Assembly: GCA_030770425.1 (NCBI GenBank)
Contig: JASJFT010000078.1
Coordinates: 124,001 to 188,000 of the forward strand
Direction of reading: 5' to 3'
From: Darksidea phi
Taxonomy: Eukaryota > Ascomycota > Dothideomycetes > Pleosporales > Lentitheciaceae
Length of the DNA stretch: 64,000 nucleotides
Shown: positions 1 through 64,000 of the stretch, one piece after another
How positions within the stretch are numbered: the first letter of the stretch is position 1
Layout of the letters: each line of letters opens with the position of its first letter
Position numbers and translations under genes: made by a program
Notes under the pieces: generated by a model
Told to the model about the DNA's origin: nothing
The model's input: the letters and a program-made list of their open reading frames with translations, nothing else
The model's database searches: none

Positions 1-556
1 CCGCCCTTTGCACCCTCTTCACCATATCCTCGAACGGGTTGATGATGATCTCGGTGCTAGTAATTCTGCTTGGATACATAGGCCTGTCCTCGCTGCCCTC
101 CGCAATCTCTGCCTCTGCGATCTTCATCAGGTTGTAGATGGTGTCTCCCACTATCCTGCCAAACATTGTATTCTTCCCCTGCAGCTCAGGCGTGCTCGCA
201 AGTGTGAAAAAGAACTGGCTGCCATTATCGTCCTTCTTCCCCGTGTTCGCCATGCCCAATAGGCCTCGCCGGTTGAATTTGAGTCGGCTGTGAAACTCAT
301 CCGCGAAGGGCTCGCCATCGTAGCTGCTCTCCCCACCCTGGCCGGTGCCAGTCGGGTCGCCGCCTTGCAAAATGAAGCCCTTTACTAGGCGGTGGAACAC
401 GGTGTTGTCATAATAGCCGTCCAAACATAGCTGCAGGAAATTGCGCGATGTGATGGGCGTCTGTTTCGCAAAGAGCTCGAGCTCGAGGTCGCCGGCGGTG
501 GTGTGTAGGAGGACTTTCGCGGTCGGATTTGGCTCGAGGTTGTAGGTGGAACTCAT
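1..556 (-). CDS. CWC27: CWC27-type cyclophilin (peptidyl-prolyl isomerase-like), 3' end outside window
   Basis: The reverse strand reads from an ATG at 556 (MSSTYNLEPNP) without a stop to the window edge, giving about 185 residues of a cyclophilin fold. Visible cyclophilin motifs are FHRLVKGFILQGGDPTGTG, the GMANTGKKDDNGSQFFFTL block and the NTMFGRI strand. The opening and the STEIIINPFEDM segment after the fold match the spliceosome-associated CWC27 branch, which normally carries a charged C-terminal tail, here cut off. At the position of the substrate-pocket Trp of cyclophilin A this protein has Glu (TPELQGK), as known for CWC27, so isomerase activity is probably weak or absent and the role is likely structural, in the activated spliceosome in the nucleus. 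No intron is visible in this part. Assignment to CWC27 rather than another cyclophilin is inference from the motif pattern. Confidence 0.9.
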   Translation of the reverse strand, partial: MSSTYNLEPNPTAKVLLHTTAGDLELELFAKQTPITSRNFLQLCLDGYYDNTVFHRLVKGFILQGGDPTGTGQGGESSYDGEPFADEFHSRLKFNRRGLLGMANTGKKDDNGSQFFFTLASTPELQGKNTMFGRIVGDTIYNLMKIAEAEIAEGSEDRPMYPSRITSTEIIINPFEDMVKRVQRA

Positions 557-883
557 TGTGGTAAAGGTTGAGCGTGGGTCGCGCCCGTGACGGTTTGGGT
601 GTGGTCGACTGGTGAGAGTTCTGGAATTCTGCCAGTCAAAGGCGGAATCGGCCGCACGAAGGGAGCTAGTGCTTCTTTCGGACTGGTCGCGGTGCCATGT
701 GGCTCGACGTCACAACTGCCACCAGGAACGCCTCGGTTTTCCGTCTCCGCTCCAGGACACTGAAAAGACATTAGCACGCCATGTGGGCAACATTCGTATA
801 AGTCAAACCTATTGCTGCGCTCCTATACCCTCTACCTCTACCTTTTCTCGACCCACTTTACGCACCAGCCCGTGACCGCTAGA
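557..883. other. Intergenic, shared divergent upstream region
   Basis: This 327-base gap separates the start codons of the cyclophilin and acyltransferase genes, which point away from each other. It must hold both promoters and 5' leaders. I see no clear TATA box and no coding sequence. Confidence 0.6.
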
Positions 884-2847
884 ATGCTACCCTTTATCAA
901 TGCGCGTACGTGTGAGAGCATCAGGCAAGACCAGAATGCGAGCTAACAGACCACGTAGCTTTCGAATATGTTGGCAGTGCACTAGGGACATCTGCAGATG
1001 AGCGTAAGATCCGTGAGGGGTCGTTTTATTCGTCGTCTGATCTGTTGCAGTGAAGCTCGTTTTCTCATTTTACCTATCGTACCCCCTTGCAGCTGTCCTC
1101 AAACGCATACCGGACAAAGAGCCATGGAAAAAGAACGTCTTCATAATAGGGTAATCGATATCCAACCCTCCACCTGAGTCACTTATCGAAGCTAACTTCG
1201 CGCAGTGTTTCCCTATTTTACCTGGTTGGTCTCTTTGATCTATGGACTGGTTTGAGAACCATCTTTATCAGCGCATATGGCGCATATGCCATCGCAGCCA
1301 AGATCAACTCTCCTTACATGCCATGGATTGGTTTCGCCTTCCTCATGGGCCACATGTCCATCAATCACATCATCCGCCAGAGCATCAACGACCCCTCTTC
1401 CGTTGACATCACCGGAGCGCAGATGGTTCTGGTCATGAAACTGACAGCCTTCTGCTGGAACGTGCAAGACGGGCGCCTTCCCGACTCTGAGCTTTCCAAC
1501 TTCCAGAGAGAGCATGCTGTAAGGACGCTTCCGAGCCTTCTTGACTACACTGGATACGTCTTCTTCTTCCCAGCTCTTATGGCCGGACCGGCATTCGATT
1601 ACTGCGACTATGAAAACTATATCACTGCTACTATGTTCACTTTGCCACCCGGTACCGACCCCTCCAAGGCGCCACCCACCCGCAAGAAACGCAAAATCCC
1701 GCGCAGCGGAATGCCAGCTGCTATGAAAGCCGTAATCGGAAGTACTTGGATCTTCGCCTTCCTCAAGTTCTCGTCCTGGTACAACCCGGAGTTGCTCTTG
1801 GGTAATGAGTACATGACATACTGGTTCCCTCGCCGCGTCTGGTTCCTGTACATGCTTGGCGTGACCACTCGCATGAAGTACTACGGTGTGTGGACGCTTA
1901 CGGAAGGTGCATGTATACTTTCAGGCATCGGATACAATGGCATTGACCCCCAGACTGGCAAGGCGAAGTGGGATCGCTTAACAAACGTCAAGCCCTGGGA
2001 GATCGAGACAGCCCAGAACACACGTGCTTACCTCGGATTCTGGAACATCAACACGAATCACTGGTTGCGAAACTACATGTACCTGCGTGTTACACCCAAA
2101 GGCAAGAAGCCCGGCTTTAGAGCCACACTAGCGACCTTCATCACAAGTGCGTTCTGGCACGGTTTCTATCCTGGTTACTACCTTGCCTTTATCCTGGCTT
2201 CCTTCCTTCAGACAATTGCGAAGAGTGAGCATGTCCTTTCCTTCAAGGTTATTAGCACTAACATTCTCACAGATGCCCGCCGCATGATCCGTCCGCTCTT
2301 CTTCACCCCTGACGGGAAAACGCCCCTCCCCTCGAAGAGATACTACGACATATTCACCTTGATCGTTACCCAAGCAGCGTTCGCATACACCGTGGCCCCC
2401 TTTATCCTTCTCTCCTTTAGCTCTACCATGCTAGTATGGGCTCGCGTTTACTTTTACACACTCTTTGGAACTGCTGCTTCCTTCGCCCTCTTCAGCCGCT
2501 CGCTTCCCTTCCGCAAGCAAATTCTTGCACGCCAGGCCGCGCGCGTCGCGCCCTCTTCGTCCGCCTCCCCGTCCATCCTCGATAGCAACATCGAAAGGGT
2601 AGCCCAAGAGGAAGTTAGAAAGGATAAGCAGCGCAGAGAGTTGCAGAGAATGGAGAGCAATGAATCCGGCTCCAAGCGTGCGCCTACACTAGGCATCGCG
2701 GATGATCCGGAAGCGGAGATCGATGAAATCATTGCCGAGGTCAGGAAGGAGTTTGAAGAGAGGAGAAGAAGGGGAAGCTTGGTGCAGGGATTTGACGTCA
2801 GGAAGGCGGTTGAGCAGAAGTTGAAGGATTTCAAGAAGGGTAGTTAA
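884..2847 (+). CDS. ALE1: ALE1-type lysophospholipid acyltransferase (MBOAT family)
   Basis: Four exons: 884-905, 959-1003, 1051-1150 and 1206-2847, joined in phase to give 602 residues, close to the yeast ALE1 length. The small first exons encode MLPFINAPFEYVG, which fits the conserved start of the family, and each junction has GT...AG ends. The protein is hydrophobic with many membrane segments. MBOAT hallmarks are visible: the Asn/His-containing WNINTNHWLRNY block and SAFWHGFYPGYY with the probable catalytic His. The C-terminal 110 residues are a charged, Arg/Glu-rich cytosolic tail. Family knowledge: ALE1/LPT1 enzymes reacylate lysophospholipids (Lands cycle) with acyl-CoA in the ER membrane. 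The gene is divergent from CWC27 and seems intact. Confidence 0.93.
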
Positions 2848-3249
2848 AACTTTAAGGACTAGAATACTGGGTAGAGGGATGTACGGTACAGTGTTGTTGG
2901 TGGTGGCTTCTCTGTGTTTTGTGGGGTGCCGGTGAGCGTGTAATTTACGTTAGGGTTTCCTTTACTTAGAAGAAATGTCTCGGTGGTATGATATGATCGC
3001 TTTATTGTACCTAGGGCAGGCGGCGAATATTGGGTTGCGTTGTGACATCTCTTATTTGTTTTGGATTTGAGCAGTGGGAGCGTCGTCACATTCCCGCGTT
3101 CTCCTTTCCTTCTTCATTTCTCCCCGCCTCATCTGACCTCAACCACTCTTGAATTTTCGACACCATCTAAGTCTCTCCTAGAAATAGTAGCTCGCTTCAC
3201 GTTCCCTTGACGCGAACTTCACCAAACCGCGTGCACAGTTCCTCATACA
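2848..3249. other. Intergenic spacer
   Basis: The spacer holds the 3' flank of the acyltransferase and the 5' flank of the F-box locus. I recognise no gene or repeat in it. Confidence 0.5.
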
Positions 3250-4692
3250 ATGGATAGTATGGACATTGACCCACGCCCGGCTTGCACACTTGATTCTCTT
3301 CCCACAGAGATTGTGGAAGGTATTGCGCTGCATCTTACCTACTAATCTCGTGCAACTTGGACGTTCCAGGAGCCACATGGTCAAGATCTCAAGAGCCTAC
3401 GCGCGACCTGCAAGAGCTTGGAAGCGAAGACACGCCATGCGTTTGGGCGCCTGTTTTTTAATAGCCGGATGGTCGGTTTCAATGGCAAAGGGCTGAGAGG
3501 ACTTATGGCTGTGGCGAATACGCTTGAACTTGCTTCTACAGCCACAACGCTCACGTTTGTAAGGAACCAGTTACTCAGCCGGAATATGACGAGCCTGCCC
3601 GCGACGAGGACTAATGGCGAAAGAGAGAAGAATTGGCAATACGCATTCGAAAGGACTGGATTGATCGCGCTGTGAGTGTTTTCATCATTTATGAGTACAG
3701 CGCATCGCTAACGTTATCCCTAGTATTTGGAGAGGAGTGGCATGGGTACAGCACTACTGACAGACGTTTTAAGAAAGTTTAAGAATCTCAATCATATATG
3801 AATGGCCCCAGGTTACATGTCTGCTCCGCTGGCGTTTAAGGACGATTCCACATTCGCGCCAGGCTCTGTAGCAAGTCTCTTCATGCCAGTGCTCGCTGCC
3901 GTGCAGCTATCGGGAATACGTCTCACAGCACCCACAATGCCCTTAAACTGGCGATTACGCGATAATAGCCTCGCTTACCACCCGCTGTGCTTTCCTGACA
4001 TCATCGCCTCAGCATGTCAACACCTCGAGAGGCTCGACCTAGCCATACGTTGCGACATAACAGGTTCGCACGTAGACGTTTGGACCGACTTTATACAAAG
4101 GCTTCCAGCAATCAAAAGGCTTAACTTGGCTCTCAATTCTTTTGATTCAGGAGGGCCTTCCCTAGACAGATATCTGACCGCCGAGACATCAACTAGCTCG
4201 TTGGTGGAGCTGAGGTTGTTCGATATCAGCTTTTCTCTCGCTCGCAGCGAGCGTTTTCTAAGCTTCCACCAAAACACGCTCAAGTCGCTGACATTGAAAA
4301 CGTGCGAACTCCATGGCTACTCTCTTCTCGTGCAGTGCTGCAGCTGGGTCGACATCTTACGGGGATTAATGGGCTTCCCCCACTTTTGCTATCTGCACTT
4401 GGGCACGCTCGCCCAGGAAAAACGTAGAGTGTACTTCCCAACGCAAGGCTCCATCTTGGATGTAGTACTGAACGAGTTGGGGGACTTCGATATAGTACTT
4501 CAAGAGTCGGGGGACATCAACACGGAGTGCTGGGTGTTGATGACCAAGCCTTCTGAATTTTCGGTTTTTGTGCAGGAGTGGGAGCATATGCTACCAAGAT
4601 TGGAGGCGTTGATAGATGACGTCCACTTGAGCGATAGGGGTTTAGAGTCGGACGGCACTCCGGGTGAGGAGCATATGCTGCACTTTATTTAA
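3250..4692 (+). pseudogene. F-box/leucine-rich-repeat-like locus, probably degraded
   Basis: An ATG at 3250 opens a reading frame with an F-box start (LDSLPTEIVEGIALHL) that hits a TAA at 3343 with no usable GT donor after the HL codons. The box continues in frame after an AG at 3369 (EPHGQDLKSLRATCKSLEAK), and the frame is open to about 3675. The rest of the protein lies in 3812-4692 as a leucine-rich-repeat-like region (CQHLERLDLAI, FIQRLPAIKRLNLAL, NTLKSLTLKTC). The best-looking introns (3320-3369 with a TACTAAT branch site; about 3673-3722; 3759-3811) do not keep phase. In-frame joins need poor AG acceptors (after 3385, or inside TTTGGAGAG) and would delete the core of the F-box. I therefore call it a decayed gene, although an expressed variant with odd splicing cannot be excluded. 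F-box proteins recruit substrates to SCF ubiquitin ligases. Confidence 0.6.
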
Positions 4693-5406
4693 GCTTCATG
4701 TCAGGGTATAAATTTAGGAATTTTCTCTTGGGGGCCTGTCAGCGCCCGTTGTGACAAGCTTGGTTCTTGCATATTACGACCCATGGGCGGAGCGGTGTGA
4801 CACTACCGCTCATCTCCTTCCTCCACAATGGAAACGTTGTATCGCTGTGTAGCTTGTTGTTCCATATTCTCGAGAGTAGCATATGTAAGACACCCAGCGA
4901 TGCGCGTGACGATAGTTATCTGGTGTAGGTGTAAGTGTGGAGGCGATTTTACATCTTGCATATGCACCGCTGAGCAAGGCATGACAAGGGACACGTTGGA
5001 CAGCAATTTGAAACTCGTGATGTATTAGTCACTGCTCATTCTCTCCGGATTATGAATATGTAGGTGATGAAGTGTTGTGATACTGATGCCTTAGGTTTGA
5101 AAACATCGTAAGTGAGAGAGAATAGTGGTATTTCTCATTTTCTCTCGGCGAATGCAGGTATGGATCTTGTTGTTTGTTCCAAGAGATAATGCAGATTTCT
5201 GTGATCTTAAACACTTTGCGTCTTCTTAGCGATCGTAGAGAGCAGTGCCGCAGATGCCAAGATAATCATATCGTGTCCTCGTATTTTCGTATTAAATGCC
5301 ATGCGGGGCTGCGCCCCCCCTTCCTTTCAACTTTCAGCATGCGACCCTCTCTTCAAATCTCACTCACTGCACATTCATCGTTCGCTCAACGTTCACAGTC
5401 CCACTT
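4693..5406. other. Intergenic spacer
   Basis: The spacer is about 700 bases. A Cys-containing frame at 4828-5028 (66 codons) has no recognisable similarity and I do not call it. The rest shows nothing. Confidence 0.4.
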
Positions 5407-6438
5407 ATGGAGACAGTACGCGATAAGCCGAAGGCAACTAGCGGGAGCAAGCTGAAGATGTGGCAGAGATTACGGAGGGAAAAGAAGGACGTTCCGCCGG
5501 CTCCACGTGTGATTGAGATCGAAGAATCTGATGCGGACTCAGCTCTCAACCGACATGTGGTAAAGTTCCCTTCCCTACCTAGTCTATTAAGAGTTAAGTG
5601 GCGAAAAAGAGGGGAGAGCGATCGGGTCCCAGAAAACAACACGTCTGTCGCGCAAACTATCTCAACTTCCCACATCCAAGAGAGGTCCGGAAATCTCGCC
5701 AAACCTGCTACGACAAACCAAATCGCGAAAACTACCATCGCCCCAGCCAAAGTTCATCCTGCGCCCCCGCGTAAACCTACCGCACCGCATAAACCTACCG
5801 TACCGCATAAACCTACCGAACCGCATAAACCCACCAAACCGGATAAACCTACCGAACCGCATAAACCCACCGCACCGCGTAAACCCACCACACCACGTAA
5901 ACCCACCACGCCGCGCAAAACCCCATCACCTCTCCTCCACCTCTCCCCGGACCTCTTATTCTGCATAACTGACTTCCTCGACTGGCCCAGCACCATCTTC
6001 CTCAAACTGGCCTGCAAATCGCTCTACCAAAAAATTCCTATGCCCAAAGCCACCGCAACCGACGAGGAAAAGCTACGCGTCCTCCGCGTCTGCCACCCAA
6101 ACCGTTACTACGACGGCAAACTGCCCTACCTCTGCCGCTCGTGCATGATGTGGCACACCATCAATTGTGTCCGAGAGCTGCACATTTGCGAGCGGTATTA
6201 TAAGAAAATTAAGCAACCAGTCCCGAATAGATCTACTGTGGGTGGCTCGGCGTACAGTCCGTGGTCCAGTACGTATTCGAGTAGCTATGTTGGCGCGTTT
6301 AATCCTGCAACGTATTATCAGAGTGGGGGAAAGGATTTTGATGTGGGGAGGGCGAAAACTTGTGGGAGGTGTCTGGGGGCGCTCGAGCCGGGGTACAATA
6401 GATGTAGTTGTGCACATATTGGGGGCGCGTATGATTAG
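5407..6438 (+). CDS. F-box-like protein with Lys-Pro-Thr repeat and Cys pairs
   Basis: A single exon of 343 codons. I start at the ATG at 5407 (METVRDKPKATSG) because the 37 upstream in-frame codons look non-coding; an ATG at 5296 is the alternative. The layout is: a basic, low-complexity N-terminus; a proline/lysine/threonine repeat at about residues 115-172; an F-box-like segment at about 178-210 (LSPDLLFCITDFLDWPS, then LACKSL); then a Cys-rich tail with YLCRSC and CGRCLGALEPGYNRCSC, which could bind zinc. This is the common fungal plan of an F-box followed by two Cys pairs with spacing for one metal site. The role is probably as an SCF adaptor of unknown substrate. Neighbouring F-box loci on both sides are decayed; this one is open throughout. 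Confidence 0.72.
   Translation: METVRDKPKATSGSKLKMWQRLRREKKDVPPAPRVIEIEESDADSALNRHVVKFPSLPSLLRVKWRKRGESDRVPENNTSVAQTISTSHIQERSGNLAKPATTNQIAKTTIAPAKVHPAPPRKPTAPHKPTVPHKPTEPHKPTKPDKPTEPHKPTAPRKPTTPRKPTTPRKTPSPLLHLSPDLLFCITDFLDWPSTIFLKLACKSLYQKIPMPKATATDEEKLRVLRVCHPNRYYDGKLPYLCRSCMMWHTINCVRELHICERYYKKIKQPVPNRSTVGGSAYSPWSSTYSSSYVGAFNPATYYQSGGKDFDVGRAKTCGRCLGALEPGYNRCSCAHIGGAYD
5768..5920 (+). repeat. 18-base in-frame tandem repeat coding (HKPTxP)n
   Basis: About eight and a half imperfect copies of an 18-base unit of the form CGCATAAACCTACCGNAC occur inside the F-box gene. Each codes the hexapeptide H/R-K-P-T-x-P, where x varies (A, V, E, K, T) and H changes to R or D. The unit length keeps the frame, so copy number could vary without harming the gene. 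Confidence 0.85.
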
Positions 6439-6899
6439 GTGGGTTGGGCTTGGGTAGGTTGGAACCTGTAACCTTGAATATTTCGAAGCGATCCCGGCCT
6501 CCTGGGTAGCCTTTCTAGCACGTCGAAGTCCTGGGCTTATCGATTAGTTGCTACCGATGGCGGAGGGAGGCGAGAATAGACGTATCTGGATTTCCAAGCT
6601 GAAGGGTACATAGACTTTGAGAAGAACGGCCATCTTCAAGGAGTCGTCAGATGGGATACGAAAGGGATGTAATGTTTTCCCGTGTTTGATTGCGCCGGGC
6701 TTGCATCGGCGTTCCGTTTACTATTGACATTCCACATCGTGTCTGAAGAGGAGCTTGTGAGGAAAATTACACATTTGAATGTCCGCTATATGGCGCACCA
6801 TGAGGAAGAGGGGCGGCGGACCATCGACCTGTTGAGATACGCGATCACGGAGTAGGTCTTTCAAATTCTACTTCTAGGTAAGCTGACGTATCTTACACG

Positions 6900-7830
6900 C
6901 GCATAGTATGTAGTAGTGATCGATGTCGCAACAGAGACGTTATCGACAGCACTGGCTTAGCTCCCAATCCTTAGATCCGTTACTATTCATTTTCCGCAAA
7001 TTGGTGATTCATCTGTTAGAAGTGGGTCCTCGGGGGTATGTCAAGCACGGTTCGTCGACTCGCGTGTTCACGTCCACCCTCGCCGCGGTCCTATTTTCTA
7101 ACATCCGCCTCATCTCACTCGACATGTCAGTATCGCGCTTGTGCATTTTCCAAAGCATACCTTACTGGACTCTGTGTTCCCCAGCCGCTACCAAACTCTG
7201 TTTGAGAATCTGCAACATCTCGTGCTCAATGTCAACCACGAGGATAACACAGAAGACTCATCGCAGTTACTCGGCTTTATCGACCGTCTGCCTGCCCTGG
7301 GCTCTCTAGAAATCTGGCTGAATGCCTCCGAGACGTCGGAATTAGGTCTAGACTGGTATCTGTGCAGAAATGATCCGTTAAGCGCATTACCAAGACTATC
7401 GCGGAAGTCACCTACTAGGATGCCATAGAGACACGCCCCGGACGCTTGTCATATCCAAATACATCCTCGATTGTAAAATCGGCCATATAAACGACCATGT
7501 CGACGACTGACGAAAGGTTCTTGAGAATTTGATGGGATTCCGGACTCTCGAGGCCTTGGAACTGTATCGCTTTGGCCAGAACTCCAGCAGGACTTAGTAT
7601 CCAGTTCACGGCTATGTAAGGCAAATGTAGGTCTCTTCGGATCTTAATGAAAATAGCTGGGTGTTACTGGAAATGCCCAATCCCTTTGATGTTCGGGTCG
7701 AAGGTTAAGAGTGTATGCAGACGCGATTGAGAGGATTACAGGAAGACTTTCGATTGAGTGAGCTAGGACTGGACTCGCATTTGAGGGGTGGAAGAGGGTC
7801 AGCGGCGGCGGGTTTGGTGCATGTGCTAAG
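6900..7830 (+). pseudogene. Decayed F-box/LRR paralogue of the 3250-4692 locus
   Basis: Fragments in different frames line up, in order, with the upstream locus. LFENLQHLVLNV then FIDRLPALGSLEIWL and LGLDWYL (7195-7355) match CQHLERLDLAI, FIQRLPAIKRLNLAL and PSLDRYL. SWVLLEMPNPFDVRVEG (about 7655-7705), followed after a stop by RLRGLQEDFRLSELGLDSH, matches CWVLMTKPSEFSVFVQE and RLEALIDDVHLSDRGLESD. Stops and frameshifts separate the pieces (for example near 7425 and 7710). A further leucine-rich fragment (LTVFNFCTLSRTKIDLQTLQQ) lies at 8010-8105. No F-box is readable at the expected upstream position. I read it as a tandem duplicate that has lost coding capacity. Confidence 0.7.
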
Positions 7831-8419
7831 GTGGTCGCTGTGCTCACAAGATGAAAAGGTCCTTATACTTTCCGGTACGGCCTGAGTAGAATACATACGA
7901 TTCCTACGAGCTTCATCTCTTCCATGCCCCCAAGCGCACCAGACTTGTCCTACAATTTAATCCAAGCCTATCTACTCCACGCCTTATGCCCAATATCAAT
8001 TAGCATGACACACTGGCCACGGTTGACCGTCTTCAACTTTTGTACGCTCAGCCGCACAAAGATCGACTTACAAACCCTGCAGCAGCATCACAAGCCTTTT
8101 TTTAAATACTCATCTCCTCCATAGTCAGATCTCGTCCACGAAGAGCTGGATTGAAACGCGTCCTTGGTAGCTTCGCTTATATACTATCATCTGTCGAGTT
8201 GCTTGCGGCAGCATTTAGCCCGACCATAGCATGTAAGTTGTTGCGCCAAAAGTACTACATCGTCTATGAGAGTTTTATGAGCGTGCACGATACTCGTGTC
8301 TTCGGGTGCATTTCCTAACTCTAATAACGCGTGTCGGAAACAAATGATTTTGGTAGGATACGTCAAGAGAGCAGCATGTACAAAAAAAAAAGAAAGCTTC
8401 AGTCATGTCACTTGGTTTA
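7831..8419. other. Intergenic, with possible end of F-box remnant
   Basis: Apart from the LRR-like fragment at 8010-8105 and an A-rich run near 8381-8394, nothing is recognisable. It contains the 3' flank of the S1/P1 nuclease gene on the other strand. Confidence 0.4.
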
Positions 8420-9424
8420 TCAGTGCTCATGACCACAATCCCACCCATACGCCCTCCTCACCCTTCTAGCCTCCACCATCCAGTCCTCCAGCTCAACCCT
8501 TCCCCTCTTCACGACCACCTTCTTTTCACCGCCCAACTTATATCCCGCCTCGCCATCAACCCCCACTTCCCCCGTAACAACCAAATTCAACCAAGCCGCC
8601 AACCTATACCCGGCCTTAGCAATTTGCACCTGCACTACGGGAATCGCGCTGTCATAATACGCCCCACTCAACTCCTCGCCCTCCACACCTTCCTCTCCCT
8701 CCGGCACAACAGTCGAGCACACGTACGCATTCGAATCGGTAGCCCAGAGCATAGAGCTCGCTATACTGTCGTTTGCATTGATGCCGTGTAGCCAGCTCTT
8801 CGTCGCATTCGCATACTTCCCGCTCGTGATCTCGGCTATGAGCGATGCAGACCAGTTCTCTGCATCTTCCATGTCGAAGCCACCGATGAGCTTCTCGGGA
8901 ATCGACGTATCCCACACCCTATGCAGATTCGTTGTGGCGTTGGCAAAGGTAACGTTAATCCTGTTTCCGCCTACAGCCAGATTCTCCACATGAAGCGGTT
9001 GATGGATATCACCCAAGAAATGGACGACCCATTTAAGAGCTTTTTGGCGCTCGTCTACGCTCAGCGTTTTATCCTGAAAGCGCGTCGTATAATTCGCGAT
9101 TGCGCTGACGATGCAGCCTTCTTCGGGACAATCTCGTTCATAGTCGACGTTGCAGGATCCAGGTGGGGAGTCGAGCGAGTCGATGTAGTGGAAGGGAGAA
9201 GAAAAGGCGCCGCCGGGTTGGGAGCGGTATGAGTCTGCCCATGTGGCTACGTTGGCGAGGTAGGCAGCTGATGTGTCGTTTAGCAGCGTTTGTGTGTATC
9301 GGACTGTTGCTGGCGAGAGGAAGGATTGTGCGATGAAGGCTACGGTGTTGTGGCCTAAGGAGCCCCAAGCTGAGACTTGGGAGGTGAGTGTAAGGAGAGG
9401 GAGGGCGAATTTGAGGGTAGGCAT
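8420..9424 (-). CDS. Secreted S1/P1-type nuclease
   Basis: A single exon of 334 residues. A signal peptide at residues 1-19 ends in SQVSA, so cleavage would expose Trp20 in WGSLGH, the N-terminal Trp that ligates zinc in P1 nuclease. Other metal ligands are visible in order: His25, Asp in ATWADSYR, His in SPFHYID, the HFLGDIHQPLH block (His, Asp, His) and NLHRVWD (His, Asp). Several N-glycosylation sequons are present (NDT, NYT, NVT, NAT, NWS, NDS). The family cleaves single-stranded DNA/RNA and 3'-nucleotides using three zinc ions at acidic pH, outside the cell. Four Cys are placed to form the usual disulfides. Length is slightly above the family norm because of an acidic loop, EGEEGVEGEE, near residue 245. 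It looks intact. Confidence 0.95.
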   Translation of the reverse strand: MPTLKFALPLLTLTSQVSAWGSLGHNTVAFIAQSFLSPATVRYTQTLLNDTSAAYLANVATWADSYRSQPGGAFSSPFHYIDSLDSPPGSCNVDYERDCPEEGCIVSAIANYTTRFQDKTLSVDERQKALKWVVHFLGDIHQPLHVENLAVGGNRINVTFANATTNLHRVWDTSIPEKLIGGFDMEDAENWSASLIAEITSGKYANATKSWLHGINANDSIASSMLWATDSNAYVCSTVVPEGEEGVEGEELSGAYYDSAIPVVQVQIAKAGYRLAAWLNLVVTGEVGVDGEAGYKLGGEKKVVVKRGRVELEDWMVEARRVRRAYGWDCGHEH

Positions 9425-9884
9425 GGTGGCTGTGAAGGGAGGTGGGAGGCAAAGTAAGGGTTGGAGAGTGCGATTATATGTAAGATGGTGAAGGTGGGTC
9501 CATTCCTACCATTGACCGCAGCTCTATCAATCAATCGGACATGTCCGTTCACGATCGCCACACCCGAGTCCCACAAGTTGCAGGTCGCAACGGTAGAACG
9601 CGGTCCGCTAGCTCAAACAGGCAGGCGCTTAACCGAAAGCCAGGATATCGCCTAGACGAAGAAGCTCGCAGTGAGAGACAATTGGACGGACATTTAAGAT
9701 GACAGCGAGGCGCATAGATAGAGGCACGAATCGCGCGTACCAATAATGCGTGCGTTGTACCTACATACATGTACTAGGAAGATCATTGCTTATACGTGAC
9801 TCTAGTAGAAGAGGAGCTGGAAAGGGTATCTCAAATGCGTTTGAGGTGTCGCCAAACGCCGTAAAATGAATATGTATGATGCGT
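9425..9884. other. Intergenic spacer
   Basis: This is the upstream region of the nuclease gene and the 3' flank of the Derlin gene, both on the reverse strand. Short open frames here look random. Confidence 0.5.
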
Positions 9885-10759
9885 CTAGTTTATTCCTGCA
9901 CCTTGTGGAAGGACTTCTGTTGGGCCGTTGTTTGCGTCAGCGGGCGCATCTGGGGCCACGTCTTCGGCGGCTTCTTCTACGGGTGCGGGTGGGCCTTCGA
10001 ATAGGCGGATCCACCATGCGGGAGGGTCGAGGGGGCTGTGGCCTTGGTGGAGGGGTGGGTAGACGTCGTTGAAGAAGTACCAAACTATTGAGCGTTAGCA
10101 AAGCAGCTAGTAGACAATAAAGAAACTGACGTACTGTGACCCACTACGATCCCACACATTTCGTCCTTGGGCACAGTGCCGTGCATGACCAATGAGAAGC
10201 ACAGCAGCACCCATGGAAGATACGGTGCCCTGAATATTATGAGGCCCAGGAAGCTGAGCATGGTATCCGGATTCTTCCTGCTCCAGATATAGATCAAAGT
10301 ACTTGACAGAGCCGACCCGAGGAATGCCATAGACAGTATCGGCGCCATGCATAATAGCAGCGTAGAAGCGAAGGTAAGGAGCCATGAGAAATGTGCAGGC
10401 GAGCGTCCGGATGACTCTTCGAGCAGGCGCGAGTACCGCTGGAGGAAGAAGATGTGGTAGAGAAGGTCGAGGCTGAGCGGCCCGAAGTAGAAGAATGTCG
10501 TTATAAGACGCCAGTACTGTTCGCATAATTAGAATTTGAGTCTCGGACGGGAATTGCGTGGACGTACTTGGCTCCGTATGAAGACGGTCCGGAAACTGTA
10601 GAAGAGCTGATAGGGCGAGACCATGTGGCATTGCACCAGGACACTCGCGCTCAGTGCAGCCGTCATCCACCAACGCGTGCAGACGGGCATTTCGTAGAAC
10701 CATTGTTCAAGTGGGAACTGGCCCATCATACCGTCGCCGCCAGCCAGAACGTTCGCCAT
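9885..10759 (-). CDS. Derlin family protein (DER1-like, ER-associated degradation)
   Basis: Three exons on the reverse strand, 10759-10568, 10516-10135 and 10084-9885, join in phase to 257 residues. The N-terminus contains the Derlin block (LEQWFYEMPVCTRWW, then VSPYQLFYSF and QYWRLITTFFYFGPLSL), several hydrophobic helices, and the conserved GHIWYFFNDVYP motif formed exactly across the second splice junction. The C-terminal tail is acidic and Ala/Pro-rich. Derlins are rhomboid-like pseudoproteases in the ER membrane that help move misfolded proteins to the cytosol with the HRD1 ligase and Cdc48. Intron ends are canonical GT...AG (51 and 50 bases). It shares a 635-base divergent upstream region with the centromeric histone gene. 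Confidence 0.93.
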
Positions 10760-11394
10760 GGTGAGATTAGCGGGGACAACGGACAGCCGGAGTGGTAGAA
10801 ATGGGAATAGGCTTGGGTTATGAGATGAGAGGGAGAGAACGGCAAAGGGGAGAAGAAAGCGGCGCGAGTCGTGGTTGTCGTAGCAAGCGGAAGGACAGCT
10901 GTATGTATGCTCGGACGGTCGCGGCGCAGTCACTTGGGGCCACTCTGGCTACGTAACGTCTCTGATTACGCCGCCAAGCATTTTGATCTAATCTTATCTG
11001 ATCAGTCAAACACGTGACTGCCTGTTCCGTTCACGATGGGCGGCCCGAGCTCTACCAGCCACAACATTCATATCCCAGCCACCGCAATTCATTCCACCAG
11101 CGGTCGCACACCAACACCAGAAGAATGTGTGTCGTTCCCGTGCGTAATTGCTTCCTTTGCTTTCACTCCGTTTCCCGTAATCCTGCGCCGTTTGCCGAAT
11201 GTTAAGAGAAGAAAGCTCAATCGCACCATTGCCAGAAGCTTGACGCGCCTTTCAAGACTCGCCCTCGCACTACGGAAACGCGAATTCGTCGACAAGTCTC
11301 GCATTCCGCTGTCATACTCTGTTTGCTATTGCCTCGACTTCCCGAGATCTGGACTCGGCCTGGTTCGCGCCGGTTTTACAACGGATAGCGCGCG
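10760..11394. other. Divergent promoter region between Derlin and CENP-A genes
   Basis: This region holds the 5' flanks of both genes. A long open frame from 11036 overlaps the histone gene in another frame and is best read as leader plus shadow. No clear TATA box is seen. Confidence 0.5.
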
Positions 11395-11972
11395 ATGGCA
11401 CCCAAGGCACAAACAAGACGCAATCTCGCGCGGCCGACGCGCGGTGGTGCAAGGGCTTCAATTGGACGGGGAGGACGGAAGAGCGAAGGTGGAAGGAGGG
11501 AGTCGGGTATGCGCCGTAGGTTACCAAGGAGGACCGTGTATGCGCAATGGCAGGGCTAATGCGCTGGCAGTTGGACAACCTGGACCAGCTCCCGAGCGAG
11601 CGAAGAGACGATACAAGCCCGGAACTGTTGCGCTGAAGGAGATCCGCAAGTACCAGAAGACAACCGACCTACTTCTGCTCCGCGCGCCATTCCAACGACT
11701 AGTAAGCACTCCACGCGCAGCAAATGAAGCCAATTGAGCAGTGCTAACATGTGCAGGTACGAGAGATCTGCCAGAACAGCACGTCTGTGACGGCTCCGAA
11801 CAGATGGCAAAGCCAAGCCATCCAGGCGCTGCAGGAGGCCACAGAAGCTTTCCTCGTCAGCCTCTTCCACGATGCCAACCTGTGCGCCATCCACGCGAAG
11901 CGCGTCACCATCCAACAAAAGGACATCCAGCTCGCCCGGAGACTGCGCGCTACCTGGGGTGCGCCGGTGTGA
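11395..11972 (+). CDS. cenpA: Centromeric histone H3 variant (CENP-A/CenH3)
   Basis: Three exons, 11395-11506, 11571-11701 and 11757-11972, give 152 residues in phase. The basic tail ([20 protein letters not shown]) includes a GRGGRK motif. The histone fold follows: an alpha-N region ([24 protein letters not shown]), [10 protein letters not shown], and the CENP-A signature RWQS with Trp in place of H3 Phe. Loop 1 is three residues longer than in canonical H3. The rest ([13 protein letters not shown], then [22 protein letters not shown]) is near-identical to H3. It replaces H3 in centromeric nucleosomes and specifies kinetochore position. The first intron contains GCTAATG before CAG. I chose the acceptor at 11570 over one at 11553 because only the former keeps phase. 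Single intact copy in this window. Confidence 0.93.
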
Positions 11973-13843
11973 GGGGGAAATGTTGCTCGGGGAAGCATCT
12001 GTTTTGCTCGCACATATGTTTCTTTCCTGATGTCGGTTTAGGGCGGGCCGAGAGGCATTGGTCGGCTGGGCAGGATGTTTATATCGATGGTGTCAGCTTG
12101 GCGCGGATGATCGCAGGAATTGGCGCTGCGTTGCGTCGGCGTTTCAAGGCGACAGGAGATGAGGCGTTGACAGCGATTCTGGACTGCTTTCTGGTTCATT
12201 GCTATACCAGCAGGTCGACCGATTGGTCCTGTTTCCATGGCGGCAATGATGTCGTACTAATATCAAATCAATTTCAAAATGGAAATTCAACTACCGTCCG
12301 TTACCTGTTGTCCCACTCGGAGCAGGATGGAGAGGGCCTCCCTTGAAGTCAACACCATGCAGATTCCTAGAAAGCAAAGCAGCAATCCAACAACTAACAT
12401 ACCCTCCTCGAGGATCACAGTGGAACAATGCTACTCGTGTGAGTCTAGGCGGCGGTCAAGAAGAGCATCATTTCGGGCATCGTTTAGTAGTTTTATGGGT
12501 AGCGCGTTCCCTGTTTGTCGTCGCCTGCACCAAATTTCCCCTCCCTACCCCCGTCCCATCAAGGTCTCATCTAGCACCGCTTTTCTGGCCCGACTCACCA
12601 TCACAGCCCACCCTCTCTTCTATTTCTAGATGGACGACGAAGCACAACACCCCTGCAAGCAGTGCGAGCAGTGCGAGGGGACAAGTGGGGTCGAGCCTCC
12701 ATCCACACAGACCCCACATGGGCCACAAAACGCAAAGTGGATATTCCTCAAGCGCTCCGCATCGAGAAAAGCGATTGATATGAAGATTTACCCCAATTAG
12801 CTCGGAAGTGGATGCGTCCGCGGGTCAGCTTCCGCTCTGGACGTGTGGCTGCAGCTATGTTTGAACGGTGACGGCTATCTCTTAATTAGCGTGCAAGGCG
12901 CTCATGGCATTCGCAGAACCACAGATCGCCCGTACCATTGAGGGCTTTCCTCATATGGAGCGGCAGCATCAAAGGCACGACAGAACGCATATGGAAGCTG
13001 CCCCGATGGACCTTCCATTCACACGAGTGCCTTTTTCTGATTCCGTTGGACGCCACCCAGCTGGCCGGCCCCCCCTTGACGTATGCTTGCACCGATATCT
13101 TCCGGTCAAAGCTCGGTCGCGTCTATTTCATCTGTTTGATTGTTTGCCCCCAGTCGCCTGTTGGTTTATACGCACAACCCTCATATCGTTTCGCCCCTCT
13201 CGGGTGCCACCAGGAAAGGGCCTGGGAATACATTGGAGCTCTTGTTAGAAGACTCCACGTTCTACAACATGAAGCCACCCAGGAATCCGTTCTCCGTAGC
13301 CGCAGCTTTGGAACGAAGGACCTGCAAGCTTCGATCCCCACGTGGCAGCACGGTCCATGCCGGACAGATTCGATCCGTGGTAGGAGGATAACGATCCTCC
13401 CACATGGTCAATGCCTCCACACGGCAACCGGGCCATCAGAAGTTTAGGAACGCCGAAATCTGCTCATGCAAATACAACCCATCGGGTACAATCTTCTAGC
13501 CGATATAACGGGGCGTAGCCCGCGGGGTATCGCTTACGAGGCACTACCCTCGGACGGGTAGGCCTCATCAATTATAGGGCTGCGCATCTGTTTAGGATAC
13601 ACCCTTGGGGCAAGATGACCGGCGCAAAGGCACCACACTAATCTACCGGCATGGCAGAGGATTCACCCGCGCCCCTCGGTAGCCTTACGGCAGGAGCGTA
13701 GAGCTTCGTGCATATGCGACAATCGGCAGGAATTACCGCTACAGGAGCTATGCCTCAACACACCAGAAATAAAAGGTAAACGACGCCCTATGAAGCTCGC
13801 CACAGCTCCTGGCAAGTCAAATTGTTGAACTAGTTTGTTCCCC
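11973..13843. other. Long intergenic region without a supported gene
   Basis: About 1.9 kb. Open frames exist on both strands (the longest at 12938-13447, 169 codons), but none has recognisable motifs, a signal peptide or credible splice partners, and overlapping frames are equally long. A short hairpin at 13538-13566 is listed separately. Confidence 0.5.
13538..13566. repeat. Short GC-rich inverted repeat (hairpin)
   Basis: GAGGCACTACCC and GGGTAGGCCTC form a nearly perfect stem of 11 pairs with one bulged base and a loop of about six bases. It sits in noncoding sequence 280 bases before the GMC oxidoreductase gene. It may be part of a dispersed repeat or chance; function is unknown. Confidence 0.4.
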
Positions 13844-15844
13844 ATGGCCCCAATTCTGTCCCTGGCGTCTGGTCTTGTCCCGTTCGCCCTTGCTGGTCTC
13901 TCATGGTCGGCTCCCGTCATCAACAACAACACCTACGAGTACATTGTCGTTGGTTCGGGTCCGGGTGGTGGCCCTCTTGCGGCTAACCTAGCAAGAGCTG
14001 GTCATTCGGTACTTCTGCTAGAAGCTGGTGATGACCAGACTGAGAACGTGAACGTTTCGCAGTGGCTCAACTTCAATGTCGCTGGAAACGATCCTGCGAC
14101 TCGTTGGGACTTCTTCGTCAAGCATTCGGACGATGAGGCTCGTGAGGCGAGGTACCTGCACAGGACTTGGCGGAAATCCGACGGTAGCTTTTATGTCGGC
14201 GTGGACGCTCCAGCCGGATCGAAGCCACTAGGTATCTACTATCCTCGTGCCGGTACCCTTGGAGGCTGCGCAATGCACAACGGGTGTCTGACTATGGTAC
14301 GCTCATCTTATGATGTTTTCGCGGAACAACACAATGATGGGGCTGTGGCTAACCTGTTGCCTCCGATCCTGTAGAACCCAAACGACGTCGACTGGAACGA
14401 CATTGCTCGGACCACCGGAGATTCTTCATGGTCGGCTGAGAACATGCGCAAATATCTCATAAAGCTTGAGCACGCCCATTACACCAGCAACTACACCCAC
14501 GGCTACAACGGCTGGCTGGATACCTCCTTGATGGACTCGGGTTACTCCTCTAGTGCGGACACTAAGACGCTGAGCAGATTCGCCGCCGAAGCTGCTGGTT
14601 ACTCTGCGGCCAATGTTGAAGATCTGCTTCAACGTGACATGAATGGTAACCAGCCTAACCGTGACAACTTGGTCGGTCCGTTCGGTGGAGTCAGCCATGT
14701 TAACGGCGAGCGCCGCTCTTCCCCCGGATACTATGTTCGCGATACTGTTGCTGAGAAAAAGTACCCGCTCACCCTCTCTTTGGACACCCTCGCCACTAAA
14801 ATTATTTTCGACAAGACCGGCCCCAAACCTAAGGCTGTTGGTATTGAATACCTCCAGGGCAAGAGCCTTTACAGCGCCGACCCTCGTCACAATGCTGCCG
14901 ATAAGGGTGTTCCCGGCAAAGCCTATGCGTCCAAGGAAGTCGTCATCTCCGGCGGTGCCTTCAATTCTCCCCAGCTTCTCCTTCTCTCCGGGATTGGTCC
15001 CAAAGCCCACTTAGCCAAGTTTGATATCCCTATTATCGCCGATCTCCCTGGTGTCGGACAGCAGATGGCTGACAATTACGAAGCCGGTATTCTCTCACTT
15101 GCTAAGCGTGCCGTGGACGGCGTGGGCCAAGTCTTCCCTGCTTTCTGGAAGTCGAGCAAGGGTGCTATCCGCGATATCTACATGTGGTGTGGCTCATTCT
15201 CGTTCGAAGGTTTCTGGCCCGGATTCCCTAACCTGCCACCGAACTTCACTGGTACCCATGGCCCGAGCCAGTACGAGTGCGCTCTTGTGCACATGAACCC
15301 GCGCTCCCAGGCTGGCGTTGTCGAGTTGACATCCACCGATCCCCGTGCCATGCCCGCTATCAACTTGAACTTTTTCAAAGACGGCGCTAACGAGGACCTT
15401 ACCGCGATCCTCGAAGGTGTTGAATGGGTCCGCTCATGGTTATCCAAGGTTGACGCTTCAGACTCCAAATCGCTTGCTCCGTTCCAGGAGTTGCACCCTT
15501 GCGAGGGCGAGATTGGAAAGCAGAATTGCACTGTAGAAAGCCAGAAGACATACATCAAGGAACAAGCGTACAGCCATCACGCTTCTAGTAGTTGCCGCAT
15601 AGGTGCTAATGGAGACAAGTTCGCAGTTTTGGATAGCAAGTTTAGGGTCAGGGGCGTCCAGGGCTTGAGGGTCGTCGATGCCAGCTCTTTCCCCAAGGTT
15701 CCTGGTGGTAAGTGATGCCAAATGTGTCAACTTTTTATGAGCACAAGTGCTAACGATGGATAAGCTTTCCCGGTCCTCCCAACGATGATGATTAGCGAGA
15801 AGGCTACCGAAGTCCTTCTTGCCGAGGCCGCCGCCAGGAAGTAG
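13844..15844 (+). CDS. Secreted GMC (glucose-methanol-choline) family oxidoreductase
   Basis: Three exons, 13844-14296, 14375-15707 and 15765-15844, give 621 residues. Residues 1-22 form a likely signal peptide. The FAD dinucleotide fold is clear: VVGSGPGGGPLAANLARAG, ending in LLLEAG. Then come GTLGGCAMHNGC (the GMC signature 1 region, split from NPNDVDW by intron 1) and GGAFNSPQLLLLSGIGP (signature 2). Near the end, SHHASSSCRIG carries the first catalytic His. In the region where the second catalytic His/Asn usually lies the sequence is VPGGAFPVLPTMMISEK, without an obvious match, so the active-site partner is uncertain. Many sequons suggest glycosylation. The family oxidises alcohols or sugars with FAD and often makes hydrogen peroxide; the substrate cannot be predicted. 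It looks intact. Confidence 0.93.
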
Positions 15845-17061
15845 GTGAAGAGGGATGTACACACTAGGTTTCGTCCATACATAGAGCTTCCTCCAGGTAC
15901 ATATACAAAGGCAAATAGCTAATGAGTTCACGACATTACTTATTCTATTTGCGATAACCTTGGTTCTTTCCCCTCCCTGGTTTGTCTTTCTTCATTGTCA
16001 CCTGCTCTAGCGCCTGGTGTGTCAAGCATTGTCAACCTACATAAAGAGCGACCAAGCGATTCGCTATCACATCTCAACCGCACAGTACCAGCCTTGACAT
16101 ATTTTGCTTAGGCGATGAGGTCGCAACGGTATAATAGCCCCGAAAATCAATCGTACTTCGATGCGAAACCACGGCGGATGGGAATAAAGTTCACGATTCG
16201 GACCGAATCCCTTTTAGCTTCCTCTGAGCTTGAGCCGGATCCTCGATTAGCGGATCGCATCCTTGTTCTACTAGTGCTATCTTCAAATCAGGCGTTCTGC
16301 GCATGTGTCAAATGAATTTAGCATCGCAATGGCGGCTGGGAGAAGGTTCTTCGACAGGTGGTTGACGGAAGGGCGTGTGCCATGAAGTCATTGCACATAC
16401 AACTTTCTAGGCGCCGTGTCGGGCCGCGAGAAGAAACGATATGACACCCGCAAGCACGGTCTCGGATCCTGATGATCATCGGACAGACCGTGTTGTGGGG
16501 CCACGAGATCAATGCAGGGTGTGCATCCCCCGGAAGTCGCGACAACGCTTTTGGGCAGCGACATTGCCCTTCCCATCTTCGTCAGACCTCTGTCGTATCG
16601 GACGCCGTTCGTGCGTCTTCCGACAGGCACCCACCAACGCTCCAGACCACAAACGGACGTGTGGGGGCAAGGCTGTGGATCGTAAGTGGCCAGAGGTAAA
16701 TGAGGTCGAGCAGCACTGATCCATACGTGTGCGCTCCATGTATAGTAGTCAACTGCTGTATCCTGGCTCATGGGTTTAGTTTGCATATCAAGGAGCTACT
16801 AGGCGGGTCCCTTCGGAGCAGACGACCGCGATGGCGACACGACCCTGCTATGCATCCCTCACACCCACGCTCTCGCCCTTGTCTGATCTCTCCAACTCCA
16901 TGCAGTGTGCCTTTTTTTGCGTCGGCCACGTTCGTTCGGACATTTGCTTTGAGCTGGGCTCCTGAATACCCTTGCGTGTTCGTCGCCTCGACGATTACTT
17001 CCCGTGAAAACTCGCGGTGGGGGACTTTCTACGACTAAGTGGAAGCGAAGTACGGAAGATC
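15845..17061. other. Intergenic region without a supported gene
   Basis: About 1.2 kb. Several overlapping frames of 60-130 codons on both strands show no motif or consistent codon preference. The region holds the 5' flank of the rhodopsin-fold gene. Confidence 0.5.
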
Positions 17062-18315
17062 ATGGCAGTTGCAGATAACGGCCCCGTCATCGTGGGCCTG
17101 ACGTGGTTTCTGTGTTTCTTCTCTGGCGGGTTTCTGGCTCTGCGTTTGTATGCGAAGATAAGTCGGAAGCAGGGCTTGTGGTGGGATGATCATATACTCA
17201 TCTGCTCATGGGTCCGTCCTCCCTTTGTTTTTCTCTGCTCCAACCCCCAATCTCCAACGTAGGGCCCAGTACTCACATCCTCCCCAGACACTGCTCTTCG
17301 TAACATCTATTCTCACCCAAGTCGGCCAAACTCTCGGCTTCGGAAAGCACACCATCGACATCCCCACCCAAAACCTCGCCACTATCGCCCTGGGAACTTC
17401 TGTCGCAGCATCAATATCCTGTTTCGCATCTACCTTTTCCAAAATCAGCTTCGGTGTCACCCTACTTCGCCTCACCAACGGGCCCCTCCGTGTCTTCGTC
17501 TGGTTCTGCATCGTCACCCTCTTCGTTGTGATGCTGCCCTCGGCACTGCTAACTTGGATTTCGTGCCGTCCGATGCAGAAGGCATGGAATAGTCTGATTG
17601 AGGGCGAGTGCTGGGACGCAAGAGCGGTTGTGGGATATGGCATCTTTAACGCTGCTTGGTGTGCAGCGGCCGATTTCGCTTTGGCGCTGATTCCGTGGAA
17701 GTTGGTTTGGGGTTTGCAATTGGGAATGAGGGAGAAAGTAGGGGTTGCGGTCGCGATGAGTATGGGTGTGCTTGCGGGAGTTTGTGCGATTGTGAAGGGC
17801 GTTTATTTGATGCAGTTGAGGCAGCAAGATTTCTTCTGTGGGTTGCGGTCCCATTATTTGAGAGAACGTGCTTTGGCACGTTAGAAAGAACGCAATACTA
17901 ACGGTGGAACGCAGATAACGGTAAAGACGTAACAATATGGACCGCCGTCGAAACCGCCACCGCCATCATCGGCGCCAGCATCCCCGTCCTCCGCGTCTTC
18001 TTTAAAAACACAATCTCCTCACTCCATAAAGATACGTCGCCCACATCGCACTACAAATCCAAGCACACCTCCATAACGATGTCGGATCTCGGGGGTAGTG
18101 CAAGAAGAAGGCATGAGCCAATGGTTAGGGGTGATAATGCGAGTGAGTGGAGTATATTACGGGAAGCGGAGGATTCCGGCACGATTATTGACGAGTTGTA
18201 TGGAAAGGACCACGGCGGGATTTTGCAAATTAGTACTGTGACGGTGACGGTGGAGTATGAGGGGAGGAGGAGTGGTGGAGGTTCTAGAGAGAAGGACGTA
18301 GGAGTCGCTGTTTGA
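17062..18315 (+). CDS. PTH11-like integral membrane protein (fungal rhodopsin-fold domain)
   Basis: Three exons, 17062-17211, 17288-17837 and 17915-18315, give 366 residues. The order is: an N-terminal helix (GLTWFLCFFSGGFLALRLYAK), the conserved WWDDHILICSW motif interrupted by intron 1, GFGKHTIDIP, helices with FSKISFGVTLLRL, the CRPMQKAWNSLIEGECWD loop with two Cys, further helices, and finally DVTIWTAVETATAIIGASIPVLR, the typical last helix. Intron 2 has a perfect TACTAAC branch site and restores QDFFYNGKD. The roughly 110-residue tail is cytosolic, Ser/Arg-rich and low-complexity. The family covers PTH11-like receptors and related proteins in the plasma membrane. The ligand and any G-protein link are unknown. 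No CFEM domain is fused to it. Confidence 0.88.
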
Positions 18316-18835
18316 ATGGCATGAGCTGTAATATTTTCTCTCCAGTCTTGTTCATCGTACTTCGATTTTGTGAAACTTTTCGATTGTTGTGGATACTGCT
18401 AAGATACCTGTCGAAAGGCTCTCGTTGACGGTGCCGGAGTGCGATTCCAAGATGAAGAGGAGCACGATCCGTCTTACGCCCCCCTTTGAAGCAGCTCAAC
18501 GCCAGGGCATTGTTTTGGGGATGCTGTACTGCCAAAATGATGTCATGCTGAGACGGATGTGTTTGTGCGCGTCGCTGGAGACCCTTTTGGGGATTGGTCA
18601 TTATAGATGTTCAGAAATGGTTTTCCTTGTGTGGGTTTCCCTGGGGGGTTTGAGGAGATGGAGAGGTGTGAAGAGTAGAGCTTGTGCATTGAGAGCAATC
18701 GTATCACCGTTGCTGAGGTAGTGAATATGATGAATATTGTATCTCTTCCACGCTGTGTTGCTACGACCACAACTTCTGTTTGATGACAAACACGTGACTG
18801 CGTTATGGTGTAACCGTATACCTTCCATTTGCCGT
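18316..18835. other. Intergenic spacer
   Basis: This is the 3' flank of the membrane protein gene and the 5' flank of the next F-box gene. Nothing else is recognisable. Confidence 0.5.
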
Positions 18836-20461
18836 ATGATTACGTCATCAGTTCCCAAGAATGAGGCAACGCAGAGCGACGCTCAACAATCAACACGCCC
18901 ATCTACCCCCGCCCCCTCCGACTTCAACATGGTGTATACGAAGATGCCGGCCATCTATGAGCTTCCTGATGAGCTTCTCCTGCACGTTACAGAATACCTC
19001 CGCGCATACCAGTCGGCTGAGCAGCTCCGTGAGCTGCGTGAGCTGTGTCTTGTTTCGAAGAAGCTGCTCCCCATCGCACAAGAGCAACTTTACGCTGGCG
19101 CAATCCTTCCTATCTCGTGCGGTTGCCACCCTACAGTGAGCGCGGCTGTTCAGCTTTTACGGACGCTACTTGATCGACCTGACCTGGCGTGCCAGGTCAA
19201 GGCGCTTCGCTTCTCCATCGTTAGGCGCAAGATCGGAATTTTGTACCGGTCGAAGGGATTTGATCTTAGCAAAGTGCGTGAGAAATGCTTGGCGAAACTG
19301 ACCGAGCTACAATACAAGGAAGATCATCCATGGTGGGCTTCTCTGCAGAACGACTTGGAGTCGGCATACGGCGGCGTTCTACTTTGCCTGCTCCCTAATC
19401 TCAACAAGCTGGACTTCGCTGCCAAGGACCATCACCGAGGCTTCCCTACAGTAGAGCCTACCTCGGCCTTCTTTGGCACTTCTTCTCCGCCCGATGCAAC
19501 GATGAAAGCTTTGGCGAATGTACATGAGTTTATTGCCGCCGATCCATCATTCCTGAGAGACTTGGCTTTCACGAATTTGAAAATTATGGACCTAAAGCGC
19601 ATCGATATCGGAACTGTGCTGCGACTGAACGGGCCAAATACTCTGCGCGGCGCCACCCAGCTCGAGGAGTTGTCACTCGGCGTGTCGATTCAGTTCCTAG
19701 ACGAAGACTATTTGCACGATAAGCAGGTGTGCTTGGGCGATGTCTTCGATGCACTTGGATGCAAAGGGCTGACACGCCTAAACATTATGCTCGGTAACGA
19801 TGCTTTGCGTGAAGAGCGCGACTTCCGCGTCGAGTATTTCATGAGCCAGTTTAGCCTTGTATCATCAACTTTGCGCACACTTGAAATCGATCTCGACCCC
19901 CATGAAACCGGCGAAGAATGGTCTTGGTTTCTCGGCCAATGCATAATGCCCCTCAAATCATTTCAGAAATTTCCGGAGCTGCAGCGACTGAAGATCCCGC
20001 AGGAGTTTCTCTTCATCCATCCCCGTCAGGGTCCCGGCATCTACCCTGCCGATCTTCCTCGAACCCTTCAGCGACTTGACATTGTTGCCCCAGACATCGC
20101 GATTATGACATGGGCAAAAAAGTTCACTGATACGGCCGTTGATCTTCCTAAATTTGGAACCCTTTGCCTGCAGTGCCGTGAGGGCCTGAACGGATCAAAA
20201 ACCGACTTCTCCGCAAGCGTTAGCCTTGTATGGCTTGTTCTGGAGGACGATTGTGGCATCAAAAGCATTGTGTGCGACATAGCCGATGGCGAGGAGACGA
20301 GCTTGAGTTTCCTATACTCAGTTGATCCTGAGGCTGACTCTGTACATGAAGATGAAGGCGAAGATGTTGACTATGGCGATAACTATATTTCCCTGATGGA
20401 AGGCATAGAGGATAGCGGCAACGACAGTGACATGAGTCTGCTGGTGGATGGTATGGATTAG
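18836..20461 (+). CDS. F-box-like protein with acidic C-terminus
   Basis: A single exon of 541 codons from the ATG at 18836 (MITSSVPKNEATQ); upstream in-frame codons lack an ATG. After a Ser/Thr/Pro-rich start, an F-box-like segment lies at about residues 43-85 (YELPDELLLHVTEYL, then ELCLVSKKLLPIAQEQLY). The remainder is a long leucine-rich region without strict repeats (LVSSTLRTLEIDLD; LPRTLQRLDIVAP). The last 45 residues are strongly acidic. It is probably an SCF substrate receptor, but the target is unknown. Of the F-box loci in the window this is the longest and it shows no frame damage. Confidence 0.8.
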   Translation: MITSSVPKNEATQSDAQQSTRPSTPAPSDFNMVYTKMPAIYELPDELLLHVTEYLRAYQSAEQLRELRELCLVSKKLLPIAQEQLYAGAILPISCGCHPTVSAAVQLLRTLLDRPDLACQVKALRFSIVRRKIGILYRSKGFDLSKVREKCLAKLTELQYKEDHPWWASLQNDLESAYGGVLLCLLPNLNKLDFAAKDHHRGFPTVEPTSAFFGTSSPPDATMKALANVHEFIAADPSFLRDLAFTNLKIMDLKRIDIGTVLRLNGPNTLRGATQLEELSLGVSIQFLDEDYLHDKQVCLGDVFDALGCKGLTRLNIMLGNDALREERDFRVEYFMSQFSLVSSTLRTLEIDLDPHETGEEWSWFLGQCIMPLKSFQKFPELQRLKIPQEFLFIHPRQGPGIYPADLPRTLQRLDIVAPDIAIMTWAKKFTDTAVDLPKFGTLCLQCREGLNGSKTDFSASVSLVWLVLEDDCGIKSIVCDIADGEETSLSFLYSVDPEADSVHEDEGEDVDYGDNYISLMEGIEDSGNDSDMSLLVDGMD

Positions 20462-21899
20462 GACGCTCTAGGCTTGCGAGTTCTACGTACGGTTTTTCGG
20501 GTTTCAGGACCTTAGTGCCTGTATGAATTAGTGCGTATGCCATCTCACACTGGGATAATGCGACGGAAGTGGGGATCGGAAGGAACATGCAGCTGGACCG
20601 TTGATCATGTTTTCCCTTGAGACTTTATCTACGCCCGTAGTGCAGCGCGTATTCTATCGAAACCTCGAATTCAACTCCAACTATGTCAATGCCCCTTTTC
20701 CTCGATGACGGAAATGATGCGCAAGACGAGTCAACTCGCTTCCTGTGCCGTGCCAACTCTTGCTAATCTCCTTCCGTGCGCCATTTATCCAGCCGCATCT
20801 CGTACCCCCATGGACACAGCCAGCCCTTTTCCATGCGCCTCACGCTACGATTCCACAGCGCGGTTCGAGTCCCAAGTCCAGTATGTCAGCCACAATCGAT
20901 CGCGGGGGTAATTAAACAATGCTTTGTTCAAAGGCCCGCATTCCCAAAAAGCAAAGTGAGATATTAATTATAGTTCGGCCGGAAACAATGCTTTTTCGCT
21001 GGGCTGTTGCTGTGATTGGTGCCTGTTCGCGTAATTGGCTCTGCTTTCTTTTTGCGTGGTGCGTGTACGGATGCGAATTGGTGGCGCTTTTGTGAGCACG
21101 CTTGTGGAGATGCGAGTGGAAGGTTTGTGATATGATACGAGCGTGGGTGGAGATGCAGACGAAGTGGACCAGGCAAGAATTGCGGCACGCGATTGCATAC
21201 CCGATTTGGGATGCTGGATTCAGATCAGGATCGGGGTCTGGTATGCTGGACTGATCGACGGCTGCCGGGACCGGGACGCGTCGAACACGCCCGGCAATTA
21301 CTGCAGTTGCCTCGAATGCTAAATTGGGCAACGTACTCACCATCACCACAAATAGCGCGGTGACTAAGCTCTCGCCCGTCCGGTTCGGAAGCGCGACGCA
21401 TACTGTCAATACCGACCAAAGGCGGATACCGCTCACGCCGTCAGGTCTCGGGACGAGTTATGCGGTTACGATTCCGAGTGACCCAGGGTGGCGTTGCCGG
21501 GTTACTTCTAGTACTCCGAGTGTTGCTAAGATCATCAAGGCCACGCCATAGAGCATTGTATGAAGCCCTTTGGGTTGAAGATGTAATGAAGAAATGACTT
21601 AGAGAAAGTAAATAATCCGTAATTGTAGTGTTAATACAAGTTCCTTTGTCCTCGTAGCGCTCAATGGAGAAAGTGATGAGTCATCATGTCGCTTGCATGC
21701 ATGCTAATATTAAGAGTGGCTGATAACTATCCCTTGCTTTTCAACATAAGGCTCTGTACAAGCCTTCGGCAATGTTCGGACTTTCAAGGCAGACACGGTA
21801 TTACCAGCGGTTGTCTTGAATCTGAAGTTCTCTTAGCTTGTGCGTGTGGGGTAAGCAGCCACCTCAATATTGATCGCCAATGGCCCCCCAGAAATTAAC
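20462..21899. other. Intergenic region without a supported gene
   Basis: About 1.4 kb. A reverse-strand frame of 174 codons (21436-20912) has no recognisable domain and overlaps equally open frames, so I do not call it. Confidence 0.45.
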
Positions 21900-22860
21900 C
21901 CGACCTCATGGAGCGGGAAAGTCTGGAGCTAATCTTTGTGTCGCGAGGGGAACTCGATTAGAGTCTGTTCTTCAGCGGGGACTCTGAGTAGACCGAAAGA
22001 TGTTAGATGAGGAAGGTGTAAGGTAGCGAACGATCGAATGATCTGGACTCTTCGTGGGATATCTTTTGGCCATATTTGGGTAAAGCTGATTGTTAACAAC
22101 GTGAGCTGGGGTAGCTTTTGAAGAGTCCGACGGAGAGCGTTTTCGGCGTCCATTTCGTTCTCCGTAATTGGTCAACCAGAAGGGAAACAATCACAGTCAT
22201 TTTCTTCGGGTTCGAGTGATAAGCGGAGCTGACGGACATGCTGCGAGAGCTTGTATTGTGCATAAGAGAATGGACACATACAACGAAAGAGCCCCTGAGA
22301 TGCCGACCACGATCCAGCCAGGCACGGGACCCCTTTACATCTAGACTTTCCAGTTGTGATCCACCACCACTTCCCGCTTTCAATATGAACAGGTCCAGTT
22401 GGTTGGCCGTTACTATGTGTCTGTCTCACCTGTATATTGATTCCTCGTTGTTCGCGCGGATTTGGCGAGTGGGGGAGTCCAGTAACCTATCGACCGCCGA
22501 TTGGGATGTTTGAAATGGTGTAGCGAAGGGTGTTACTATGATGATTTTACCGAGGGTTACTAGGCTCGAGAGAATCCTACTCGGTCCTTTCTTGACAATA
22601 CACTGCAGTTTCTCTTCAAGCGATATGTTAACGTCATCGTTCCCTTGACCAAGCCTGGTCGGGTGAGACATATCGTGTGCAAAGTAGATACACGTGAAAG
22701 CTTTTCCAAACTCCTCATGCTGGCTGATGGCGTACAGTCGGTCCAAGCTTTGAAGCGAGAAGTCGACAAAGAGGGTGGAAAATGCGGCCTTAGCGAAGCC
22801 AAAAAGGGTCTTGGAGTGAAGCGTGCGACATGTGAGTCGTAGTCCATATAGCCCTTATAG
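21900..22860 (-). pseudogene. F-box/LRR-type remnant
   Basis: On the reverse strand, pieces in different frames resemble the middle and end of fungal F-box proteins. FAKAAFSTLF-like sequence near 22770-22800 leads into LDRLYAISQHEEFGKAFTCIYF (about 22680-22750), a pattern seen after F-boxes in these families. At 22150-21930, LRRTLQKLPQLTLLTISFTQIWP is leucine-rich and is followed by LHLPHLTSFGLLRVP. The pieces are separated by stops and frame changes, and no F-box proper is found upstream. I call it a degraded member of the family; boundaries are approximate. Confidence 0.5.
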
Positions 22861-23921
22861 CTTACTGACGTAGGTTCCTGCGTCGTCTTCTATGAGGCAG
22901 AATGCAATTTCGCCAATTAGTTCGCCCCGGTAAATCAAAAAGTGTGACTGCCGCCATTATCCGAGTGGTGGCTATTACAGAGGTGTAGAAGACAAACGAT
23001 GGTAAGAGAGACCAGAACGAAAGACCAGAAAGACGAGGATTTGTAGGCGTGTAACCCACTGATGTGACGGTTGCTTTCTCCTCTCTAACCTTGTAAGGAC
23101 ACCAGGCAGCGACCTTTCGCTACTTCAATGGGAAGCTGACGCATCTTTGTGTCACAAATTCAGCGAAGGAAAATCTAGTGGCACCGGAACGTTAAATGGG
23201 CGGGTAGGGTGAATTGCTTGGATGTGCTGTCGTGGATAAGGGATGGTTCTAAACGTGGGTAGTACGGGGGGAATAGGCCCCACTAAGCCGAACGTGGACT
23301 AGCCCATACAGCATGGCCCCTCCTCCGATCAACATTAGTGCTGCAAGTGCATTGCAGCTTGTTGCCTATCATGTATCATAGCTTGCAAACCATAACTACT
23401 CAATCGGAGAATTTTATATCGAGATGGCGAGCACTACTATACAGAGTCGTGGGCGTTTATATCGATACCTATCAATTAGGTCCTCGATTTATTCGGTCAT
23501 TATATCTCGACTATGTCTAAGAAGCCTTGAAGCTATAAGTATTAAATAAGACTGTTCACATCTTAGGAAATAGTGAACTTGAAATGAAGCCGAAAACGTT
23601 GTTTAGCAATGGTTCAGGGAGCGTTTGCCTACAAGTGGATGAATAGTTGCTGAAAATTGACTTAAAGACTAGAATCTAGCGAGTTGAACTCTATCACGAG
23701 GTACAAACAAACTAGATATCCATGACAGCGCCCAGTCGCAATGGAAAAGGGTGGCATGGAAGAGCGAACATTCTGCGAGGAAGATTCACGGAGTGACAGC
23801 ACAAGGGACAGCGGCCATAGGTAGTATATTTTGAGTCAAAACAGCACCCCAATGTCAAAATACAAATTTCGACCCCATCCACCATTGCCTCTTATCAACA
23901 AAACACACCAACAAAAATAAT
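22861..23921. other. Intergenic, AT-richer region
   Basis: About 1 kb with no supported gene. Composition becomes AT-rich after about 23330. Confidence 0.45.
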
Positions 23922-24191
23922 ATGTGTAGAATCTATCAAACCACATCCTACGCTTGCGGCTGCCCAGGCCCAAACAACCTCCCCGGAGAAAGATGCGAGC
24001 AGGGACAAATGAGCAGAATTTCACGCTGTGAACAAGTTACTGTAGTACCTCATGCTCGTATAAATCACTGGTGCAATTATTGCCGTGGGTATAATGATGC
24101 AAGGACAAGACAGGAAGCCTTTTACCCTCAAAGGAGCGGACGCCAGGGCCAGTGGCGACAGGACCATAGGGGGCGATGGGGCTGGTTTTAG
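23922..24191 (+). CDS. Small Cys- and Arg/Gln-rich protein, function unknown
   Basis: An ATG-started frame of 89 codons, preceded by an A-rich leader. The first half holds seven Cys in a loose pattern (MCRIYQTTSYACGCPGP, then ERCEQ, SRCEQ, NHWCNYCRGY) that could bind a metal ion. The second half is basic and Gln/Arg/Gly-rich (RSGRQGQWRQDHRGRWGWF). There is no signal peptide. Short Cys-containing proteins of this style are common in dothideomycetes, but I cannot name the family. The reading may also be chance; there are no introns or neighbours that help. Confidence 0.45.
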   Translation: MCRIYQTTSYACGCPGPNNLPGERCEQGQMSRISRCEQVTVVPHARINHWCNYCRGYNDARTRQEAFYPQRSGRQGQWRQDHRGRWGWF

Positions 24192-24851
24192 TATTTTAAG
24201 GATGGGCTACTAAAGGACCACGAAGGGGATTGTTTCTGATACGAATGCTTTGTTCAAGAGCGAGTGTAGATACAACGTAGGCGCTCATGGATTTGCTCAC
24301 CGGGTTCCCATCGTCCGAAGAAATACTCTGCGTGGGTTAGCCGCGATACTGGTACGCATTAGGTCTGAACACATCTTTTCATTCGCACTCACTGCACTGC
24401 AGCGCGTAGTAGACCGGCGTATTTTAAGTGTATACGTGTAGATGTGAGGACCTCTTTCCGCAGGCGGTGGGCCCACGCACACACCCTCGGAAATTTATCT
24501 GATGTTTGATCCAACAGCTGCTAGTTCATCTCACAATGAAGCGCTTGCTTTCCTATGTATACGTAGTACCTACAAGTGCACCGAGACCTTTCCTCCAAAG
24601 CCTGATCTATTCCGCTTGTCGCCGTAAGAAAGCTTGGCGATGCAACCTTCCCCACCTCATATTACCGTTATCGGTAGGGGAACGACGTTTCCCCACGTCA
24701 TCGCAACGGCTAATCTGCGTTGGAGGTCCTGCAGCACAGCGCGCTATGGCTGAACGAGGAAGCTCAGTAACAAAGTCTTCCACAATGCGCGCTGTGACGA
24801 TGAAGAGACGGACGGCTTTGGTACAGGGTTTACGAGCCTGCTTCGCGCAGG
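24192..24851. other. Intergenic, upstream of carboxypeptidase gene
   Basis: This stretch shows only short random frames. It ends at the TATA box of the carboxypeptidase gene. Confidence 0.45.
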
Positions 24852-24859
24852 TATATAAA
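24852..24859 (+). promoter_or_regulatory. TATA box of the S10 carboxypeptidase gene
   Basis: TATATAAA lies 81 bases before the ATG at 24940, a normal distance for a TATA box plus short leader in filamentous fungi. Confidence 0.55.
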
Positions 24860-24939
24860 TGGCGGCTATGACCCGCAATGTTGCTGCACGCGCTATTAAG
24901 CTCCGGATATTGCGACCGCTTCAATTGAAGGTTGCGAAA

Positions 24940-27121
24940 ATGGGATTTCCAAAAACAAAGCTGGCCGTAGCTATTGGAGCGCTGAGCGGGGCGGTGAACG
25001 CTCAGTTTCCTCCTACGCCTACCGGTGTGTCTGTGCTTGAGTCGCAGATTGAAGATGGCATCAAAATCTCTTATAAAGAGGTACACCGGTCCAGACCTAC
25101 CATCAAAATCATCGCCTAACCTAGTCATCATAGAACGATATTTGCGAAACTACAGAAGGCGTCCGCAGCTACTCGGGCTATGTTCATCTTCCCGCCGGTT
25201 CTCTCGATGACCTCGGTGTACGGAATCAGACCTACGAGATCAACACTTTTTTCTGGTTTTTCGAATCGAGAAAGGACCCTGAGAATGCGCCGCTTTCGAT
25301 ATGGATGAATGGCGGTCCGGGAAGCAGCTCTATGCTGGGGTTGATGAGGGAGAATGGACCTTGCTTCGTGCATTCTGATTCTAACTCAACGTACCTGAAC
25401 GAATGGTCCTGGAATAATGAGGGTACGATGCTTGCGGCCGACGGTGTGTGGATATTGCTAATCTTGCCCTAGTTAACATGCTCTATCTCGACCAGCCAGT
25501 TCAAGTCGGCCTCTCTTACGACACTCTCACAAACGTCACCGTTTCCTCCTTCACCGGCTCTGAAGGCGTCGAAGTCGCCGACTTCAGCAACGGCAGCATC
25601 CCCGAACAGAACAATACCTTTTACGTTGGGACGTATGGTAGCCAAAACCGAAACTTGACTACACAAGGAACGGAGAACTCTGCACGAGCACTCTGGCACT
25701 TTGCTCAAGTCTGGTTTCAAGAGTTTCCGGGCTACAAACCGAATGATAACCGCATTTCCATCGCGACCGAGTCGTACGGAGGTCGATATGGACCGGCTTT
25801 TTCTCGGTACTTTGCGGAGCAGAATGAGCGGATTGAGAATGGAACGTGGAATGAGCAGGGACAGACTTACATCTTGCACCTTGATACTCTGTTAATCATC
25901 AATGGATGCATCGACCGCCTTGTTCAGTGGCCCGGTTATCCAATGATGGCGTACAATAACACTTACGGCATCAAAGCATACAACGAGTCACGCTACGAAG
26001 AGGTTATTGACAAGCTATATGCCGATGATGGCTGTCTCGCGCAGATCGAAGAATGTCGAGAGCTCAGTCTAGCCTACGACCCAACGAACCAAGGCTTCAA
26101 CACTTCCGTTAACCGCGTCTGCCAGGCTGCGGAAACGTACTGCTCTGAGAACATTCGTGACCCGTACTTTGACTCCGACGTCAATTACTACGACATCTCG
26201 TCTCCCGCTGCAGCGTCTTTCCCGCCACCCTGGTACGGCGGCTTTCTCAACCAGCCACATGTGCAGCAGAGTCTCGGCGTGCCGCTCAATTGGACGCAAT
26301 CTAACTCCGCTGTCGCCCAAGCTTTCCGAGGAATTGGCGATTATCCGCGTCCAGGATGGAAAGAAGATCTCGCGTACCTCCTCGAAGAAGGCATTAAGGT
26401 AACATTAGTATACGGAGACAGGGACTACGCATGCAACTGGTATGGAGGCGAGCTGCTCTCTCTAGCTATCAACTACACTGGCAGCGAGAACTTTAAGAAG
26501 GCAGGATACTCGCCGGTGTATGTGAACGAGTCGTACACTGGAGGTCAGGTACGACAGTATGGAAACCTATCTTTTACCCGTGTCTACGAAGCAGGCCACG
26601 AGGTCCCGGCCTACCAGCCCGAGACTGCCTACAAGATCTTCATGCGAGCCCTCTTCAACTTCGACATTGCTACCGGAAACGTCTCCACGACTTCCTACTC
26701 TGATTACGCTACTGGTGGGCCCGAAAACGTCTATAATATCACCAACGAGGGTATCACTGATCCAGGCAGTCAGTGTTACGTCCTCGACAAGGATCAGTGC
26801 ACCAAGGAGCAGTGGCAGAGCGTAGAAAACGGTACAGCCCTAGTGAGAAACTGGATCGTCGTGGATGCGAATACAACTTCGCTGTTTCCTGATCTTGCGA
26901 ACGGGACAAGCAATGGGACAGCGCCGTCAGGCACTAAGACGCCGACGCCATCGTCCGGACCGAGTGCAACGGAGAGTGTTGGTAGTGGAGCGCCGACGTC
27001 GAGTACGGGTGCTGCGAGTGGAAGAGTGATTGGCGGGAAGTCGAACGTTTGGGGGCTGGAGATGGGTGTTGTGGTAAGCGTAGTGGTAGCGATGGGTCTT
27101 GGGAGCTTGATGATGTTGTAA
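24940..27121 (+). CDS. Secreted serine carboxypeptidase (peptidase family S10), probably GPI-anchored
   Basis: Three exons, 24940-25080, 25134-25422 and 25473-27121, give 692 residues. The signal peptide ends in GAVNA. Motifs: [10 protein letters not shown] (oxyanion hole), ESYGGRYGP with catalytic Ser244, [12 protein letters not shown] with Asp461, and [10 protein letters not shown] with His519. About twenty N-glycosylation sequons are present. After the catalytic domain comes a Ser/Thr/Pro-rich linker, then a small-residue stretch and a hydrophobic end ([18 protein letters not shown]) that looks like a GPI-attachment signal, as in SCPA-like fungal carboxypeptidases. The enzyme would remove C-terminal residues from peptides at acidic pH at the cell surface. 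The first in-frame ATG with a good signal peptide is 24940; ATGs at 24859 and 24868 would add a basic extension and are less likely. Confidence 0.94.
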
Positions 27122-27640
27122 TGTGTCCGTTCTGTATATGATGAAAAACAAGAAAGGCTGCCCATAAGATAATCGTCGGTCCAATGCAAGGGCTATCTAC
27201 TTCTACATCCCTGGTATTTGCGATGTCCAACGAACTGACAATGATTGGTCAAATGAAGGAGTATTGAACGTGTGACACGTGACCACGTGACATGTCCGTG
27301 CCCTTAAGGCTGCTGGAACCTCATGACGGCTGGCCGACATCTCACACCTCAGCCCTCCCACTACGGTTTGAAATTCAGCGGTCCTACAAAGATATTGCGC
27401 TCGAGGAGTCATAACAGCTGCTTCAATCGCAATGCGCACAGCTAATTGACTCATTCGAGACTCTCGTGGCAGCTGCAACGGGGTTGAAGCGAAGCGCGCC
27501 CCGCTGGACGAATCACTCCGAACGCGGGTCCACTGTGCACAATGAGACTAACGAGGTATGATCACCGGCTTCTTGACAAGACATACGAAACTGAAAAATG
27601 CATTTATCAGGTTTGCCTAATCACGTTCCCCTCCCCGCTT
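27122..27640. other. Intergenic spacer
   Basis: No gene is supported between the carboxypeptidase stop and the F-box remnant. Confidence 0.5.
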
Positions 27641-28760
27641 CATGCCTTCCTGATTTGCCATTGAGCTCGTCTGGCACATTGCGTCCTACCTTGGCGAACC
27701 CATAATCACCCGAAACGATGGTACGAGACGGGAGTGACGACGAAGCTAGGATTTATGTGCACTCCGATTGTCATGTAGGGGCCCAAAGGACAAAGCGGAG
27801 GACGCGTTTTTGCGAGAAGCATTTGGCGAGCTTTAGGTGGACCTGATACAATCGTACCCTGATGCCACAGTGGAAATATTAGAGCGGAATGAATTTACGG
27901 GCGCGGTGAAGTGCCTCAACTCTGTGCTCGACGAGCAGAGGCCGGATCAACGTACGGATGCATTCAACGAGGAAGAGGCTGAGCAAAGCTATGTGGAACG
28001 TGAAGTTGGAGCCGGCCTTCTCACGATAACCATGCGCAAACTCAGCAACTTGCAAGGGGTCAAGTGCAGGCCAATTCTATGGGTATGCTTGTAGGTCATT
28101 TCATAAGATATTGCTCAGTATTAAGCCTAACAATACTATAGTTCTCTTCCAATGAACGTTTCATAAACTCGCGCATCTTCCTCACGATAGGCTCGACCAC
28201 TCAAGCTACGTCCGTCATCATGTCGGCCATCTTCCGATAAGCCGTGAGGTTAAAGAATCTACTATTCACAGGCCATTTTGACAGCGGCAATGAGAGCAGT
28301 GCTCCGGTCGGATGCCATGCTAGCACATTCAATGTGCTATCGTGTCATTTTCTCGCGTTCGATGAGTTACAGGAGCTGGATCTTCATCTTTCGCTCTGTC
28401 CAGATTCAGCAAGTACGTTAACTGGATGGGTCTAATGACTCGAGACTCATTAGCTATAGTGGGTTTCCAGCACCTTGAGCCACTCTCTATGTTTATCTCC
28501 ACAGTCTCAAACTCACTGGTCTCACTGACCATTCGATTTGACAGTCATACTATCACCAGAACTGTAGCTAGATATCTCTCCTCTCACACATTTCCTCAGC
28601 TAACTACCTTCCCCTCGGAGGATGTTTTCATGTCATCGAAGGATGCATCAAAACTGAAGCAATTTTCTTGCAGGTCAGACAATTAAAAAATTTGCACCTA
28701 GCGTGGATGAGCTTTGACGAAACAACATAGTTATCAGTGCTCAAGACTGTCCAGGAGCAA
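27641..28760 (+). pseudogene. Decayed F-box gene
   Basis: At 27647-27710 an F-box is readable only by changing frame: LPDLP in one frame runs straight into IELVWHIASYLGEP in the next, so a single-base change breaks it. Downstream, fragments continue in several frames: FCEKHLASFRW (about 27805-27840), a stretch at 27837-28094 (VDLIQSYPDATVEIL, MRKLSNLQGVKC), ELQELDLHLSLCP (28370-28410), SLVSLTIRFDSHT (28515-28560) and VRQLKNLHLAWMSF (28670-28720). Stops fall between them. The order (F-box, helical, leucine-rich) is that of the intact relatives. Boundaries are approximate. Confidence 0.65.
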
Positions 28761-30538
28761 TGCCAAAGCTTGGTTACTCTGCAGCTTGAGCAACTCTCCC
28801 TGAATTACAGAGGGGTGACCTTCGGTCGCCACATGTCTTTATTGTCGGCATTGATCAGGATATGTCTAGCGGAGTGAGCGAAGCGCGGACCTTGCTAGTT
28901 GTTACGGACGAGGATCCGTCAGGGTATCCTTCGGAGCGATATGGTCACGTCGATGAGGATGACTTTGATTGTAGGAGTTGAAGAGTCATCGGTCCAGCGT
29001 TGAAGCTCAGTTTTCTGTGGATCGCACAATCGCCATTGAACACGTTAGGTTCCAGTGTCGAACAACGCCCTCGGGCAATAATCTGCAGTCGTTCCTTCTT
29101 CTACGACACGGGACCGCGCAACTCCGATTCCAAGGATTCGGTGGACACCTGCTAAGCTCTGAATGGAAATCAGTAGACAAGGGAAGGAATGATCCTGGAA
29201 AAGAAACTGCTTGCACGGAGCCCAGAACGGACGTCTAGATGTTCCATGGCCACATGGAAAGTTACACAACATCAATAAGCAAATATACCATGCGATGAGA
29301 GCGGTGCTCTTTAATCACGAAGGTATCACGCGCCGCTACCTGATTGTGTGGGGATAACCCAGATAGATGATGAGTCGCAGCTATTGGCGCGAATTGTACG
29401 CCCGAGCCTTGATCAGATCTCAAGGGCTTGCGATCCGTGACGAGAAACTGTTACACGGCGTTCGGTTAGAATAAGCAAACTGCTCAAGCCGTGCCACGAA
29501 CCAATCAGGAGCTCGCCGAGGATGGCCGGCCAGCGATTTTCTCGCATGGTGCGCTATTCAAGTCATGCGTACCCTGTTCTTTGTTTCCCAGAATTGACAG
29601 CGACATATTCAAATGTAAGAGATGGCGCTCCGCAGCGCTGGGTTTGCTCTTGACTCACTTCTTTGCCCTTCGGCTACGTCTTCCAGCAGCCAGGTATCGG
29701 GCTGTGCACCTTCTGGAAGGGGTTCAAAATCCTTTCAAGCGGCATCGCCTGTGCATCGGAGGCGTCGCCTATCGAACGCATGGCTTTGCTGGCTAAGTGA
29801 AAGGTGGCGAATAACGGGATACAACTGGCGCTCATTCGCGGCGCATCAGATATTAAAATGCAGAACCTATGTGGTCCTTGGCTAAGCGATGCAAACGACA
29901 GGACTGGAAAAGTCAACACGATGAGTCTTATCATGCAACACATTGCCAACTGTACAGTTGAGTGTCAGTTCTGAAACTCAGAGACGACAGCTGAATGACA
30001 GGCAGCGGTGCCCGTCACCAGATATGTTGCACTGGACACTCTACCAGAAGGGTACGTAACGATGACCTTTAGGCGACCTGTTCTCCCCAATGGCAATATC
30101 AATCCCGTCCACGTTTTTAGAAATATCCATCGTAAATTCTGCTAGAAACTAGGTATTTGGAACTGACAAGCTCAAACCGCGTCTTCGGTCCACGCCTTGC
30201 AAAACAAAAGTGTATGCACGCTTCCATTTCCGGGACCCCTACTGACCATTGGTCTCACGCCTTCTCGGAAGGTACCCTTGTCGTAATCCGCACACAAGAA
30301 TACGATGTGGGTCAGATGCGTGGGCGCATTTGACTACTGGCTTCCCGTGCGAATCACTTCGAAGACAAAGCAACCAAATTGCTATTGCAAATTTGCTCGA
30401 TCGTAATAGCCAAGAATAATCCCGTGGCACTCGGAGCCTTTGTCGATGTTCAAGTTGAAAACGAACCTCTTCCCTAGGCGAGGGACGCGAAAATCCGCCC
30501 CTAGTCATTCTCAATTGTATCTACCTAACGTTCCTAAC
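28761..30538. other. Long intergenic region upstream of the polyketide synthase
   Basis: About 1.8 kb. It may hold the last scraps of the F-box remnant to about 29240 and then the polyketide synthase promoter. No gene, TATA box or binding site could be supported. Confidence 0.45.
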
Positions 30539-33500
30539 ATGAGTAAATTCGAATACCCTCCAACACCCCGTAGCCCATCAACATCTTCCCAATCACCACT
30601 TATCGACCCACCCCTCAGCTCCGTAAGTTCAGGCCATTGTCATGATGTCATTGTACTGACAGGATTTCAGTTGCCCACCGACGATGTAGCTATCGTGGGC
30701 ATGTCTTGCCGCACGGCTGGTGGCAACGATACTCCCGAGAAGCTCTGGAAATTCCTCCTGGAGAAGAAACACGCTTCAGGCAAGGTGCCTGCGAAGCGAT
30801 GGGAACCATGGCTCCGAAGAGATCCACGAAATGCGAAAGTCATCGAGAATACCAATACCAAAGGCTACTTCATTAATGACCTGGAGAATTTTGACGCTGC
30901 TTTCTTCGGCATCTCGCCCAAGGAAGCTGAGCTCATGGACCCTCATCAGCGACTGGCACTTGAGCTATCATGGGAGGCGCTCGAGAATGCTGGCATAGAT
31001 CCCAAGAAGCTTGCTCACTCGGACACAGCTGTGTTCATGGGTGTAGACTCTGACGATTACTCCAGACTCATTATGGAAGATTTACCGAGTGTGGAAGCTT
31101 GGTCAGGAATCGGCACCGCATACCATGGCATTCCCAACAGGATATCATACCATCTTGACCTCATGGGCCCTAGCGCTGCTATTGATGCAGCATGTGCCTC
31201 TTCCTTGGTTGCTATTCACCTTGCACGTCAAGCCATTGTTTCAGGAGAGTCAATTGTCGCTTTATGCGGTGGAGTGAATGTACTCTGTGCACCTGGACTT
31301 ACGCGCATGCTCGATAAAGCAGGCGCTCTTTCATCCAACGGGCTTTGTCTATCATTTGACGACGATGCTCAAGGTTATGCAAGAGGTGAAGGGGGTGCAA
31401 TCATCGTGCTCAAGAGGTTGGCAAGCGCTATCGCCGATGATGACAATATCTTAGCTGTCCTCAAGGGAAGTGCCTCGGCTCAGGACGGTAAAACGAACGG
31501 TATCATGGCGCCAAACGGAAGGGCTCAGGAATTAGTCGCCCGGGAAGCCCTGCGGCGAGCTGGCGATCTGGACCCTTTGACGATAGGTTATGTCGAAGCT
31601 CACGCAACTTCAACATCGCTTGGCGACCCGACTGAGGTCGCTGCAATTGCCAACGTCTATGGCGTCGGACGGCCGAGCAATGCCCTGTGCGCTATTGGGT
31701 CGATCAAGCCCAACATTGGCCATCTTGAGGCTGCTGCGGGGGCGATTGGCTTTGTGAAAGCTGTTCTCGCCGTCAACAAGGGCGAGCTCGCTCCGCAAAC
31801 ACTTTTGAAGAAACTAAATACACGTATTGACTGGGAGAATACGGGGCTTAATGTTGTACGAGAGCATTCGAAATGGCCGGAAACGCTGACTCTTAGGCGA
31901 GCTGCAATCTGTTCATATGGCTATGGCGGAAGCGTGTCGCATGCTATCGTTGAGCAAACACCTCCATCATACGTAACTACACAAGCGTTTAAGAAAGCAT
32001 ATGCTGATAGGGAAGGTGAAGGCATCTTCTCACTGGTTATATCCTCCTTCCAGGAGAAGCGACTCGCCAATCAAGCCATCTCTCTTGCTGACTGGTTGGC
32101 TGCTGAGGGTAGGCACGAGAGCCTCGAAGCCATCGCTAGCACTCTCGCACAACGGCGTGCGGCACAGGATTACAGAGTTGCATTCACTGTCGCTACTCAC
32201 GACGAGGCAACTAAGGCAATGCGGAACTTTGCGGATGGTTCTCTCGGTCGATGGGCCACTAGCAACCGTATCCTGGGAAGCAACGTGAGGAAAGATGTCG
32301 TTTGGGTCTTCTCGGGGCATGGTGCGCAATGGACTGACATGGGAAAGCATCTACTGGAAGACCGCATCTTCTACGAAGCGATCGCGAGTTTGGAACACAT
32401 CGTAGAAGAAGAAGCCGAATTCTCCGCTCTTTCAGCCTTGAAACATGGCGACATTGGCGAAGCAGACCGGATACAGGTCCTTACCTATCTCGTTCAGGTA
32501 GGGCTGACTGCGGTACTCAAGTCGAAAGGCATTGAGCCGCAGGCCATCATCGGCCACTCGGTCGGCGAGATCGCTGCCTCGGTAGCTGCAGGTTGTCTTA
32601 CACCCGAAGCAGGAGCCCTTGTGGTCTCGCGACGAGCCAAGCTCTACGCGCAAGTCAAGGGCCAGGGCGGGATGGCTCTCGTTTTTCTATCCTTTTCGCA
32701 AGTTGCTGCTGAGCTTGGTTCTCGACGTGATATCGTCGCTGCCATCGACTCTTCGCCTTCATCTTGCGTTGTTAGTGGAGAGGTTGCGGCCCTTGAGCGG
32801 TACATTGCCATTCTCCATGGGCGCGGCGTCAGGACTTTTCGTGTCAAGGCAAACATTCCCTTCCACTCCCCAATGCTTGATAGGCTTGTGGACCCCTTGA
32901 AATGCGTTCTTTCCGGGGTGCTCAATCCTTGTCCAGCTGCCATCCCAATCTACTCGACCTCTGCCCTACATCCACGTGCTGAGAGTCTGCGTAACGTCAA
33001 CTACTGGATACGTAACATGGTCGACCCAGTCCGGCTCAAGGATGCCATAGAAGCTGCAGCCATTGATGGATACCGTATTTTTCTCGAAGTATCTACGCAT
33101 CCTATCGTCACACACTCAATCGCCGAAACACTCGCAACCAGAGGATTTGAAGATTCAGCAACCATTGGGGTTATGGAGCGAAACGTTTCAGCTGATAGGA
33201 GCGTTTTGCATGCCGTATCTCATCTGCACACCCTTGGTGCCACTGTCGATTTCAAGACACAATTCAATACGGGTTATTGGGCAACGTCTGTTCCTGGGAC
33301 GCCATGGGTGCAGAAGCCTTACTGGAAGGAGGTGGAGACGGGTCGCATTCTTTCCGCACAACAGCACGATGTTGACAAGCATACACTTCTTGGGCAATGT
33401 ATCGACATTGCAGGTGCGGACACCAGGATTTATTCAACTATGCTAGATGACAAGAGCAAACCGTACCCCCTGATCCATCCTTTGGATGGAATCGAGATTA

Positions 33501-35962
33501 TTCCCGCGGCCGTTTACTGCAACACATTCCGTCAAGCGACTGGTGCGACCATCTTGGATGGACTGGAACTCCGTGTTCCTACCACTCTGACAGTGGACCA
33601 ACGCGAGATCCAAGTCGTTGTACATGATAACACCGTTCGGCTCTCCTCACGTTTAAAATCACTGGTCTCGCCTCATGAGCCACAACATTCATGGGTCGAG
33701 CACAGTGCCTGCAAATGGGACAAGCAGGATATATCCGTGTTCCAGCAGGCGTTCTATATCGAAGACATCAAAAAGCGTATCGGTACCGTTCTGCCTAACA
33801 GCTTCGCATGGGATTTCCTTCGGACTATCGGTGTTTCCGGTATTGCGTTTCCTTGGGCTGTCCTTGAGCACTATGGCAACGCCAAGGAGATGATTGTGAA
33901 GATGGATATGGACCCAAATAGCCAAAGCCTGAGCTGGGACTCTCAGTCATGGGCTCCTTTTTTCGATGCTGCGACCTCGGTCGGCTCGTCCATTTTCTTC
34001 GGGGAGCCCAAAATGCGCATCGTCTCCGGTATCGATCAGGTGCAGTTCCTCTCAGACAAGGCTGCTCCAAAGCTCGGATACCTGCATATACAGGATGCAA
34101 CTGATAAGAAGAGCTTGGCGGTGGATATCAGCGTGCTCGACCTTGAAGGGGAACTGTTGGCTAAGCTTCAGTGTATGAGATTTTCTGATGTCGAAACTGT
34201 CTCCGATCGGACTACAGGCATCGATACGCTCGTGCATCGACTAGCCTGGATAGCCCCAGCTTTCACTGAAGAGGCTCTTTCGTTGGACAATGTCTTTTTG
34301 GTTACTGAGGATACGGAGCTTGCGAAGACTTATGCGAGCGAGTTGAGACCATTTACGCGCACGCTAGAGCAAGTCTCGTCGGTCAGTGCTTTTGACGAGG
34401 CCACGGTTCTGAATGCCTTCGCTCAGCAACCTGCTGTTGTTATTTACATACCCAGCCGTGTTCCGACAGCGAATGATATTTCCGAAAAGGCACATGTCTT
34501 CACATGGGAAGCTGCTAGCATCCTCAACATCCTCGCCGCTCACGACATACCGGCAAGACTTTTTATCATTACAGATTGCGTTCACAAGGGCTTATCTCCG
34601 ACTGCGCTCGCCCAGGCACCGTTACACGGTTTCGCACGGATCGCAGCACAGGAACATCCAGAACTCTGGGGCGCGCTGATTGACAATGAAGGCCCGCACT
34701 TCCCTCTACTCGCTATTCGGTACGTTCAAGACCAAGATGTGATATGCATTCGGGATGGATTGCCTCGCGTCGCTCGTTTGAGGCCGTTCATGACCGATCA
34801 GCGGCATGATGTAAGGTCAGGGAAGACGCTTTTACCGAAGGCACACGGGACATATGTCGTGACTGGTGGGTTTGGTGGCATTGGTCTTGAAATATTGGAT
34901 TTCCTTGTCGCGAAGGGAGCTCGTCGGATAATTGTCGTTTCCCGCCGTGGTCTTCCGCCGCGCAACGATTGGCCACATGCTACTGGTCAAATGAAGACCG
35001 TCGTTAACAAGATTTGGGAGCTTGAGATGAAGGGCGCGACTGTCCATGGCATCGCCCTTGACATTGGCGCTCCTGACGCCCATATCCAGATCCACGCAGC
35101 ACTCGATCGTCTCGCTCTTGCGCCCGTCCTCGGCGTTATCCATGCCGCCGGCATTAAAGAAGACGCACTTATCAAAGACACCACTCCAGAGTCGTTCGCA
35201 CGTGTCTTCGGCCCCAAAGTCGCCGGAACATTAGCTCTCCACAAAGCATTCCCACCCACTACCCTCGACTTCTTCATCCTCTTTTCCTCAATCGGCCAGC
35301 TCGTTGGAACACCTGGCCAGGCTCCTTATGGGGCCGCAAATGCCTTTCTCGATACGTTTGCTACACATCGCAGACAACAAGGAGACAATGCAGTGGCGTT
35401 TCAATGGACGGCTTGGAGGAACACGGGTCTCGTATCAGGTGACTCTAAGTTCTTGACGGTGGAGCTGAGCAGCAAGGGCATCACGGATATCACCTGTGAG
35501 GAAGGCTTCCAGGCTTGGGAACACCTATCGAAGTACGACATCGACCACGCCGTTGTAACACGTGCACGAGTTCTCGACGCGGACGAACCAATCCCATTCC
35601 CGCTCGTTACCGAGATCGCTACCCGTCGTCCGCCTACAATGCCCCAATCATTATCAACTTCTCCCAATCTGACCTTAATGAAGCCAACATCAGGCCCCGA
35701 ACTCAAAGCCTACCTCACCACCCAAATCAAGCAATGCCTCAGCACTGTCCTGCGTTTAGATATCGAGGAGATTGATACTAGAGCTGCGGTGGCTGATCTG
35801 GGTGTCGATAGCGTGATGATGGGTGCTTTGAGGTGGGAGATGCAGAAAGTACTCGGGCTCAAGGTTCCGCCGACGTTGGTTTGGAAGGTGGGGACTGTTG
35901 CGGGATTGATCGAGTGGGCGTTGGGCAAGGTTGGAGAGGCAGACGAAGGAAAAGGGCAGTAG
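30539..35962 (+). CDS. 6-methylsalicylic acid synthase-type partially reducing polyketide synthase
   Basis: Two exons, 30539-30622 and 30671-35962, give 1791 residues, the size of 6-MSA synthases. The 48-base intron has GTAAGT, TACTGAC and TTTCAG; it is a multiple of three without stops, so it could be misread as coding. Domains in order: ketosynthase (Cys203 in DAACASS, His339 in EAHATST, His379 in NIGHLEA), acyltransferase (Ser658 in GHSVGE), a DH-like/thioester hydrolase domain with His964 in HPLDGIEIIP, ketoreductase (VTGGFGGIG near 1425, Tyr1581 in GQAPYGAANAF) and one acyl carrier domain (Ser1742 in LGVDSVMM). There is no C-methyltransferase, enoylreductase or thioesterase. Family knowledge: such enzymes iteratively build aromatic acids such as 6-methylsalicylate, or the isocoumarin mellein; which one is made here cannot be told. 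An upstream in-frame ATG at 30446 is an alternative start. All catalytic residues look intact. Confidence 0.93.
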   Translation: MSKFEYPPTPRSPSTSSQSPLIDPPLSSVSSGHCHDVIVLTGFQLPTDDVAIVGMSCRTAGGNDTPEKLWKFLLEKKHASGKVPAKRWEPWLRRDPRNAKVIENTNTKGYFINDLENFDAAFFGISPKEAELMDPHQRLALELSWEALENAGIDPKKLAHSDTAVFMGVDSDDYSRLIMEDLPSVEAWSGIGTAYHGIPNRISYHLDLMGPSAAIDAACASSLVAIHLARQAIVSGESIVALCGGVNVLCAPGLTRMLDKAGALSSNGLCLSFDDDAQGYARGEGGAIIVLKRLASAIADDDNILAVLKGSASAQDGKTNGIMAPNGRAQELVAREALRRAGDLDPLTIGYVEAHATSTSLGDPTEVAAIANVYGVGRPSNALCAIGSIKPNIGHLEAAAGAIGFVKAVLAVNKGELAPQTLLKKLNTRIDWENTGLNVVREHSKWPETLTLRRAAICSYGYGGSVSHAIVEQTPPSYVTTQAFKKAYADREGEGIFSLVISSFQEKRLANQAISLADWLAAEGRHESLEAIASTLAQRRAAQDYRVAFTVATHDEATKAMRNFADGSLGRWATSNRILGSNVRKDVVWVFSGHGAQWTDMGKHLLEDRIFYEAIASLEHIVEEEAEFSALSALKHGDIGEADRIQVLTYLVQVGLTAVLKSKGIEPQAIIGHSVGEIAASVAAGCLTPEAGALVVSRRAKLYAQVKGQGGMALVFLSFSQVAAELGSRRDIVAAIDSSPSSCVVSGEVAALERYIAILHGRGVRTFRVKANIPFHSPMLDRLVDPLKCVLSGVLNPCPAAIPIYSTSALHPRAESLRNVNYWIRNMVDPVRLKDAIEAAAIDGYRIFLEVSTHPIVTHSIAETLATRGFEDSATIGVMERNVSADRSVLHAVSHLHTLGATVDFKTQFNTGYWATSVPGTPWVQKPYWKEVETGRILSAQQHDVDKHTLLGQCIDIAGADTRIYSTMLDDKSKPYPLIHPLDGIEIIPAAVYCNTFRQATGATILDGLELRVPTTLTVDQREIQVVVHDNTVRLSSRLKSLVSPHEPQHSWVEHSACKWDKQDISVFQQAFYIEDIKKRIGTVLPNSFAWDFLRTIGVSGIAFPWAVLEHYGNAKEMIVKMDMDPNSQSLSWDSQSWAPFFDAATSVGSSIFFGEPKMRIVSGIDQVQFLSDKAAPKLGYLHIQDATDKKSLAVDISVLDLEGELLAKLQCMRFSDVETVSDRTTGIDTLVHRLAWIAPAFTEEALSLDNVFLVTEDTELAKTYASELRPFTRTLEQVSSVSAFDEATVLNAFAQQPAVVIYIPSRVPTANDISEKAHVFTWEAASILNILAAHDIPARLFIITDCVHKGLSPTALAQAPLHGFARIAAQEHPELWGALIDNEGPHFPLLAIRYVQDQDVICIRDGLPRVARLRPFMTDQRHDVRSGKTLLPKAHGTYVVTGGFGGIGLEILDFLVAKGARRIIVVSRRGLPPRNDWPHATGQMKTVVNKIWELEMKGATVHGIALDIGAPDAHIQIHAALDRLALAPVLGVIHAAGIKEDALIKDTTPESFARVFGPKVAGTLALHKAFPPTTLDFFILFSSIGQLVGTPGQAPYGAANAFLDTFATHRRQQGDNAVAFQWTAWRNTGLVSGDSKFLTVELSSKGITDITCEEGFQAWEHLSKYDIDHAVVTRARVLDADEPIPFPLVTEIATRRPPTMPQSLSTSPNLTLMKPTSGPELKAYLTTQIKQCLSTVLRLDIEEIDTRAAVADLGVDSVMMGALRWEMQKVLGLKVPPTLVWKVGTVAGLIEWALGKVGEADEGKGQ

Positions 35963-36429
35963 ACCATGGGTGAGGATTGGTAAGGGGCGATGTGTTTATA
36001 AATGCGGGGAACTTTGTGGAAGGGTGATGGGAGTTGTTTAGATTGTGTTCTGCATGTTGTCTTTCGGGTTCGTTTGGCAAGCAGTATTAATTAGCGTTTT
36101 TCGGCTCATAGTTCGTAAATATTTGGTATCGATACATGATTCCTTCATTACATCCACTATTCAAGTAATAAACATGCGTGTTGCGTCCTTGAACCCCAGA
36201 GTGTGTCTGTGAGGCTGAACTTTAGCGTTGTCGGCTTGCTCTTTACGGATCTGATAGATCATGTTCTCGGCCGATACACAAGCCATCTTGACCACAGCCC
36301 GTTTACGTCGTTCGGTCTGATCCTGCCACCGTCTTCACCCTCAACCGGAGCAGGATACCGATCGCTTGTTTGATGGCCTTGGACTTTCTAAACTTTCGCC
36401 TCTACTATGCTCGTCCTCGCTAAACTCTC
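35963..36429. other. Intergenic spacer
   Basis: This is the 3' flank of the polyketide synthase. The earlier part of the decayed transporter may extend into it, but nothing is recognisable before about 36430. Confidence 0.4.
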
Positions 36430-37304
36430 CGTTTTCATACTGCCGTCGATTCCGGTGAAGCCGGAGCTCCAGAGTCCCTCGCTCAGGCAAAAGATCGTCG
36501 ACATAGATTTTCTGGGCCCGGCTGTAGGCATTACTTCCCTTCCCAGTATTCTTCTAGATTGAAATTAAAGGCGCGATCAAGCCACTTATTTCATTTCATG
36601 CGCTGAGTAGCAATGTGTCGTTCGTTTTGGTTTGCGTTGCGTATGGGTGGGCCTCCTTTGGTACGTACTTTCAATTTAAACATTTTGATGTATATGCTTA
36701 TAAATGCAGCCGGGCATATGGTTATACTACTTCTTCCAAATCCTCTCTAACTTCAACGACACCTCGGCATATTCTAGACTACCGCATATATCAGCCCGAT
36801 CGGCCCCTCCGCCGCCTCTGCCGCCTTCACCACGGGCAAAGTAATCACCTGCACAGGACCCGCTCGGCTAATGTTGTTCTCCATGCGGGTCTTCTCCACT
36901 GGTAACACCCTCATCGCCACCGTGCCAATCCAGCAAATTTACTAAGTACAATTCTTTGTGTGCACGCTTATCATACCACGGGGAATGGATATCGTCTCCT
37001 GCTGCAACGTTGATGTTGAGTAATAAGGTGAAGAAGGAGCATCAAGGAATAGGTACGAGATTAGATTTACGGCGAGAAATTATAGTATCAGCGTGGGAGT
37101 GGGATTGCGGGGACGGTGGAAGTCCATGTCCAGAAAGAGGGTGATGCGAGGGGGTATAGAGGGAGTTCGTATTTGGAGGTTGGGGGAGCGGGGGCGGGAG
37201 TATTGGTTAGTTCGGCGTCTTGGGGGAAGGAGATTTTTGGGGAAAAGGAAGGAGGAAGGGTAGAAGTGGTGATGAGAAAGTATGACAAGAGTGAGTTTGG
37301 TTGA
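36430..37304 (+). pseudogene. Decayed MFS transporter (DHA2-like, C-terminal half)
   Basis: Transporter-like pieces appear in order but in changing frames: FILPSIPVKPELQSPSLRQ, then KIVDIDFLGPAVGITSL (36430-36540); VLVCVAYGWASFG then, past an intron-like gap, GIWLYYFFQILSNFNDTSA (36620-36770); ARLMLFSMRVFSTGNTLIA (36850-36920), followed by a TAA where Trp is expected; FFVCTLIIPRGMDIVS; PAATLMLSNKVKKEHQGIG (37000-37050); and a last helix-like GGAGAGVLV. The order matches loops and helices 6-14 of DHA2 drug/metabolite exporters. The first half is missing. It lies 470 bases after the polyketide synthase in the same orientation, so it may once have exported its product. Confidence 0.7.
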
Positions 37305-37692
37305 TGTATGTATCCGTTACATCAATGATTGGTCGTTGAACAGCCTAATCACTGTATTGGCGTCCATACCCTAACAGGTAAAGAAATATTGGGAGATTTA
37401 AAGGATCTTGCTTTTAAAATACGCATGAAAAAAGATGTGTGGAGAAATTGCGTTGAAAATGCCAAATGTCTTGCTTAGATTCTTCGCAACCATTTTCTCC
37501 AGAAGTTACTCCGTTTGCTAAGCACGGTTGCCACTGCACTCCCTTTCGTCCTCGTTGCTCTTACTCTTTTCGTTCCTAGTGTCCTCGCTCTCACCAGTCT
37601 CACTCTCACACAGATATCATGTTGTCGAGACTTCCATCGTCTCCATCGCTGTCATCTCCATCTTCGGACTCAGAGGATGCTGGCATATCAAC
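37305..37692. other. Intergenic spacer
   Basis: No gene is supported here. Confidence 0.4.
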
Positions 37693-39041
37693 CTACGTAC
37701 TAAAAGCGAAAAATCTTGCGTCCCAGCTCTATAGCCTCTATAATAGCATCTAAGCTCTTATAGAAGTCGTCCTCCTTTGTAATTTCCGCAGCATATTTCT
37801 CAAACTCATTGGACCCTGCAGTGAACATAACCCCCCAAGAGTGCTCGCCGACTTTGAAAGCCTCAGTGACTCGAAGGGGCGCATGTTAGAAAGCTCACTG
37901 CGCAGTAGCTTTAACATGTCCGTCCAAGATCCTTCCGTGAGCAGGGCCCCTTGTAAAGCCACGCTTCTAAGCGTCGGCTCGCGTTACGATGAGAAAACGT
38001 CTCGTAATATCTCGGTGTTGATGATACAGAAACACAAGGTGACACGCATCAAAGTACTCGTCTAATCCATAGAAAGCGGCTCCATAATGAATTGTGTCGG
38101 AGATGAATGGCAGTATGAGTGGCAGTCGAGCGCGATATGCAGTTCTTTAAGAGGACACTGCAGAAACTTCCTAAAGGACTGGGCGTATACATCCTGCAGT
38201 GGGGCTGAGCTTTATCGGCCAACCGATACGATAAGCTGGATTCATATTCGCTGCTCTAAGATGAGTGTTTCTTACCGAAGTCTTCATCGCTAAACCACCA
38301 CGCCGCCAAAATAGCCTTGGACCGCGAAAGCTTCCGGAATCGATTCAAAACTAAATGCTTTGCTCTCCACGATGGACGGAAGGAAGCCATATGGGCCATT
38401 ATAGCTCCTTGACATTCCAACACCAACCCGGCTCCGAATCTCAAAAGTATCAAGCTGAATACCAGAGTGTGAAAGCGCGGCAAGAACCGTCTCGCAGATA
38501 TAACTTGTCCCATTATCATCCCTCTCGTCATTGTTCAAAGTGTCCGGATTCACCAACCACGGTACAAAGATACTGGTTGCCTTGATATTCGGCATGCGTT
38601 GAAATGCCTGGCCAAGTATTTCAGTAGCAAGGCTAGAGCGTTCGACGTCAAGTCGATCCTTGTGGATTTCTTTCTTACAATTGTGTCTGATGGTCATTCT
38701 TCATGGGGCGTCTTTTGATGCCATTCGATTTGTCGTTTTGGGGATGCTTCCGATCGAAAGATGACGGTTCGCACGAGGCTGGCATAGTTTGCGCTAGGAT
38801 CTCCGGGTTTCTGGTGCCGAGAGAGGGCGAGAACCGATTGTAGGCTTTTGGTTGTGGGGCTCACTTCTCTGGTTCTGATGTTGGCTTTGATAAATGCGCG
38901 TTCCGACTTTTCATGCAAGGCTCTCGACGTGATTCGCAAGTTACAAACGCTGGCCCGGTATGTATCTTGAGTTTTTTCAACAACATGGTCCAGGTTATTG
39001 TCAAAGAGCTCCTGAGGGAGAGCGTTGAGGCTAGGATTCAT
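37693..39041 (-). pseudogene. Broken F-box paralogue of the 40679-41881 gene
   Basis: The reverse strand starts well at ATG 39041: MNPSLNALPQELFDNNLDHVVE, an F-box like LLELPQELFEHVLSQVV of the downstream neighbour, followed by similar spacing (SKSLQSVLALS against DSLRTLQAIG). The frame stops at 38694, and the protein resumes one frame over from about 38690 (SSLATEILGQAFQRMPNIK, matching RDRLAQAFRRTPNIRDVEI). It then continues with ICETVLAALSHSGIQLDTFEIRSR (matching LCNVVLEALKGTDIKIRSFVVRSE). Near 37950-37700 an EGSWTDMLKLLRSEL fragment matches QGCWHEVIESLRDSL. Frameshifts separate the pieces; the part between about 38290 and 37960 is poorly preserved. This is a tandem duplicate that has decayed. 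Confidence 0.72.
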
Positions 39042-40440
39042 GGTATATATATGCACCATGCATTGGCTGAATGGAGATAGGTAACTCAGGAGGCAAGAGA
39101 GTTGGGTAAAGACGGATTGTGTCATGGGCCATGTGGGTGGAAGATTACGTACGACCGTTAGGCATGAATATTTTGGGGTGGATGACAAAAGCGGAGGAAT
39201 CGCTTGTCAACTATGCTTGGTTCTGGCTTGGGGCGCTCCAAAGCCAAAAGATTCACTACGCGAGCAATATTGGTAGAAAATCAGTATAAGTGGTATTAAA
39301 CCAATCCAATGCGGAAGTCCCGGTCCTTGGTCCGAGCAAAAGATGCCGCTCTATTACCTACCACGTGCTCAAGGCCTTTCATCCGTCATTTGATATAAAG
39401 CATTCAGCGCTTCAGATCTACATACCATCGACAACGACATGCCCCACCCACTGCCATCTCGGACGATACGTCACCACTTGCCCAGCACTGCTCCAGACAA
39501 TGTTCTGTGCGACTGTTACACGACCCAGCAGCATTCGACAAAGATGGCTAGCCCCGGAACCAGCTCGCAGCCACCAAGACACCCACACTCTCACCTCCCA
39601 CCAACCACTGCACAGACGCACAATATGCATCCCTCACGATTCGACGTAGCAATATACCCCGAGCATATATGCGCTATCATAATATGGGCGTGCCAACCCA
39701 TCGCTACGGCAGTTGGAGTCCCCCAACGCTCGGCGGCTCGGCGGCACATGTCATTGCTCGTCGCCTCGGTATTCGATGTTCGAAACATCACTTCGTCGCT
39801 CACGATCGACAGTACTATGTACAGTGTACAGCTTTAAAGCTCTATTATCGTGTATAAGGTCTGGGTATAGTACCTCTACCTCTACTGTGTACAAACTTCT
39901 ACTATATTTGTGCGGACCTTATAAAAGAGACTCCTACTGTGCAAATCTAAGACAAATATGCGCTATCATTTGCCATAAGAGCAAAGCGGCCCACACATCC
40001 CTATCGAAGGGTCTGTGGAAGCGTGGATCTGACCCGGCGCTGGACAGTGAGGTAGGCGGGCCATAAGTGTGAGAGCTAAGCCTATGCTTGTGGTGGTTGA
40101 GTTCTTGTAGACGAGCGTGTCGAATGCATAACGTGTGGATGCGTCTAGGGCGCGGTTCTGCCACCGTGTGTGGAATACGCGGCGATGATAGTGTTGCCTG
40201 GTATTATTTTTCGTTGGTGATTCTGCACATTGTGGGGAGTCAGTGAAGAGTCGGGTGTTGACGGCGTTGCTTGCTGGCGTAAGGGTGGCTGGAGACTGTG
40301 CTGTATGTGATGGGAATCGTCACCGTATGACTGTATCGAACATCTTTTACCAGATAGAGTATTATTAACACTACGATTTGATCACAATTTTTCCCATCAT
40401 CTTCCCACCAACACGCAGGAATGCCGGACCCATGGTAGTA
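39042..40440. other. Intergenic region without a supported gene
   Basis: About 1.4 kb between two F-box paralogues. Open frames at 39290-39837 overlap each other in all frames and carry no motif. Confidence 0.45.
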
Positions 40441-40550
40441 TTTTTTCCTTTTTATATTTTCCCCCCTTTTTTCTCTTTTTCCCCCTTTTTTCTCTTTTTC
40501 CTTCCCCCTCCCGTCCTTCTTTTGCTTTTCTTCCCTTTTCTTTTTTTTTA
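40441..40550 (+). repeat. Polypyrimidine tract (T/C low complexity)
   Basis: About 110 bases consist almost only of T and C on the + strand, with recurring CCCCTTTTTTCTCTTTTT units. It lies in the 3' flank of the F-box gene that ends at 40679 on the other strand, so the transcript side would be A/G-rich. No function is evident. Confidence 0.8.
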
Positions 40551-40678
40551 ATTCCTCAAGCAGAACATCGAGCCCACATGCCCTCCAAAACTACACTAGC
40601 AGCGCATAGCAATACACCCCAGACGGCGCATACTCAAGCATATCCTCAGTTATTCCTTAGGCATATTAACGGAATTCC

Positions 40679-41881
40679 CTAAAACCCTATAACATGCATA
40701 TACGACAGCAACTCATCTAATTCGCGCTTCGACCCATCGCCCTGCAACGACCAAGAACTCTGCGGCAAAAAAGAGAAATTGTGAAACTCCACTTTGCGTT
40801 TCTCCTGCGTGAGCTCAACTAGCTCTAACCGCCGAAGCGCGTGATCATCGGGCAAAGAGTCGCGGAGGGATTCTATGACTTCATGCCAGCAGCCTTGGCT
40901 GAGCTCGATGGAATCCAGTACGATGCTCCGCAGGCGGCCGTTTCGAGCGGGTGAGACGAAGGATTGCAGTGTGGAGGCATGCAGGCGGAGCGATGACAAA
41001 GTTAGGTGGGTGAGGGTGTTGAGCCAACCATGTGAGAGGAGAGATACGACGTCGTCTGTTCGGAAGCCCTTTACGGCACAGCAGAGATCTAGCTCTCTGA
41101 GTGGAGAGTCGAGGATGCGGTTGGTAAAGTCGAGCCAATTCTGGGCCAACTCATCGAACTCTTTCATCCCAGTGACGTCCAAGATCTTATGTTCAAATTC
41201 AAGTGGAAGAGTCAGTTTCTCCATCCCTTCAAACACCGCGCTATCAAACCCGCCGCCCCGACGAGGCGAGTATCCATGCCGCTTGGCAAAGATGGAAGTG
41301 TTCTTCTCACTCCTAACTACAAAACTTCTGATCTTGATATCCGTCCCCTTCAGCGCTTCAAGCACCACATTACACAGATCAGAGTCTGGCATGATTTGGG
41401 ATAGATCTATAATGCTACTATCACGCATATACAACCACCTCATATGGCTGATCCACGGTGGGGGGATCTCAACGTCTCGGATGTTGGGCGTGCGCCGAAA
41501 GGCTTGGGCGAGTCTATCTCGGCCCTTGCCCGTTTTCTGCAGATTTAGGCGGTCCGCCTTGTCGGCCTCGTACCGTTTGGCGGTGGGGTGTTGGCGCTCA
41601 ACGATGATTTTGCGGACGCAGCGTCCATAGCCACTGCTATGCTCTCCAATAGCTTGCAGCGTTCGTAAGCTGTCGGTGGTGATGTCTACCTTCCGAACGG
41701 AAATGGCGACATCGATGAAAGTGTTTTCGGTCATATCGCGGAAACGGCGAGACACAAGACGAAGCGGACGCAACCTAGTCCCTTCGACGCAGGTACGGTC
41801 TTGCGCGATATCGAATCGGTAGACGACTTGGGAGAGAACATGTTCGAAGAGCTCTTGCGGTAATTCTAACAAGGACATCAT
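40679..41881 (-). CDS. F-box protein with leucine-rich region
   Basis: A single exon of 400 residues. The F-box is at residues 4-50 (LLELPQELFEHVLSQVVYRF, then RPLRLVSRRFRDMTENTF). After it come AFRRTPNIRDVEIPPPWISH and a leucine-rich region (LDSPLRELDLCCAV, LNTLTHLTLSSLRLHASTLQSF, GRLRSIVLDSIELSQGCW). Either of the first two adjacent Met codons could be the start. The gene probably encodes an SCF adaptor of unknown target. The broken locus at 37693-39041 is its tandem copy, in the same orientation and about 1.6 kb downstream in transcription direction. Confidence 0.82.
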   Translation of the reverse strand: MMSLLELPQELFEHVLSQVVYRFDIAQDRTCVEGTRLRPLRLVSRRFRDMTENTFIDVAISVRKVDITTDSLRTLQAIGEHSSGYGRCVRKIIVERQHPTAKRYEADKADRLNLQKTGKGRDRLAQAFRRTPNIRDVEIPPPWISHMRWLYMRDSSIIDLSQIMPDSDLCNVVLEALKGTDIKIRSFVVRSEKNTSIFAKRHGYSPRRGGGFDSAVFEGMEKLTLPLEFEHKILDVTGMKEFDELAQNWLDFTNRILDSPLRELDLCCAVKGFRTDDVVSLLSHGWLNTLTHLTLSSLRLHASTLQSFVSPARNGRLRSIVLDSIELSQGCWHEVIESLRDSLPDDHALRRLELVELTQEKRKVEFHNFSFLPQSSWSLQGDGSKRELDELLSYMHVIGF

Positions 41882-42992
41882 GCGAGTCTTTGAAGTAGTA
41901 TGTAAACAGCGAAGAGAGCTGAGTCGGAGTTGTAGTGCGGGGCTTAATCGATCTATGACGTAATTAGCACGTCAGTAAACCTGGACCCATGCTCATTCCT
42001 TCCGAGTGATCCTCCAAGAGCATTTCGATCGTTGCAATAAGTGAGACATAATATCACATATGTTCTTGCGTTTCAAGGTATTCGGAATGAAACGCCTTTT
42101 TGTGCCACCTTTTTGGGTTATTCCGCGAGTTTGACGACGCGACGGCTGCTACTCATTCCATAATATCACGTATACATCATCCGCCCGTAGCCATCACACC
42201 AAGACAAGCACAGCGCCGACCCGAAAGGGCAGCTCCGTCATCGCAGTGAAGAGTAGCTGGGTCGATGCGACGATGCCACCGGCGGGAGGAGAAGAAGATG
42301 CCTAAGTTTGTGCCGTTTGCTCTGTCAGTGTTGTATCTCGGCGAGTTGTGAGAATGAACATGTCACGCTGTCATATCAGCCTAGACAGAATTCATGTTAT
42401 GGTTTGTTTGTCTACATGTCCATTCAATCGTCTCAGCGCCAAGACCTATCACATCCCAGCACTCCATCAACCTTTCACCTGCTACCGAGGCAGGAGCTGT
42501 TACCAAGCCAATGTCAACAGTTCTCCGCACGACGATAAATTGACAACCCGGCAAGGTTTGTCCACCTGCCCGCCTCCGCATCCTACCCCGCAACTGTGCA
42601 ATATCCCACGCTGGGCCTATACGGCAGCAACGGAGCATGCACTTCGAGTAGCATCAACGTCCGGATCGCTAGCGCACCGCCTCGTCATGCGCGTCGGCTC
42701 GATAGGCAAATGTGGGGTAAACCCGGGGGATCGGCGCAGGGGTGAGGACGGATTGATGAAATATTCCGGGGACGTCTTGCAAATTTGGTGTTCCTCTGAT
42801 AGGCCGAGCCGAGGTCGATGGTATTTGGCACATGTGAAGCGACAGTCTTCATCCAACGAGCAAGTAGGTGGCATGCATGTGAGCGATGCTTGAAGGTGGC
42901 AGAGGCGAGGGCTGTGGATGGGAGAGCGGAGCGAGGGGCCAGAAAAAGAAGTTGCTACCATGGCAGCGAAGTCCCATGTGTGCTTGATGAAG
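41882..42992. other. Intergenic region
   Basis: About 1.1 kb. A 181-codon frame at 42348-42893 lacks motifs and faces an equally open opposite strand. Nothing is called. Confidence 0.45.
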
Positions 42993-42998
42993 TATAAA
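42993..42998 (+). promoter_or_regulatory. TATA box of the CFEM gene
   Basis: TATAAA lies 95 bases before the ATG at 43088. Confidence 0.55.
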
Positions 42999-43087
42999 AG
43001 CAAACGTCCGTTGTCTGTCCAGAGGCATCCAGCTCTTCACACTACCTCAAGCAACATTCGAGTCGAAGCTTCCACCTCTTCTTCAAT

Positions 43088-43501
43088 ATGCGCTTCTCCA
43101 TCCCAATCGTGGCTCTACTCTCCGCGGGAGCTCTCGCGGTAGACATCTCAGGTGCTCCTGCTTGCGCTGTCAGTTGAATCATCTCATTCTGTTCCCTTTG
43201 CGGCACTCACCCCTCATATGGGGAAATGCAAACTTTCTGCTGACACGTTCGCTCAACAGCAAACTTGCCTTCGCAACAATCAAAACCAATCAACCTGCGA
43301 CCCTAACGCTGTGGCATACACCTGCTTTTGCGCCGATACGAAGTTCTACAACGCTGTTCAGTCCTGCGTCCTTGCTTCTTGCAGCTTCGGCGATGCTCTT
43401 GGTATGTAGCTTCCCTGTTGCGAGTGGTTCAAGAAGCAGCATGTATTGACAAGCCGACAGCTACCCTGCAGTGGCACCAAACCGTTTGCCCCTCAGCATG
43501 A
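43088..43501 (+). CDS. Very small secreted CFEM-domain protein
   Basis: Three exons, 43088-43168, 43260-43401 and 43461-43501, give 87 residues. The signal peptide is MRFSIPIVALLSAGALA. The mature part is essentially one CFEM domain with exactly eight Cys: PACAQTC, QSTC, YTCFC, QSC, ASC and TVC near the end (WHQTVCPSA, stop). Both junctions keep phase, and two of them are needed to assemble the Cys pattern, which argues that the gene model is right. The donor of intron 1 is GTCAGT, slightly unusual. CFEM proteins bind haem or act at the cell surface, and small free ones can be effectors. The Asp usually used for haem binding may be the one in CFCADTKF. There is no GPI signal, so it should be fully secreted. 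Confidence 0.87.
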
Positions 43502-44068
43502 AGAAAGAGGCGCATTGGGCTGCACTAAGAGGAAGCGTTCAAGAGGGTGCGTATGGGAAACATGGGAGATGGACACTAGTTGGAATATCAGGGCAGCGAA
43601 GTAGAGTGCGATGAGCAATGAAATGTGTATCTGAAATTCGAGAGAACAGACCTGAATGTTGCCCTTGAAAAGTGAAACCCCGCTGCTGCATCCTGTCGTG
43701 TCTCAGTCAAGAAGGAATTGTAGCGCGCGTAGAAAACCAGGGTGCCGTGAGAGTCGTGATCTGCGCCGCGCTCGGCTCCTCGCGCACGTCGGCCGAGAGC
43801 GCCTCTCCGGGTCGTCGCGCAAAATAAACATTATATAGTCCAACCCCTGCGTCACAATAAGGTTGGAAAGTGCACACCCCAAAACATTGTCGTGGTTGCG
43901 TTGTGTTGCTGAGGGTGATGCCGAACGCCTTCGCGCGTGGTTCCCTCCTGAGCGCAATGATTGTTGATCGCAGAACTTGGTGCCATAGCAGCTTTGCTCG
44001 CAACACTGTTCGGGTATAAAAGCCACCCTGTATTGGCTTGAGAGGGCAAGACATTTCAGAGGACCCAG
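43502..44068. other. Intergenic spacer
   Basis: This holds the 3' flanks of the CFEM gene and of the convergent bZIP gene. Nothing further is supported. Confidence 0.5.
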
Positions 44069-45162
44069 CTAGGTTTCTCCTTTCGCAGCGTCGTTTCTCG
44101 TTTTCACCAGCAGAGCCTTATCCTCATCACTCATGTTATCAATCTTTTCAACAAGCAATCTCCTCAAGAAGGTGTTCTCTCGCTTCAATCCTTCAAGCTC
44201 TCCTTCCAACTTCTTGTTCTTTTCCACGGCATCTCGGCTTAGTTCGAGCATCTGCGCTTCGCGTTGCTTCTTCTTCTGTCGGAACCGAGCCGAAGCAGCC
44301 TGGTTGCGCCTCCGCTTGTCTTCCTCGGCATCGGCAACAACGGGATCATCGCTAGGCGCTGACGATGCAGTGCTGTCGGGATAGGGGTCCTGGAAGGCAT
44401 TCAGGTTGTAATGTGGTTGGATGGGTGAAATTGGTGTCAAGTCATCCAGACGGGGAGCGGCAGTCGGGTACGGAGGATACGCGTGGCCATTCATGGACAC
44501 GTCGCCGGGCGATAAATGGGAGACTTTACATGGACATCAGCGGAATGTTCGATCAAAAAGGATGGCTGCCGTTCGATACCGCCTTTCGATGCCGCAACGG
44601 AGTACCGCTCTTCGAAGGCAATCACGACGCGCAATCCGTCGACAACACTCGTGGGGTGCTCGGTTGTTCATCGTGGGGGGAGCTAGACGATGGTGTTCGA
44701 GTGTTCGACATTGACAAGGAAAGTCACGTGGAATTGCGTGCAAACTAGTGCGATGACGACATCGGAGCCGTCGCACCCCGGCATCGTGCAACGCGCCCGC
44801 GGTGAAACTGGGAAGATCTCGTCTAAGATGAGATGAAAAACGAAGAGGAACATTGGGCTGAGATGGACGGACTGGAAAGAAAAAAAAAAGAAATTCGGGA
44901 ACAGACCTGCAAAGGCATCCCCGCTCGCGAGCTCAGCGTGCGCCGAAAAGGCGAAGCCGGCACTCCCGACAAGCTCGTCCAGGGGTGACAGCGCTGGCTG
45001 CGCATGCAGCCTCGGATGGCCGTAATCATGCTGGCCGTACCAGTCTGTGTCCATCAGGTCGGATTCGGGCAGGGGCGTGGAGTCAAGTCCAGACAAACTC
45101 AGACTTGCAGATGCGGCGGTGAAGGTCGGTGGCCCAATTCGCGGCGATTGGAAGGTTGACAT
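44069..45162 (-). CDS. bZIP transcription factor, CYS-3/MetR-like
   Basis: Two exons on the reverse strand, 45162-44907 and 44523-44069, give 236 residues in phase. The N-terminal half is Ser/Pro/Leu-rich with acidic patches, as in activation regions. The basic region is DKRRRNQAASARFRQKKKQ, with the Asn and Arg contacts of bZIP proteins, and is directly followed by a leucine zipper (LELSRDAVEKNKKLEGEL, then LKRENTFLRRLLVEKI). The basic region is of the type found in CYS-3/MetR (sulphur metabolism) and Zip1-like factors. It probably acts as a dimer in the nucleus. The intron is long for this window (383 bases) and needs an AAAG acceptor; an extra small exon inside it is possible. A hexanucleotide repeat lies 69 bases upstream of the start. 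Confidence 0.85.
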
Positions 45163-45230
45163 TGCTCTCCATCAGCAGCGGCGCGGACATGCGGCAGGCG
45201 ACGGGCGGGGCCAAGGGCGTGGTGTTTGTG

Positions 45231-45292
45231 GTGATGGCGACGGTGATGGCGACGGTGATGGCGATGGCGATGGCGATGGCGATGGCGATGGA
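45231..45292 (+). repeat. GATGGC hexanucleotide microsatellite
   Basis: About ten tandem copies of GATGGC, the first ones varied as GACGGT/GATGGC, then pure. They lie just upstream of the bZIP gene, in its promoter or leader. Copy number is likely to vary among strains. Confidence 0.85.
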
Positions 45293-46951
45293 GTCCGCGA
45301 GCTGGGGCTTCGGGGTTGGTGAGGATAGGCGGCATTAAGAATAGCGGCCATATGGCGACGGAACCTCTGCCCATAGCAATCCCCACCCCCGCCGCCTTGC
45401 ACAATGCTGCAGCCACCAAGTGGACCATACCATCATCCCATATCGCCCTGTCGAGCGCGTCCCTTTTACAAGCCTGCAGCGTCACCTCGCGCCATTCTGT
45501 CCGTCGCCATTAATTTTCTCCTTCCCGATGCTGCTCTTGTTGAGTTGGTCTGTATATGTTCTTCACACGTCTGTCTCTACTGCCACGCAGCTACGCCGCA
45601 GCCCCCCACGCGCGCCTCCATGCGATACGTAAAAGACGCGGCGACTGCTCGTCCTGGGGTTTGAGGCGCGGAGAGCATCAGCAAATACCACGTCGCACGC
45701 CCTTGGCATCTCAGATCCATACGGCCATCTCCCACTCACCCTCAGCCACAGAGTCAACGACGCAGCGCTGAGCTGCAGGCCGCATCGCATGACATGCTAC
45801 CTCATTCGGGCGCAAATATAGTTCCGCCAGTTGCGCAGCGAGCACAAGTCTACAAAGCTTTTGAACGGCAGACACGTACCAAAGTACCGCCGTTACTCGC
45901 ACTGCATCTACTGGCTGCGTTGTGTACACCAATTGGCCCTTGAAATCTCGCCCTCCAAGCATTCAGTGCTATATCCGCGGAGCTCAGGGCGCGTCATACA
46001 TGCGTCTAAGGTGCATATGTGGCTCCCATGGCTGTTGATATGCTGCGATGAGGGCCATTGGCGACTGATGGCCTAAACATGTGTAAAGATTTGCTAATAA
46101 GGCGCAATAACGGCGTGGGCTGAGTCGACCTCAGGTGGGTCGGTTGCCACTGCCCCCGAGAGCAGGGATACGGAGCATGCCCTACCAAAACCTCGTGCAT
46201 CTACAGCCCCTGCCCCTATCCAGCTGCTCGGTTTAGACACTGACGACTGCTATGTCTCTACTACAGCAGATCAGCTACAAAACCTCGCCATGCCAACCAC
46301 TGCGTCGCCCTCCCCGTCTTCTGTCGCTCTGTTGGCGCTTATTGCTCTGTTTCCGGGATGGCCCTTGGTGGATGCAGCTCCAACTCATCTTCATCAGACA
46401 GCACGAGGAGCCATGGCGAACGAGCACTTGGTGTTAAGAACGAAGGCCACAAGTTGAGAGGGCGACGGCTGCTGCACCCTGGAGCTACGTTGATGACCAC
46501 CAAACTAATAGCCGATGTAGAACACCACACTCGCGAAACTGACTACGCTCCAAGGAGTCGCCCAGCCTTTCGAACGTCCCCTTGGTCCGCCGTAGCCTGC
46601 CGTTGCTGATAGTGCTGGTCGAACTCTTCGACCATCCCGAGGTAGAGGTACCGGCGCGGATAAGATGTCATGATGAAAGTTGAGAAGCTCGAGAGCTTCT
46701 ACATTGTATACGAGACCACGGTTTGCTGAAGAAGAAGCAGATGAGCGCTCCTCCATCACAATGATAAGCGGCAAGTCTGACGTTGTGTAGACAAACATTG
46801 TGTTGCCCGTCATGACATCTGTCACCAAAATATGTTTCCATGCTCCAAACAATGCAACCCGCGAGACATTGTTCAGTTCAGCTCAGACGCTTTATAAGGT
46901 CGTTCGATCTGTTCCGGCCTCACCAACACCCACACCAGAATCATCACCAAC
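45293..46951. other. Intergenic region
   Basis: About 1.7 kb with only random frames. A TTTATAAG element at 46891-46898, 54 bases before the J-protein ATG, may serve as its TATA box. Confidence 0.45.
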
Positions 46952-47839
46952 ATGGGTATCCCAACGCACTACACCACATTGGAGCTGGCCCCGTCTGCGC
47001 CGGACGCAGTCATCCGCGCCGCCTACGAGGCTCTCTCGCTAATGCACCACCCCGACAAGACACGTGAATGTTTACCAACAGAGCGAGCCCGCCACGCTTC
47101 CGCCTTGCGCGCTGTACAAGAAGCCTATAACGTCCTCAGCGGCCCCTCAAAGGAGGCATATGACGCGGAGCTCAAACGGCACGGGAACCGCGTTGACGTC
47201 ACTCGTTCTACCTTTCACCAAGTGCCGACAGCAAAAAAGCCTAGGTCCGCTACGTCAAGACGCCCTCAGATCAAGCTGGCAAGTGATGCGGAGAAACGTA
47301 TGGCGAAGGCAAAGGCGGGAAATGACCTTGATTATCTTCGTGAACTACGTGCTAAGCGAGACGTGGAAGACGCAAAAATGGACATCGCGGGTTTGGAGGT
47401 CATGCAAAAGATCTGGTCGGATGTGGCTGAAGAGACTGAAGATGACCTATCTCTGCAAGCGCACTGTGCTGCTCAAATCAAAGCATATGAGACAAAGATC
47501 ATAAAGCGGAAGGAAGAGTACGCAGAATGGCTTAATAGCATGGCGAATCCCAAAGTCTCTCCGGAGACGCCGCCATCGAAGAGAACTTCTATGTCTACGC
47601 CCAATGCGCCTCGCAAGGCCAAGACGAAGGTCACTATGAAAGACGGTACGCCTGCCAGCGGTGAGCAAGAAGGTATCTCTGCAGCACGCAGTGCTGCTAG
47701 ATCGGGAGGGAAGAACGCGTGTGAGAATTGTGGTGCTGAGCATGCTTCTATTGCGGAGTGGTGCAAATGCAACCGGCGCAAAACGACGCAGCAGAGTAAT
47801 GGCTTCGGAAAGGTAGATCCCTTTTTCGTTGTAGTCTGA
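46952..47839 (+). CDS. J-domain (DnaJ-type) co-chaperone with C-terminal Cys motif
   Basis: A single exon of 295 residues. The J-domain occupies about residues 5-75: HYTTLELAPSAPDAVIRAAYEAL, then the HPD triad in MHHPDKT, and QEAYNVLSGPSKEAYDAEL. It lacks the Gly/Phe region and DnaJ zinc fingers, so it is a class III J-protein. A charged, predicted helical stretch follows (about 110-190), then a basic Ser/Pro/Lys-rich region. The end carries NACENCGAEH and EWCKCNR, four Cys that could bind one zinc ion. It would stimulate an Hsp70 ATPase; the client and compartment are unknown. The gene looks intact. Confidence 0.9.
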   Translation: MGIPTHYTTLELAPSAPDAVIRAAYEALSLMHHPDKTRECLPTERARHASALRAVQEAYNVLSGPSKEAYDAELKRHGNRVDVTRSTFHQVPTAKKPRSATSRRPQIKLASDAEKRMAKAKAGNDLDYLRELRAKRDVEDAKMDIAGLEVMQKIWSDVAEETEDDLSLQAHCAAQIKAYETKIIKRKEEYAEWLNSMANPKVSPETPPSKRTSMSTPNAPRKAKTKVTMKDGTPASGEQEGISAARSAARSGGKNACENCGAEHASIAEWCKCNRRKTTQQSNGFGKVDPFFVVV

Positions 47840-48907
47840 TGCTGAATCCTTTAAACCATGTCCCTCAATGAGTAATCGGTCGTGTCATAATCGCACAACC
47901 TCATAGAGAGTAATCGTAATAGTATCCTTCTCAAACACGACGAGTCAATGTACTCTATACACCCTTAGATATCAAATCAATAAATGACAAGAATTGAATA
48001 ATAAAATTGCAAAAACCTTGATTCTCTCCTCCCACCTCATCCCTTGCCCCTCAGCCCTCCCCCACCATTCCCCTACCCTACCTTAATTCTAAGTGTAATA
48101 TAAATACCATTACGTTTCAAATTTCCCTTCTTACAAAGGTGTTCCTTACTATCCTTACAAAATATACCAATAGAACTTATCTCGTAGTAGTATGAGGCTG
48201 GCATGCCGGCGTGAGCTGTTATCACGCTAGCTCATATAGCCGCACCTGCATATACTCCTCATACTCGTATATAAGCTGCTCTCCTACAGAGCTATTACAA
48301 TCAATGCGGTGTTTCATATCTACATTTCACTGACCCATATTGCGGTAGCAGTTCATACACGAGCACTTTCGATACCTCGGGTCATTTCTGACAAGGCGTA
48401 GAAGAGAGAAATGCGAGGTGGAGTCTTGGCGTATGTTTATATGGCATTTTGTTTTGGTAGAGCAACTGCTTAGAGATAAGGGTTATTCGGCCGCCGCTCT
48501 TCTCCACATATTGGCCGAATGGGAATTTACCCAAGGTATGCAGAAAGTCTCGGCAAGAAATTTTCTCGGCGTATTACTGTTCTCAAGAACTATGTTCAAT
48601 CTTTGCTGCGAGTATGTTTCTAGACGGTATATCGTACCATCACACATACGCTGAAGACGTGAATATCCCATCCTCTCCGCTGTACACAACCGTCAGTCCA
48701 AAACAACAACGTATTCGGAAGGGAAAGCTCACCTTAGCTCTAGCCCAAACGACAATCCAATTCCCATTCTGCAAGCTATCGATGAGCCCCTCGCCCTCTC
48801 CGGCGCCCTCGTTCCCACCCCCCCCCCCAACGCGGATTCGCTGCGCATCCCCATACAACGCGATAACGCTTCGCAGTGGCTCTTGCAACAACGTTGCCCT
48901 GTAGCCA
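47840..48907. other. AT-rich intergenic region
   Basis: About 1 kb. The first 350 bases are AT-rich with pyrimidine-rich stretches; no gene is supported. Confidence 0.5.
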
Positions 48908-49521
48908 CTACGCATGCGTGCCCTCCTCTTCAACTGGCCTAGGAGCAAACGAATGCGCCGGCCACGTCACCTTCTTCATCTCAGGACTGTGTAGTCGATG
49001 CGACTCCATGGCCGTCGAGGGCCTGGGCATGAATTGAACCCCCCAGATGTTAGCCATACGCCGGGCTTCTTCGATGTTGTGCAGTCTGGTTTCGTTCTGC
49101 AGGTGGGTCACGAGATGTGCGTCGCCTGGATCACTCCGCATTTGGGACACCTCGAACCATGACGAGGTTTTGTAGGTGCCTTTGGTACCTTCAGTAGTCC
49201 AGCCTTGGTCGTGGCTCTCGATGGTAAAGTCGAGTTCCCGGATCTTGGGCTGTTCGCCATCGGACAGTTTGGAGAGCTGGAGCGGCACGCAGAGGTATGG
49301 AAAGGCGACTGAGAAGTCTTCGTGCAGCCTTCGCCATAAAACGCGTATCGCGTAGCGGTTTTAGTCGTACATTCGACCCAGTAGTGTGCGATGTCTAGTG
49401 TAAGTAGGACCAATTCTGTGGGTAAACGTAGCAAGGCAAGGATGCTGCGTATTTCTCGGACATCGGTAGGGCTCGGGACGAAATTGGACTGACACCGTCC
49501 CGCTTGCGTTCCTGTAGCCAT
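48908..49521 (-). CDS. Small protein with F-box-like start and SHDQGW motif, function unknown
   Basis: Two exons on the reverse strand, 49521-49371 and 49308-48908, give 183 residues. The 62-base intron (GTACGA...CTCAG, with GACTAAAAC) is needed because the two halves are in different frames. The first exon ends with LLRLPTELVLLTLDIAHYWVE, which resembles the start of an F-box. The second exon starts FAFPYLCVPLQL and contains IRELDFTIESHDQGWT, then GTYKTSSWFEV and HLVTHLQNETRLH. The SHDQGW...GTY...SWFE pattern is one I associate with a family of uncharacterised fungal proteins, without known activity. The alternative is that the two halves are fragments of another decayed F-box gene. Confidence 0.6.
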
Positions 49522-49891
49522 GATGTTTGTTTAGGAGAGGGATGTGCGTGTCCAAGGCAGCCAGCACCAGAACCGATGGTTGGAAACTAGCGCTTTAAGA
49601 TACTAGCACGACTCGGCCACGCGACAACCGCCCCGCATTAGCTCGCGCGCATCCTTTTGCTCTCGCGTCTCACCGCTCGTTATCTCGGACGCACTCGTGC
49701 GGCAACTGCATGCGCTATCATGCACTCTTACTGGCTTCAGGCTATGCTGTTGCCTGGACTCGCCCGGCCAATGACTTGGCGCGTTCTACAAAAGACGCAC
49801 TGTCCCGTGCCGACGCGTCCTACATGTACTCGTACCCTACATATCCATTCACCAGACTGTATGAGTTCAGTTCATTTCTGTTGGATCAATC
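49522..49891. other. Divergent upstream region of the SHDQGW and rvt genes
   Basis: These 370 bases separate divergent start codons. No motif is recognisable. Confidence 0.5.
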
Positions 49892-52555
49892 ATGTCGGGA
49901 GATTCCAGCTTCCTTTCCCAGACTTTACAGTCAATCACCGCCACCAAGACGCGTGAGCAGCACAAGCGTCGCAAGAACTTCGAAGCTCGCAAGAGTCAGA
50001 TCCTCGAGACTGCTAACGGCGCCCCTGATGAGCGCACTCGGCTTGACGGTCTGATCTCCGGCTTTCGTGATCTCTCCTCGAGCAACAAAGGCATCGGTTA
50101 CGTGGACAATGACCGGAAGAGCACAGTCGAAAATATGACCCGGTACCTGGAGCAGTCCCGCTGCGACCCTTCGGTGTCATCGGACATTCTGCACCAATTC
50201 GAGAGGAACTTACGACAGAAGTTGGACCAGGAGAGCGAACGATTCAGCTTCGCAGATCTATACTATCGCCTGCTGGCCGAGTGGACCGATGCCAACAGCA
50301 CGCCCATTATCGAGTCGGAGCGGAACCAGGAGGACCTTGATGGCTCGTACGAACATGTGCAGAAGTACAATCTACAGAACTTGAAGGACAAGTTCAGCAA
50401 TGTCGTCTTCACACCATTAGAAACTGATGAAGTTGAGATTGATGCTTACCTCAACTCTCTCTTCGATGATGAATATGCCGAGAAAAAGTTAAAGCAGGTT
50501 CGAACCAGCGTTGCTCAGTTTGCGGTCGGGCTCAAGCAACGCACAACGCCGTTCAATGCAGTCGTTCTAAAGGCATGCATCCAGGCACTTCTGACCAACA
50601 ATCTACTCAACGATGGAGCGAAGACGACACTTTCCGAGTTCTTAACGAACGACGTTGTCCTTGATGAAATCGCCGATGTTCTCAATCTGCGTTTTTCGGA
50701 CCTCGATAACTGGTCTTGGGAGGCTGATGAGGGGTTATATTACGAGCCGCGTCGACAACTTAATGGGAAGTACCGCATCATGATGGACCAGGATATCCTC
50801 CAAGCCATCTTCCTCCACTACATCGCCGTGAGCTGGTGCACTGAGTTAAAATTCCGCTTCAGTGCCTTTCCGCATGACAATAGATTTTGGAAAGGCTCTA
50901 GAGAGATGACAAAAGACGAGAAAGCGCGCCATCAATTCTTCACTGGGACAGCACGTCAGCCAAATGCATTAGAGAATGAAAAAGCCAACGCTTTCCGTAG
51001 CACATTCCTCCTCTCCACGCTACCAACGAAATTCTCCGACGATTCCGATCCGTATGGCAAGGAGGACGATTCAAACGAAACGACCAAAACGACCAAAACG
51101 ACCAAAACGGGCATGAGCGTCCGCCAGGAATTACTTCGCCAGATTGCTACCGATGTCATCATTCGTCGGGCGTTGCATGGCGATGTTGCTGTCGTACAGT
51201 CAGACCTGCAGTGGTACGCTACCGCGCTGCCGCATTCAACCTTATTCGCTGTGCTTCGCTTCTGGGGTGTGCCAGAAGACTGGGTTGCTTTCTTTGAAAA
51301 GTATGCGGAAGCGCCTTTGCGCATGGATGAGGCACCAGGCAGGAATGTGCGGACCAGAAAGCGTGGTATCCCAATCACTGATGCCTTCGAAAAGCTATTC
51401 GGCGAGTGCGTGCTATTCTGCATGGATATTGCCGTCAATCGACTCGCTGAAACGACACTCATTCGTTTCCATGATGACCTATGGCTCTCCGGCGATCCTT
51501 CGATGTGCGCAAGCGCTTGGGAGACTATCGAGGGTTTCGTGAAGGTGCTCGGCCTAGATATCAATACATCAAAGACGGGTTCCGTATACATTGCTGATGC
51601 GGAAAAAGATGCCGTTATCGCCTCAAAATTGCCTGGAGGGCAGGTCTGCATGGGCATGCTGCAGCTGACAGACACTGGCGACTGGACCATCGATCAAGAG
51701 CAAGTCTCAGCCCATGTGCGCCAGTTACAGAAACAGCTTGGTCAATGCAAAAGCATCATCTCATGGATTCAGACCTGGAACGCCTGTATGGGACACTTCT
51801 TCCAAAACACATTCGGCCAGCCTGCGAACTGCTTCGGTCAAGGACATGTCGATGCCATCCTCGCGACGCATACCAACATGCAACGCGAACTCTTCGAGTC
51901 TCACGACGGTAGCGTCACGCAATACCTGCGAGAGAAGATCTCCCACCGCTTCGGAGTCCAAGACATTCCCGATTCGTTCTTCTTCCTACCCGAGGAGTTC
52001 GGCGGCTTAGGCTTGCGGAACCCCTTCATCCCTTCTTTCGTGCTCAAAGACCAGTTGATGAAGAATCCACGCACCCGCATTACCGAATTTCTCGAGGCGG
52101 AGAAGAACGCCTACAAGGTTGCCCAAGAAAACTTCCTCTCTTTGCACGACTCCGAGAAAAAACAACGCTTCCGCTCCGCTTACTACGGCAAGGACTCCAA
52201 GGACTCCGCTATCTTCGACGAACCCTTCTTCTCCTTCGAAGAATACACGTCTTACCGTGAAATCTATTCCCGCGAACTGCGCCGCGCATACCTCGATCTC
52301 ATGCGCCGACCCGCCGTCCAGCACATCAAGCTCGCGAAGGAGATCGAGCCGTGGTTTGTGGAGCTGAAGCATTCGCATCAGATGGGCTGGGACGACTTAA
52401 GCAGCGAAAATAAGTGGATCATGCATTTGTATGCAGAGGAGTTGAAGAAGAGGTTTGGCGCGTTGAGTATTGTGGATAGGAACTTGCTGCCTAGTGGGGT
52501 TATGAAGATGTTGAAGAGGAAGAAGGTGGTTTGGCAGTTGGTCATCTGGGGCTGA
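49892..52555 (+). CDS. rvt: Cellular (non-mobile) reverse transcriptase-related protein, rvt family
   Basis: A single uninterrupted exon of 887 residues from ATG 49892. The first 430 residues are mostly charged and helical, with a possible coiled coil near the start (TKTREQHKRRKNFEARK). The RT core follows: motif A in VVQSDLQWYATALPHSTLF with Asp438; GVPEDWVAFFEKYAEAPLR; motif B in RTRKRGIPITDAFEKLFGE (from about 489); and motif C RFHDDLWL with Asp528 and Asp529, so the three catalytic Asp are present and the usual Tyr of YxDD is His. Conserved thumb-side blocks include QCKSIISWIQTWNACM and GQPANCFGQGHVDAI, then RFGVQDIPDSFFFLPEEFGGLGL. No endonuclease, integrase, gag or RNase H is seen, and no terminal repeats flank it. 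This matches the rvt genes described as single-copy host genes in fungi and a few other lineages, whose biological role is unknown. Confidence 0.93.
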   Translation: MSGDSSFLSQTLQSITATKTREQHKRRKNFEARKSQILETANGAPDERTRLDGLISGFRDLSSSNKGIGYVDNDRKSTVENMTRYLEQSRCDPSVSSDILHQFERNLRQKLDQESERFSFADLYYRLLAEWTDANSTPIIESERNQEDLDGSYEHVQKYNLQNLKDKFSNVVFTPLETDEVEIDAYLNSLFDDEYAEKKLKQVRTSVAQFAVGLKQRTTPFNAVVLKACIQALLTNNLLNDGAKTTLSEFLTNDVVLDEIADVLNLRFSDLDNWSWEADEGLYYEPRRQLNGKYRIMMDQDILQAIFLHYIAVSWCTELKFRFSAFPHDNRFWKGSREMTKDEKARHQFFTGTARQPNALENEKANAFRSTFLLSTLPTKFSDDSDPYGKEDDSNETTKTTKTTKTGMSVRQELLRQIATDVIIRRALHGDVAVVQSDLQWYATALPHSTLFAVLRFWGVPEDWVAFFEKYAEAPLRMDEAPGRNVRTRKRGIPITDAFEKLFGECVLFCMDIAVNRLAETTLIRFHDDLWLSGDPSMCASAWETIEGFVKVLGLDINTSKTGSVYIADAEKDAVIASKLPGGQVCMGMLQLTDTGDWTIDQEQVSAHVRQLQKQLGQCKSIISWIQTWNACMGHFFQNTFGQPANCFGQGHVDAILATHTNMQRELFESHDGSVTQYLREKISHRFGVQDIPDSFFFLPEEFGGLGLRNPFIPSFVLKDQLMKNPRTRITEFLEAEKNAYKVAQENFLSLHDSEKKQRFRSAYYGKDSKDSAIFDEPFFSFEEYTSYREIYSRELRRAYLDLMRRPAVQHIKLAKEIEPWFVELKHSHQMGWDDLSSENKWIMHLYAEELKKRFGALSIVDRNLLPSGVMKMLKRKKVVWQLVIWG
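51080..51109 (+). repeat. Nine-base tandem repeat inside rvt coding (TTK)3
   Basis: Three exact copies of ACGACCAAA plus a partial one encode Thr-Thr-Lys repeats at about residues 397-406, just before RT motif A. It keeps frame and lies in a polar linker that starts with an acidic patch (GKEDDSNE). Confidence 0.85.
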
Positions 52556-52775
52556 GTTCATGGTCTTGCACGCAATGGAAATGAAAATAAAAAGGTGTGG
52601 GCATTCCCTTGGCTTATATAAGTCCCATCCAGATCATGACAGGAAATCCGTCACCGCTTCTAAAGAAAAAGAGCAATATACTGTGCTGAGTCCTACGCAT
52701 TCTACCCCATCCTCTCTCCACCTATATTGGACATAATCCGCTCGTCTCTCGATTTCCCGCGTGCATTTTCCCCTC

Positions 52776-53120
52776 TCAGTGAACATACTTCTCCATCATC
52801 TCAATCAAATCCCGCCACGCAATCTCCTCCCGAAGACGCGCTTCTCGCTCCCTCTCCTTGCCATCTCTAGACACAATAGTGAGACCATGTACCAAGGCAA
52901 AGGAAGTAAAGATATCAACGTACCGGAGAGCAGTACTAAAGGAACCGATAATGTACTTCAGCGGCGACATGGACTTGGAGAGAGCGTTGGCCAGGCGTGT
53001 CGTTGGTGTGGTTGCAGTGTGGTAGATGGAGATTGTTACTGTTGTTATGGAAGAAGTGATGATGTGATAGAGATAAATCGTTGTGGTAATGAATGACGTG
53101 TAGGTAGGCCTGGTGGGCAT
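52776..53120 (-). CDS. Small hypothetical protein, Thr-rich N-terminus and charged helical C-terminus
   Basis: An ATG-started frame of 114 codons. The N-terminal 45 residues are Thr/Ile/Tyr-rich and could act as a membrane or mitochondrial-type segment. Residues 55-80 (YIIGSFSTALRYVDIFTSFAL) are moderately hydrophobic, and the end is a charged helix (DGKEREREARLREEIAWRD, then LIEMMEKYVH). I do not recognise the family. It converges with rvt, the two stops being about 220 bases apart. The C-terminal half looks protein-like, which is the main reason to call it. Confidence 0.5.
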   Translation of the reverse strand: MPTRPTYTSFITTTIYLYHIITSSITTVTISIYHTATTPTTRLANALSKSMSPLKYIIGSFSTALRYVDIFTSFALVHGLTIVSRDGKEREREARLREEIAWRDLIEMMEKYVH

Positions 53121-55061
53121 TTTTTGTGTTGTGGTGGTCTGCCCGAGGTATCTTATTGATGGTGTGATAGTGAGTGATAGTAATGTAGTAATCGATATGA
53201 TTGGTGCAGGGTCAAATATCTTTGTAAGATGACCGCAGCGGCAATCGTTTGTGTGGGATAAATCGGAAATGTTAGTGTAGGTGGAGAAGGAGAGAAGGCA
53301 CCATACCAGCGATTTTATACTGGGCGGCTTTGATGAGTCATGATGGGGCTTACGCCTGGCGTTCTCATGGCTACGCGGTAGGTATTTTCCTGCTCAGAGG
53401 CTTGGCACCGAGATCATGCTCACAACATTGCGCCATGAGGGTTCTAGAGCGGGTATGCTGACCGCACACGAATTGCACTACTATTTCGACTATTCTCGTT
53501 TCACAAAAACTGGGACACGTAGCCGCGGAGGTGGCATCTGACATGACGAAGTACTACTACGAAGATTATTTTCACCGTCGGGAGCCACGCACACGTACGC
53601 AAGTTTCTAACCCTTAGTCAATTTGGCGGCGATTTCCGGCCCGTATAATACGTTTTAGACTATTGATACTGGCGAATATTCAAAGTAGCCCTGAAAAACT
53701 ACTAATGAATCCGGGATTTGCATACCTCCTCAACGTGCAAAACACGTATTTTGCCCTCAATCTCGATGCCTTTCGCTAATCATGCTTAGCTTGACAAATC
53801 TCCCAGTTCGTGGACAACTCGCCGGGAGTCGTTCAGGTATTCAAGAAGCACGGAATTCTGATGGAACTGGAGAGTAGCTGCGGAGGGGATAGGCTGCGCG
53901 AAAAGGTGCAAGACCGGGAAAGAGGCTGTTAGAAAATTGGCTGCTTCGTATTATCCAGGTACGTAGGCAGCTCTTGTATTGAGATTTGAGGCGGTGTTAA
54001 CATGAGTGGGGGTGGCGAGAGTTACGGTGGAGAAAGATAGGTCATTGCCATTTCGAGGATCTGTGAAGACGTTGAGGGGTTGTTGGGCAGGCTATGCGGG
54101 GTGGTTGATATCGAATGAGTAGCAGCCATCGCGTCGTCAAACTCGCGGAATAACCCATAAAGGTGATCGGGGAGGTTGATATACGTGAACACAGTTTCCT
54201 AAAGGCTGTTGTGGAAGTGGCTTTCTGATGTTTCTGACTGGAAAGTGCTTCTTGAAGACCCCTTGCCTAGAAATTTCCTGAATAGGCAATAGGTGTTTTA
54301 AAGACTGTTTTCTCTAGCAAATATTGTAAACTACTTGCCGAGAAACGAGCGCTTGGCCCTCCAATTGGTTGTGTTCGCTAATACAAATACCTGTTACAAC
54401 AGTCAATCCGGTGAATGAAGACATAACCATATCTTCAGATAGATAAACGTCCATAACCTTCAAAGCTACGTGATGCAGAGTATCTTCTTTAGCTCTATGA
54501 TAGTTATCGCTATGTTTCAGCACAGCGTAGTTGTTTAGTAGTGCAGAGCTGTCCATTCTACGAGTACGTATTGAAACAGACGATGCCTGCTTATCCTCTG
54601 CTATTCTTGTCCAGATTTCTGGCAGCTTTTTTTAAGCACAGAAAACTCTACTGAGACTTTAGAAGCACCAAATGTAAGCACATGTCTATGTGGAACCACC
54701 GTTATTCGATACAGGTTGTACTTGGGCAACAACGATACGGAAGCATTTAACCTATGATCTATGCATGAAACAGGTTGTACTGAGAAATAGATTCATAGAG
54801 TAGCAGATGAGGCTACGTTAGATAGTTTTCATACCGGACGGGGGATGATGCGACTCGTGTATTCCCTATTCTCAATCTCAGCGCGAAGAATATAACCTCC
54901 GGCAAGAGAGCTCGCCAATGTCGATTTAGCCGGAGTCAATGGCGCATGTCTACTAGAACCGTGATCATGAAAAGCAACTGCCAAAGCCATGCAACGCTGA
55001 AACACATGCGTGTCTTAGCCTAATACAGCAGCTCTGAACCTCCACCATCTTACTTCAACGT
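53121..55061. other. Long intergenic region without a supported gene
   Basis: About 1.9 kb, AT-richer in 54240-54800. An 80-codon reverse frame at 54556-54314 has no motif. No repeat structure or transposon ends were noticed. Confidence 0.5.
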
Positions 55062-58000
55062 TCAAAGCCTACTCCTTCTATTCTTTGGCCGCCTATCATT
55101 CTCAACCGGCTTCGAAGCTATCGACAGCCCACCGGCAGTCTTCATTCCCAAACCCACACCCTCAGAACCCATCACCATCGTATCCGGCATCTCCGTCCCA
55201 ATATTCCCCGCCGACGCCCCAACAGGAAGCGTACGAGAAAACGGTCGTCTCTCTCTCACCGAAGAATCGGGTGCCTGCTGCAGCACAATTCCCCTCGATG
55301 CAAGCCAATGAGCTCCCAGATTCGCATGATGTTGTATAGTCGACTGGACTGGTGGCTGGAAAATTCCATCAGATATGGTGGAGGCTAGCTCGGTTGGGCT
55401 GCCTTGTCGCTTTCGGGTAACTATGTTGGAATACTCGCTCTGTCTATCTTCCAACTCATGCTCAGATTCAGAGGACGAGAGTTCTGCTACCCATCGTTTA
55501 ACGAGCTTCCTTTCGGCCTTTTGCTGCTTTGAGAGGGACCCTGAGTAATCATTGGGCGGGAAGGATTGTTCCAAATCGAAGCCACGATACGGAGGGCTGC
55601 GCATCAGATTCGGATTCCGCGCGCGGAAGGATGCCGTTAGGCCTAGGTTCTCGCGGTCGATGGGGGAACCGAGCATTCGCATACGTTTTACTCGATGCGT
55701 AAGTTCATTTTGAATTGACGGTTCTTCTGTAGGCCGCGACGGTAAGGTACGCGCATCTGCAATGGCAATTGCTCGCTCTCGTATGGCTGTTTGCAGACGA
55801 GAAATCTGCCGACCGCCTGACGATATTGAAGGTAGCCCTTTCTTGAGTGATAGTGCTCGCAGTCGTCTGTGGGTATCCGGTGCAAGCTTACCTGCAAGAC
55901 CCTTCGGCCTCAGCATCTTCCGCTTGCTTACCTTGGCCCCTTCCTCAACCTGTTCTGCAGTCTTGAACTTGGCCCAGTGTTCCGGCCGCGGATAATCGAA
56001 GAATTGATTAGGTAAGTTTGGCAGAACTTTCATGTCGCCAAAATACGTGGGCAAGAATGGATCCGCCGACTCAATATCCAGCGGAGATATGGGAAGATGA
56101 CTGAATTGATTGCCCGTTCGTGGCACTGATGCAAAGGCAACAAGTCCTTCTCGTGCAAGGACGATGCGGCCAGTAGATATTTGGCTGAAATCAGATGGGT
56201 TCGCTATTGGGTATGATCGCTCGGAGACCGGCATATCTTGTGCGGTGATTCCAAGCGCGTTGGCAAATTTCGACAGCAACGAGAGTGGTACGTAATGCCC
56301 TTGAAGTTTGTTTTCGCCACGAACCTCTGCAAAGTTCTCACACCGAACGTCCTGATCGGTGAGACATGCGTTCAACTGCTTCAAGGTAGCGATACGATGC
56401 AGTTGCGTAGCATTGAACATTCTGGAAGGAATATGATAGTAGATGGCATGCTTTTCTGTGATTAAAATTTCCTTGCCGAGAGCTATACCTACTAACGTTT
56501 CCAGTTGCTTTAGTGTGCTTTCCATTGCAGGAGGAAGATCCCCGTTTCGCGTCAAAGCTGCTCGGAGAGATCCGATCGTCTGCTGGGTTATGAGCGCGCC
56601 ATTCGGAACGATGATGTTTTCGTATTCAAACATGACAGCGTCGCGCCACTTTGGGTATATGTCGCAGCAGACGGCGAGATACTGGGCGAGAGATTGTCCG
56701 TCAATCCCTACCTGCGGTTGAGCATATGCACTCTCCTGAAATGCGCCGGGCTGGAACGGGAACGCCTGGACGACGGTAAAAGTTTGCCAGGGATTCCTGA
56801 AATCACCCTCTAAAGATCGTAATTTATCGCAGATGTTACGAGGTATAAAATCCCACCTCTTGTGGTACAGCGGGTTGGCAAGATCGTCCAAAAACTTGTG
56901 GCCCAGAGTCAAGATCATGGAGTAGTCCTTGGCACCCTCAATATTCTGACTGGATCTCCTCCACTCATGGATTATTTCCTGTAATCTATTTTTCGTTATA
57001 GGGCTGACTTGAAGCTGGCCTGCATTGTGCAGCTGGTTCGTCTTCGCGCGGGACCAGTCCATCTCTTTCTTAGCCAGAACTCTCAAGAGCTTCTTGCCGT
57101 ACTTCGAGTACCGGTCATCACCTTTATCGTCAAAGTAGTGAGCGCAGGTTCGTTGGGCCATGGCATGCTCTTGTTCCGCTTTTTCCGTCCTCCATCGCAT
57201 TTCCTTTTCGTCGACAGCATTAGGTGCCAAGGCTTTTCGTAGCGCCCAGATGCTGCAACAATCCTCAATCAACTCCATAGCTTGTCGGCTATCTTGAATC
57301 ATTGCCGCTCTGGGTATTTCCTCTTCTGGTGGAATAGAATAAGCCGTAGAGTAGTCAACCAGAAGTAGCTTGTCAACACGATCGTCTTGGAGGCGGATGA
57401 GGACGCTATCCCAGTCCACAGAAGCATGGATGATTCGGTGAAAATGCAGGAATTCGAGAGCAGAAAACAATGGACGCAAAATTGCAGCGGCGACTTGAAA
57501 GCGAAGTCCTGGATGCTTCTCTTTCAGACCCACTTGCAGCGCCCCGTATGGAGACATCCCTTGATGGGTGTCTGTGATGATCGCCGGAACACCGTAAAAC
57601 TCTACTGAAGCCTTGTATCGCACAATGGATTGGTGAGTCTAGAGAATTGTTAGGTGGGAGGCAACGGAACCATAGGTAAGGAAAGCTTACCTTCTCTTTG
57701 AAAAACATTAGCATCTCCCTATCTCGCTTCTCGTGCCCACGCGCACCGCGAAACAATTTGACCGTATCCGTCCTACCGTTGAATCGTTGAAGCACTCGAT
57801 AAGACCTGGTCGAGCATGGTTCTACGTCGGTGCTGAATATCCATCGCGAGCGTGCCCAGATTTGCGTGTTTTCTTCGACATCCTGCAAGTCCTCCAATAA
57901 TGGTGCAGCTTCAAAATCAGGCTCCAAGTTGAGAACATGGACAGCCTTCTTAATAAACCATATGTCAATCTGCATCCCGAGCACATCCACACGATTGACC

Positions 58001-58521
58001 TTAGACTCGTCGAGGTAGAGGGCATGCGGAACATTGACTTTTTTCTTCTTGGTTCTCGTTGTGTACTTTTGAAGTGGAACTCCGTTGACTATCGTTACTG
58101 TTTCGGAGGCGGAATCCACTCTCCAACATCCAGCTTCTCGCGCAGGGACTAAGCTGAACTGTTTCTTCGCTACGCTAGTGTGTGGCAAGTAGACGTCGAG
58201 TGCAGCCGTCTGCGTGGTGATTGGAGTCTTCCTAGCTCTACCGAAATCGTACGTTGGCTGACCCACTATCCGATGAAGATAGATGTGACAGCCCACCACT
58301 TCGTCTAATCCTGTTGATGGAATTTCGTCTCTTATCCGTAGTTTTCGGTACACAGTATCGCGGTTAGCAACAAATGCGTCCGAATGATGCAGGGTTACAA
58401 CGGCAATGAGATCGTCCACGGAAACTTGTTTCGGGATCTCGGGGCAACCATCTGGAAGATCGAGCTCATTCTGGGCTCGAGGCTTTGCCATGTCGACGTC
58501 TCTGCGAAGGCTCGGATACAT
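55062..58521 (-). CDS. FHA-domain protein with a pseudokinase-like region
   Basis: Two exons, 58521-57691 and 57638-55062, give 1135 residues; the start could also be the Met at 58491. An FHA-like domain lies at about residues 60-190 (YDFGRARKTPI, KKQFSLVPAREAG, TIVNGVPLQKY; the Arg, Ser and Asn-Gly positions expected for phosphothreonine binding). A protein-kinase-like fold follows. ALEFLHFHRIIHASVDWDSVLI sits where HRDxKPxN should be, and LLLVDYSTAY where DFG should be, so the catalytic Asp and the Asn are absent and activity is unlikely. Then come helical regions shared with a fungal family of such proteins (CCSIWALRKA; ILTLGHKFLDDLANPLYHKRWD), and a long basic, Ser/Pro/Arg-rich tail (from about 830) ending in RRPKNRRSRL, possibly a nuclear signal. 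The function is unknown. Confidence 0.85.
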
Positions 58522-59698
58522 CAACCGTGTTCTTACTGGCGATAAATATATTGCGGAGGAAGAGACACAGGGGGCGTGGTTGAATCTGGGCGGGTCGGAT
58601 CGGGATCTGCATGCCAATAAAGCGTTGAGACTCTGACATAGCGTTCGATTGTTCGATTTGGGGTTTTATAGCGGCCGTACAGCAAAGCGTCGCCTAGCGA
58701 CGCACATCTTAGCATGATCGGTGAACTCTAGGCCACATCCTGACCGAGCTGTGCCGCGGTGTCTTGGAATAGAGTTAGACCGACTCACTCGAGTGATCTT
58801 GCTGCTGTGACGAGGCGTCCTCTGGGATAGCAGCACATCCCTGGGTGTCCCAGATAGCCAGGGAAGATCCCCAGAGTAAATTAGTCAGCACGTAACAAAG
58901 ATTTGACTCGTTGAACTACGGTCCGACAGCATCGCACTTGAATTCTTAAGGGAACAATTAGTGACGAAAGTCTTCGCGTCGTAAGTCACTGGTCGTGTAG
59001 CTGCCCCCTCATAGCAGTTCAACGCCCCACTCGTCCGTTTAGAACGCAACCTATCAGCTCTGCTATACAGACGCATAAGATTTTGTTTAAGCCTTTCAGC
59101 TGATGGCGCAGCGCTGCCATACCGGAATATTGCGTGTGATTTTCGCGCCACCTTGCAACGACCGTCTCTCAAACTCAATGGATTTTTGCTCAAGAGTGTC
59201 AATGAATAGCAAAGGTGCCATATTCAGAACGATTTCCAATGTTAAAAGAGAAGTCAGTACCAAGGCCAGCTTCACGATGATGTGGTCAGAAATTGTTGTG
59301 GCGTTGGCTGTTGCTAGCCATGGATGAGGGTAGGAAGCGTCTTTTCAAAATGCAAGGCCTCTCTAGTAGTAGAAACTTAACCAAATACTAGAGCAAGTCT
59401 GATTACGCGATCATATGCTGGAGAGAGTAGGTAATTAGTTGTTTGATCTGTTTGCTCCTTTGCGATGGAAAAATAAACACGCTAATCTACGAACGGATTA
59501 GCGTTATACGTAACACATTTTCAAGCATTGTCCACGGCATCGTTCTTCCGTTAACGCATAAAACAGCATGCAAGTGTTCAAGCTAAACTCGGGGATAGAT
59601 TGAGAAGCTTCTCATAAACTACGTCAACACTCGCGAGGCAGTTTGTTATCGCAACTTTGGCTCAAAGGGGACAGTGTGAAGCGAGTACAGTAGCGCGC
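58522..59698. other. Intergenic region without a supported gene
   Basis: About 1.2 kb. On the reverse strand near 59330-59100 an open stretch with a hydrophobic segment (VKLALVLTSLLTLEIVLN) has no ATG, no partner exon and no recognised family. It could be a fragment of a lost membrane protein. Confidence 0.45.
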
Positions 59699-61654
59699 CT
59701 ACGCGACCTCTACGGATTGGACGCCGCCACCCTCAACTCCTTTCCGCTCTTTCTCGACCTCCCTAACATTTTTGTGTTCAATTCCAAAGGAGGCAAAAAA
59801 AGCAAGTCCTCCGGCCACTAGCAGAAAGATGAAGACTTCCCGAACCCCGTTCTGATATGCCAGCCTGAGTGTGTGCAACTCTGCCGGAGAACGTGTCAAT
59901 GCTGGCAAGTTGTACGCTCCTGCTTCGATGACAGCAGCCACTGGCATATCTGGGACTTTAGACCTTATGTCCGAGGTCAACTTGCTGAGGAAGATGGTCT
60001 GGAATACGCAGAGACTCAATGCCCCACCGAACTGGAAGGCAAACTGCAGCAGTGCTATTAAAAAATTTGTAAGCGTTTCCCGTTACCATGTCTACCTCGT
60101 TCAGAACAGTCGAGGCAGCAGTATATGGCAGATTGATCGCGCTACCAGTACCGATACCGCAAATGACGAAATACGCTATCCAGCTAGCATGGGCGGTATT
60201 GAAATTGAGAAGCGTAACGAGCCCAGATCTAATCACACTCAATGCCGTACCTCCGATGATGAAAGGTGCCTAGTGATGTCAGTCGTGATCGTATCACACC
60301 GTGCCACTGACTCACGTAGTACCCGAACTTCGAAACCAGTGCTCCCGCCACTACCACGACCATGATCTGTGTCAATGCCAGAGACAGGATCTCCATCCCG
60401 CTTCTCTGCGCGCTGAAACCTTTCACTGCTTGGAAGTACATCGGTATATAAATGCCGTACTACCAGTATTAGCGTCATCTTTGCGTGTCGGTGCAAGGTA
60501 CCCACCGAGAAATTTGGCATTGAGAACAGGAACAAGTACACTGCCCCAGAAGCAATAGACCTTTGCTTGAGTACTGAAAAGGGTATGACCGCTTCATCAC
60601 CCATCTTCCATTCGACGAACAGAAAGAGTGCGAGCAAAGTCCCGGATACGCTGAAGAGGTTGATTATCTTAGGAGAGGCCCAAGGTAGACTCTGACCACC
60701 CCATTGCATTGCCATAAGCAAGCAACACAATGAAATTATTATTAGCAAACTTCCTGCTAAATCGAGCTGGAAGAATATCTGCTTCACGTTGTGCCTAGAC
60801 CGACCCGCCGCTTCGCCGACAGACTCCAGTTTCAGAAAAGCTGCAACTAGAAGTGTAGCGATGGCGCCGAATGGTACGTTACTGCCTATGATCAGTCCCC
60901 AACATCATGCATGGCAAATTTTCTGGGACTCACATCCAGAAGCACCATCTCCAGAGTCCTCTATCGGCCAATGTTCCCCCTAGCACCGGTCCGATACCGA
61001 TACTAACACCAAACGCACTGACGAAGAGACCGAAGTAGAAGGGGCGTTTAGCTAAGGGCACTATCTTCGTTACAATAGCAAACGAACCCTGCATAAGGCC
61101 CGCAGCTCCGCAGCCTGCTACAGCCCTTCCGGCGATGAATACTGGCGAAGAAGGGGCAGCGGCGCACAGTATGGATCCAACTACGAGGCGTCAGGCACAA
61201 CTCCAACATTGATAGGAACAGAGCTCGTACCTTCGAATACACCGATGAAACCAAGGTATAGAAATTTGGTGTCTACAACTTTATACAACTTCCCAAAGGT
61301 TGGTTGCAAAGCCGTCAGTGTCAGCAGATAGCCACTTCCGTTCCAAGTGATCGCGTCAAGTGTGTGGAATTGGGTGGTGATGGCGGGGATTGCAGGACCA
61401 ATGATGGTGGTGTCCAACGCAACGAGGAAAGTGCCTAGGTACAGTGAGCCGATGACAACGATGAGCCACCCGGGCGTCATTTCAGTGCGAGTTTTAGAAC
61501 CATTTTGGTTCTGGTGGCATGTTAAGAATCGATCTAGCCCGGAGGACGTCTCGGGGTAGGTACAAAGAGGATTGTGTGCGGGAGTACAGGAAGAGATGGA
61601 ATGGTGTTGTCGAAGTGCCTTTTCAATGGCTTCATTGAGCTCGTGTTGCTCCAT
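59699..61654 (-). CDS. MFS transporter, DHA2 (14-helix) drug-efflux type, last junction doubtful
   Basis: Exons on the reverse strand are 61654-61231, 61180-60934, 60881-60506, 60459-60316, 60269-60087 and 60043-59699, giving 572 residues as drawn. Motifs: GTFLVALDTTIIGPAIPAI (helix 1), GSGYLLTLTALQPTFGKLY (motif A region), GIGIGPVLGGTLADRGLWRW (motif C type) and FWINVPFGA, created exactly at a splice junction. The first four introns (46-52 bases) are canonical and in phase. The fifth is a problem: the conserved TGNA...LLQFAFQFGG stretch is split by about 19 extra bases (60055-60073) that shift the frame. The 43-base intron I used (60086-60044) restores frame but removes VTGNALLQ. The gene may be damaged. 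It would export drugs or metabolites at the plasma membrane. ATG 61720 is an alternative start. Confidence 0.78.
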
Positions 61655-61988
61655 GATTTGGACGAGATGCATCAGGCAGTGAATAAAGAAGTGAAAGATT
61701 GCTGCACTCTCAGAAGGCATGATTACCGTCTCATCCGAAAACGGACGTATTCATACTCTACCACGGCATGCCAAAGGAACCTACCTATACAACTTTGACC
61801 ATAATTTTGGCTATTCCACTATTTGTGTATCCAAAAGGTTGCACACTCGCTGGGACAATAAGTTGTAATACCCGCTGCACTCGTTACATCCGTGTCCACA
61901 TCCTGTATCCCAGCTTAATTTACTCTATTTTTCCACTTCTTCTCAATTTTGGTATATTGTTATTACTTTTCCTGCAGAATTGTATCTA
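61655..61988. other. Intergenic spacer
   Basis: This is the upstream flank of the transporter and 3' flank of the SDR fusion gene, both on the reverse strand. AT-rich near 61915-61975; no gene. Confidence 0.5.
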
Positions 61989-63791
61989 TCATCTTCCAGC
62001 CCCCGGATCCACGGTTACAGCACCATAGTGTTTCAAAAACCGACCCCAGACAACATGACTTTCCATCTCGCTCACGGCAAGAGGCCACAGTACCCGTCCC
62101 GCGCCATCTTCCCATCCGATTGGTCGTACGCCACCAAACGCTTCCTCGTATTCCGGTGCGGCACTCATGTAACCAGGATCCACCGTATTCATAGCAACTC
62201 GCCTGGACCGCCACGCAACAGCCGCTTCCGTCTCGGTGATCATGTTGAGCGCGGCTTTCGAAATGTTGGTGTGCACATGCTTGCCTTTCTTTATAGCCGA
62301 ACTGGTACGGTCTTCGAAGATACCTTCCCGAGAGGATACATTGATGATGTAGCCTTGTGGTTTGATGAGTAGATTTTGCGGAACTGTGCTGGAAGGGTCG
62401 GAAGGTGTGGAAGATGTGGAAGATGTTGGAGAGTTGGTGCAACCCATAATTGGAAGGAGCTCCCGACATAGGATGAGTGGCACGAACGTGTTGACCGCGT
62501 GGGCCGATATTAAGTCCTCGTAGGGAATTTCGGAGAGCGACTGCACCCAGGATGATTTGGAGTATGGCTCCACTTCTGCTGTTGCAGCACCTTTTGGAAC
62601 ATGAAAGGCTTTCACTGCTCCCGCAATGCCAACATTTCCTTGCACGCCTTCACGGTGAACCGCACTTTTCTTTGTGTCTTCTAGCGTCATCGGCAGCGCT
62701 CCTCCTCTCACCCTTGCTCTGTACGCACCGTCGATCAAGAACTGATGGCTCTTAATTCCCTCCTCTAGCGTCTTTTCTCGCTTCACAGCACCTTCCTCCT
62801 TCTCTACGCTATCTGTCAACGTCTGTGCTGCATTGTTGATCAGCGCATGCAGCTTCGCCTCTCCTCCATCTGCCCACGCTCTCAAACACCGCTTGGTCTC
62901 GTTCACGAGAGCGAACGCATCCGCCGCGCACCTGAAGTCCGCACCTACGATCTTCAACCTCTCTCTCCACTCGGCGGAATCGTTCTCCCCCAAATATCGC
63001 GCTACGGCATCATGCTGATACCGTGTCGTAACGAGCACACGCGCGCCGCAGCGCAGGAGGCGCAACGCAGTATGATAACCGAGGTTTATTCGCGCACCGG
63101 TGACGAGTGCAGTAAAGGTAGGCGGCAAAGAAAACTTTGGTGGCTTTGAAAGCTGGGAGGATGAGAGGTTGAAAGCACCACAAGGGATGCACATGGAAGG
63201 CTGGGAAGGGTGTGGGTTTACAAGGGTGATGCGACATATATAGCACTGACGTTTGCGAGGAATGTGAGGTGGTTTGGGGATATTCGAAGAAATGATTTCG
63301 TCTACGAAGACTTCGTTTTCGAGAGGTGGTTTCGTTGGATCTTCCGAAGCAACTTGCTGCTCGAGGAATGATAGGATAATCTCAGCTGAAGTGTCTCGTT
63401 GAATTGTAGACGCCTCTGCGAGGTTTATTAGTACTTTGAGCGCAATCGAAAGCTCTGATGGGTGTAATGGTTTTTGAGCTACTTCTCTCCCCGGAGTAGC
63501 TCCTCCCATCGTTCTACACATTTGTTCTCGGCTGAGATACCGTTTGATTTTCCTCAGCAGATTCTCGTAAATGACGCTTTTGATGTCATGGCTTAAACCG
63601 GGAATTGGTGCGAGGTGTGCAGCGATGGCTATTTCCTTTCCAGTGTCGTACCCGGATAAGTGCCAAGCTACCCAGCTGCAGGGTTTCCCAGCGTTGATGA
63701 GAGCTTCATCTTCGCGCAGACGTCTTGCGATCTCCTCCTCGGATTTTGTGGCTACAAAGTGTGGCGCGGAGAGCGGCGAGAATAGTGCCAT
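61989..63791 (-). CDS. Zinc-ribbon/short-chain dehydrogenase fusion protein
   Basis: A single exon of 600 residues from ATG 63791 (MALFSPLSAPHF); upstream in-frame codons have no ATG. Residues 1-180 are helical without a known fold. Residues 183-204 form a Cys4 motif, CYIC followed by CIPC after 14 residues, that probably binds zinc. From about 225 an SDR Rossmann fold follows: ALVTGARINLGYHTALRLL (NAD(P)-binding), LHALINNAAQT (NNAG-like), YIINVSSREG (catalytic Ser) and HVHTNISKAALNMI. The catalytic YxxxK is therefore T-x-x-x-K: Lys is kept, Tyr is replaced by Thr. NTVDPGYMS is the usual structural segment after it. A large insertion lies between the NNAG and Ser motifs. Single-exon and intact; the substrate and cofactor are unknown, and it may not be a conventional oxidoreductase. 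Confidence 0.85.
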   Translation of the reverse strand: MALFSPLSAPHFVATKSEEEIARRLREDEALINAGKPCSWVAWHLSGYDTGKEIAIAAHLAPIPGLSHDIKSVIYENLLRKIKRYLSREQMCRTMGGATPGREVAQKPLHPSELSIALKVLINLAEASTIQRDTSAEIILSFLEQQVASEDPTKPPLENEVFVDEIISSNIPKPPHIPRKRQCYICRITLVNPHPSQPSMCIPCGAFNLSSSQLSKPPKFSLPPTFTALVTGARINLGYHTALRLLRCGARVLVTTRYQHDAVARYLGENDSAEWRERLKIVGADFRCAADAFALVNETKRCLRAWADGGEAKLHALINNAAQTLTDSVEKEEGAVKREKTLEEGIKSHQFLIDGAYRARVRGGALPMTLEDTKKSAVHREGVQGNVGIAGAVKAFHVPKGAATAEVEPYSKSSWVQSLSEIPYEDLISAHAVNTFVPLILCRELLPIMGCTNSPTSSTSSTPSDPSSTVPQNLLIKPQGYIINVSSREGIFEDRTSSAIKKGKHVHTNISKAALNMITETEAAVAWRSRRVAMNTVDPGYMSAAPEYEEAFGGVRPIGWEDGAGRVLWPLAVSEMESHVVWGRFLKHYGAVTVDPGAGR

Positions 63792-64000
63792 TGCAACCAG
63801 ACTGGTTTCTAGGCTCTTGGGGAATTGATAAACCAAAGATATTAGGCGCTGTAGTAGCTAAAGGCTTGGTTCAGGCTAGAGAAAGACCCGAGAGTTCCCG
63901 TTGTACATTTATGTTGAAATCAGCACCTGAACATGTGAAAGAGAAATTAATTGATTGAGTGATCGAACAGCAACTAATGCGGAGCACCATATATAGGATG

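Follow-up and report, generated by a model that had tools for sequence, protein, structure and literature searches.

The gene at 49892..52555 on the plus strand of the window, by which we mean the whole stretch of 64,000 nucleotides analysed here, almost certainly encodes a member (P0001) of the known, poorly understood rvt family of reverse transcriptases (RTs), as a non-mobile gene in a fungus close to the Pleosporales. It is valuable because this family is poorly understood and because two residues stand out in the data, tyrosine 388 and the steric-gate residue 443, each of which yields a precise and cheap prediction. The parts of the gene are the following.

49892..52555, plus strand: rvt reverse-transcriptase-like gene (P0001), 887 amino acids in a single open frame
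49892..50701, plus strand: N-terminal helical region, residues 1-270, seen in the structure model and covered from residue 10 by the RT_UG37 match
50741..50785, plus strand: finger beta-hairpin, residues 284-298, RRQLNGKYRI (RT motif 2; K293, R295)
50786..51181, plus strand: insertion loop 2a region, residues 299-430, between RT motifs 2 and 3
51053..51055, plus strand: Tyr388 codon, kept in 241/242 proteins, in a variable acidic loop; proposed priming residue
51182..51217, plus strand: motif A, residues 431-442, with the catalytic D438
51218..51220, plus strand: Ala443 codon, steric-gate position (D+5), Ala or Gly in 232/242 proteins
51461..51493, plus strand: motif C, residues 524-534, RFHDDLW with D528 and D529
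51689..52552, plus strand: thumb and C-terminal helical region, residues 600-887, from the structure model

The original prediction had described an intact 887-codon frame carrying the core RT motifs, and both parts of that description are borne out. The frame reads from ATG to TGA with zero internal stops, while the longest open run across 100 mononucleotide shuffles of its 2664 bases was 247 codons, and D438 lies in motif A (VVQSDLQWY) with the HDD at residues 527-529 (RFHDDLW), as claimed. The dinucleotide indices (TpA/ApT 0.49; (CpA+TpG)/(ApC+GpT) 1.29) give no sign of RIP. A confident structure model has the RT fold and the triad D438/D528/D529, and the long helix over residues 7-42 may serve in multimerisation; rvt proteins have an N-terminal coiled coil. 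Residues 1-172 folded alone reached a pLDDT of 55.8, too poor for structure searching.

The family placement is carried mainly by profiles. The PADLOC model RT_UG37, which we take to be built on prokaryotic RTs, matches P0001 at E 2.5e-61 over residues 10-724 (profile positions 4-668 of 778), all other PADLOC models scoring 5e-4 or weaker, and it matches a paralogue in the same genome, P0122, at E 4e-75; four other relatives behave in the same way as P0001, as does the first frame of a third locus on contig C477. Across the whole genome, where at least 150 RVT_1 matches were scored, the five matches of RT_UG37 fall at three loci that all belong to the rvt family, and neither a gypsy polyprotein nor a LINE-type RT of this genome is matched by it at E up to 1, so that P0001 is, by profile, not a retrotransposon RT. 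The specificity of the model is nevertheless incomplete, since matches to it also occur in three of the 14 prokaryote genomes used as controls (E. coli, Bacteroides ihuae and Methanosarcina acetivorans), the same three that carry RVT_1 matches, and it is thus not blind to ordinary prokaryotic RTs. In the part of PMC5718144 available, RVT genes are described as domesticated, with long branches and a big loop 2a separating RT motifs 2 and 3, and P0001 has such a large insertion: 142 residues separate R295 in motif 2 from D438 in motif 3, against 38 in the gypsy RT and 68 in the LINE RT of the same genome, and the spacing across 242 family proteins is 133-195 residues. The reading of the gene as rvt is therefore supported by the RT_UG37 match, the big loop 2a and a triad that is nearly never lost among the 242 proteins, that is, by features and profile rather than by a sequence match to N. 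crassa RVT.

A protein search gave 206 relatives at E up to 1e-3, the best 120 of which are 76% to 40% identical to P0001, most of them full-length and 17 under 800 residues; the named ones are presumably all Pezizomycotina, with Pleosporales nearest. In the available portion of PMC5718144, rvt is described as the sole RT group present in both bacteria and eukaryotes, and RT_UG37 may be its bacterial branch. Two scans of genome contigs for bacterial relatives and one of viral contigs returned 55, 46 and 40 pattern stretches respectively, none of which was confirmed, and RT_UG37 had no match on the Herpetosiphon plasmid pHAU01. Translated searches of plasmids gave nothing for P0001 at E up to 0.1 and 111 records for P0122, each of the 20 listed covering 19% at about 25% identity (3 annotated ltrA, 1 'Reverse transcriptase' and 16 nameless). 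PHROGs had no match to either protein at E up to 0.01; NCBIfam had none for P0001 and matched group II, retron and Drt3a RT models to P0122, far below their cut-offs. A literature search on UG37 with reverse transcriptase found, judged by titles, no paper on the group.

The idea that the gene is what remains of a retrotransposon, or an RT captured recently from a retroelement, draws what support it has from a genome rich in retroelement RTs, as the RVT_1 matches attest, and we regard it as extremely improbable. On profiles, P0001 falls with RT_UG37 and the retroelement controls are left unmatched. With E up to 1 allowed, RVT_1 is the only Pfam family to appear, and it stays below threshold (E 0.064; 13.4 bits, cut-off 29.6), which agrees with the prediction that mobile-element partner domains are missing; for the gypsy control Pfam shows RNase H, integrase and protease domains. 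Terminal repeats had likewise been said to be absent, and a scan of 46500-55500 at a minimum length of 20 found no inverted repeats and a single weak direct pair of 21 bases, 81% alike. A 4-kb DNA query, in a search that skips simple repeats and very common words, matches the assembly at its own place only, so that DNA copies of the locus, which would have spoken for a mobile element, were not found elsewhere. Relatives down to 40% identity keep the triad, and a retrotransposon origin was rejected on profiles, domains, repeats and the DNA copy search. Many retroelement RT copies of this genome carry TAG or TAA stops; TpA/ApT exceeds 1.1 at four of the six loci measured (L001-L006 of eight fetched), the raised values at L002-L005 being as expected from RIP.

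Around the gene, a DnaJ-domain frame lies upstream at 46952-47839 on the plus strand (E 7.8e-11), and nothing in Pfam matches the SHDQGW frame at 49108-49521 on the minus strand at E up to 0.01. Downstream, on the minus strand at 55062-58665, are two long overlapping frames that look by eye like one kinase-type gene, though Pfam at the same threshold matches neither. Further off are a polyketide synthase frame with KS, AT, KR and PP domains (30410-35962, plus strand) and a frame of the TRI12-type efflux pump family (60239-60904, minus strand, E 8.8e-7). No TGASTCA site occurs in the 1000 bases upstream of the gene; this CPC1-type motif is the simplest amino-acid-starvation element, which the gene therefore lacks there.

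While rvt is described as a single-copy gene, this genome holds three family loci. The copy count proposed in the original prediction thus gave a divided answer, in that P0001 has one DNA copy and the genome one locus of its clade (clade A), whereas at the protein level further members lie on contigs C458, C477, C445 and C120. The second paralogue, P0122 (L010; G000:C458:182844-185693), is an intact frame of 950 codons and 32% identical to P0001 by BLASTP. Short weak remnants of the family, some with stops, lie at G000:C445:147603-148351 and C120:45169-45408. The third locus (G000:C477, about 10397-13335; L011-L013) differs at 6 of the 32 near-invariant positions compared, with D438V, K293E and R295S among the changes, and keeps the DD pair together with a loop Tyr. 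A short GTACGT...TAG stretch that resembles an intron stands where its frame breaks, so that the locus may be an intact gene whose product has no polymerase activity, possibly a pseudoenzyme, rather than a pseudogene.

A quick tree of 62 rows (31 of clade A, 30 of clade B and the C477 protein; SH-aLRT values, no bootstrap and no outgroup) separates clades A and B by a branch with support 100. The C477 protein is placed along the long path that joins them and, measured by path length, is closest to B, its clade depending on the root. Judged from this tree, the two paralogous clades are deeply separated and anciently diverged. Ten named species occur in both listed match sets, namely Kalmusia sp. 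IMI 367209, Paraphaeosphaeria sporulosa, Didymosphaeria variabile, Massarina eburnea, Polyplosphaeria fusca, Lojkania enalia, Periconia macrospinosa, Periconia digitata, Parastagonospora nodorum and Physcia stellaris. Physcia is a lichen fungus, and its presence in both sets places the split between A and B before the parting of the lichens from the Dothideomycetes, if neither copy was transferred.

Conservation was read from an alignment of 242 proteins, comprising P0001 with the best 120 of its 206 relatives and P0122 with 120 listed relatives, in which 21 proteins are under 800 residues and distant members are under-represented because the best-scoring matches were taken. Protein-level conservation across this set is strong, and the preservation of catalytic residues, which the original prediction had noted in this frame, extends across it: D438 and D529 are kept in 242/242 and D528 in 241/242, the exception being P0093 with Asn (HND instead of HDD), while the finger residues K293 and R295 are kept in 241/242 and 242/242. 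Six clade A proteins, including P0108 and P0121, have TDD in place of HDD.

The product of the gene is most likely an RT-fold polymerase that adds nucleotides without copying a dedicated template, and the account that we favour as a whole, by a modest margin, is that of a template-free, Tyr388-primed, stress-linked rvt polymerase. Terminal transferase activity has been reported for N. crassa RVT in the available text of PMC3520738, and a meeting report, as far as its accessible part goes, describes rvt polymerisation as non-templated and the relief of stress as dependent on the catalytic residues (PMC10680173). An rvt enzyme working like DRT9, DRT10 or telomerase, with a noncoding RNA held in the groove between finger and thumb and copied repeatedly, seems unlikely, the same meeting report standing against it. 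It gains some weight from DRT9, which among proteins of solved structure is the only one that the family profiles match at E < 0.01 (E 1.9e-3 and 9.8e-5) and which is RNA-templated according to the part of PMC12483538 available, and from RT_UG17, the second-best PADLOC model for P0001, P0122, P0108 and P0197, which corresponds to DRT10 and is linked to telomerase in the accessible text of PMC12632851. However, RT_UG17 also matches the gypsy RT of the same genome at 2e-7, so that this affinity is unspecific, and a link of rvt to DRT10 or telomerase through RT_UG17 was set aside.

At the steric-gate position, five residues after the motif A aspartate, clade A has Ala in 99 proteins, Gly in 12, Tyr in 6 and Cys in 4 (n=121), and clade B has Gly in all 121; the group II RT 5hhj has Phe there in an ungapped stretch of a profile alignment whose whole match reaches only E 0.02. 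A bulky residue at this position normally excludes rNTPs, and the small Ala or Gly found here therefore suggests a relaxed selection of the sugar with poor exclusion of rNTPs. The six clade A proteins with Tyr indicate that a small residue is not obligatory.

The second residue singled out, Tyr388, lies in loop 2a and is kept in 121/121 proteins of one clade and 120/121 of the other, while mean conservation over the ten positions on either side is 0.30. Its surroundings differ between the clades, being mostly DPY or GGY followed by acids in clade A and mostly RDY with acids three and four places on in clade B. The stretch from P378 to Q412 holds at least one Tyr in 242/242 proteins and exactly one in 185/242, and no other tyrosine of P0001 is as conserved in both clades, the next being Y294 (225/242) and Y741 (222/232). 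The block around Tyr388 has a mean pLDDT of 60 and the residue stands two places before a stretch, 390-403, with pLDDT under 50, from which the loop is predicted to be flexible. In the available part of PMC9508834, AbiK is described as priming from a Tyr mid-way in a long unstructured finger loop, and on this analogy Tyr388 is put forward, tentatively and with more doubt than confidence, as the priming residue of P0001.

Alternatively, a tyrosine with acidic flanks could be a site of modification. Tyr388 would then be regulatory, serving phosphorylation or the docking of a partner, and synthesis would start elsewhere on the protein or at free 3' ends, as in a terminal transferase; this reading departs from the favoured account in the role of Tyr388 only, and we hold it to be a serious possibility, though short of probable. 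Many modification or docking sites have such acidic surroundings, and the reported activity of N. crassa RVT is in keeping with a start of that kind. The C477 copy, moreover, keeps its loop Tyr despite having lost D438, K293 and R295, which weakens a purely catalytic role. However, a near-invariant Tyr between flanks that are specific to each clade fits the use of its hydroxyl somewhat better than it fits a linear recognition motif. In the study of the bacterial HaRVT, priming was reportedly attributed to tyrosines close to the C-terminus and dNTPs were reportedly preferred, in disagreement with both the Tyr388 and the rNTP readings; in the present family the C-terminal tyrosines Y847 (200/228), Y800 (205/229) and Y741 are less conserved.

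To return to the favoured account of a template-free polymerase primed from Tyr388, P0001 would assemble through its long N-terminal helices, and the flexible acidic loop 2a would carry Tyr388 to the centre formed by D438, D528 and D529, where the first nucleotide would be joined to the tyrosine and the growing chain would stay attached to the enzyme, the small Ala or Gly at the steric gate admitting rNTPs as well as dNTPs. The setting of this activity is probably nutrient or translation stress. More boldly, and with only a slim chance of being right in all its parts, fungal RVT may be a protein-primed polymerase with Tyr388 as its primer, capable of using rNTPs by virtue of its Ala or Gly steric gate, such that translation-stressed cells would carry protein-linked nucleic acid tails, and in this genome may work with two old paralogues, the one that lacks the motif A Asp as a structural partner.

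Among known systems, rvt/RVT of fungi, rotifers and bacteria is the closest, P0001 being likewise a non-mobile RT fold with N- and C-terminal extensions and an intact triad. RT_UG37, listed by PADLOC under DRT, matches P0001 including its N-terminal region, but the last 163 residues of P0001 lie outside the match and its host is a fungus. With TERT it has in common an RT fold encoded by a host gene, and a Candida TERT is found at rank 48 of the Foldseek list (E 4.3e-5), but P0001 has no telomerase Pfam domain at E up to 1; that TERT is absent among the 50 VIA rows listed proves nothing. DRT9 uses a noncoding RNA template, according to the available text of PMC12483538, and P0001 has no known one. 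PADLOC AbiP2 matches P0122 and the relative P0197 only, and weakly. The synthesis by AbiK, Abi-P2 and DRT1, described in the accessible parts of PMC9508834 and PMC13275509 as template-free and protein-primed on an RT fold, is the mode proposed for P0001, in which the loop lies between motifs 2 and 3 and priming is a proposal; if true, the readings of Tyr388 and Ala443 would put a eukaryotic gene in the company of the protein-primed defence polymerases of bacteria.
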